Shown: positions 1 through 64,000 of the stretch, piece by piece | Numbering within the stretch: the first letter of the stretch is position 1 | Layout: each line of letters starts with the position of its first letter | The notes under the pieces: generated by a model | The model's database searches: none | Seen by the model: the letters and a program-made list of their open reading frames with translations, nothing else | What the model was told of the DNA's origin: nothing | Position numbers and translations under genes: made by a program | Assembly (NCBI GenBank): GCA_032622095.1 | Contig: CP136061.1 | Span: 127,298,754 to 127,362,753, forward strand | From: Siphonodentalium dalli | Taxonomy: Eukaryota > Mollusca > Scaphopoda > Gadilida > Siphonodentaliidae | Length of the DNA stretch: 64,000 nucleotides | Direction of reading: 5' to 3'

Positions 1-31
1 CTGCACGAGTGCAGCTCCCGTCATAAAAAGG
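1..31 (+). mobile_element. Family C element, terminal fragment
   Basis: This is the right end of the TTAA-flanked family C (GCAGCTCCCGTCATAAAAAG), followed by TTAA at 32-35. The rest lies off the window. Confidence 0.7.
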
Positions 32-69
32 TTAAATGCATAAAAAAAGTTACTTATCACATTGCATGG

Positions 70-155
70 TCGGGTCGTTGTGGCTCAGTTGATAAGGTGC
101 ATTAGGACAATATAAACAGTACAGCGATGGCGTAACTGGTTTGAAACCCGATAAG
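70..155 (+). repeat. tRNA-like SINE head (candidate)
   Basis: TGGCTCAGTTG at 81-91 fits the polymerase III A box and GGTTTGAAACC at 138-148 fits the B box with one mismatch. The spacing is 57 nt, longer than in most tRNAs, as in tRNA-derived SINEs. No cloverleaf for a working tRNA could be made out and no tail was recognised, because family B begins at 167. Confidence 0.5.
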
Positions 156-166
156 CTCAGATTAGT

Positions 167-552
167 CAAGCCTTGAAATAGTGTGTCTGACCTTTGCAGA
201 ATGAGGTCCCCAGAGGGTGAATTTAGTGACGCTATCCCGCACGATTGGCTAGCATCACCAAATTTACCCTCTGGGAACCTGATTCTGCTTAGGCCTCAAC
301 TGCTGTGGGAGACCTAGATTTAGACTGAAGTTGGTCACCTCGATTATCCATTTTATCTTCTGCAAATTAGGGGATATAGAAACTGAACAGAAGGGGAAAA
401 GTAACTAAAAATAATGTTTATAATTAAAAAATTTGAGATTATAGATACTTCCCAGATGAGGCCTAAGCAGAATGAGGTCTCCAGTGGTTGAATTTAGTGA
501 TGCTAGCCTACTGCATGGGGTAGCATCACTAAATTCACCATCTGGGGACCTC
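167..552. mobile_element. Family B hAT-type MITE, decayed right end
   Basis: Begins CAAGCCTTGAAATAGTGTGT and contains two internal hairpins built from GCAGAATGAGGTCCCCAGAG and its complement. The terminal inverted repeat at the right end is lost. Confidence 0.85.
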
Positions 553-701
553 AGACTGGAGTGATTTTCCAGTGAAATCAACCCACTGCAGTCTTTCTTC
601 AATGCATAAAACTGACGTCATGATTGGCCTACAAGATCAACAAACCAAACCCACATTGCATGGTACATTGTCGATTTTGCCATGTTTAAGAAAGTATTTA
701 A

Positions 702-951
702 CCATTTCTATACTAAATACTCATTGACGAGCAGTTCCCTTGGGAAATGTTCAAATAATAAGTTCAACAAACATTTGTTGAACTTATTATCTGAACATTT
801 CCCACCAATGAATATGAATATATTCGGCTCTTCTATTATGTTTTTCTGTCTGTCGTCTGCTTTTATTACATGAACATTCTAGATGAATAATAGACCATTC
901 CAATGTATACTTTTATAACAGAATGGGAGAATCCATTTAGTATAGAAAGGG
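702..951. mobile_element. Family E TTAA element (piggyBac-type MITE)
   Basis: Flanked by TTAA on both sides. Ends are CCATTTCTATACTAAAT and ATTTAGTATAGAAAGGG, which are inverted. An internal palindrome (AGTTCAACAAACATTTGTTGAACT) sits in the left half, with the longer arms TTATTATCTGAACATTTCCC around it. Confidence 0.85.
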
Positions 952-1041
952 TTAAGTAACAATGCTATAAGTAAGAGTGGAATATCCAAACCAGTTCATA
1001 CCATTTCAAACAGAGTAAAAACAAAAATGTCAAACAAGATA

Positions 1042-1244
1042 TACAGTAATGCCCTAAATAATCGACTCCTTAACCACAGCAGAATTATGGGTAACTTTTC
1101 AGGATTTAGTCGGAAATATGGCTTGTTGCCATTCATCGGAAAGCTCTCAGTGAGTGGCAACAACCCATATTTCCGACTAAATCCTGAAAAGTTACCCATA
1201 ATTCTGCTGTGGTTAAGGAGTCGATTATTTAGGGCATTACTGTA
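1042..1244. mobile_element. Family A palindromic MITE, TA-flanked
   Basis: A near-perfect inverted repeat from TACAGTAATGCCC to GGGCATTACTGTA with arms of about 95 bp and a short loop (CTCTCAGTGAGTGG). The TA duplication and CAGT terminus point to the Tc1/mariner group. Because of the symmetry the same reading frame appears on both strands; it is not a gene. Confidence 0.92.
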
Positions 1245-1278
1245 TAACAGCACTAATTATCATTAATGAAATACTTAC

Positions 1279-1491
1279 TGCCCCCCACTTGCCAGTTTTC
1301 CATGTACTTGTGCCTACGACATTGTTACTGGTGATCTTATATATAGTAAATTGAGGACAGGCTTCCCGATTACAGTTTCTCTCTGTCGGTGGTTTTAACG
1401 AATCGTTGCATTGCTTCTCCTCGGTCTGCTGGATGTCGGTGATGCAGAACACCGTTCTATGTTGCAGACCCTTGCCACAAGAAACCGAACA
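1279..1491 (-). CDS. ADAMTS9: ADAMTS9/20 exon: TSP1 repeat 8 body, linker, start of repeat 9 (last visible exon)
   Basis: Encodes residues 916-986, [16 protein letters not shown] to [10 protein letters not shown]. After the final Cys-Pro of the repeat there is a linker of about 17 residues rich in Ser, Thr and Asn before the next W....W strand. The donor GCA|GTAAGT shows that the gene continues past the left edge, where repeat 9 should resume with C..(S/T)CG. Nothing between base 1 and 1278 resembles that exon. Confidence 0.94.
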
Positions 1492-4400
1492 CTGGAAGGT
1501 ATGAACAGATACATCATAAATTCCTTCTACATCAAAGCAACATGCAACTGTCTAATAACTGTAGGTTTGCTATGAGACTCGCAATCAATGTGTTTACCAT
1601 GGACAGCATAGGATCAATTTTGGGGCAACGGATGACGAATTGCAACTTCAACAATGATGGTGAGGACCTTGATGCTGACAATGACAATGATAATCGTGGT
1701 GATGATGATGACGACGATGATGATGGCTGCTTTGAAGAAATTGATAATTATAAATGTGTTGCTACAAATTATGATATAAATATGGCTACATGTGTCGATA
1801 GTAGTTACTAAAACAAAAGTAGGAAAGATGTAAATATAGTTATAATTCAGAAACTATGAAATGCGAAGTCTTCATATTTTTTACCCCAATTTCCTCCATC
1901 AGCTATGAATAATAACAATGCATGTGGTGTGAAAATCATTGTCTTTTATTGCATAATTTTAAAACTAAGGCGAAATTAGTGAGAATGGAAAGAAGGAATT
2001 GCTCACATATTGTGTTCTCAACCTTGAATATTCAAGGTATCAGTCTATATATTTCAGTGGAAAGTGCATCAATGAAAGTGTCAATGACACTGTAGCTCAT
2101 CTTGGAGAGGGAACAATGTCATACAATACAGTCAATGGAAAGATATTAAGGAATACGGAAAAGTTTAAATGTTGAAGTTATACTAAAGATCACCCCAAAG
2201 ATTCATGTGAAGTTTGGCGAGGATTGTATCAGGATGTGGCATGAAGGGTGTGCCAAAGGAATTTTGTAAAATTGATAGCTCCCATCTAGAGGTCACCCCA
2301 AAAGATCCATGCAGGGTGTACCAAGAATTTAGTCATACAAAGTGTAAAATCTAAGATGGCTACCAGTCGTCATATCTTTCAACGAAATTCAAACAAATTT
2401 GATAGCTCCTATCGAGAAGTCACCCTGATGATCCATATGAAGTTTGGTGACAATTGGATGAGGGACGTGGTCTTTAGGGTGTGCCAAAGGATTTAGTCAT
2501 TGAGACTAAAATCCAAGATGGCTGACAGATGGCCATATTTTTCATCGAAAATCATTCAAATTAGATAGCTCACATCTAAACATGTCTACATATTTTCAGA
2601 CATGACAGGCTAGCATTACCAAATTCACCCACTGGGAACCTCATTCTGCTTAAGCCTCAACTTCTATGGAAGACCTATGATCAGATTGAATTTCCCCAGT
2701 TGAAGTTGGAGATGTCTACCCAATAGTACTAAAAACAATGTTTATTTGAGACTTAAATGAGGCCTAAGCAGAATGAGGTACCCAGAGGGTGAATTTGGTG
2801 ATGCTTGCATGTCATGCAAGATAGTGTCACTGAATTCACCCTCTGGGAACCTCATTCTGCAAATGACAGACACACTATTTCCAGGCTTGATGCAACAAGG
2901 CTAAACGATTCTTACCTCATCCCAATTTCCGAATTTCCAGTGAGCACAGGGAGGTAGATTACACTGTTTTGAGTTGATTGGTCTCACTTGAGTTGCACAG
3001 TACACTGATGGCATCTGGTTTCCAAGAATGTCACTGCATATGACAGCTCGCCGCTTAATACCCTTGTCACAAGTTGCAGTACACTGCAATGTTACACATT
3101 GTTGAGTTAAGCATAATGTATATAAAAAAGTCTAGAAGGTTGATAAATATGTATTTTATACACAATGTGATTGTATCGATTCATGTATCGCGTCGAGGCT
3201 AGTTTTCATATCGTGATACATGAATCGTTACAAATACGTTGTGTATATAACACGTTTATCTCCCATTTGGTGTGACAGAATCCACCACACAAATTACATT
3301 TAGGAGTTTCTTAAATGACAAAATTGTTGGATTTGTGTCCGACAATTAGGTTTTTTGAGTAAATTCTCCCAACCTGCAAAGATATCTGTGTCACGCGATT
3401 AACTAGCATTGCTAAATTCTCATAACCTGCAAGTTCACGCGAATATGCCTAATGGAAATTGAATTCAATGGACAAAATCTCTTACACCTGCATTTTTACA
3501 TATAATATATAATAAATACTCAACAAATACATGTTAGTTACTTTGTGATATGTTAAACCATAATACCCATGATGGTAGGCAATCAAATAATGTTAAAACC
3601 TAGGAACTATTTGTTTATATTACGCAAGAATATACGTTGGAATGTCGTTTTGATTTTTCACGTGATTGATGTGGTGTCAGTTCATTCATGATTTTGAACC
3701 TGTCATTCATGATTTTGAACCTGTCAATGATGTCACGAGCGCCTTGTATCGCAACTGCAGTAACGATACAGATGTTTTTATCGCCAATTTTATCAGGGAA
3801 TTTCATAGGAAATGGTAAATAAATGATAGGATTTGCAAATACATTTGGAAAAGATCAAAAACAAACTTGATATTAATCCATCAAAAACCGAACAAGCCCC
3901 ACCTCCAAACTCCTATAAAAATATACCTAATAATGAAAAGTTTATGCGCATCACAGAAGTGGTTCATCTCTTTGATACCTTCACACATGGGCTGTTCATC
4001 CCCTCAAGACATTCATTACAGCTTTACACTTCATGCCATGCATGACAGTGAATTTGTCTGTAAACTTCAAACTTATATCTTCATAAGCATATGTGCCATC
4101 CGTTTGCATACATGTGCTTTCTGGAAGAGTGACTGACACTGATTAAGGTTACAGTAATGCCCTAAATAATCTACTCCTTAACCACAGCAGTATTATAGGT
4201 AATTTTTATAGGATTTAGTCAGAAATATGGCTTGTTGCCATTCATAGGAAAGCTCTCACTGAGAGCTTTCTGATGAATGGCAACAAGCCATATTTCCGAC
4301 TAAATCCTAAAAAATTACCCATAATTCTGCTGTGGTTAACTCTTTGATTGCCAGGGGCCGATATTATCGGCCCAAATATCCGGTCGGTAAATTGCCAGGG

Positions 4401-7400
4401 CCGATATTATCGGCCATAATTGTAACCGTAATTATTTTGATCACAACTGTATGACAATAATAAAAAAGTTTTTCAAGTTTCATAAAATTATTGTTTTAAT
4501 TGTTTCTAATTAAATTCTGCAGTATATATCTGATTTTTAATCCTTTTTAAGACGTTTGAAAATTAAAATAATGAAATAAGTTTGTAAAAAAAATGTAAGA
4601 TCCGCAGTCGGAAATCCAAAATGGCCGACAATTTCAGAAAAATATTTTTAGACAATTATTTATATGAAAGATCTGCATTTTACCAATGCATTAACTAATT
4701 TAAACATGATAGTATGATAACCTGACATTACAATAAAGATTATGTGTACTTTAGATTGTTTTATTAGTTTTTTTAATAGTCAAAATTGCCGTTTTTGCTG
4801 AATGAATCACCTATTTTTCAAGGTAAAAACGTAATTCACTAAAATAAACGGCGTGATTATAAACTCCCACAGGCCCCAGCGTGCCTCAGTGACAGTTTAG
4901 ACCACATGCATATGTGTCATTTTTGTTATTTTATTTATAGCACAATGATGATAAGCTTGTAGTTAGAGATTTAATTATATATCACAATTTTTGTTTTGTT
5001 TTTTGACAGTCAAAATTGCCATTTTCCTCAATTAAAAAACCTAGCTATTTTCGTAGTAAACTGTCGCAACTAAAGTCTAAATTGGCTCCTGCATTGTGTA
5101 GCTCCTCACATATGGTCCAGCTATACCAGAACTAGACCCTAATTTATTCTTACAAGTTTTTAAATGAGAAAGACAGTAGAAAGATTTATCAGATCATCAT
5201 CGTTGGAATACTGTCTCAGAAAACCAATATTGAATATAGCAGGTCGTGGGCCATTCAATTGGATTATTGCAAAAAAATCCTTATTTGGAGTTATTTCCCT
5301 TGGATGACAAGGAGTTATGCCCCTTAATTGTCGTGAATATTCTTCGGCAAAATATTCACCTGCAATTCTTTGGCTAATCACCTACATACATGTCCTTGAT
5401 ATTTGAAACATTATTTCATAAGAAGAAGACTATTATTGTATCATACTTTTCCACAATAAAATCAGTTTTCTCATAAATTCTCCGGCAATTTAGGTGTAAA
5501 ATTAGCTCGGCAACGAAAGAGTTAAGGAGTAGATAATTTAGGGCATTACTGTACCAACATATAACGTTAATAGCTAATTCAGCCTAATTGAGTGACAACC
5601 ACTTGTTTTACAGTATTCTGTTAATTGAGAGCTTATGACTAAATTATCTGTAGTCATAAATTCACTGGTATCCACTCTCCAAATCAGTTAGTGGTATTCA
5701 TATACTCACCGGTGTCCACTCCCCTGTTCTCCAGGTATAGATCCTTGGCTTGAATGTGGTCGGAGCTGCTATTGTTGTGGTTGTTGTTGGTTCTGTTGTT
5801 GTTGTTGGGCATGCACCAGAATTACAGCTCTCTTGTGCTATAGGTTTGGTAGCCGCATCACATTCTACATCACCAAGGAAGCTGCCATCATCAGACTTAC
5901 ATCGAACTGATCGCATTTTATCACCCAATCCACAAGAAGATGAACACTGCAGCAAACAACAGAAATCTAAGAAAATTGTTAACTGAAACTCAACATTCTA
6001 TTTCACTCATTCACTCTCTTAACTCTCACTCTCTTAAATTCAATTTCCACAGCACTGATTGGTCAGTTGCCCAAGTGTAGCTGTTGTAATACTATGTGAT
6101 TTTATGTAGATTGGCGCATGCGTAGAAACTATGAGCGAGCTCACTAATACAAAAAATCTGAATTGTTACATGGTTCTCCCAGAAGTATCTTCATTCCTTG
6201 GGAAACAATGTAAATATCGCGAAATTGAAGTATGTTTGAATCGCTCATTGGCTTGGTTCCGTGAATTTCAGGATAATTATTCAGACAACCCTTTTTATTG
6301 AAACGATAATTTTGAAATCAATCAAGGACGCAGTATTATGACGTAATGACAGAGGACATGACGCTACAAACGGCGAACTGTTGTTTACCTTGTTATGAAG
6401 TTTGATGCCTTGACCACTGATTCATTGCAATGTCAATGGCCTGTAACTTGGTGACGTAACTTGCATTTTTTAATATAATTGATACATATCAGATGTAAAA
6501 TAGGCATGATATAGTATTCGAGTCGTTGGATTTAGTGGTAATCTTTCAGGATTTAGTCAGAAATATGGCTTGTTGCCATTCATCGGAAAGCGCTCAGTGA
6601 GTAATTATGCTGTGGTTAAGGAGTCGATTATTTAGGGCATTACTGTACATGTATATCTTCATGGAGCAGAGTACAGTGTCCAGTTTAGCAACTATTTGGC
6701 AGATTCTTGTTTCAATAGCATGATTTTTTGGTCAGTCTGAATTAGAATGGGGATAATCATGCTGCCTTGTGTGATTTTGGGATGTTTATCGGTGGGTTTT
6801 CCAATGAAAAATATCTGTTTTACCTGCTCCTAGCTTCACCGGTAAAACTTCAATTCCATCGTAAAATCCACTGATAGACATCACAAAATCACACCAGCAA
6901 GCACGTTTATCCCTTAATTTACAAACTCAATTCTTGTATGTAAGTAATCACACACCAGTTTCATCAGGTTTGATAAGTTCACTGGTTAAAATTCAAGATG
7001 GGAATCTTTAATGGACATCGCTACGAACCTCAAATTTCTGTACTAGTATATTAAATGACGGATATCAAAACATATCCAACAAGCGGAATTTTTCTAACCA
7101 TACTTGACAATATAATGCTGGAAAAAGTTCAATCTATAATTTGCCATGCGAAAAAGAATGCATTCTATCTCCGCAATAGTAATTCTATACTTCAAATTAC
7201 TCTTTTATATGCATAAATTCTGTATAAAAAAGTACTTCATTTATTTATTGGCCAATTTTTTATCCTGGAACCAAACAGAAATGTCAAAAACGTGAGAGAG
7301 AATTACAAGGTATATTATGAGGCTGCAAACCACAATGGGCCTTTAAAAAATTAACATGTAAAATATGAAAAAATATAGGAAGCCTAGTCAATTACTCACC

Positions 7401-10400
7401 AATCCCCATCCACCAGGAAGCCAACGCCTACAGGGCGGGTTCTCACAAACTCTTTTTGAAGGAGGTTTGTAGCCGGTACAAAGGTCTGTTTTGATGATTT
7501 CCTCACCACGGTAACACCAAAGTCTCCTATATTGGTAACCATCACCGCAGGTAACTGAGCACTGAAATTTGGAGTTAAGTGATGACATTTCTCAATAAGT
7601 CAGATAAGAAATTTGGACTTAAAAATCATTTTAGAAATGTTAGGTACAAGATTAAAACTCTATGTGAGAGCACATTAGAGTTTATATATTGAATGGTGTC
7701 AATTTTACTTGTAGAGGAAAGAATAGACAGAAGATTATATTTCCTAAGAAACATCCACTGCAAGTACAAGTCAGACCTCCCCCTCCCGGATGCAATTGAC
7801 AAACTTGCTCAGACACACGAATCATGAATGCTCCCCCTTTGTGTGGAACACCAATCTGCACTTATTGGGAATCATACCTGTTTCATCATTGCTGAACTGT
7901 GTATGAAAGCCTAATGTGCCACGCTCTTCCATCCCCCAAGCCCTGCCCCATATTTAATATGGTGAGTATGCCTACATCAATGAGATAATTAAAAGCATTA
8001 TTAAATTTGAACAAAATAAGTTACTTTTCTTCCTAATAGAGAATACATACCCCAGTCCACTTGTCCGCCCGCCATTCCGGACATGTGACATAGTCAAGGC
8101 ATGGTCTGCTGAGCGTGAGTTCTGTCTCATTGCAATTCTGTTGGTCGATTTCCAGCCCTTTATCATTGATACACTTGACATATCTTTTCTGTACACCTCC
8201 AGCACCACACGTCTTAGTGCACTGTGAAATGATTGAGATGGGATCATAATAGGAAAATTACCAAAACCAGAGTATAATGTGGTCAAATACCTCACCATTA
8301 ATGCGTTAAAGCCCTTCCAACTTAGCATGTGACAATCACAATCTATGTGAAACTGGCAATATAAGACTATATAAGGTGAGTGATTGTAACTAAGATATTT
8401 GCTCTGAGTTGGTAGTGATGTCGCCGACGAATCACATGATTCGCAAATGAATTCTCAAGTTATTTTAACATTTGCTTTAGACGTAAATTCAATTGCATCG
8501 ATGAAAAATTTCATGTGCCATACAACATCTGGAAAGACAATAGAAGTGTAACAAGAGCTAACATTCAAACAATCAAAGATCTTTCTACTGCAGTTTCTGA
8601 TGTACTTCAAGCTGTAATTGTCAGCACCTTGTATACATCTATTGATCACAAAAATTATGTTCCACATGATGTTTCATTGACGAAATCCACTAGATTATAT
8701 TGAATACAGATTTATGATAAAAAAAATCTCACCTCTGTCCAGTCGCTGTATTTCCACTGAGGTAGAATACACTGCCTGTAACACTCAGAAAATTCCTGTT
8801 TTGGCCCGCTTTCTCGACAATGTTCAGTCTCGACCCGAGTCTCTACCTTCGCACTTTGTCTGATACAGAGGGATTCTTGTCTGGCTCGTCCATATCCGCA
8901 AGTCACAGAACATTCCCCTACAGATACAACTTTCCACCTGAAATGAAGAAAAAAACAAATATATTATTGTTTTAACCAGATTTCAAATTACTGGTGGGAA
9001 ATTTGGAAACTTCCATATTTCGCAGAATACCAGATAACTCCCTGATAAAAAAAATTAAGTAGGAGGACGTAAGATATCTTATTCAGTTCCTATAAATTTA
9101 ATCTCAGTCAAAAACCAGTTTTTGCAAGATGCCTATTACTAGTAAGGCCGTGCTCAAAATAAGGAAAATAGGGTTTCAGCGATGTCCGTGCTTCAAAACT
9201 TCAAACCAACGAAAAAAATAGAAGGAGTGGAAAATTTTTTAAAATTCCAATGGCAATAGCTTCAGCAAGCAAAAAAAAAACACATCAACACCAAGAACAT
9301 CGATCCATGACATCAAACATTAAAACTACAGAAAGTGTGTCAGGTGCCCCAGTTTGGGTAAATATATAAATGTCAGTAACTCTGGTATTTATCAGGTGAT
9401 TAGAGAACTTTTTGCATATTTGGAACGAACCTCACATAAAAGACTTTACATTCTGTGTTAAGTAATAATTGGAGCAAAAACTCTGATGTATTATTTTTGC
9501 CTGATTAGTCTGGGTCAGCAAAATAAATTGTCCACATTTCAAACATTTTGTCATACCCCTTGGCATCCTTGTAGAGAAAATGTACTGTTTCAAATGCAGT
9601 TGGTGACAGCGTACCTGAGGGTGCAGTGGATGTTACAAGGTTCTGGTCTTTCTGACGGCCGGTCAGTGTCCTGATCAATACATCTCTGTTCTGATACAAT
9701 CTGGTTATCAAAGTCCCTCACACAAACCGGATGCCTTATCGATTGACCTGTGGTGATAAATGTATGTAATATAAAGATGATACAAAGTCCCTCACACAAA
9801 CCGGATGCCTTGTTGATTGACCTGTGGTGATAAATATATGTATAGCCAAGATGATACAAAGTCCCTCACACAAACCGGGTGCCTTATCGATTGACCTGTG
9901 GTGATATATGTATGTAATATTTGAATTCTTTATATTTTGGTTTTAGTGTCAATTTTTTACGATATCTCATATTTAGGTTTTTCAATTTGGCCAAAGTTTC
10001 TGAAAAATGGCAAAACAAATTCAGAAATGACAAAAAAATTGGCCAAACGAATTTTCTGCCAACCGTGAACACTGATACAAGATATGATGAGTTATGGCAA
10101 TTGGACTACTGATAAACTGATTCTACTTACCATTACACAGCTTGTTACATTTGGATAGCCGTCCATACTGGAAACTCCACTTATAGTTGTGTGATCTCCC
10201 AATGTTAATGGTATACTTGTACTCAATGTTAGGTGGCTGTAAACTTCCTACACTCAGAACCTGCAATATCAGTCATCGAGCCTTGAAATAGTGTGTCTGT
10301 CATCCACATAATGAGGTCCCCCAGAGGGTGAATTTAGTGATGCTATCCCACACAGCAGATTAGCCTCACCAAATTCACCCTCTAGGGACCTCATTCTGCT

Positions 10401-13400
10401 TAGGCCTCATCTTTTGGAAAGTATCTATAGTCTCAAATTAACATTGTTTTTAGTTACTTTTCCCTTCTGTTCAGTTTCTATATTCCCCAATTTTCAAAGA
10501 TAAAATACATAATAGAGGTGACTAATGGGTGAATATCACCTTCAACTGCAACTGGGAAACCTCAATCTGATCCTAGCTCTGCCATAGCAGTTGAGGCCTC
10601 CGCAGAATGAGGTTCCCAAAGGGTTAATTTGGTGATGCTAGCACTCTGCGCAGGATAGGGGCATTAATTTCACCCTCTGTGGTAGCATCACTTAATTCAC
10701 CATCTGGGGAACTCATTCTGCAAATGTCTGACACACAATACCTTGACCTTGGTTTCCACTTCCCAGAAAAAAAGCTTTTGTTTGGTTTAACTATATCGCT
10801 AATAACCAGTTTTCTAAGCTAGCCAAAGTGAAAAATTAGGTGTTTTCTTGAAACTCGATTAGAAAATGTATAAAACTAATATTAAATTCTTATATTTAGA
10901 CTTCATTGAAGGAAGGGAGATAACTCATAAATAATACTAACAAAGATAACGAAATCATAGATTAACTTGAATGAAATTCTTACCATGAGGGTAATATTTT
11001 CAGGCATTTGTCTTGCTTTGATTATCTCGACTTGTGTTTCAGATCCACTGTATTCTATTGGCTGATTATGGAATGTAACCTTCGTGCTATATGAAGATAG
11101 AATATAGTTGCCGTTCAGGATATAGTTTCCATCTAGGTCGGCGAGAGCTGAAAATATAAATAGTTTGATCACAATATCACCTTAAGTTATACAATGTTGT
11201 CTTCATTATATTCAAACGGCAGGTAAACTTCTGAGGAATGAATTATACAATTATACAATAGTGAAAGGAGAAATGTATATATAGACAGAACACAACACGC
11301 ATCTTAATCGAGAATCTCTTATCAAATGAGTTGAGGATGGAGCAAGGATATATTTCGCGATAGTGTAGCTCGATCGAAATGTAACAATGCGGCATCCACA
11401 ATGAGTTTGATTTTGATGCAAGTTGTGTTCTGTATTTATTCTACACCATTGTGTCAGATGATTCAACCCACAGCTGTCACCTTCATTGATACCATATAGC
11501 TACCTTAACTGCGATTTAAGTCTGACGAATAACAAGTAATCATCGGGGCGTCACCCGAAGCAGATCGTTGACGTAATATATGTCATATTTCTTGGCGACA
11601 ATGTCAACAAAAATAGTTCCGGCTTGTATTCCACTAGAGGTATACAATACTATGTATTCAATGGCCGGTATTCAGTTGAATATATGTGCCTCATGTTGAT
11701 GGGTGTAGAATAAATGACTTATTAAGATGCTCTATCTCGCCCTAGCAACGCTTCCAATAACAACATAAAAACAATTTCTATGAAACTCTTTCTGAAGACA
11801 TTATTACAGTATTGCCCTAATTAATCGACTCCTTAACCACAGCAGAGTTATGGGTAACTTTTCAGGATATAGTCGGAAATATTGCTTGTTGCCATATTTC
11901 CGACTAAATTCTGAAAAGTTACCCATAATCCTGCTGTGGTTAAAGAGTCGATTAATTAGGGCATTACTGTACATTATGTTTTCCAAAAACAGGGGAAACA
12001 CCTGTTGGTACACATATTTCACTTTAAAAATGTTTCAAAAGATTGATGTTCAAACAAAATTGGTGTAATGTTCCAAAAATAGTAACAATTCCTGTCCAAG
12101 TTCATAGAAAAATATAAGAAAAAATTTATCCAGTTGAATGATTAACTCACCAAGAAAGGTATAATCATCCTTGGTTCCTGTGTAACTAATCTGTTTTATT
12201 TCAATATTTGTTGCTCCTGCAGGAATGACTGCCACTTCATTATAACCTGTAATTGAGAAATTAATTTCAATTTCCTGTTACTCAGGCCCAGACACATTGA
12301 CCTGAAATCCAGATTGCAACATTTTTACTGGCATGTAATCTGTCTGGAAAAGTTTTAATTGATACAAAATAATTGGGCTATGTTTTTGTACAAACACAAG
12401 CAGAAGTGAGTTCGAAACAGATTTATTTCTTGGCTCAAAATAATTATTTTTTTACTGACTGTCAAAATGACAGGCACCAAATGGATGGTGTTTTAAAAAT
12501 GGTGTCTGTCAAATTTTTCAGATGTACTGACTTATTATTAGTCAATGATGCGCAAATTTTAGTGAGCGTCCTAGGAAAAACCCATGTTATTTTTTTGTTT
12601 CAAAAGTTCAAAAACTTTACGTCGATTAATAAATACACATGTAATTCAACATAATTATATTCACTATGAATTGATCTGAAATTAAAAAAAGAACTATTTT
12701 TTACTTTCAAAGTCCTATTTGGCCAGAAGTGGCTCCATGGGCAGATACAAATTGTTTAAAAAATTGCATTGGACAAAATGTCCGACAGATACAATAGTGC
12801 ACTGGACATTTTGCTATTTTTCGTCGGACAATGACCGTGACCGGCCACTTATTTTGAGCCTTGTTGGTAACTATATATGTTCAAACATGTGATGAATTGT
12901 GACTATAAGTGATACTTGATTGGGTGAATTTTGACAAAATAAATCACATGGAGATCATTTGGACACAGGCCCCTATATGCGCTTCAAACACATTTGGACA
13001 TAAATATTCACATAGGTTCATATTCCACTTATTTTATTCTGAAATAAAGCAAGCCCATAGTGGACTTATACCCATTATTCTGTTGGATGGTGCAGGCCAC
13101 AGTGAAAACACATATATAAAGTGAGTACATCTGGTCTGAAAATAGGTTCATATTGAACCTGAATATTCACATTTATTTGATTCTGAAATAGGCCTATAGT
13201 GAGCTTATTTTAATTTATGTGTTTTTTTTAATTAAATTTTTTTAAATCAAAATTTTGAAAAACTAACTCCATTATAACCTCCATCAGGGTACCCCAATTC
13301 ACCACACCAAATTTGATTGAAATCGGTCTAGTGTCCAAACAGACAGACAGATCATACTCTTTTATATATATAGATTCAGGGATAAAAATATAGAGCAGAG

Positions 13401-16339
13401 GGTGTAAATTAATACTGAAATATAAGCAATAACTGTTGTAACTTTTGAGATCATCCAGGGTTCATACACAGGCCTGAAAATATTTTGCTGGACGTTTGCA
13501 GAATGAGGTCCCCAGAAGATGAATACATCGGGCTAGCATCTCTAAATTCACCTTCTAGATGGCCTCATTCTGCTTAGGCCTCATCTTCTCTGGAAAGTGT
13601 CTTTAACATCAAATTAAAACTATTTTCAGATTCTTTGGAAAGTTCCTAAGAAAGTCTCTTTTTCATTTTTAGTTTAGATTCTCTATATCCCCAAATTGGC
13701 AGAAGACACAACGCATAATCAATTGGTGCCCATCACCATCTTCACTGTCTGGGAACTTAATTCTGGCTCAAGGTCTGCCATAGCACAGATGAGGCCATGC
13801 AGAATGAGGTCTTTTTCAAATCACGTGACGGTTGTGTTCTGGACAACTAAAATTAAATGATATGATCACTCGTCAAGGAGGAATACCAAATTATTAGAAT
13901 ATATTTATAGGTGATGGTTGTAATAGGGTTAAATCAAGTAATCACTCGTAAATGAGAGAAAACATTTCAACTAAGATATAATTATAGGTGATGATTGCAT
14001 TAGGGTCTATTGAGATTAAATAACGCAATCACTCGTCGATGAGAGATGACATGTAATTAGATTATATTTCTAGGTGAAAATGTTTTAGGGGTATTGAAAG
14101 TCCCTTAAGTTTAAATGGATAAAAGGGATAGAATATGCAAATAATCAGTAACCCTAAAACTTAAATCAAGTGATTACTCGTCAATTACTTCATACGTTAA
14201 AGTGACACAAAGTTTCATGTAGGCATCTCAGCCACTGCCAGCAAAAACATCGTATAGATCGTATACATCGGAAAGAATGTAAAAATGGATACATCCCTCT
14301 TGAAAGATTCTGTGGAAGGCGTGCGCCAAGCAGGAGGAAAATATGGATATGAGCACCGTATGCACGGGTGAAGACACACGTCATGGATTTAAAGCCATAA
14401 TAAAGGGAAAACAGTCAGTTGCACGGGCGTAACCCGACCAGGTGCGATAGTGAGATTATAACTGGTATACCGTATAACAAAATGAGTTAAATCAGTGAAC
14501 ATACAATTATCAGGTATTTAAAGTAACATATATATTGGACAAAATCAAGTAATCACTGGTCAATGAGAAATACCATATTGGGGTATATATGCGGGTAATG
14601 ACTGTGTTAGAGTTCAATCAAGTGATCACTCGTCAATGACTATGTTTATAGGTGATCATTGTTAGGGTTATAGAAATTAAATATTGTAATCACTCGTCAA
14701 TGAGAAATAAAAATTATTATAATTATCTCAGGTGGTGATTACATTAGGGAATATCAAGTGCATCATGTTTGAATTACCAACCTGGATGGGAATTATATAG
14801 ATATATATTATAAGCAGTTTGGATAAAAGTCAATCAAGGGATCAATAGTTAATGAGTTCACAAGATATGGTGCGGCTAAGTTCGACGTGGATATTATGCG
14901 AATGCAGTTACTCGTACCTGTTTAACTCTTTAACCCTCAATGACGTTACCCGGGACAGCCCTCAAATGTAACGTCAAGGTAGACAACAGGGCGTAATTAG
15001 CAGCGAATTTTTTTGCGCTCGCTTATTGATAATTTTATTAGACATGTTGTTACCGCGAATTTCTTGAACACCACCGAAAGTTACATTTCAATGCAAATTG
15101 TATCCGTTATTCTACAACTTATTACCAGCTAAATTTTCATTGTGAGAATCACAACGGAACTGGTCGGTCTAAATCATGCAGGAATGGATAAAATTTCATT
15201 TTTATTTATGCCAAACTTCCTCGGAAAAGTTGAGAAAGTCACCAGAAAAAGTTGAACTGGGGAAATCCTTGTGATGAAGGGAATACACATCCCATCTCCG
15301 ATTATAATTTTAACTTTTGTGGAGAAAACTGGACAAATCTAGCTATAATATCGAGTAAATCATAACATTTTATGACGTGATTGTTGGTTGCGTCATTTTC
15401 AGTTTGTCGCTTTCGCAAAACACGTTGTTTATTTATCTGGTACGATGGTATTACTCGTCTCTTAAATATGAATAATCCCTACGATTCCCAATATCAATAA
15501 AAAATAAAAATAAATCCAACTTCCTTATTTGGGTGAGGCTTGATTCTGCCATCACTGGATTGGTCCGGCTCTTCCATCAATTATACAGGCTCTTCCAATA
15601 ACCTCCCGATTGATCCACTCTTCCGGTTTGCAACACAACACACACACGTGGTTTTCACTCGACCGAAGTTGAATTAAGAATTGCAACGTTGGTTCAAAAG
15701 ATATAATTATTCAGAAAATGGCAACAAGAAATAGATCTTTGGTTTGTTCAGGCGGATTTGGAAACATTAGAAGACAATTTCAGTACTGATACCAGTTGGG
15801 TACCGGTATGTCATTGAAAATGGAATAATTATTATTGAAATGGATTATTCCATATTAAACTGCACTTAGCGATATAAACTTCCCGCTACTTGACCAGAAA
15901 TTGACAAGGTGTTGATCTGAACAGTTATGTCACAGTATTCATATTCAATAAAGCATAAAAAACTGAATATACACCGTTTATATAAACGAAAAACTTGCCA
16001 TGCAAACCAACACGTCAAATCACGTCATTGAGGAATAGGTAGCCACGTCAAATCACGTCATTGAGGGTTACGCTAGAAAACTATTTGAGTGTTAAAGAGT
16101 TATACATCTACAGTAATGCCCTAAATAATCGACTCCTTAACCACAGCATAATTATGGGTAATTTTTCAGGATTTAGTCGGAAATATGGCTTGTTGTGACT
16201 AAATCCTGAAAAATTACCCATAATTCTGCTGTGGTTAAGGAGTCGATTATTTAGAGCATTACTGTATCCTAAGATAAAATTCCATGACTTTGAGAGGTGA
16301 AGGAGTAGACCTCTAGGTCTATTCGACCATCCCAGGGTT

Positions 16340-16378
<39 letters not shown>

Positions 16379-19300
16379 ATCACTACTTCGCAGACCATGA
16401 CTTTTCCAAAACATACTTTTTTGTTATTTCGCATTAACCCACTTTGGGGGCCTTAGGTCCTTTTAATCAACAAGGGTAAAACAGTAAGACATACCATATT
16501 TGGTCTGTGCTTTAAACGTTTTGTAAATGGTCTTGCACTCCGATCCATCCCCACCACACACATCACACTTATCATATGTTATGTTAGTTCCCAGTCGATT
16601 ATCACAACCTGCTTTCTGCAAATAAAACAAAGAAAAGTACATAATAATAATCCATCAACTAAGACACGCCATAGTTATTATAACCATATCCCAGCTACCC
16701 CCCACGCCAATATGGCACAGTGACACCAATTTCTTTGGTCCATCCTCTGAGGAGGATACAATTCATACTGAAACGCATATGATTGGACATTAGAATTAAT
16801 CATGCCGACAAGACCATCGACATCCCGCCAAGGACTCTTTTAAACATGAGTGGTATGAAGCAGACACAGTACGAGTGACCTTGCTCAAGTGTCACAACTT
16901 GGAGCAAGATTTGAACAGTGTATCGCCTGATAAAAGCATATCGCTTAACTCAACCAAGACCCTGTTGTGTGAAACTCAATAGTCCGCGGGCAGGCTTCAA
17001 ACTCAACTTTATGTATTGACAGCAAAGACAAGTTGGTGCTCCATATTTGCAAGTTTGTGTTGACAATAGTCTGGTTGATTGATATTATACAATTATCGCA
17101 TTGTTTCAAGGTTGACACGAGGAATTGTCAACCCGAGGAAGTCAATATTCACCAAGGCCGTAGGCCGAGGTGAATATTGACTTCCAAGGGCTGACAATTC
17201 GTTGTGTCAACCAAGAAACAATGCGATAACTGTTTTATTATATGAAACGCACTTTGATTGGACAAGACGTTGTGATGTTGAACGTCGCTGGGAAAACCTT
17301 ATCTATTTTCAGGTCTGATAATAAGTTATGTTAAGGCCAAACAAAATTAGAATCCTGTTTCTCAAAGATCGCCGCCCCCTTAAAATATGGCCGCCGGTGC
17401 TTTTTTTCCCCATCCTAAAATAAAAATGTAAATAACACCCGCCGCTTGATATAATATCGCAAACAGGCGTCTCGCAAACCAGGCGATGTTGTTCTGCTGC
17501 TTTGTTCAAAGAGAGAGAACTCTACTTCTGATTCCTCCAGTACATTTGTTTGCACCGGTAAACTATTTATGCACCACTTCTCGTCAGCCAAAATGGCGGC
17601 GCTTATAAATATCTCGGCGTTTTCGGGTTACACAAATGTTATTCCATGGAAAATTATACAAGTATACAACACAGATACCATTTGTAAACTGTGTGAAGAT
17701 TTTATACACAATAGTGATACAAACGAGTTCAGCATTGACAGTAACCTCAGTGTCAGTTGGGGGAAAAAAACCCAAGGGAAATAATGACCATTCTGATTTC
17801 GATCTGGTGTCGCAGTAACTGGTCGGATATCAGGTGGCTGATATCCTTGGACGGTACTTCAAGATAAATATTAGACCTCCACCTAAATTGCTGGATGATG
17901 CTTCGGGTATACCGATATGCACAACAGAGAAGAGTGCATATGTGAAAACTACAGGTTGTTGATTAATGTTCAAAATTACAGTTTTTAAATAAAACAATGG
18001 TATTATAAAATAATTTTATATTATTTATTTCCAATAAATTTGGGTCAATGTAATGTAATAAAAAACCTGCCTGCTGGTAAAATTTTGTCATAAAAAGTAG
18101 ATGTTAAAACCTGCCTGCTGGCAAATTTTAGTCATAAAAACATTATATACAAACCTGCCTGCCTGCTGGGTTTGAAAAAAAAATCCTTTGAGAAACAGGA
18201 AATTAACTTTGTGTGGCCTAACCTCTGAAGTATCTGACGTCACTCAGAACTGTTATTAACCTGTTGTTTCATTAATGAGGTGAACATCGTTAGATATCTC
18301 AATTTTTTTCGTTACATTTTAACATAGGAATTGGGGAAAGAAACTTATGACCATATAAGCAGAAGTAATATCGCATTTTGGCTCCCAGCGGCATAAATAA
18401 ATATACAAGTGTTGACAGAATTTGGTCATTGCACATTAAAATACTGACCACAGGCTGCGAACTCAGACAGTATACCATGTTAATCCTTTCAATCAGTGAA
18501 GGTCAAGTTTTAACGTGGATGATCGATCCCCTGATTCTACATGGGGAAACCCAGGGTACGTCATCGAATAATCGCAAGAGATTCCTGGATGATGTTGGCA
18601 ATATTGTAATTTTTCATGTTTCAAAGGAATAATGTTATACTAATAAAAAGACTAATGTTATACTAATAAAAGAAATGGTTAATCTTGGTGATTCTTTTCT
18701 TTATATATAATATATATTTATATATATATATTTATCATATAATAAATATTTTATCATCACAGTGAATTGGTCTCGTTTTCCTGATCACGTCTATGTTGAG
18801 ATCTCGGATCAGACTTTATATGGAGACTCAGATCAGTTCGCTGTAGTGATAATATGTATATACATACCTGACACTTTCCAGCAACGCAGATATCGCTTGA
18901 TTCTGGGTGGCACTTTGTTCCATCGAGAACTTTGTTACTGAGCTGGTAATATGAGGAGCTTTGAGAAGCACGACAGAACAATTTACAGCGATCCTTCAAA
19001 TTAACTGAAAATTAAAAACTCCAGTTAAAAACTCCAATTAAAAACCTCAGTTGATTAAATAAGGAAGTTGTCAGTTTCCCAAACTCAAGATATGAATGCT
19101 GATGCAAACCTCAAGATATCAACGTTGACAGGGACCAGCCTAGAGGGAGACTTGGGAGACATCTTCTCCCTAAAATGAGTCACTTCTCCCTATTTTTCTT
19201 CTAGAGAGAAGTGACATCAATCTCAGATACTAGTATGCATATTTTAAGAATATTTACTGATTATATTACTGGTTTTATAAATGGGCTCTTTAATTGCAAT

Positions 19301-22300
19301 ACTTATTGGATTACAGAAAGGATGTTCGAGAGTATGTTGAACTATAGCCTTTATGGCTACCCCCTGATAACAGTCCACTTCTCCATAATAATCAGGGACA
19401 CCAGAAGCACCAAAGGGCATGGGGGGCAAACCAATCAGGTGGGCACTTTTCGGGTACCCACTGGTCTCCCCTGGGCCAGGGCAAGGGGGCAAGTGCCCCC
19501 GCATGCCCCCCCCCCCCTTCTCAGGCGTCCCTGATAATAATCTGATGTATTTGAATTCTTTGTCAGTTGTGATACAATTAGCCCGCTTTTAACCCTTCCG
19601 TGACTGGAGCTTCCTGAAATTTTGCGAAAACCCTGTGCCAATGCATTCTCTTATATATGTCAGTCTCCCATAGGGAACCTCGCATATAAAAGAGAATACA
19701 TTGGCCCTTTCATGATGGGAGCTGCACTGGTGCAACATTAAAGATCCTGTGCCAGTGCATTCTCTAACATATATTCAAGTCTCCCATAGGGAGCATCACA
19801 TATATAAGAGAATGCATTGGCTTACAAAGTCAAGATAAATATTGTTAGGCCAATGCATTCTTTTATATATGCGAGGCTCCCTATGGGGTATGGTATATAA
19901 GAGAATGTATTCGCACAGAATTTTTTTGCAAAATGTCAGGACGCTCCGGTCATGAAAGGGTGAACTCATCAGGCAAATCAAAATTGCTTTTCCATTCATT
20001 GGCTACTAATCTACCAGCAACAAAACCAGCTACTACTGCATAGCAATCCTAAATAAAGGATGCCAATTGTTTGTTCATCACCATTTCAAAACAAAATCTC
20101 GCTGATGAGTTATATTTAGCAACGAAACCAGTCCTAGTGCTTTACGCGAAACTATTCATTTTATTCTCAGTTCCTTCTTATTTACAGTTTTATGTTTCTA
20201 ATCTGCATCAAGCCTGAGTTTAGTGTGTCTGTCATTTGTTGAATGAGGTCCTCAGAGAGTGAATTTAGTGACGCTATCCCGCTCAGCAGGTTAGCGTCAC
20301 CAAATTCACTCTCTGGGGACCTCATTCTGCTCAGGACTCAACTGCTATGGGAGACCTAGGATCATACTGAAGTTCCCCAGTTGAAGTTGGTGATTTTCAC
20401 CCATTAGTCACCTTGATTATACAATTTATCTTCTGCAAATTATAGAAACTTCCCCGATGGGAAAAAAGTAACTAAAAACAATGATGAGGCCTAAGCAGAA
20501 TGAGGTCCCCAGAGGGTGAAATTGGTCATGTTAAGCCACTGTGAGGGGTAGTATCACTAAATTCACCCTCTGTGGACCTCATTCTGCAAATTACAGAAAC
20601 ACTAAACTCAGACTTGATCTACATTGATAACTTGATAGAGTATACTTACTGCCAGCATATTTTGGAATCCATTTGATACCAGGAGGTAGATTGGCAAGCT
20701 TGAGTTTTCCATCAAATCGTGAACACTGTTGTTCTCGGAATGGTTTATGACCAATAGGACAATTCGGTACATTACATGATTTATATTTTACTCTCTTCCC
20801 AATGCAGTATCGTCCACCATACTCTGGCCTGAAAATAAGCAAATATCTGTCATCTTACAGAACAAGCAGATATAATGTCAAAATAGTTGGCAATTTCATA
20901 TTGGGCTGCAACGATTCATTGCGATATTTACCCTGCGGTGCGATACAAGGTTTGTTCCGTAATTATTCTGGTACATTTTCGTTCCGCTTATTTGTAGTCT
21001 AAACACACGCCCAAGAACTCTGAGAGGACACTTTTCATTGGCTATAATCACAATAATTCAGAAGTTTCCTGTTCTGTTAACCAATCAATATTATTGTACT
21101 TCCGCTATCGTGAGGTCGATGTTCTTTGAAGTTTAAAATCAATAAGATGTCGGAACTGTCATACCATATGATAAAATTGCATGTTCTCAGAGGGTCGAGT
21201 CAGAGAAACTCTAAAAATTCTTGTGCCGCCGGCGAAATTTAGATCGCCTGTTTGGAAACACTTCCGTATAATGACTTTGAGAAAGACTGTGTGGAAAAGC
21301 GACAACGCCAAAACAATATGAAACATTTGCAAAGTAATTTTCAGTTTGGAATGTATCATGATACGTATCGTATCATTGCAAACAATCATAATACGTATCG
21401 AATTGTGAGGTGGGAGTAATGTTGCAGCCCTAGTTTCATAATACACAATTGACTTCTAATATCCATCCCAATTCAAATCATTTGTAACAGTTCGATCAGT
21501 TTCAGGAATTCTTTGAACCATTGTAATGACATCAGTAAAGGTCCTTATTTCAATGGAGATAGTAGTTACGCAACACCCATGTGATGAACAGGGACACAAA
21601 AATTAATGACACAACATTAAACAGAAATTTCAGACAAGAAAAATAAGTTTGAATATTTTGATAGTTTGAATATTTAGTGTGAAATTTGTTGTTTTTTCAC
21701 CAAAATTCAAATATTTTCCTACACTCTCACTGACTTTCTGCCAAATTTTTGGACTGAAATGGAAATCAGTTGGAATTTTATTTCTGTGTTGAAAAATTCA
21801 AGGTGGATTAACTTGGGCCTGTCATTATGACTAGAACCATTCTGAAAATGTTTATTTGCTAACACTTCACTGTCATCCGGGTTATCAAACTGACTTACAT
21901 TTTCAAAATAATGTTCTAATACTTCACAGTTACCGGAGTTATAACACTAACTTACATTCTCAAAATAATGTTCATGTGCTAATACTTCATGGTTATCCGA
22001 GTTATAACACTAACTTACATTCTCAAAATAATGTTCATGTGCTAATACTTCATGGTTATCCGAGTTATAATACTGACTTACTTTGGGTTGGTACACATTC
22101 GTATAGACTTCTTGATACCACCACCACATGGGCGTGTACAGTTACCGTAAGGTCCCCATTCACCCCAGCTACCGTCAATTGAATCTAGCTTTCCAACAGG
22201 TACACATTTCCCTCTCTGGCACCACTGTAATATAAGTAGGTCTATATATAAAAGGATTCAGAATTAATAACCTTCAGATATTTTCTTGGGGAATGAATTT

Positions 22301-25300
22301 AGTCAATAGTTTAAACCTTTCTATAGTAAATAGATACTCCCATTTATTTATAAAAGTATACATATGAACATTTCCTAAAAACTACTCGTCAATGAGTATT
22401 TAATATAGAAAGGGTTAATATTCAAGATTCAATCTTGAACTGCAGACTAAATTTTATATATACAGTAAAACCTCTCCAAACCAAATACCCTTCGGACCGC
22501 CCTTCTGTTTGGTTTAGAGAGGTGTTTGGTTTACAGAAAATCCCACTATGATCAGAATTTATTGATGTCATTACTAAGAGTAGTCGAAGCACAACCAACT
22601 CATTATTGAATTTAACTTTATTCAATAAAGTACCGAATAGATAGCATAGATAAAACACGGAATAAAAAAAATTAAAAATTGGTATATTAATAAAACATAA
22701 TACATGTGCTGGTATATAGATAAGACTGTAAACGATCAATTTTACGGTGATCGAAAATGTCGCTGAAAATATTAATGTAGCGCATGTATTGTAGTTTCGT
22801 ACTGTTGAATAATCATACAGCCAAATTTAATTAGCTTATCTTTGTTCGGCAGACTACTCCCTCTCTCTCCGTAGCCAATAAGAGCTCAGCATCAAGTATG
22901 TCAAAGTATTTGCATTTGGTTGGTGTTGATTTCCATATTCGGATTTCGGAGGTAAAATTAATGTATTTGTTCACTTATGGACTAGAAAAGCCATCTGATG
23001 TTCAGAATAGAGAGTTTCCAGACAAATTGTTCAGTACGGAGATGGATTCGGTTTATAGAGGGTCTAGTTTGGAGAGATTTTACTGTATATTGTAAGTTTA
23101 TACACATGATTTAGAATTATTATCCTTCAGATATTTTCGTTCGAACTAAATATACTAGACTCGGATTGATACAATTCGCCAAACCTTTGGGAACTGAATA
23201 TAGTTCATAATACATATGATCTGAGATGATACTGATAAATCCATTTCATTTTCTGTATTCATAAATAGATAATTTCGACACAATTGCCTGATGGAAATAT
23301 AAAATTACAATTTTCCATGCAGATAAAAAGCTATTCGCACAACAGTTGAGCCGCAATGATATAATAACAAGACTCTCTTTGTAAGAAATTTTCGACCACA
23401 TGACCTTCATCAGTTTTAATGGGCAGTGAACATGACTCCACTACAATTTCAAGAGAACATCATATAACCAATCAATCAATCGATCATGTTTTAACCCTTT
23501 ACCCAACAAACCGGCCAAAAACGACCAAATAAAGCTGCAACAGCCTAAATTATCTTGGGTCTGTCTCAATAAAACCATACAAATATGGATATCATTGGAA
23601 CCGGCTCATTGACCACATTGTGATGGTTACAGTTATGCCCTGTGCCAATGCATTCTCTTATATATGCGAGTCGACCATAGGTCGCCTCGCATATATAAGA
23701 GAATGCATTGGCCCAAAAAAAATCTTTTTTTAACACTTTTTACCATTTTTTCTTACATTCTTTAACAATTTTATAATTTTTAATGTGTTAAGCCAATGCA
23801 TTCTCTTATAAATGCGAGGCGACCTATGGTCGACTCGCATATATAAGAGAATGCATTGGCACAGGGCCGTTCTGTTGGGTAAAGGGTTAACAAAGAATAA
23901 CAAGAAAACAATGGACAGATTACATGTAACAAAAGTGAAAGAAGTTACTAACAGTTAACAGCATCATCAAGCCTGAGTTTAGAGTGCCTGTCATATGCAG
24001 AATGAGGACCCCAGAGGGTGAATTTAGTGACGCTATCCTGCATAGTCTGCTAGCATCACCAAATTAACCCACTTGGGACCTCATTCTGCATGGCATCATC
24101 TGCTATGGGAGACATAGACTCAAGATTGAAGCTCCCAAATGGTGTGATGTACACCCATTGGGAACCTTGATTATGCAATGTGTCATCTGCCAATTTGGGG
24201 GTAGATGTATAGAGAAACTAAACCAAAAAAGAAATGGAATCTAAGTTTCTATAGAATAATAAAGAAACTTTCCAGAGAAGATGAGGCCTAAGCAGAATGA
24301 GGTCCCCAGAGGGTGAATTTAGTGATGCTAGCCAGCTATCCGGGATATCATCATTAAATTCATCCTCTGGGGACCTCATTCTGCAAATGACAGGCACCTT
24401 GACATTATATCACCATATGCGATTATGTATAGATGGTGTGAATTGGTTTTAGTGTTTATCCTGTTGGGACTTCCCCTGTATCCAGTTTTCCTTTATGAGT
24501 TTTAATTTTACATCACCTCCAATCACTAACTCAAACACAGAAAACTTCAAGTCATGATTGTTCATGGAACAGTGGCTGCTTATGGGCTTTTCACCATTTC
24601 GAAGGTCTCTGATGGAGATGGTATTTTAAAATTCCAAAAGTTTCCAGGATTCCAGCCTACCATATGAACTCTGTCCATACTCACATGGTTTTGCATGCAT
24701 GACGTTCCATCGACCCATGGCATGTGCTGTGTTCTACAATACTTGCGAGTTCCAGGTTCTTTAACTGTACACCACAATCTTCTGCAAAGAGGCTAAAATT
24801 TGAAGAAAAAAAAAGATATTTAAGAATTTGAATGAATGAGTATCATTGAAATAATGAGTCAGCGATTGATATGTAAAAGCTATAAACATATTAAGGAGTA
24901 GTCAATTTGAAGAAATAACTATCTAATGAATAGCACAGAAAAGATAGAAAGATAAGAGAAACTTTCATTACAAAACAAGAGGTCATATCATGGGTGCTGG
25001 CATACCCCCATGGTGGCAAATTGAAACATTGCCTGGATGAAATTTAAACTGAAACTTATGTTATCATCCGGAAACAAAAATAACTAGCAAATTCTAAGTC
25101 GAGAAGGACCATATAAACTCTGGCAGAAATGGGTGGACCATACCCAAATTATAATTTGACCTGTATTTTCATGTGGTTATAATGCATATACAAAATTTGA
25201 TAACAATCAGGTTACTATAACTAAAGTTATCATCTGGAAACCAATTTGGGATGTATGCACGCACACAGGTCATTTCTATAATCCCACGGAAAAAACACAA

Positions 25301-28300
25301 TTTGGGGGACAAATAAACATTGGAGATAAAACTCTAACAGGGAAAACGCAAATATCACCAAAACTTCATTGAAATCCCTTGAAATAGTAAATCGCTAAAC
25401 CAAATTTTATTCAGATCCAATAACCTATTGCTGAGATAGTCAGGCAGACGTACAACAACAGGTAAATAAAGATAACTCTAAAATGGAAAAAGCAAACAAC
25501 ATCATTTGCCCCTCTTTTGAAAGCACTTCCTATGGTGAACTTCCATTCCAAATTTCATTGAGATCAAATAAACCGTGGCTGATATTTTTTCTTAATATTT
25601 TATCCCTTTCATGGCAGGAGATGCGCTGGTGCAGCATTAAAGATCCTGTGCCAGTGCATTCTCTTATATATGTGAGCCTCGCATATATAAGAGAATGCAC
25701 TGGCTTACAAAGTCAAGGTAAATATTGTTAGGCCAATGTATTCCCTTATATATGTGAGGCTCCCTATGGGAGATTTGCATATATAAGATAATGCATTGGC
25801 ACAGGGTTTTCACAATCTTTCAGGAAGCAGTCGTCATAGAAGGGTTAAGAACCAAGTTTTTGGTCATAAACGTTTTCTCCGAGCTGAAAAGGTTTTGATA
25901 TTTTGGACAATTTGCTTGCGGTCAGCTTAATATGTTGACTTAATGACAGCAGTTAATTTGAAAGGTTTGGTCTTACACTAGTGTCTTACTCAAGCCTTGA
26001 AATAGTGTGTATGTCATTTGCAGAATGAGGTCCCTAGAGGGTGAATTTAGTGATGCTTCCCCGCATAGCGGGCTAGCATCACCAAATTCACCCTCTGGGA
26101 ACCTCATTCTGCTCAGGTGTAAGCAGAATGAGGTTCCCAGAGGGTGAATTTGGTGATGCTAGCCTGCTTTGCGGGGTAGCATCACTAAATTCACCCTCTG
26201 GGGACCTCATTCTGCAAATGACAGACACACTATTTCAAGGCTTGGTCTTACTCCAGATGGAACCCATGTAACATTGGCCTGGTCAGCATAATCATTTATT
26301 TTCGATGCTTTGATTCAGAAACAATACGCTTTTCCTAAATGGGTTAAAATTACATCTGAGAACAAATATCAACAAGAAAACATATTTGAATTTAAATTTC
26401 AGTTGTTATATTTGATTGTAGAAAAGAAACTAGAAAAGTAAAAAAGTTAATTGCAGAGATACAGAGACCATAATTGGTTACTTCATTTTTAGTATTGAAT
26501 CAACAAATGAAGTAAATAAAGAAAACTTAAAAGATGATATTCAAGACAGGAAAAATAAATTGCACTCAAATTTACATTTATGATCTAAGACAACATAAAT
26601 GCAGCACCTTTGTCAAATTTCAGGTAGAATTATGTTTCACTCAGTTTCAAATTTGTTGCAACCTGACATGCAAATTTAAAACATACATATATTTCCATAA
26701 TATGAGACTTTGCTGAAATGAATGAACGAATAGAAATCAAACTATTCTAACCCTGTCTTTATCAATGGATTCTCCCATCAGTTATAAAAGTATACATTGG
26801 AATAGTCTACTATTCATTTGGATGGGTGTTCAGAAAATATAAGCAGATGACAGATGAAAAGATAATGCAAGGAGGATTCCTATTCATTGGCAGGAAATGT
26901 TCAGATGATAATTTCGACAGATTGAAACTTAATGTTTAACTTAATGTTCACATATAAATCTTTATTGTATTCTCTTCTGTTTAAATTATATCTCCATTCT
27001 GACAAATAAACTATCTATCTATCTAACATTATATCCCTCTTGTTTTCCCCATGGCCTAAAGCATGGCCTGTGAATCAGGTTAATAATTATTTATCTCAGT
27101 TTTAACCATTCGAACCCTGGCTCCCCACAACGATCAACACCCTGAACCTGGGCTCACAGCGGTATTTTTACTTATTGCAGATAGTATTTAGGCAAGTGGT
27201 GTTGTATTTTGCACAGCAAAATCCTTTTCAATATATTAAATCCAAAAAGGGTTATAAACATTTTAAAACTTCACTGGATTTATTATACAAACTGCCAAGA
27301 AATGTTACGTAATGTCGCAATCCCAACATAAATACATGATGTTGTATGGGATTTAGCCAAAACAAAATCTGGGTGTTCACTAAATGCCCTACAAATAACT
27401 TTTCACTTATACCAGCTTAAAGACAAGATTCTGAGCATTGTTCTTGTGTAAATCTATATAGCATGTACCTTTGCAAAAAAAAGTTATGATTTAATGAACT
27501 CGAAGTTTGTATATTCTTGAATAAAACTCATGTGACATGAGTTTATATCTGACAATCATTACGGAAACTTATGTAAATAAGCGGGAATTTCATTGGGAGT
27601 TATAAATACTCCAAGAATACGTCACTAAAGTTTCTAGCCATAAATATAGTTTTTAGTTCACTTATGAACCATATAAAGCGATATGATCCAATGCGAAACG
27701 AGAGGTCACGAAAATCAATATGGTGGTGCCTGTAATTGCAGAAATTTGATAAAACGGAGACTGTATCTGGTTTTCAATCGACTGAGACTTCGTTGTGCCA
27801 ACCATAATCTCGATAATTTTTGGACAGCTAAAATAGTTGTAGTATGAATTGTATGAAACACTAAATTATTTTTCGTACCATTCAGTATTTATCGAAAAAA
27901 ATAAATAAAGTGCAGCATTGGGACCATGGTAGAAGGAGATTACAACATGGCCTGTTTTACGGCTAGTATATGTGCAATTACGTTCTGGCCGAATACTGTC
28001 CAGCCGGGTTCAAAGGGTTAAATTTGAGCAATGTGGCGATGAGTGAAAAATAGTACTGCTTGAAACATGAGTAAGGTACAGGGGTATGGATATCACCCAT
28101 GATTTACATATGCACAAGAGCAAACTTGAACATAAATATATCAAACTTCCCGCCATGCTCTGCGAAGATCATAGGAGAAATAATAGAATATAGAGAAAAT
28201 AGAATGAAAATCAGGAATGAATGTGGACACAACAGCTCACAAGAACACAAAAATATCATAAAAACTTAACCCTTTCATGACGTGAGCTGCGCTGGCGCAA

Positions 28301-31300
28301 CATTAAAGACCCTGTGCCAATGCATTCTCTTATATATGCGAGTCGACCATAGGTCGCCTCGCATATGTCAGAGAATGCATTGGCCTAACAATTTTTTCTT
28401 ACATTCTTTAACAATTTTTATCATTTTTTATAATTTTTTCTTACATTCTATAACAATTTTTATCATATTTTCTTATATTCTTTACCAATTTTATCATTTT
28501 TATTATTTTTTCTTACATTCTTTATCACTTTTTGTCGTTTTTTTTACATTCTTTAACAATTTTTATCATTTTTTTATCATTATTTCTTACATTCTTTTAA
28601 TGATTTTTTATCATTTTTTTTCCAGTTTTTCTTACATTCTTTAACAATTATATAAAACTGGCCGATGAGCCCGACATTGTCCGGGCTATTCAAAAACCAA
28701 ATTTCAAGTCGATAGCTATTCAAAAACCAAATTTCAAGTCGATAGCTCCACCCGTTTTCGAGATCTGGTCTGCGTATGCGCGAAGCTGGCGTCGCACGGG
28801 CTCGGCGACCCGATAAAATTCGTATCCGGGGCAAGATACATTCACATACAAAATTTCAAGTCGATAGCTCCACCCGTTTCCGAGATCTCGTCTGCACATG
28901 CGCGAAGCTGGCGTCGCACGGGCTCGGCGACCCGATAAAATTCGTATCCGGGGCAAGATACATTCACATAGCAAATTTCAAGTCGATAGCTCCAACCGTT
29001 TCCGAGATCTCGTCTGCGCATGCGCGAAGCGGGCGCCGCACGGGCTCGCCAATACGACAACGTCCACCGCCTGGTCAAACTACACACACGTACCAAGTTT
29101 CGTCCCGATCGGTCGAGAATCGTAGATTTGTATAAATGACAGACAGACAAACAAACATACATACAGACAGAGGTCTTCAAAATATATATGAGATAATATC
29201 AAATTTGTTAGGCCAATGCATTCTATTATAAATGAGAGGCGATATATATGGTGGACTCGCATATATAACAGAATGCATTGGCACAGGGTATTCGCAAAAA
29301 TTCAGGAAGCTCCCATCAATGAAAGGGTTAAATAAAGAAATAGTTAGTCAAATGATAATCAATAGACATATCACCTGGATTTTATCAAATTCATACCATG
29401 TAATGCATGAATGCAATTCTGTCAAAAATCCAGTTCTCAGTAATTCTCAGTAACTATACGTCTGTAGAATGTAGACAACGGTAGCGCTTTGGAGGCCCTA
29501 ATAAATTCTCAATTCTAATTCAAATACCACTTTTATATGTTTGATGTTGAATTGTGTAGGCAGGATAAACGTCGCCCAACAATAACAGAAGTGAAAATGC
29601 TGATGGGGATGTTGATAAATGAAAATAATGACAGTTCATCCAGTTTTCGAATAGAAATTTCATCGAGTTGCGGTTTTGTGCGAGACTTTTCTCATAACAA
29701 CTAAGCTCTATTTCTATTTATAACACTATAACTGGGTACTTTGTCTAACTGATGATATAAATAATAGAATTGCTTTGAAATATGCTCAATTTTGTTTTGA
29801 AATTTGGCAGTGTAGAAATGGACGTATTATGATAGGGAACCTTATTTTGGACCGAACCCAACATGTAAGTGATTACACAGTGTGAAACTGAAGGACATGA
29901 CTTATCATCATCAATAGGGCCATAAATATTGTGGGGATTATAGTTTCAAATCAGAAATTGAAGATAGAATAGTCGAGAAGGGCAAGTAACTCTATATTGA
30001 AAATATTCTTTCTAGTTAGAATATCCTCAGTATCTGTAGCCTTTCCACAATTATTTTGCTCAAAAGCTTGAGTGATCAATTCTGGATCTCGTCAATATAC
30101 TTAATTCAATGTATGAACTCTGAATGGATTTTCCCATTCAGTTCTACAAGTATAAATCTGCATGTGTATATGTTCGTCTATATGCTATCTGCTTATATTG
30201 CCTCCAAATAAATAATAGACCATTACAGTGCATACTTTTATAACTGAATTGGAGAATCCATTTAGTAAAGAAATTGTTAAAATGTTCACTGTCGCCACAT
30301 GGACCTACTTTCCCACACGAATCCTTGGAACAAATGAATGATATATAGAAAGTTAGAGAAGACTCTTATTTATAATACTCTTCTTGAAGTTCTCGATGTA
30401 TGAGTATACAGACTGATCGGTCCCACTCACATGCGGTCAGCATCTCACTATACTTACAGTAGGAGTTATCTACAAAATTATAAACTGAACAGGTGATTCC
30501 TATCTACAGATTATAACATATCTACATGACCAAGAGAAAATAAGACATTTATCATGTCTGATAGCACAAAGTATAGAGAAAATGGTGAGGTTGATGGTAT
30601 ATTATATTTGTATTATTTTCTTCCTTTACTCTCATGCTAAACCCGCACATTGTAGGAAAAAGTAATCGTAGCTCAAAAGAATATACCATGCATACAATTC
30701 TTCATTTCGTAAACAGAAATATTTGTACAAGAGCATTAGACATAATATAAGTGATGCCAAGTATATAGCTTGCAGAAAGATAAACTAGTTGAAAGTTGAA
30801 ATTAATAGATGAGCAGAATCAGTTTCAATGTCTAAGATTTGTTGAAATTATTAATAAAGTTAACAATGTTGGACCCCTATTAAATATATGAGGAACTAAA
30901 GAAAGTCAGATGGGACTGCTTTAAAGATATGAACATAGAAGAAGCATGGTAATTCTTCAAGTCAGAAATAGTATTAGCTATAAATCATTAATTTACAGGA
31001 TTTGTGTCTAAGAAACTTCATCGGATGTTTCTCCTTGATAAAGTAACCAACTGTACATGCAAAAACCTGGTGAATTTAATTAAAAGGAAGAAACGGTAAT
31101 TTATATTTAAAATAAAACCTATTTCTCATGGTATCCTGAAACCAACCATCATGTTGTGTGATAAAATGTACTCACACCAACAGGTCACTAAGGACAACAT
31201 CAATCAGAACATTTTCATATCCCTAAGTCATTGCAATAGATATGAAATTTGAACACAAGGATTTGTTTCTCATGTTGAAACATCTATAAACCATTAGAAC

Positions 31301-34300
31301 AAGGAAAGTTTCAAACAAGTATTAAAGAACGAAAGAAATAGTTCTTTTTCATCAGCGCTACAGATTGCCTATGTTTATTAGCATCCTTGGTATAATAAAT
31401 ATAATGCCATGATTGAATAAAGAAATGCAACACTTTAGAAAATGACACTTTTCCTATGCAAAGGGCATGTTTTGTGTGATGGACAAATAATATATGTAGC
31501 TTTATACTGTGTCTTAAACTGTTTATGTCCACTCAGGTGATTTGGCAACTAATGTGGTCAGCAAAGCCTCGCCCAATAGATGCTCAAATCCCTCTCACGA
31601 ACATAAACAGTTCCAGTGATGTCATTAGCTACATATTCTACATTTACCAGATATAGATAAATTGGAATAAACATACATAAGGAATCTTTGTCACACGAAC
31701 AAACACATACCATATCAGGACATGTTGTAGAGAGTAGTCCATATGTTTTCTTGCACTGTTCGTCGGCATTGTAAATGCTTCCGGGGTTGTAAAACATTCG
31801 TGCGCCATCGTTAGACTGTCGCTTAAAATATTTCTTGAAGTGAGGTTTGTCATTGAGGCACTCTGCTCTACCAGAACTGAAAAAATCAGCAAGATACAGT
31901 AATGCCCAATGTATATGACCCTTTAACCACAGCAGAATTATGGCTAAATTTTCAGGATATAGTCAGAAATATGGCTTATTGCCATTCATAAGAAAGCTCT
32001 CAGTGGTCACAAGAGCTCATCCAGTCTGCAAGCCTTGAAATAGTGTGTCAGTCATTTGCAAAATGAGGTCCCGAGAGGGAGAATTTAGTGAAGCTATCAT
32101 GCATGGCAGGCTAGCATCACCAAATTCAGCTTCAGCAAACCTCATTCTGCTGAGGCCTCGACCGCTATGGAAGATCTAGGATCAGATGGAAGTTCCCTAG
32201 TTGATGTTCACCCATTTAGTCATCTTGATTATGCATTTTATCTTCTGCAAATTAGGAGATATAGAAGAGAAAAGTAACTAAACACAATGTTAATTTGAGA
32301 CTATAGATACTTCAGAAGAAGAGGCATAATCAGAATGAGGTCCCCAGAGGGTGAATTTAGTTATGCTAGCCCGCTGAGGACTTCATTCTGCAAATGACAG
32401 CCACACTATTTCAAAGCTTGCCAGTCAGTTTTAAACACAGACTATATTTGAACAAGCTACAAGTTCCAGAATCTGATACATTTCAACACTCTTCCTATTG
32501 CTCCGAATATAAATAGTTTTCCCTGGTAGTATGATGTCAAAGCACACATTTAGCATAAAAAAAAAGTTTTACGATTGACAGATATATCCTTTCAGTTTTG
32601 TTTTCACGAATAACAAATTCGGTGCTAACTGTTGAAATTCTTAGAAATACTTATCTCCTTACCAGGTATGATTGGTCAATACTGGACTCTTCATAGACAC
32701 TTTTTGCGAAAACCCTGTGCCAATGCATTATCTGGGCCTGGCGACTCGCTTATATAACAGATTGCATTGTCATAACAAATGTACCTTGATCTTGTAAGCC
32801 AGTGCATTCTTTTATATATTTGAGGTTCCCCATGGGAGACTCGCATATATAAGAGAATGCACTGACACAGGGTCTTTAATGCTGCCCAAGCGCAGCTCCC
32901 ATCATGAAAGGGTTAATGAGTTCTATCATAATCTATATTTGTAAACAATGTGTGAAATTAATAATGTGACAAGGTGGGGAGGTTTATTGGAATCATGATT
33001 CAATAGTCTGTATCAGACTGGGTGAAGACTAGTTCACCCAGTCTCATTCAAAAGCCCTATTTTGAAGTCTGACACTAGCAGCCTGCTTCAAATTAAATTT
33101 CTATATTACAAGTTTCCCCATTCCTGTCCTTGTGTTTATTACATGCATCGCTTCCTAGAATCCGTGCATTAAAAATACAGGCTTAGAAGGTTTATTTAGG
33201 CACATAGAGGGCGTGTTTTGTCATGTGTGATGATGCTTTTATTTTATAGTTCTGGTTTCATGGTTGAGGCGAACGTCATGTACGTCATTTTATGTCAACG
33301 AGATGCATATGGAACATATGTTCCATATATGGTTCCATATGTATTTGTAAATATGGAACAGCAATAACACTGTACTTCTGGGAACAAGCGTGTAATAAAA
33401 AATCATATAGACAGAAATAGATCTCAACAATATAACAGCAACATGTATGAGATAGAATTCAAACATCCATAACACTAGGCTCCATGAATATGCTATAACT
33501 ACAGGTATCCGGCCATATAAACGTGCACTTATTTAAAGTGACTTAACCCTTCCATGATGGGAGCTGCACTGGTGCAGTAGGTAAATATTGTTAGGCCAAT
33601 GAATTCTCTTATATATGCGAGGCGCCCTATGGGCAACTCACAGATATAAGAAAATGAATTGGCAAAGGGTTTTTGCCAAAATTAATGAAACTCCAATCAT
33701 GAAAGGGTTAGCTATGGGTCTGGAGATCAAAATGAAAAAGACGATGTCTATAGATATTCATTAACTTTTCAAGACTTCAAATCACAAGGCAGCTTATTTC
33801 CAGGATATTTTCCAGGATATGGAACACTATTTTTGAATTCAATAACTTTTGCAGGATTCCAGACACACACGTACGAACCCTGCTTCATATCCTAGATGCA
33901 AATAATTGACAGAGATTGATGAACGCTTTGATATAATGAGGAATAATAGCGAAAACATTAATTCCTGTGTCAAAATACCAATATTCAGTATTCTACTCTT
34001 TGATTTGAAAGATTTGTGTTTATGCAGTAATGCACTAAACAATCGACTCCTTAACCACAGCAGAATTATGGGTAACTTTTCAGGATTTAGTTGGAAATAT
34101 GGCTTGTTGCCATTCATTGGAAAGCTCTCACTGAGAGCTTTCTGATGAATGGCAACAAGCCATATTTCCAACTAAATCCTGAAAAGTTACACATAAAGTC
34201 AATTATTTAGGGCATCACTGTATTTAACTTTCCAAGACATTTGTGACTTACTCCAAGAATTCTGTCATGTAATGTACACTGCAGTTTGACCAGGTCCAGG

Positions 34301-37300
34301 GACTTGTTTTCGAATCCAGAGTCGGAGCCATGACATTGTGAATGACTTCGCTTTTGTAACTTCCAAAATGTCTACATCTCTTTGCGTCATCATGGGGTAA
34401 ATTGAACCTGGAATCAAGAAAATTAAAACTCATACAATACTTCACACATATGCAGTAGAATGTGTCCACATGCTCGAGCATGCAAACAGCGCTAGGAACA
34501 AAGGGTAAAGGTCGAAAGACTTATATACAATTGGAAAACAGACAGCATGCCATAACAAAATCTCCTTAACTTTACTTGGGTTCGTTGACATTTTAAATAC
34601 CGGTAGTATCCTACAGAAATAAAAATTATCTTAATTTAATCATTTCTTTACTGAATAATCAGTGACTGGCGCGTTGAAGTTTGAATATCACTATCTAAAC
34701 CAGTCTATTAACTGAGTGATACATACACATGTCCAAGTTCATGTGCGATGGTGAAAGCGGCACTGATTCCGTTATCTTCAATCAGGGAGCAACTTCGAGC
34801 TGGATCACAGATTGTTCCAAGCTCAGCAAGACCTGAAAATAACAAGTATTAATGAGAAATGGGCACAATACACCAAAAAATTATTATCGATACGATATCC
34901 ATCTTATTATGGCGGTATGGGAATATCGATAATCAAAATTCATGGCCTTTTGGAAATGTTTACACCCAAGAAAATATGGACAAACCCCAAACCCCTAAGC
35001 TGGTGCCACTGTAAAAGCTCCTGGGTCTACACAGAAATTAAATCAGATGCTAATTTTTGCAGACTCCGTATAAAATTTGTCTGAGGTTAAAGGAGTACTG
35101 TACACTAAATACGGCCATTTATGGGCCATCTCCTATTGTTCTCAACAGAATATAAGCAAGAAATTAATTAGAGCCATGGATGAGTGCAAAAACCACTTTT
35201 TTGCTTTTAATATGAACAATGTAAACAACATGGTAATTATAATGAAAATGAGTTTATGGATCATTACCATGTTGTTTTATATCGTTCATAAAGTACTAAA
35301 ATGAATGTATTTTGCACTCTTCCATGGCTCAAATTCATTCATGTGTTGCATATATTCTGTAGAGTATAAAAGGAGAGGTCCCATAAATGGCTTGATGTAG
35401 TGTACAGTCTCCTCCTTTAACCCTTTACCCAACAAACCGGCCAAAACCGGCCAAATAAAGCTTCAACAGCCTAAAATATCTTCGGTCTGTCTCAATAGAA
35501 CCATACAAATATGGATATCATTGGAACCGGCTCCTTGACCACATTGTGATAGTTACAGTTATGCCCTGTGCCAATGCATTCTCTTATATATGCGAGTCGA
35601 CCATCGGTTATTATATAAGAGAATGCATTGGCCTAAAAAAAATCTATTTTTAACACTTTTTACCATTTTTTCTTACATTCTTTAACAATTTTATAATTTT
35701 TAATGTGTTAAGCCAATGCATTCTCTTATATATGCGAGGCGACCTATGGTCGACTCGCATATATAAGAGAATGCATTGGCACAGGGCCCTTCTGTTGGGT
35801 AAAGGGTTAATCAGGATTTCATTTCTTTTTAGCATTTTATTGTAAATATTTCCTGAGAATTGAGTATCAAGAGCCAAATAGTATTGGGGCAGACATCAAA
35901 AGTAGTGGGTAAATGTCGAAAGACAATTGGACAACAGACAGCATGCCATAGCAAAATCTCCTTAAGTTTACTTGAGTTCATTGACATTAAATTTTATAAC
36001 TACAGTAATGACCTAAGTAATCAACTCCTTAACCAGCAGAATTATGGGTAACTTTTCAGGATTTAGTTGGAAATATGGCTTGTTGCCATTCATCGGAAAG
36101 CTCTCGGGGAGAGCTTCCGATGAATGGCAACAAGCCATATTTGAAAAGTTACCCATAATTCTTCTGCGGTTAAGGAGTCGATTACTTAGGGCATTACTGT
36201 AGTATCATACAGAAAATATTAAAGAATTATCTTAATTAAACCATTTCTTTACTGAATACTCATTTACGAGTATTGTTCCCTTAGGAAATGTTCAGATTGT
36301 TGAACTTATTATCTGAACATTTCCCAGCAATAAATAGGACTACTTTTGCACTTTCTATTTATCTGTCAGCTGCTTATATTTCCTGAACATCTCTCCAAAT
36401 GAATAATAGACCAGTCCAATTTATACATTTATATCTGAGTGGGAGAACAGAGGGTTACTTTTTAAGAACTCAGCTGACCTAACAGAGTGGAGAAAACTTT
36501 GGGCAACCAATTGGGCATAAGTTCCTGAAAATAACATTTTTTTTCAGCGATAAAAGCAGAAAAGGACGAAATTTTGAAATTCAATCAGCATTTTTAAGCA
36601 CTCTCTTGAAACAATTTCATATTAAGCTACCAAAATTAACTATTCAGACTGCTCACATGGCAACATAACAGTTCTATTTCTGTTGAACCATACCAGGCCA
36701 CTTCTTCGCCTCCCCCTCCCTGGATGCAGTCACGAGAGGGAAATTCCCATCTTTCCTACATCTTGGCATCCCTGACATCTCTCATGCAATGACTCTTCAC
36801 AATTACAGAATTTACTGGCACCGGCAGATGCACAGCATTGTGTTTGTTACTTAAACAACCTAATTAATGACTAATTAATGACTAATTAATGAGTAATTCA
36901 CATTACACAATGCATGGAGATATATAAACATATATCGAGCATGTATAATATATATCCTTGCACCCTTCAATTATGTCTCAGCGGTCAGGTGTGAGGTTAT
37001 ATAGTAACGCTTCATACAACGCACATGTCAAATAAACTAATAGCAATCTGACAACTGATTGTTGGTGCTGTCAGTAAAGGTGCAACTCAAATCAGGCCTG
37101 GTACTCAGGTTAGTGCACCCATCAGCTGAGTCTGCAAAAAGAAGAGCATTTGGTCTATGCTGGAATCACTATAATATGAGACATGCTGTAGAATGCAAGA
37201 ATATTAAAGGCATATTGTGGGCTCATTTCAGTGTTTTAACCCTTTCTATACTAAAATGGATTCTCCCAGTCAGTTAAAAAGTGTACAAACAGAATGATTT

Positions 37301-40300
37301 ATTATTCATTTGGAGGGATGTTAAGGTTATAAAAGCAGATGACAGATACATAAAAGTGCAGAAGAAGCCCTATTTATTGAGGAAAATGTTTAGATAATAA
37401 GACAAGTTCAACAAACATATTATCTGAATATTTCCTATGGGATAACTACTCATCAATGATGCGTTAGTACAGGAAGCGTTAAACTGACAGTTCAGTACTA
37501 ACAGTTATTTTCATTTTATAGCGAAAGCATCAAGATGTCTATGAATCAACAGTCACACAGGCACCATCAGCAAGTGATCAACAACCTACTAGGATCTATC
37601 AGTATGCAAAAACATCGGTCAAGAATGCGAAAGCATTGAAGATAGTTAGCAAAGTTCATAAATGTCTTATATCATTCCAATTTTTAGAAGATCAACCCCG
37701 ACTACAAGCTGCCAATGCAACACGCTTCAAAGAAATTTTTAATCATCTATTTATTTTGTTGACATGACATAATCAATGATGACAAAGATTAACACCATTG
37801 GATTCCCTTCCAATAATTATAGGATTGGTTAGATATTAGGCTGACCACTGAACTAAGGTGCCTACAAATGAATGAATGGGAATCATATTATAGCTTGATT
37901 TGTTGAGGGTTAAAACAGCCAAAGAGAAGTCCTTGGTGTCCAGCCTCCTTACCCAATCAAGCCACAGTGATTTGTTGCAGGGGTTCACGAAGGACACATC
38001 TCAAAGTTCAAAATCTTCAGGAAATGACAGGTGTTGGATTACGGTTGTCCACATGAATAAATTTTAATTTTGTTTGTTCAAACTATCACTTTACCAATAA
38101 GAATACTCAACAAAGCATAAAACAGGGGTGCCATACCATCACATGTTGTCAGAGCCCTGCTGGCCAATAACAAAATAACACAGAGGGAAAGGAAAGTCAG
38201 ACTTCTATTTTATGAACAGAATATGAAATTAGTCAATAGAAAAATTGACCACCGCTTAGTTGTAATGACAGATCAAATGATTTTTCAATGGTGTAAGTGA
38301 TGCATGAGAATTGGCCACATGGATCGGACAATAGATGATGAGCTTGGCGTTGTAGTAAGCTTCCTACAGATTGTTTGGAGTCCGGCGCATATGGCTATGA
38401 ATAAATTTTGTCTCAAGTACATCCATTATCTACATGTACCTCCTAGCCAAATAATGGTGACTGATATCTTAAATGAATATTGTTTTCTATGAAAATTTGT
38501 GCCCGAATATCGGCTGGGTGTTTTGTTGACAGAATGGTCCTTTTTGTTAGCAAACGTTGACTACACCATGTGGTCATCAACTAAGGTTGTAAACTTAATA
38601 GTTGGTCAACTAATTTAATAACTAGGATTATTTCCCCTGCTGATAACACACCTGTCATTAGAAATCAATTTTCTTAGGATTGATTAGTGATCTTCATAAC
38701 AGGTTTCACTTTAATTCAAATTCTAGCAGGGACATGTCGAGAGGGCGACGTGGGTGAAAAAGTCGCCCTAGCGCCATCCACTTAGCCTTATTTTTGCAGT
38801 TGGGATACGTGTATAAAGTCGCCCTGAAAATTCCAAAGTTGCTGAAGAAAATCGGTAAAATGCCCCAAATAATTCATGATAATTTATTGGGTTTATAACG
38901 GCCCTAAAGAAATTCCCACTTTGCCTTATTTTTGTGGCAGGGCAAAGTCACTTCACCTTGCAAATCTGGTCTAGACTGGTTCCTGAATTCTATTATATCA
39001 GTATTGACTTCTGATCAAAACACAAAAACTCTTTTTGGCAAATCTTCCATGGTTTGTATATTAAAATGAAACAGGGCTATAATATTAAAATATACAACTA
39101 CAGTAATGTTCTAAATAATCGACTCCTTAACCACAGCAGAATTATGGGTAATTTTTCAGGATTTAGTCGGAAATATGGCTTGTTGCCATTCATCGGAAAG
39201 CTCTCACCACTGTATCTTCTACCAGGTATTACTGCAAAAAACCACTAAACAGTTTCTTGCTCCAATGGCATTTTTCTAAACAATACAAGTAATGGTAGAC
39301 AGGGTAGAATTCATCCCAACTAAAACTTTTGGACAACGAAATTATTGGATAAATTATGTGATGTATCAGTCTCTATAATCAATGTCTGTAAACAAAGTTA
39401 TCATGAACATGCAGCTAGATTACCTAGAGTGTCACATTTCTGATCGGATCTGCATATGTCTTGTCTGAAATTGAAAAAAAAAGAAAAAAATTCAGCACAA
39501 CAGAATATATAAAAGTATTTAATTCAGTGTTTTTATAAATATAATTAATCAAAAGTTCTGGAAAGAAGCCATCAACAATAGTTTTATTAAGCGCATCCAC
39601 ATTTATCAGTAAATAACTTCTGGTAACAAATCAGAAGAGTTTATCAACTGAATGTTAATTGGTCAATATATATCTGCTTGACCAAAGCATGAGGCCTGTG
39701 AATAGCGGTATTTCACACATATACAGTAATGCTCTAAATGTTCGACCCCTTAACCACAGCAGAATTATGGGTAACTTTTCAGGATTTAGTCGGAAATATG
39801 GCTTGTTGCCATTCATCGGAAAGCTCTCCCATGCTGTGGTTAAGGGGTCGATTATTTAGAGCATTACTGTAGTTTATAAGGCTGCATATCATAATAAACC
39901 TCCCTACCCTCTGTGACATTCAGTTCAGTCTGCCTTTCATTGAAACATTTCCATAGAGGCATTGTTAGAGCAGCTCGCAAAACCACTGATTTTCTAATAG
40001 ATATGGTGCCAATTCTGCTCATTAGCATGCCATAATACAGTCAATTATCTACATAGAAAGGATACGAACTAGTCTATAAGAATTGCCTATTCAGCAAAAT
40101 ATGGATTCCACAAATTGGTAAGAACTGAATTTTAAAACAGACCTTACTTGATTAGACTTATTGAAGAAAGCTTAATCAACAGAGTGTGAGACAGAGGGTG
40201 AATCTCTATTGGTTGGTGTTTTCACTCTGGGGAAATTAAGAATGCATATCTGCCACAAACTGATTATGGTGATTTTCACTCATAATTCTCCTGGTGGAGT

Positions 40301-43300
40301 GAACCTAGTTTACATATATCTACTTTAACCCTACCATGACTGGAGCTTCCTGAAATTTTGCGAAAACCCTGTGCCAATGCTTTCTCTTATATATGCAAGT
40401 CTCCCATAGCGAGCCTCACATATATAAGAGAATACATTGGCCTAACAATATTTACCATTGTAAGCCAGTGCATTATCTTATATATGTAAGGCTCCCTATG
40501 GGAGACTTGCATATATAAGAGAATTCACTGGCACAGGATATTTAATGCTGCACCAGCACTGCTCCCATCATGAAAGTGTTAAGTATTCAGATATTAACCC
40601 TTTCAGTGCCAAGTTCGATTTCCATCAATGTATCACATTATTATAATCAATAAATTTGAAAAATGATCAAGGAAATATGGGTTGATACAAAAATCGGACT
40701 TGGCACTGAAAGGGTTAGCTGTAGGCTAAAATACAACAATACAGTTTTACTTTTAAATTTCAGATAATTTCAAGAATGTTCACAGTTGCCAAACGTACAA
40801 TTTAGTTTTATTTTTGTTTTAACTGACTGACCTATATATCTTTCTGTGGAAAAGATCTACTAACCGAGTTATAATTATCCAAAAAAGCCTTAACCCTTTG
40901 AGTGCCAGGTCCGATTTTTGTATCAACCCATATACCCTGTGCCAATGCATTCTCTTATATATGCGAGTCGACCATATATTCCATGTTCAAAAAGCTAACT
41001 TATTTCATCAATTATAACAGCATTATATGCATGCATGCGTGTATTCGCGTTCCGAGTTGTTGAATAAAATAATTTTGAAAGTTATTTGGAGTTCACGTGT
41101 TTTCACGAAAATAATAGTAAAAATAGGGAAAATGCAACAGAACAGTTATTAGTCCAAGGTATATAACTAAGAGAGGAAAAGAGAATGTATTCGTCAATAT
41201 ATATATTTTTGAAGCACATATGCCATGTAACAATTAAATTGTGAACAATATGCAAAGTTTGGTATATTTGGCATAAAAATAAAACAGTTAAAGTTAGAAT
41301 TTGGTCTCGTTGCTAGGGTAATTTAATTGCATAGCAACTGTTGTTATGGGCAACACATTTGACAACCCAACCAACATGAGAGGAATGGGGAGGGAAACAT
41401 TAATGTGGACACAAAGTTTCTGGCGGTCTAAGCCCTTTCACTCGAAAATGTTCTAAAAACATTTTTTTAGTCCAATTTATGCAAATTTGGCATATCTAAT
41501 TTGACCTTGACCTTTGACCTTGACAGAGGTGACTAGAAAATTGCCAACAATTATTTTATTTATCGGGGTATCCCATAGCACATTATTAACATTGTTGGCA
41601 TATGGTACTAAAAATGTTTAGCAAAAATTGTTCTAGCCACATTTTCTCTGATCTGCCTCCTGACTAATAGGTCGCCTCGCATATATAAGAGAATGCATTG
41701 GCTTACCATTTTTTTTTTTTTTTTGACAATTTTTGACAATTTTAATATATTTTATTATATTCTTTAACAGACTTATTGTGTAGGTTTAGGGCCGATAATA
41801 TCGGCCCCTGGCACTCAAAGGGTTATCTTATAACCAAGCTTTCAACTAAAATTTACAGAAGAATAAATTATAATTACATGCAGAGAAAGCAATCATTGAT
41901 TAAACATCTGAATGACTACACCTTTACGACACAGATTTTGTACCTGAAAGTTCAACATACTTATAATCTTGAATCTTTCTCAGATGACTTTAATCCAAAA
42001 CTATGTAGTCAGGAACTCTATAAAGACTTGTGTTGAGACTGAGTTTACCTCCAATGTATAAGCCTGGTTTATAGGATTACCTGTGCATTAATGACCCATT
42101 ATAGCCAGGCATTAACGAGCTATTAAGGTGTAAATAAAAGCACACCTGTTTGAAGCCTGCCTCAAAGCAATAAGGACTGTTGCAATATGAGCAACATCAA
42201 ACAACAATGTTCTCTTACCAGGCGTATAAAACAAGACTGCATAATTTATACCATCATAACCTGGTTCCCTTACGCAATCAACATTCTAAGTGCAATCGGG
42301 AGCTGCACGTATACAATCTGATAAAATTGGATTAAACTCGGTAATCTGGAATTTTTGCCAGATATTAGACTCACATAACATCCAGTTGGGGGTGAGAGAC
42401 ATGTTTGGGGTATGAGGATGTGACACTTTAACCCTTTCATGATGGGAGCTGTGTTGGTGCAGCATTAAAGACCCTGTGCCAGTGCATTCTCTTGTATACG
42501 TGTATACTTCTCATAGGGTCCTGCGAATTGGATATTTTGATCGAATCGAATTCACGAAAAATCAAATCGAATCGAATATCGAATCGAATCATATATGTGT
42601 GTTGCTTCTCAATTAGGCATGTTTTGTTAACGATTAGACGATTTGTGAAACGTTCTATGAACTACATGCATGAAGTTCCATCACAACTTATGTGGCGATG
42701 AACCGTCGTTTGAGATACTATTAACTTCAATTTATAATTGTCGAGAGAAAAAAACAAATTAAAACGTCCATGCTGCCATCACAACAATTAATATATTACC
42801 ACTAAACCGATTATCAGAACTAAATTCATGCGAAATTTATATAGTTTGCATGTACATGCAAAATTGCAAATCGGCATTCGGAAACACTCGTTGTTATAAA
42901 CTTGAAGACGCAACAACAGTCGCAGGGTAGATGATTCCATAGATGGGTAGTTGTCCCAGATGCTTGCGATTTATAAGTCCCTGCACTGCCTGAAGCTTTA
43001 TCATGTTTAAAATAAACATGAATGACTGACGACATTTTGTCCAGTGTAAAAGAAAGCTCTGAAAGTCAACTTCAAAAGAAAACACCGCCAAAATGCACTT
43101 TTCAACACCGGGAACACGTGTTGTTTACAGTCTCAGCGATAACGCAGAATCTGAGACGGATAGACAATGGATAACGCTATCGGTTGCTCAGTCTCATAGC
43201 AACCGATAGCTACATGCGTCGTCGGTCCATCTGCAATCTCCGAGCTTTTGATACCATTTTAAAGCTATAATTCCCGTCGTATTTAGTCGTCCTATAGTGG

Positions 43301-46300
43301 CTAATTGCTGGCTATAATTATATTTAATAGCATGCGAACATCCGCGATGTAGAATAAGAATTATTAGGTGTATATATACATAATTTTCAGGAATTAAATG
43401 CCACAAAAACAGCTAAGATCGACATGTGTACTTGTCCGTAAACAGCCTACATTTCCGTCAAAGTATATTCGAAATTTCGAGTTGGCAATTTCGACTCTAA
43501 TTCGAATCGAATCTCGAATCGAATATCGAATATTCGCAGGAGCCTAACTTCTCAATGCAGGACAGAAGACTGGAAGCCGGACAAAAACGATTGAATTTAT
43601 TTCCCTCATAGTAGTGAACATCCATACCAAATTTCATTGAGATTATTTATCAACTGGTGGTGGAGATATCTGCTCGGACGTACAATAAAAAAAAATCCAG
43701 ACAAACAAAGATGAATAACTCTAGAAAGGAAAATCCGAAAAAACAATTGAACATTCCATTTAAATACCCTCATAGTAGTGAACATCCATACATAATTTCA
43801 TTGAGATCAGACAATCGGTGTTTGAGATATTTCCCTGGATGGATGGACATGACGGACAGATGGATGCCCTGACGGACGGATGAACATACAGATAAATGGA
43901 AAAACAGACATATAAATGTGCGGGCGGACGAGGTCAATCCAGTGTACTCCCCATTCTCTTCGAGAGTGGGGATATAAAAACATAACTTGTTCTTAACATC
44001 ATTGCTGTTTCCTGCAAACTTCAGCTAATCAGCGATATTCACCAAAACATCACAAAATATAGCAGCACCAGATGACCAGGCTCAGTACAGAATGTTCAAA
44101 CCACTATGATTGCATCTATTATAATCACAGAGGAAACTCTGCTGAAACATGCAGGTGACTTAGTGCTTATAATTGCTACGTGATTCAACTTAAAATCATA
44201 TTTGATTGTATCCTTGACTCTTAAGAAGCTCTTGTGGATATCTATCAATGTCGGGTTGAGGGAGTTACTACAACTTAAGCAGCAACAAGGACTCATTCGC
44301 TCTCGCTGTGATACTGCCATACCTGTCTCTAATTTAAGGCCCATAAGTTTTATATGGCAGGGGATGGAACCGCCTACTTCTCTTCTCAAGGGCAAGTAAT
44401 CCTCTTAAAATATTTGAGGTGCGTAGGCAACTATTACAGTTCTTTTTAGAAACTTTTATGTGAAATGTGTCCCATGCCTGCAAGCCTGAGTTTAGTGTGC
44501 CTGTCATTTTCAGAATGAGGTCCCCGGAGGGTGAATTTAGGGAAGCATTCCCGCATAGCGGGCTACCATCACCAAATTCACCCTCTGGGGACCTCATTCT
44601 GCTTAGGCCTCTAATTTTCTTTGGAAAGTTTGGTTTTTTTATATCCCCAAAATTGGCAGATGACACATAATCGAGGTTCCCAATGGGTGTACATCACAAT
44701 ATTCACCATTTGGGAACTTCTAAGCCATGCAGAATGAGGTCCCCAGAGGGTGAATTTGGTGAAGCTAGCCCACTAAGCGGGATAGCATCATTAAATTCAC
44801 CCTCTGGGGACCTCATTCTGCAAATTACAGGCACAATAATCTCAGACTTGCACGCATGTGATGCTATGCGATTAATATAGTTATGCCGAAACTAAGTACT
44901 ATGATGCGGCTCACTTTTAAAAGAAAGTTGGACTCGACGACCTTGACCAATTAGACCATAAAATATAAATTTCAATATTATCATCAGACTTTTTCAAAAA
45001 ATTGGGAGATGACTTCTACTTGACTTCAATTATTTCAATGATATATAGCCATAATTCTAAATCTATTAATCTATTGGTGGAGGAGGGGTGGGAACGATTC
45101 AGAGGTCGTGGGGCTAGACTGCTTAGTTTTTCAAGGAAGGCATTCTCAACAAATATTTATATGCATATTACTGATGCGGACCGGACCACCTAAGCCAATG
45201 CGGTCCAGTCCGGTCCGGTCCAGGCCATTCCGGTCCGGTACATATGCCTGGACCAGTCCAAAACGGTCTGGTCCACCTATAATAGGCTATATGTTAATGA
45301 ATTCTCTGTTTTCTCAAAGTTTTTACTCTGTATAGTACAAACTATAAGGTTACTGAGTTCAGTGCATTGCAATGAGTCCATATATGTACATTGTTTGCCG
45401 ATTGTAGGCATCATTGTCTGTCTCTGGTGGGATATACTGGGAACGATGCACGATAATAGTATTTCTAGTAATGCGAACATGCACTAATTAAATGTATTGG
45501 ACAGATATATAGCTAGGGCCAGAATGTGTTATAACCAATCTAACATGGCACTCAACTGATCGTATGCATGATTCGTATCATACTTATTTTCATTAAATTG
45601 AAATTTAAGTGAAATAACTATACTGATGACAATTATACAAATGTGTACTAATATTGGAGTCTTGGAGATTGTGATGGCTAATTGTATAGTCCTGACAATT
45701 ACAGTTATATACCTAAGTATACAACTACTATTGGATTAATGTGACTGTCTTGTGTGTGTACTATGTAATGTGGTTTGCATGTTTCTTCGATAATTATAAC
45801 CGTGAAAAACAATAGAATACTCGATTCTATATCCATCCAAATTGATTAGTTGATGCCATGTTACAGCTGTTTATGACAAATAGTTCCATACTCATTCAGT
45901 TGCATGTTTGTCGCATTGATAGGGTGCTACATAGTGTTGGCCAGTGTTACACCAATACATTATAAGGAAAGTGACATGTACAAAGTACATCTATACATTG
46001 TTTTCGTGGCATCAAACGTTTAATAGATATTAACCACTGAATGCGTCAATACATCGTTGCTAATTGATATGACTAGCAAATATGCAATAATATTCGCGAT
46101 AGTTTATTATAACTGAAGTAAAATAGTGGACCGGACCGGAGAGTACCGGACCGGCGGCAAAAAGTGGTCCGGTCCGGTCCAGTGACACCCGGTCCGGACC
46201 GGACCACGGTCCACCACTGGACCGCGGACCGGACCGATCCAAAGCGGTCCGGTCCGCATCACTAATGCATATTGGTTGATATGTAGTTTTAATTATTTGC

Positions 46301-49300
46301 AGAATGCTGGTGGACATTTCCTTCAATTTTTTTTTTTTTAGACCATTTGATTGTGGTACCTTGAATATTATGCATGATTTAGTTTTCATTATTGGGGTGT
46401 ATGATGGGGGCTGACTGAGTTTTAGTCCCCCCCCCTTTCTCCTATGTGTATGCTACTGTAATGGAACCGTAACCAGATATGTTATAGCAACAACCTTCCA
46501 GCATTAACTAACCAGAGATAAAAGAAATTTTATTTGGGAAAATATATTGGGGCAGAGACAATGGTCATCTAGTATATTTTTTTTCATTTGACCTTAGCCA
46601 AATTAAATTAAGAGTAGCCAATTTTTAAAATCTCAGCGAACCACCCAACTAATGTCACTGATGTATAAACACTCATATCAAGCATTAGCTTCAGTAATGC
46701 CCTAAATAATCGACTCCTTAATCACAGCAGAATTATGGGTAACTTTTCAGGATTTAGTCGAAAAAATGACTTGTTGCCATTCAATGAAAAGCTCTCAGTG
46801 AGAGCTTTCCGATGAATGACAACAAGCCATATTTCCAAACAAATCCTGAAAAATTACCCATAATTCTGCTGTGGTTAAGGAGTCGTTTATTTAGGGCATT
46901 ACTGTATAAAGAACACCAAGCCTGCAAATAGCATGCCTGTTATTTGCAGAATGAGGTCCCCAGAGGGTGAATTTAGTGATGCTATCCTGCACAGTGGGCT
47001 AGCAACACCAAATACACCCTCTTGGGACCTCATTTTGCTTAGGCCTCATCTTCTGGTCTCAAGTTAACATTGTTTTAGTTACTTTTTCCATTCAGGGAAG
47101 TTTCTATATATCCCATAATTTGAATTAGATAAAATGCATAATTGAGATTATTAATGGGAGAACATCATCAACTTCAGCTGGGGAACTTCAATCTGATCCT
47201 AGGTCTCCCATAGCAGTTGAGGCCTAAGCAGAACTAGGTTCCCAAAGGGTGAATTTGGCGAAGCTAGCCCACCATGACTAAATTCACACTCTGGGGACCT
47301 CATTCTGCGAAAGACAGACACACTCTTTGCAGCCTTGTATAACGCTGCCTATGATGACAAGAATAGACACTCAAGACTCGCAAAACTCATGACACCCCAG
47401 CCGCATGAGGTTACCTACAAACTGTCATTATAGTAACTACAGTAATGTGAGCTTTCAGATGAATGGCAACAAGCCATATTTCCGACTAAATCCTGAAAAA
47501 TTACCCATAATTCTGCTGTGGTTAAGGAGTTGATTATTTAAGGCATTACTGTACAAACAGCACTTATGGATGAACAACCGTACCAGTCACTGTCCAAAAT
47601 TTCAGCCAACCAAATCACTCGTACAAATTAAGGAAGACCTCATATATCATAGACCACAAATTAATCAAGGAATCTTCTTGCAGATTAAGTTCACTCAATT
47701 AGATGTCTTCTCCGCAATTTATCAACAAAATCATATTAACTTAGAACTGACAGAATAATTGAATCAGTGGTGTCAATTTATTATTACTTCCAGTGCTTAT
47801 GATCAATAACCTCAAATTGGCTGTCGGTATATTTGCCTAAGATGACCACAGAAGTCTTTGATCTTGTGATTCTTGTGTGGGTGGTTGTCTCCCGGAAAGC
47901 AACTGTGCAGTGGAAGGAAAATTTATATTTCTGAAGACATGACACCCAATGTCAATAGAAATTGGTTCAGTTAGAAGTAATGAATTGGCCAATATTAGTT
48001 TGACACATCGAACATCGACCATAATGACCTGCATTCTAAGAGCATACAAATAGTCTGTATAAATAATATTTGTATATTAAAGGGACAGAGCCAAATCTAA
48101 ATATCTTAGTTAAGTATTATATACATAATTTGAAATATTATTTAACATAGACAAACAAGCCTACAAATAGTGTGTCTGTCATTTGCATATTGAGGTCCCC
48201 AGAGGGTGTATTTAGTATTTGGTGGGCCAGCATCACCAAATTCACCCTCTGGGAACCTCACTCTGCTTAGACTCAACTGCTATGAGAGACCTAGGTTCAG
48301 ATTGAATTTCTCCAGTTTAGGAGGGCGAATTATGATGATGCTAACCCGCTGTGCAGGATAGCATCACTAAATTCACCCTCTGGGGACCTCATTCTGCAAA
48401 TGACAGACACATTATTTGCAGGCTTGATGACAAATTCATCAGGTCAGAAAACGACAGGTGTCACGATGAAATGGACACATATTTTTATATATCCTATTCT
48501 ATATTTTAATATAACTACATGTGTATTGACAAATTTACTTTCCATAACAGTACATATGACTCCGCCAGCAAATTTCAATGTGAAACCAGTAAATATATAA
48601 AGCAGAAACAATTTTAACCCATTAAATATCAGTAACCCATTAAAGGGGTACTGTACACTAAATCCGGCCATTTATGGGACCATCTCCTTTTATACTCAAC
48701 AGAATATATGTAACAAATGAATGAATTTGAACCATGGATTAGTGCAAAATACACTCATACACTTTATGAACGATGCAAACAACATGGTAATTATAATGAA
48801 AATGAATTTTCCAGTCATAATTTCATTTTCATTATAAATACCATGTTGTTTGTATTGTTAATATGGTGAATGAGTGTATTTTGCGCTAAGCCATGGCTCA
48901 AATTCATTCATTTGTTACATATATTCTGTTGAGTATAAAAGGAAATGGTCCTAAAAATGGCCGGATTTAGTGTACAGTACCCCTTTAAAATATATAAAAT
49001 CGATACTGATAGGTCATTTTGCATTATGTCATTTTGCATTATGATACCCAACTATTAAATAAATTATTTCAATCATTATTTAAATATATGAGAACAGAAT
49101 CCAAAAACCTCTTAAACAGTGTTGTATACTTTCACACAGCCATGAATTTGATCAGAATTCCGCACAGTCCTGGCACATGGCAAAATCTATTGACACTTCA
49201 TGCTGTGTAAATCTATCGGCTGTGGGACACCTTTAACATTTAATGCTTTATTAATGACAATATTATTTTGCCTGACATAATATCAATAAGGGAACATAAT

Positions 49301-52300
49301 GAAATGATCCAGATGAATGAGTCTTACACAACAGACTATGTGTTTAATAGGTACCCCTCATTGGTTTAACTTACAAATTACACACAAGGACAGGCCTGCA
49401 AGCTGACATGGCTCATGAAAACACAATCAGAGCTACGGGCACATGCTGGCACCAGGGCAGGTAAATTAGTACGCTAGACTTAAATGCTACTGAGACACAC
49501 TTTGTCAGAAAAATCTAACAGTGCAGGCCTTCAAGATTTATTTCAATGGGAGTGGATAGGTGTACCATCATTTCCGGTTGGAAATTAATTACCAGCAGCA
49601 GACAGGGGTGGAATAGTTGAATTCCCAAAGCTGTGGCAAATTAAGCCTAAAGTGTGTAATATTTTCACAATAGACCACCATGGCTTTGCGTCCAAATAAG
49701 CAAACATTGCAGAATAAAAAATACCATGCGGAATAATACTTCCATGACTGCAGCTTCCTGAAATTTTGAAAAATCCCAATTTTGCATAAGGAGCCTCGCA
49801 TATATAAGAGAAGGCATTGGCCTAACAATATTTGCCTTGACATTGTAAGCCAGTTCTTTCTCTAAAATATGCGAGGCTTCCTATGGGAGACTTGCATATA
49901 TAAGAGAATGCACTGGCACAGGATAATTAATGCTGCACCAGCGCAACTCCTTATAGAAAGGATTATCATTAACCCTTTGAGTGCCAGGTCCGATTTTTGT
50001 ATCAACCCATATACCCTGTGCCAATGCATTCTCTTCTATATGCGAGTCGACCATAGGTCGCCTCGCATATATAAGAGAATGCATTGGCCTAACAATTTTT
50101 CATCATTTGTTATTATTTTTTACAATTTTTTATAATTTTAATAATTTTTTTTAAATCTAAAAACAAAAAAAAGTGTACACCTTTCTGGATGTTGCGCCCT
50201 GCCCTTCCCCCCTGGCCTCGGATTCTTCTGGCATTCCTGCATTTACTATGTGACTTTGCATCGAATAAACTCAGGTCAAAGACTGTATACTTTCCCCATC
50301 TTACACTGGGATAAATGAGTCACGTTTGTCATGACACGATAATATAAAGGTGATATTGTACACTTTCATAGGACTTCTCTAATAGAAGTCCAATTTATAA
50401 ACTCTATTAGTTTTCTATCAAACTCAATGGGAAAAATATTCATGATATCAATTTCAGTACCCCATTCAGAATATTTCATATAAAATCATAAACGGCTATC
50501 ACTTTATAGAGGTCACACACTTCTAAAGTCCTAATTATTTTAATCAGGATTTTTCGACCCGGAGGCGGCCGTGCTTTGGTCTGAGATGAAATGGCCTGTA
50601 TGAACTAAGCCATGACTAGAAGGCTGGACCGTCACGAGCAATTCACGCACCTGTTTGTTTAGATATCTTCTGATCTCATTCACGTAAATTGTCACTCTGG
50701 TGTTAATGGATAGCCCTGTTCAGCAAACTCAACTACACATCAAAGCAATTGAAAGAATCTTACTTTCACGCACAGCTTCTAACCCTTCAGCTATTGGTAT
50801 ATCTAGTATAGAATTTGATAAGACAAAACGAAATACTTGAAAATATTGAAAAGTGTTCCTGTGAAGTATCCTGAATATATATCGCAGACATGGTCCTTTA
50901 GCACGTTCAAACATTCTTATGGAGGTCCACTATTGAATATTAACCCTTCCATGACTGGAGCTTCCTGAAAATTTACAAAAACCCAGTGCCTAACAAAATT
51001 TCAGGAAGCTCCAGTCATGGAAGTGTTAAGATACCCAGCATTAAGATATTGAAAGATTAAAATGGTTAACCAGGATTTCAAACATTGTTTATATTCTTTA
51101 ACGCTGCATCTCGGAAAAAATGGCTTGTTGCCATTCATCGGAAAGCTCTCAGCAATAAGCCATATTTCTGACTAAATCCTGAGAAATAACCTATAATTAT
51201 GCTGTGGTTAAGGAGTTGATTATATAGGGCATTACTGTATATGAACCCGAGGGCATTACTGTATATGAACCAAGGGTCTTCTCAGGATATAGTAATCCTT
51301 TTATTACTAAATGTATTGTCCAATTCAGTTCAGTCTCAAAGTATACATTGGAATGAACCATTCTTCATTTGTAGGGTTGTTTAGATAATATAAGCAGACA
51401 GCAGGCAGAGATACATTAAGGATTCACTTGTATGGATATGTTCAGCTAATGAGTTTAGCTAACTAAGATTGTTGGCTGCACTTAGTAGCTACATATTCCT
51501 GTAAATCAATCAACGACAATCAAGTAATTACTCATTAGTGACTATTCAACTATCAAAGAATTTAGCACAGCAAACGATCAAAAGGATTTTAAGGCAGAAT
51601 TTCACACACATTTCTGTGGATGAAAAAAATTAGATAGTTTCTGCTTAACCCTTTCTATACTACTCATTGACAAGTGGTTCCCTTAGGAAATGTTCAGATA
51701 ACAAGTTCAACAATCCATTTAGTTCCTTTAGGAAATATTCAGATAGTAAGTTCAACATATCGACAATAGGTCAATTGTTGAACTTATTATCTGAACAGTT
51801 CCCACCAATGAATAGGAATCCTTCAGCACTTGTATTATCTTTTTGTCTGGATTCTTCCATTCAGTTAGAAAAGAATCAACTGGAATGGTCCATTATTCAT
51901 CTGGAGGGTGTCCAGGAAATATTAGCAGACAACAGACAGACAAAAAGATAGCTTACATTTCCTGGACACCCTCCAGATGAATAATAGACAATTCCAATTT
52001 ATTCTTTTCTAACTGAATGGAAGAATCCATTTAGTAAAGAAAGGGTTAGCACACAGCCTAAGGCCTATCTGAAAAATCCCAACAGATGAATGAATGGGAA
52101 TACACAGGGTGTTTCCCTTCTTGTCACTGTCTTGTTTATATCTGAACTGTTGATGGTATCAGAACAAGTAGATAACAGTCAAGATACAACACTATGTAAA
52201 TGTCTGTCCTAAAATCAAGCCTTGAAATAACATATCTGTCATTTGCAGAATGGGGTCCTCAGAGGGTGAATTTAGTGTTGCTATCCCACAGTGGGCTAGC

Positions 52301-55300
52301 ATCACTAAATTCACCCTCTGGGGACCTCATTCTGCTGAGGCCTCAACTACTACGGGAGATCTAGGATCAGACTAGTTCCCCAGTTGAAGTTGGTGATGTT
52401 CACCCATTAGTCACCTCGATTATGCATTTTATCTTCTGCAAATTAGGGGATATTGTAACTGAACAGAAGGGGAAAAGTCACTAAAAAAATGTCAAGTTGA
52501 GACTATAGAAACTTCCCAGAAGATGAGGCCTAAGCAGAATGAGGTCCAAAATGGGTGAATTTAATGATGCTAGCCTGCTGTGCAGGGTAGCATCACTAAA
52601 TGTAACCTGGGGACCTCATTCTGCAAATGGCAGATGCACTATTTCAAGTCTTGCCTAAAATATTCCAGATCATGCTTCGAGATGATGAGAAATGTTCTCA
52701 TTTCACAGACTGAGATCAAAGCATTGCCCCAATGAACATCAATTAACTAAAGCTGAACGAACGATAATTCAGAATGAGCGGAAACCATCTAGACATTCTG
52801 GATGATCTGTTTCTGAGGGGATTGAGATAACGTAAAATGGCCTAAATGCTTTGAAATGAATGGTATATGTCATACTGTGTGTGGTTTAATATGCTCACAC
52901 CTGTGGGAATGAGTATAAATGTTAAGATGGTGTTGCACAATATAAATCATCATTCAATGAGCTAGCTTCAAACTTGTATGTGCTTCAGCTCGAGGTGGCC
53001 ACAATTTAATCTTGAGGTCTTGAGCATATGTTATTTGCCACTTTGAATCCGGCATCATTATAAATTAGTAGTTGAAACAAGGTTGAAGTTCTATTCAACA
53101 CAATTCTATCACTTTTAACACTGAAATATTCACATACAACAATCAGCTTTTAATCCTTTCATAACTAGGCCATCCTGAATTTTTGCGAAAACCCAGTGCC
53201 AATGCATTCTCTTATATATGCGAGTCGCCCATATGGAGTCTCGCATATAAGAGAATACATTGGCCTAACAATATTTACCTTGATCTTGTAATCCAGTGCA
53301 TTCTCTTTATATATGCGAAGCTCCCTATGGGAGACTCGCATATATAAGATAATGCACTGGCACATGATCTTTAATGCTGCGCCAGCACAGGTCCCGTCAT
53401 GAAAGGGTTAAAGGTCCATCCCATATTGTGGGATGCAGGGATGAGGTAAAACTATAACCAGCAGATTGCTATATTTTAGAAGCTTTCGGCTTCTTGGCTT
53501 TCATTGTCATTTATATAAGAGACAGCTACATCTGTGATGTATAGCATAATGATGACATTTCAGTTCAGTTGGATACATAACGTTAACTTTGGCGACACAG
53601 TCAGTTGGTAATGTGCGTTGTTGCTTTGAATTCATGTGTTTTTCAGGCCTAATGCAAAGGTATGGTTGTACCTGGCATTAAGTCCATTTCTGTACATGGT
53701 ATTTAATTGTCGGATCCAATTATCTTCCTTTACCTGTCGTGATGACCCGCCCCAAAGTATCTGGTAAACTGTAATATCCTGTACAGTAATGCCCAAAGTA
53801 TATGACCCTTTCGGTGAGAGCTTTCTGATGAATGGCAACAAGCCATATTTCCGACTAAATCCTGAAAAAATTTCCCATAATTCTGCTGTGGTTTAGGGGT
53901 CGATTATTTAGGACATTACTGTATATGGATTTATAAATATGGAACAGCAGTAATTCAATAAGTAATAACAACACTGCAATTCTAGGAACAAGCGTCTGAA
54001 CATTTCAACCAATTACCCTGCTGTATGGTTGATAAATTTCCAACTGGATGCATATTTTAGTCTATAAATTTATCAAATAGGAAACACTCAAACTCATGGC
54101 CTTGTTAATTTATCCTATATATTTGCCAGAAAATTAAAATATCTGAATTTTAGATTGTAATTTCCATACTTTATTATATGGTCCTACTTTCTAAAACCTT
54201 GTTAGAGACAGCTGCAATTAGCAAAGATTTCTTAATAGCTTCACTGCAAACTACCATCCCAGGACCTTTTCCATCCTATATCAATATGTAAATCAACAAG
54301 GAGTCAGTGTTGTAAACTTCAGACATGATGAGGATTTGCTCTTCAATTTGTAATAAAACAGTCATATTCCTTTCCATAAAGCCTTTGTGCCTGATGTTCA
54401 TGGTTATAATTAAGACATTAAGACTAGCCCATCATAGTCAAATTTATCCATTTTCACTGGTTCACAAATGAAATTAATGGACTCACTCATTGAGGGCAGT
54501 CACATTACAAGGACATAAATTTAGTGTTAGTCAGGTCCGTTTACCCTAAGTTTTATGGGCTAGCATGCAATCTGATTATTCTGTACTTGGTTCATATTTA
54601 TAATTTCTAGTACTCCAGGCACTCCGAAAATTTCTGCAATAAACTAATACAAATGTTCCATTGTATCAAATAAATACACTCAACTTGAAGTCTTTGACAT
54701 TTTGAAGTGAACAAGTCCAAAATTTGTAGGAATGGTGGGTTCGACCCACCACCCACATTTTTAGGTGCACTGAGGGCAGTTTGGATTTCACCAGATGTTA
54801 TCTAGATTTCAAGGCATTTTATAATCTTTTGATACATGGAGCTTGTTCATTTTTATTAGAATGAGGATAGGAATTTTATTGATGCAAATTCAACAAGAAT
54901 ATTTTAAGTCTGAAACATAATTATGATTGGTCAAGATCCACCAAATATTTTTTTTTCAAATCATAAAAAATTCTTCCTGACCAGAACACAACTTTTGATC
55001 TGAAAATAATTCCAGAGTAGTAGATGTTAACATCCATCCTGTGTAGTACTCAGCCACAAAGTTAAAGTGAGACTCCACAGTGCCTCAGTTGTAATGTGCA
55101 CAGCACATTATGCAGCCATATCATATCCAAAGATGGCAATGCTGGTATATTTCCTGATAAACATGGGTTGGTGACCTAATTTGTGTATCTGGGTAAGTTT
55201 CTCAGCTGTCAGTTAACAATTAATTGTTGAAACATACCATAGCATGCATGATATGTGAATGTGAAGAGTTGATGGAGGTCACATGATAGACTGGTACTTG

Positions 55301-57172: not shown

Positions 57173-57211
57173 CTGGAAATAAATCATAATGGTCAATTTC
57201 CTAGATGTTAA

Positions 57212-58251
57212 CCTTTTCATGACGGGGTCTGCGTTGATGCAGCATTAAAGATCCTGTGCCAGTACACTCCAGGCTTGTCAACCGGTACCATGCAGTACCG
57301 GTACCGGCAGTACTTGGCCGTTTCAACGGTACCGGTTCTGATACTCAGTACCGACGGTTCTCGGTACTCGCCAAAAACAGTAAATAGATCAGTATAGATC
57401 GATTAAAATTTAAGGAACTTTGCTCTTTTAAGTTTGCCGCAACTGCCGCTTGCATTGTGGTATGCTACTATGTGTCAACGGATAAAGCACGCAGCGGCGG
57501 ATGCCGAGTCTTGAAGCCGTTATCATTTTATTCAACAATGTATATATGTGTCATTGACTCAATGTGTGTTACATTATAACTTGCATGAGGATTGCAGCCT
57601 TGCAGGTACATAAAATTTATTTCAGTTTAAATTGTCATTCACCATATATATATACCCATCTTTCCGATGTATGTATTTGATCGCCTGAAGCCCTAAACAT
57701 AAAAGTTCTAACACCTATCAGGCTGCCTAAATTATGGCACATTTTAGGTGATTGTTGTGGGTGATAAATCCAACTATTTCAGACTATACTAATGCATGTA
57801 TGTCACACATTTATGTGTGGCTGCTGTGGCATAGGTGCATTAGGATAGTCTGACATGGTTGTATTTGTCATCCACAACAATCACCAAAAACTGGCACAAA
57901 GTGCCATACATTACCAGTAATTACCACATTAGAATACACTCTTTTAAATGTGTGATATGTAGTGGAATAAACAATACACGGCACCGGTACTGCGGATCTA
58001 ACGCAGTACCGGTACCGGTACCGACTACCTTGGTACCAGCGGTACTTTGACAAGCCTGGTACACTCTCTTATATATGCAAGTCTCCCATTGGGAGCCTCA
58101 CATATATAAGAGAATGATTTGGCTTTAATACAAGGTCAAGGTAAATATTTATAGGCCAATGTATTCTCTTATATATATGGGAGACTCACATATAGAAGAG
58201 AATGCATTGGTAGAGGGTTTTTGCAAAATTTTGGGAAGCTCCTGTCATGAA
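57212..58251. mobile_element. Family C TTAA element split by a hAT-type element
   Basis: TTAA at 57208; left part CCTTTTCATGACGGGGTCTG to GTGCCAGTACACTC, right part TCTTATATATGCAAGTCTCC to GGAAGCTCCTGTCATGAAAT. The break is inside the first hairpin cassette. Confidence 0.9.
57270..58058. mobile_element. hAT-type element with GGTACCGGTACC-iterated ends (789 bp)
   Basis: A perfect 8-bp duplication GTACACTC lies at 57262-57269 and 58059-58066. Ends are CAGGCTTGTCAA and TTTGACAAGCCTG. CAGTACCGGTACCG motifs crowd the first and last ~100 bp. No transposase frame. Confidence 0.95.
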
Positions 58252-58254
58252 ATA

Positions 58255-58814
58255 TGCTTCTTAAATAGCTCTTGCTTGGAATATATTAAATTCACAAAAA
58301 AACATTGAAACATGGATTAGTGTTTTAATTTTGCTGGATTCTAAGGAACTTATCACAGTTAGGAAAAAATATATAGGGAAATTCAAATATAATCGGAAAA
58401 AATACACAGGAAAATTCAATAAGGAAAAATATATATCTGAATCTGATATAATTCCTAATCATGTTGGGTACCATGAGATTATGGGATACTTGATAAGAAT
58501 CATCAATTCAGATGAACAGAATAGCACTCAGACCAGCACTTGGTCAAGGACAGCGGAGCAAAGGAAACACCATTGAAGGGGAGAGCTGTTACCCATCTTG
58601 CCATTCACCAAGGGAAGTATAATGGGGGCAGAAATTTTCATTCTATGCGACACTGAATAGCATGAAAAAGCTTATATATCTGCCGACAGAGAACTGTTAA
58701 ATTGACTTCAGAGTCAATTATTCCAATTTGAGTAGTTTTAATATGAGCTTGATTCACACAAAAAATGCTTTAGTAGCCCATATTAGTTTTTTGGGGAATT
58801 TTGCCATTCATGAT
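58255..58814. other. Intron or 5' region, unassigned
   Basis: A Lys/Ile-rich plus frame (58331-58576) contains RKKYIGKFKYNRKKYTGKF, a short duplicated segment. Not recognised. Confidence 0.4.
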
Positions 58815-59120
58815 CTACCATTGACTACAAATTGTGCTGTTTTTTTGAAGTTCTGACCCTCTAACCAGTAGATGCATCAGGCGCCCCTGCATTTGGTCTT
58901 TGCCGTCAACTGTGTAGACTGATGTCACTGTATGGTTGGCAAAGAAGGAAACTGGGTCCAGAATCCCATCTGTGACAATCTTAGAAAGCCTACACAAATG
59001 TCTGACTGTAAATTGAATACATCCACAGCCTACAACACTAACAACACCAAGTGGCTGGAGTGCTCTTACGGGATAAATATTAATTTCACAAAATACTAAA
59101 CAGAATGCAAGCCAGCACAA
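58815..59120 (-). other. Unrecognised 101-codon minus-strand open frame
   Basis: Reads with protein-like composition, including RHLCRLSKIVTDGILDPVSF and ANHTVTSVYTVDGKDQMQGR. It lies upstream of the first ADAMTS exon seen, on the same strand, but does not match the ADAMTS catalytic or prodomain motifs I know. It may be a fragment of another gene or transposon. Confidence 0.35.
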
Positions 59121-59137
59121 ACTTTGTATAAATTTAA

Positions 59138-59494
59138 CCCTTTACCCAACAGAACGGCCCTGTGCCAATGCATTCTCTTATATATGCGAGTCGACCATAG
59201 GTCGCCTCGCATATATAAGAGAATGCATTGGCTTAACACATATTAAAGAAAAAATGGTAAAAAGTGTTAAAAAAAAGTTTTTTTTAGGCCAATGCATTCT
59301 CTTATATATGCGAGGCGACCTATGGTCGACTCGCATATATAAGAGAATGCATTGGCACAGGGCATAACTGTAACTATCACAATGTGCTCAATGAGCCGGT
59401 TCCAATGATACCCATATTTCCATGGTTTTATTGAGACAGACCGAAGATAATTTAGGCTGTTAGGGCGTTTCTGGGCGTTCTGTTGGGTAAAGGG
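59138..59494. mobile_element. Family D TTAA element, copy 3, inverted
   Basis: TTAA at 59134 and 59495. The internal order (hairpins first, GAGCCGGTTCCAATGATACC last) is the reverse of the other two copies. One end reads GTTAGGGCGTTTCTGGGCGT. Confidence 0.93.
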
Positions 59495-59499
59495 TTAAA

Positions 59500-59720
59500 G
59501 GTTCGGTAACATTATAATCTCGTAACATGTAGACATAATTACAAGCAATGGTAAATCGTGCACCGAGGTCTGGATTGTATCCAAGTAACATATGGTATGA
59601 TATGTCCCATGATGGGTCGTAGAGGAGTGAATTTTTATACAAGACTCCAAATGATAACAACACATCAATGGAATACCTGTAGTCTGGGGTAATTAACCAC
59701 TTGTATGGAGACCACTTCAG
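59500..59720 (-). other. Unrecognised ~70-codon minus-strand open frame
   Basis: Reads LKWSPYKWLITPDYRYSIDV, then SWDISYHMLLGYNPDLGARF and TIACNYVYMLRDYN, and runs into the family D element. Aromatic-rich, without a family I recognise. Confidence 0.3.
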
Positions 59721-60051
59721 TCATAAGGCTTGATTTTTACCTGCCATTCATACTCTAAATATATGCTCATTTTCTAAGACATTTGAAGGTGGAAAGCATT
59801 AGTATACCACTAACAATTCATGTGAGATCACCAGTCAGTCAAGTGGTAGGCCAGGATGGAATGTCTGATTGGTCAAAAGCAGTACTAGTACTTTATGATT
59901 TGTAGTACTTTGTACCGCCATTGCAAATTAAAACTCACTTCAAATAAATCATGCCTGGCATGTGAATTTATACGTGATGTGGCTAAGTTTCATTTATTTG
60001 GATTTATTGTCGTTCCAGCCTCAAGGCCATATTATGACATTGTCAGTTATA

Positions 60052-60148
60052 CAGACCCTCTGCCAATGCATTCTCTTCTATATGCGAGTCACCCATATAT
60101 AAGAGAATACATTGGCCTATAAATATTTACCTTGACCTTGTATTTGCA
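60052..60148. mobile_element. Family C element, one hairpin cassette only
   Basis: CTCTGCCAATGCATTCTCTT to CCTTGACCTTGTA. Neither terminus remains. Confidence 0.75.
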
Positions 60149-60356
60149 ATAACAAGAAATTCAAAATATCCAAAAAACATTTATATCAACACTTATCGAA
60201 ACTCGTGAATATTTGTAAGAATATCCAAGCTCCTTTTCTAACGATGAAATTTTGCAATCCATGGATATAAAATAGTTTGCTATCTGGTAGACGAGTGTAA
60301 CCTGATAAGATATACAGGTTTTAAAAAGGTCCTCAATTTAGTGTAATGAAGTTTAA

Positions 60357-60476
60357 CCCTTTTATGATGGGAACTGGGCTGGTGCAGCATTAAAGGTCCT
60401 GTGCCAGTGCATTCTCTTATATATGCATAGGCACAGGTTTTCGCAAAGTTTCAGGAAGCTCTAGTCATGGAAGGGG
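60357..60476. mobile_element. Family C TTAA element, deletion form
   Basis: TTAA left. CCCTTTTATGATGGGAACTG to AGGAAGCTCTAGTCATGGAA. Most of both hairpins deleted. Confidence 0.85.
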
Positions 60477-60479
60477 TAG

Positions 60480-61125
60480 GCATTTAATAGTATAAAGCAT
60501 AATTTTAATCAGTCATTCACCTTTTAATAAAAGTGTTGATAAAGAATTCACTGCTAACCATTCCCGATTATAAAGGTCATAACAATCATGACTTCATAAT
60601 AAGCCACATTCAACTTGCACCAGTCCACAATTTGACAGAAGGTGTAAAGAACTTGATAGTGAACACAGTTTTTTCTTGATACAAGTGATGCGAACTATTT
60701 ATGTATATTAATATACCAAATCTCATTCAGTTTAGCATTTTACTGAAACGAACCCACGGTATTCATACTCTTGTGAGAAGTTTTCGATGAGGCAATTCAG
60801 AACGTAATATGCACTCACACTCTTTATTGCTGATTAGTCTTCATACAAAATAAACTTTGCCATCAACAAATTTTCATGTCGATGAGATGAAGAACCCAAG
60901 TCTGTATTTCAGATCCTAAGTTACGTCATACATGACACTGAAGCTATAAATTCTGAAGCAGCCTTATTAAAAATTAACAAAATTTTATAGGAATGATAAA
61001 AGTTAATAAACCTTCCTTTTAGCTTGCGATTTCATTGGGTGGGTATGGGTAATGTTAGTACAATCTGAAGTCTTATCCCACGTAAAACTGATCAGCTGAA
61101 TTAGTGATAGCTAGAAGTTGATGTG
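60480..61125. other. Unassigned stretch
   Basis: No coding signature or shared repeat recognised. Confidence 0.5.
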
Positions 61126-61441
61126 CAAGCCTGAGTTTAGTGTGCCTGTCATTTGTAGAATGAGGTCCCCAGAGGGTGAATTTAGTGACGCTATCCCACA
61201 TAGCAGGCTAACATCACAAAATTCATCCTCTGGGGATATAGACAATAAAGAGATAGAATCTATGTTAATCTATAGAAAATTTGATAGTAAAGAAACTTTC
61301 CATAGAAGATGAGGCCTAAGCAGAATGAGGTCCCCAAAGGGTGAATTTAGTGATGCTAGCTGACAATGTGGGATAGTGTCACTAAATTCACCCTCTGGGG
61401 ACCTCATTCTGCAAATGACAGGCACACTTCACTCAGGCTTG
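61126..61441. mobile_element. Family B hAT-type MITE, deletion form, perfect 8-bp duplication
   Basis: TTGATGTG on both sides (61118-61125, 61442-61449). CAAGCCTGAGTTTAGTGTGC to CACTTCACTCAGGCTTG. Part of the left hairpin is deleted. Confidence 0.95.
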
Positions 61442-61444
61442 TTG

Positions 61445-61840
61445 ATGTGATATTTTCCCTGGATAAAATGACCAATTTTACAATAAAGCTGGGGGGAGTT
61501 GATTTTATTGTAGAAAAATAATAATGTATTATATTTAAAAGTAAAATATAGAGAAATAAAACTATTAATTAACTAAAATTAATTTCATCATTTCATATTG
61601 AATCTATTTTAAGGCTTTCTATTAAATGACGTATAAACACATCACATCACGTGTGTTAATGGGTTCGTTGATACAGCATGAGTGCCAGCATAGAGATGGC
61701 ACAAGTGCTGTATTGACAAGCACACATGTCATTCTGTGTTTATTACATGCCCCCTCCTAGAATCTGTGAATTAAAAAAACAGACTTACAAGGTTTATTCA
61801 GGAACATACAGAGCTTGATTTGATGATGGTTTTATTTTAT
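61445..61840. other. Unassigned stretch with one dispersed repeat
   Basis: 61725-61835 matches 33120-33245. The rest is AT-rich and not recognised. Confidence 0.5.
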
Positions 61841-61935
61841 ACAGTAATGCCCTAAATAATCGACTTCTTAACCACAGCAGAACTATGGGTAACTTTTCAG
61901 GATTTAGTCGGAAATATGGCTTGTTGCCATTCATA
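61841..61935. mobile_element. Family A MITE, left half only
   Basis: TACAGTAATGCCCTAAATAA to TTGTTGCCATTCAT, then runs directly into the AAGATGGCTG repeat. Confidence 0.88.
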
Positions 61936-62400
61936 TGAAGTTTGGTGATGATCGGATGAGGGATGTGGCCTGTATGGTGTGCCAAAGGATTAAGTCATGT
62001 AAGAGTAAAATCCAAAATGGCTGCTGGTGCCAATTTTTTCATCGAAAATTGTTTAAATTCGACAGACCCCATCCAGAGGTGATCCCAAACATGCCTGTAA
62101 ATTTTCAAAACAATACTCCAAAAAATGCGGGCTACACAGTGTGCCGATGGATTACAATTTGAAATCCAAGATGGCTGCTGGCGGCCATGTTTTTAACAAA
62201 TTTCAGAAAAAATTGATTGACATGTGAATTGTAGGTCATGTGATGTATTTCCAGAAAAAAATTCTCAAAAATTATTAATTGCAAATTTTTTTAATTTACC
62301 TAGCGCATTGCCAGATAAATGTTATGACTGTTCAATGATATGCCTGCTTTCGTTACTCATCTTGAGGTCACCCCGAAGGACACACACACCGACGACGGAT
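61936..62400 (+). repeat. Dispersed repeat with 'AAGATGGCTG' motifs, copy 2
   Basis: ATGAAGTTTGGTGATGATCG, GGTGTGCCAAAGGAT and TCCAAGATGGCTGCTGG as in 2160-2600. It ends GGACACACACACCGACGACG. Confidence 0.75.
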
Positions 62401-62499
62401 GCCAACCCATAGCAATAGTTCAAACTTGACTTCGGGTGGAGAAAAGACCACCCAGAGGGTTCATTTCACTGGGAAATAACTCACTGCACATAGAAACCA

Positions 62500-62632
62500 C
62501 TGACCCCCAGAAAGCAAGACAAACTTGCCTAAATACATGAATCAGGTTACCCTCCCTTAGCATGGATCAGAAATCAGGGTTCAAACCAGCTTCACCATCA
62601 CTGAATGGCTAATGTTAGCCTAATGCGCCTTG
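62500..62632 (-). repeat. Interspersed repeat (SINE-like), copy 2
   Basis: Minus strand: GGCGCATTAGGCTAACATTA, GTGATGGTGAAGCTGGTTTG then AACCC. The B-box-like GGTTTGAACCC is present; the A box is weak. Confidence 0.45.
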
Positions 62633-62639
62633 TATATTT

Positions 62640-63265
62640 ACCATCTGGGGAGGGGGCCCTCATACTGTACTAGTAAGCTCTAAACTAGGGTACCGCCAGA
62701 CTGATCTCAGCACCTTAATTACCACCCAAGCTTTACTTTATAACAGACAAGCCAAGCTTTCTATGAATTCTGCTATTCAAATCAGTAAATTAGGGAATTC
62801 TGAAATATTGCCAGCAAGACACATTAATGTTGTACATCTTTAGAACTTTTTTCTGGCAAGGTTTCCCCAAAAAAGTTATGCTCAAAGTATATCATGACCC
62901 AGTTAAATTCCAATGACTTTTTTATTGATGAAGCAAGCTTTAAAAATTTCACACAAGCTATGTATCTGTAAGCATAATTAGGAGGGAGTCTCAAAGAGTC
63001 TGTCAAGAGGAATTTGAACACCCATTCATCATCTGTGACCAAGATGGAACCAAGGTTAAGTGTCTATATACAGCTCATTAGTTTATAATTGCTTCGATGG
63101 CCACCTGAAATGTTATGGCTCAATATGATGTCAGTTTTAATAACCTTGAAACCAATAAGCAATCTCACAAGTGATGCACTCAGAGGCACATACAGGCAAC
63201 TGGGAAGTTCACCCTCCACCCATATAGAAAACCCAGTTATCAATACCTATATAATATACAATATA
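62640..63265. other. Unassigned stretch
   Basis: A 72-codon minus frame (62824-63042) is not recognised. Confidence 0.45.
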
Positions 63266-63269
63266 TAGA

Positions 63270-63428
63270 GAGTAATCAATTGGTTCCGAGAATTAAGTTA
63301 AATAATTCTCTAGAGGCGAGAGATGTCTGTAAGAAACGAGTGCGGGTTAGCGCACTAATTTCTTACCCAAATGTCTCCTGCATCGAGTGAATTATTTAAC
63401 ATAATTCTCGGAACTAATTGATTACTCT
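63270..63428. repeat. Foldback palindrome, ~160 bp
   Basis: GAGTAATCAATTGGTTCCGA pairs with CGGAACTAATTGATTACTC. The inner arms AAATAATTCTCT and GAAACGAG.GCG pair with their complements. Like 17091-17232, it is followed by a TTTTATTA string. Confidence 0.85.
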
Positions 63429-63685
63429 TTTTATTACACTTCTGCATCAATTTGGTGCGGAGAAAGATCAACCATCGAAATTCAGTCTAGATCAGTAAGC
63501 GACATAATGTCAATGTCACGAGAAATTATATAATTCACTAGTGACATAACCATTTTTAATTAACGCCGTTTTAAATGGAAATCACGCATAGGAGTGTAAT
63601 AAAGGATAACAATAGGAAAAACTATATTATTTATTCCTATTCATTCATTTATCCATGAGCAAGTATCCATTTATCAGAGGATTAA

Positions 63686-63918
63686 CTCGTCCATGACTGG
63701 AGCTTCCTGAAATATTGCGAAAACCCTGTGCCAATGCATTCTCCAATAGGAAGCCTCACATACATGTATTGTAAAGTATGCATTGGCCTAACAATATTTA
63801 CCTTGACCTTGTAAGCCAGTGCATTCTCTTATATATGGGAGACTTGGATATATATACGTCAATGCGCTGGGACAGCATCTTTAATGCTGCACCACTGCAG
63901 CATCCCGTCATAAAAGGG
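63686..63918. mobile_element. Family C TTAA element
   Basis: TTAA at 63682 and 63919. CTCGTCCATGACTGGAGCTT to GCATCCCGTCATAAAAGGG; hairpins diverged. Confidence 0.88.
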
Positions 63919-64000
63919 TTAAGAATGCAGGAATTTGAATCGGAGCCTGATCGGTCAAACTAACCTAGTAATACTGTGCGTGCAGTTTTGTTTTGTCTCT

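Follow-up and report, generated by a model that had tools for sequence, protein, structure and literature searches.

In the 64,000-nt stretch of Siphonodentalium dalli DNA analysed here (the window), an ADAMTS-like gene on the minus strand carries three successive copies of an acceptor site together with the start of the exon that follows it, and the explanation that we prefer, to which a probability of roughly two in three may be attached, is that a tandem duplication across an intron-exon boundary has been tolerated, with some unproductive splicing as a result. In the course of events that we infer from the sequence (the order of the duplications, the acceptor used, decay and neutrality alike), a local tandem duplication of 64 nt across the boundary would later have been widened to three copies; in productive mRNA the donor at 10131 would be spliced to the acceptor next to the exon, at 9747, some transcripts would probably take one of the two extra acceptors and run out of frame, these would be removed by nonsense-mediated decay, and the array would persist either as a near-neutral variant or as a mild reducer of output. 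The copies themselves, the reading frames, the stop codons and the domain type of the gene are directly observed.

Nine modelled exons, running from 11147 to 1279 on the minus strand, together give a frame of 527 amino acids without a stop; their boundaries were set by eye. Pfam scans of the minus strand over positions 1-49598 found ADAMTS-type TSP1 repeats and a spacer domain (together with cysteine-rich-domain matches that fell below the curated cut-offs), and within residues 1-368 of the joined model the spacer domain (ADAMTS_spacer1, E 6e-10) is followed by ADAMTS-type TSP1 repeats (TSP1_ADAMTS, E 3.4e-39 over five stretches). The exon at 10984-11147 belongs to the spacer domain; that at 10131-10260, with the donor ATG/GTAAGT (the slash marking the boundary), holds the end of the spacer domain and the start of a TSP1 repeat; and the 133-nt exon at 9615-9747, identified by in-frame joining and its TSP1_ADAMTS match, starts at the exon-adjacent acceptor, supplies the main part of a TSP1 repeat and ends in the donor CAG/GTACGC. 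The repeat that spans the junction between 10131 and 9747 matches TSP1_ADAMTS with E 1.2e-4 and 22.7 bits, just under the curated cut-off of 23.8. Taken together, the frame model and the Pfam matches bear out the gene type and the exon (ADAMTS TSP1) proposed in the first-pass annotation of this DNA. Among structures in the PDB, the 61-residue repeat on its own found no match up to E 10, and a 321-residue stretch of the model found four up to E 0.01, the best of them (5.1e-4) being a thrombospondin type-1 domain protein and none of the four an ADAMTS structure. We call the gene ADAMTS-like because a Pfam scan of the minus strand over 29700-39698, where the metalloprotease domain would lie, gave no match; a peptide at about 34.4 kb looks, by eye, like part of the catalytic domain. 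As regards intron positions, the last five of the eight modelled introns (8732-8222, 8050-7562, 7399-5947, 5709-3084 and 2915-1492, all on the minus strand) are in phase 0 and lie directly before the first cysteine of a repeat (W-x-x/C), unlike the intron with the triplicated acceptor, which is in phase 1 and lies some codons later in its TSP1 repeat.

Tandem Repeats Finder places the array at 9709-9920, with a period of 74 and 2.9 copies. A 44-base pattern for the acceptor and exon start, built from the three copies with two ambiguous bases, one free base and up to 3 mismatches allowed, was matched on the minus strand of the whole window at 9709-9752, 9783-9826 and 9857-9900, and had 0 matches in 100 shuffles. 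The earlier claim of three tandem copies of a 74-nt unit is confirmed by both methods, and its location was right, although the array is slightly longer than the 9711-9915 originally given. Each period consists of a 64-nt core, extending from -25 to +39 about AG/GT (25 nt of intron end and 39 nt of exon start), and then a junction of 10 nt. Pattern match and copy comparison put copy A, adjacent to the exon, at 9709-9772, copy B, in the middle, at 9783-9846, and copy C, the far one, at 9857-9920, all on the minus strand, and their positions leave the junctions, which lie outside the cores, at 9773-9782 (between B and A) and 9847-9856 (between C and B). The three AGs immediately precede 9747, 9821 and 9895 respectively. 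What is repeated, then, is a head-to-tail series of units each holding an acceptor and an exon start, as a tandem duplication of an intron-exon boundary would give.

The copies are similar rather than identical, with 7 differences in 64 sites between A and B, 9 between B and C and 2 between A and C. Copy B deviates at -26 to -22, a cluster that could be a single small rearrangement, and at -15, while copy C deviates at -12; the 18 nt from -11 to +7 are identical in all three, and an unchanged stretch of 22 nt (+18 to +39), longer still, falls in the exon part. The three AGs had been described as sharing the same pyrimidine context, which is true of -11 to +7 but not farther up, where B and C differ, and one of the two readings offered had the mutation as recent, which is unproven, since 2 to 9 of the 64 sites already distinguish any two copies. 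C and A are alike at their left edges, and A is the only copy after which the exon continues; this is as would be expected if a boundary duplication were followed by the addition of one unit, for instance by unequal exchange. One 8-mer, TTGTATCA, runs from the end of each extra core into its junction and recurs 12 nt farther down the exon, but as it occurs 15 times in the window (both strands together), with 2 of these occurrences in the array, the case for it as the source of the 10-nt junction is weak. An exact 29-base pattern had 0 matches in viral_contigs and genome_contigs, two collections with sources other than animal genomes, and within the window there was no Rfam match at gathering score and no tRNA or tmRNA.

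From acceptor A the reading frame continues and enters the next exon (8733-8937) in the correct phase, and in the frame model A is the only one of the three acceptors to give the 527-residue frame. Use of acceptor B would add 74 nt and lead to a TAA after 125 residues, and use of acceptor C would add 148 nt and lead to a TGA after 131 residues (both counted from the start of the nine-exon model); these are the stop codons that had been assigned to the middle and far acceptors, and in the frame model the assignment is correct. A premature stop followed by later introns is the usual condition for decay. From the two stops to the end of the enlarged exon it is 121 nt (B) and 177 nt (C), and six modelled introns follow, so that the next junction is farther off than the roughly 50 nt required in splicing coupled to decay; since both are upstream of six later introns, the predicted products of B and C should both be decay targets.

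By the strength of the sites, the three acceptors are hard to separate. A position matrix made from 11 sister acceptors, with sites placed by eye and three of them (CR2, CR3a and CR3b) lying outside the nine-exon model with their frame unchecked, gave scores of 1.5 for A, 5.2 for B and -0.7 for C, as against -3.1 to 9.2 for the sister acceptors themselves, each left out in turn. Ten of the 11 sisters score above A, seven above B and ten above C, and among the 3332 minus-strand AGs the proportions scoring as high as A, B and C are 16%, 5% and 27% respectively. The pyrimidine tract is poor in every case, with 10 (A), 10 (B) and 9 (C) pyrimidines per 17. Each of the acceptors looks weak, and on a matrix this small none is set clearly apart. 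The AG-free zones measure 43 nt for A, 43 nt for B and 32 nt for C; under the scanning idea (PMC1431707), such separate zones would let every acceptor function with its own branch site. RNA folding of 10260-9615 gave mean unpaired probabilities at -25 to +5 of 0.56 (A), 0.49 (B) and 0.64 (C), without a clear winner. If A is nonetheless taken as the source of working mRNA, the ground for it is that the modelled frame is otherwise intact, not the strength of the site.

The strongest of the alternatives is a loss-of-output allele: most splicing would go to B and C, a haplotype carrying the array would make little protein, and it would segregate because it is recessive or the gene is redundant. 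Acceptors of similar strength would indeed be in competition, B outscores A on the matrix, and both extra acceptors lead to stops. Moreover, in a library of human splice-site contexts with tandem acceptors 2-59 nt apart, the order of the sites was, as far as the available text of PMC6783452 goes, not decisive, the stronger site being the one to dominate; given this lack of an order preference, heavy use of B or C with a strong loss of output is quite possible. Set against this are the divergence of the copies (2-9 of 64 sites), by which the array may have existed too long to be a harmful allele, and the intactness of the remaining modelled frame over nine exons. On balance we regard such an allele as unlikely.

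A second alternative, which had been put forward in the first-pass annotation as a built-in source of unproductive transcripts, is that choice of B or C is regulated and yields decay-prone transcripts that tune expression. The retention of AG and of the unchanged stretch from -11 to +7 at both extra acceptors, each of which gives a stop, is what lends the idea some appeal. However, an invariant run of 18 nt at the acceptor arises by chance in 18% of 50,000 trials if 9 variable sites are counted and in 42% if the cluster is counted as one, and the 22 nt from +18 to +39, which are unchanged over a greater length, are in the exon part, away from the splice site; with three copies the invariant-run test has little power, and within that limit there was no sign of selection on the acceptor core above chance (P 0.18-0.42).

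Nor is the position of the array surprising. The window holds six merged arrays of period at least 40 nt (overlapping rows having been merged), and when these were placed at random in 20,000 trials, ignoring that some positions cannot carry arrays, one touched a mapped acceptor (n=12) in 22% and a mapped boundary in 34%, the latter counted on 21 mapped boundaries only, to which further exons would add and so raise the chance expectation. With arrays of period at least 20 nt the figures were 27% for acceptors and 39% for boundaries (this set left out one period-30 row, 50092-50150, which does not affect the set of at least 40 nt), and a variant in which the three arrays below 25000 were confined to 1-25000 gave 37%. 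At chance rates of 22-39% an array on a splice site is no surprise in this window. With the invariant block no longer than chance and the placement unremarkable, the built-in source shows no positive sign and we think it quite improbable; the other possibility originally offered, a mutation tolerated by choice of the proximal site, fits better, although the matrix shows no preference for A.

A more elaborate reading is that the array is an intermediate in intron gain, its CAG/GTCAAT boundaries making 74-nt stretches that begin with GT and end with AG, so that either a second splice from the re-formed G/GTCAAT (through a zero-length exon) or prior removal of a 74-nt interval would restore the frame. 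If this were true, every route would end in one and the same normal mRNA, and having three copies would do no harm. In its favour, no bases would be retained, which keeps the frame; the best donor-like GT in each copy is the AG/GT boundary itself, scoring 5.3, a value reached by 6.2% of the minus-strand GTs of the window (donor and branch-site weights being taken from background knowledge); and the potato RdRp gene owes an intron to a duplication that crossed an intron-exon boundary (PMC4974935). As donors, though, these sites score low: 5.3 is below all nine model donors (6.6-11.4), splicing to C would re-form a donor of score 2.3, and of the five GTs that B and C each have in their 74 nt, the other in-frame option (24 nt retained) scores -0.4. 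A C at +3 is rare in donors. A two-step, frame-repairing route can thus be drawn on paper but would not be favoured, and the intermediate seems very unlikely. The array could all the same be raw material for new introns by tandem duplication. Work in Drosophila proposes that new introns which are weakly spliced are protected from selection by decay (PMC2809761), and that tandem duplications of coding sequence are the origin of some of them (PMC2891723).

That one or both extra copies are an assembly artefact is just as improbable, for although short tandem arrays are in general prone to miscounting, these three copies are mutually distinct (2-9 differences in 64) and a 212-nt array fits, on general knowledge, within one read of current technologies. 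Two further candidates were rejected: mutually exclusive exons, as copies B and C stop after 39 nt of exon and have neither its remainder nor its donor, and a plus-strand gene, as there are stops in all three plus-strand frames over the array.

Some other features of the window may be recorded here. Palindromic repeats that start with GCAGAATGAG and end in or near CCTCATTCTGC, perhaps small inverted-repeat transposons, occur at about 10600-10720 and 10300-10400 and also at 26020-26215; two are in the intron before the 10260 exon, and one pair is in tandem. A repeated element is present at 946-1263 (+), 11796-12065 (+), 16111-16452 (-) and 33842-34171 (-), with variants of a 22-letter peptide in all four translations and of a 15-letter peptide too in the first three. 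An uninterrupted run of 36 C lies on the plus strand at 16341-16376, downstream of a minus-strand exon starting at 16615, and a 122-nt unit is repeated in 2.7 copies with 93% match at 28718-29048, adjoining a T-rich array of overlapping periods at 28391-28653.

The interest of the triplicated boundary is that it pits three very similar acceptors against one another in nature, and that whichever is used would be marked by its own product length and, for the two extra ones, its own stop codon. With RNA, the array would test whether the exon-adjacent acceptor wins, whether mis-splicing is concealed by decay, letting such duplications survive, and whether new introns can arise by way of boundary duplications; as one isolated case it carries modest weight.

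Several known systems invite comparison. Tandem alternative 3' splice sites, NAGNAG sites included, likewise place at least two acceptor signals downstream of one donor, but in the present array the spacing is 74 and 148 nt (as against the 2-59 nt given for the human library in the available text of PMC6783452), the whole acceptor is copied, and both extra products are frameshifted. In the AGGT duplication model of intron gain (Rogers 1989, tested in ATP2A2 by Hellsten 2011, both as cited in the available part of PMC4974935), the repeated unit similarly holds AGGT, and the intervals similarly start with GT and end with AG; here, however, the AGGT is an existing intron-exon boundary and not internal to an exon, and the donor side is weak. 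Among the open-licence papers listed on intron gain by duplication, duplicated or tandem acceptors, recursive splicing and boundary duplications, a triplicated acceptor is not described in the titles or the opening parts of the abstracts, and the closest printed case found is the intron gain in potato RdRp. There too (PMC4974935) the copied stretch runs from the last part of an intron into the beginning of the exon that follows, the acceptor being duplicated with it, and the copies differ by point changes; it has two copies, a cryptic exonic GTAAG was activated as donor, and the new intron was proven by RNA reads, whereas the array described here, at the level of DNA, has three copies and no strong donor. 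The mutation is of a familiar kind, to which this array adds a further example.
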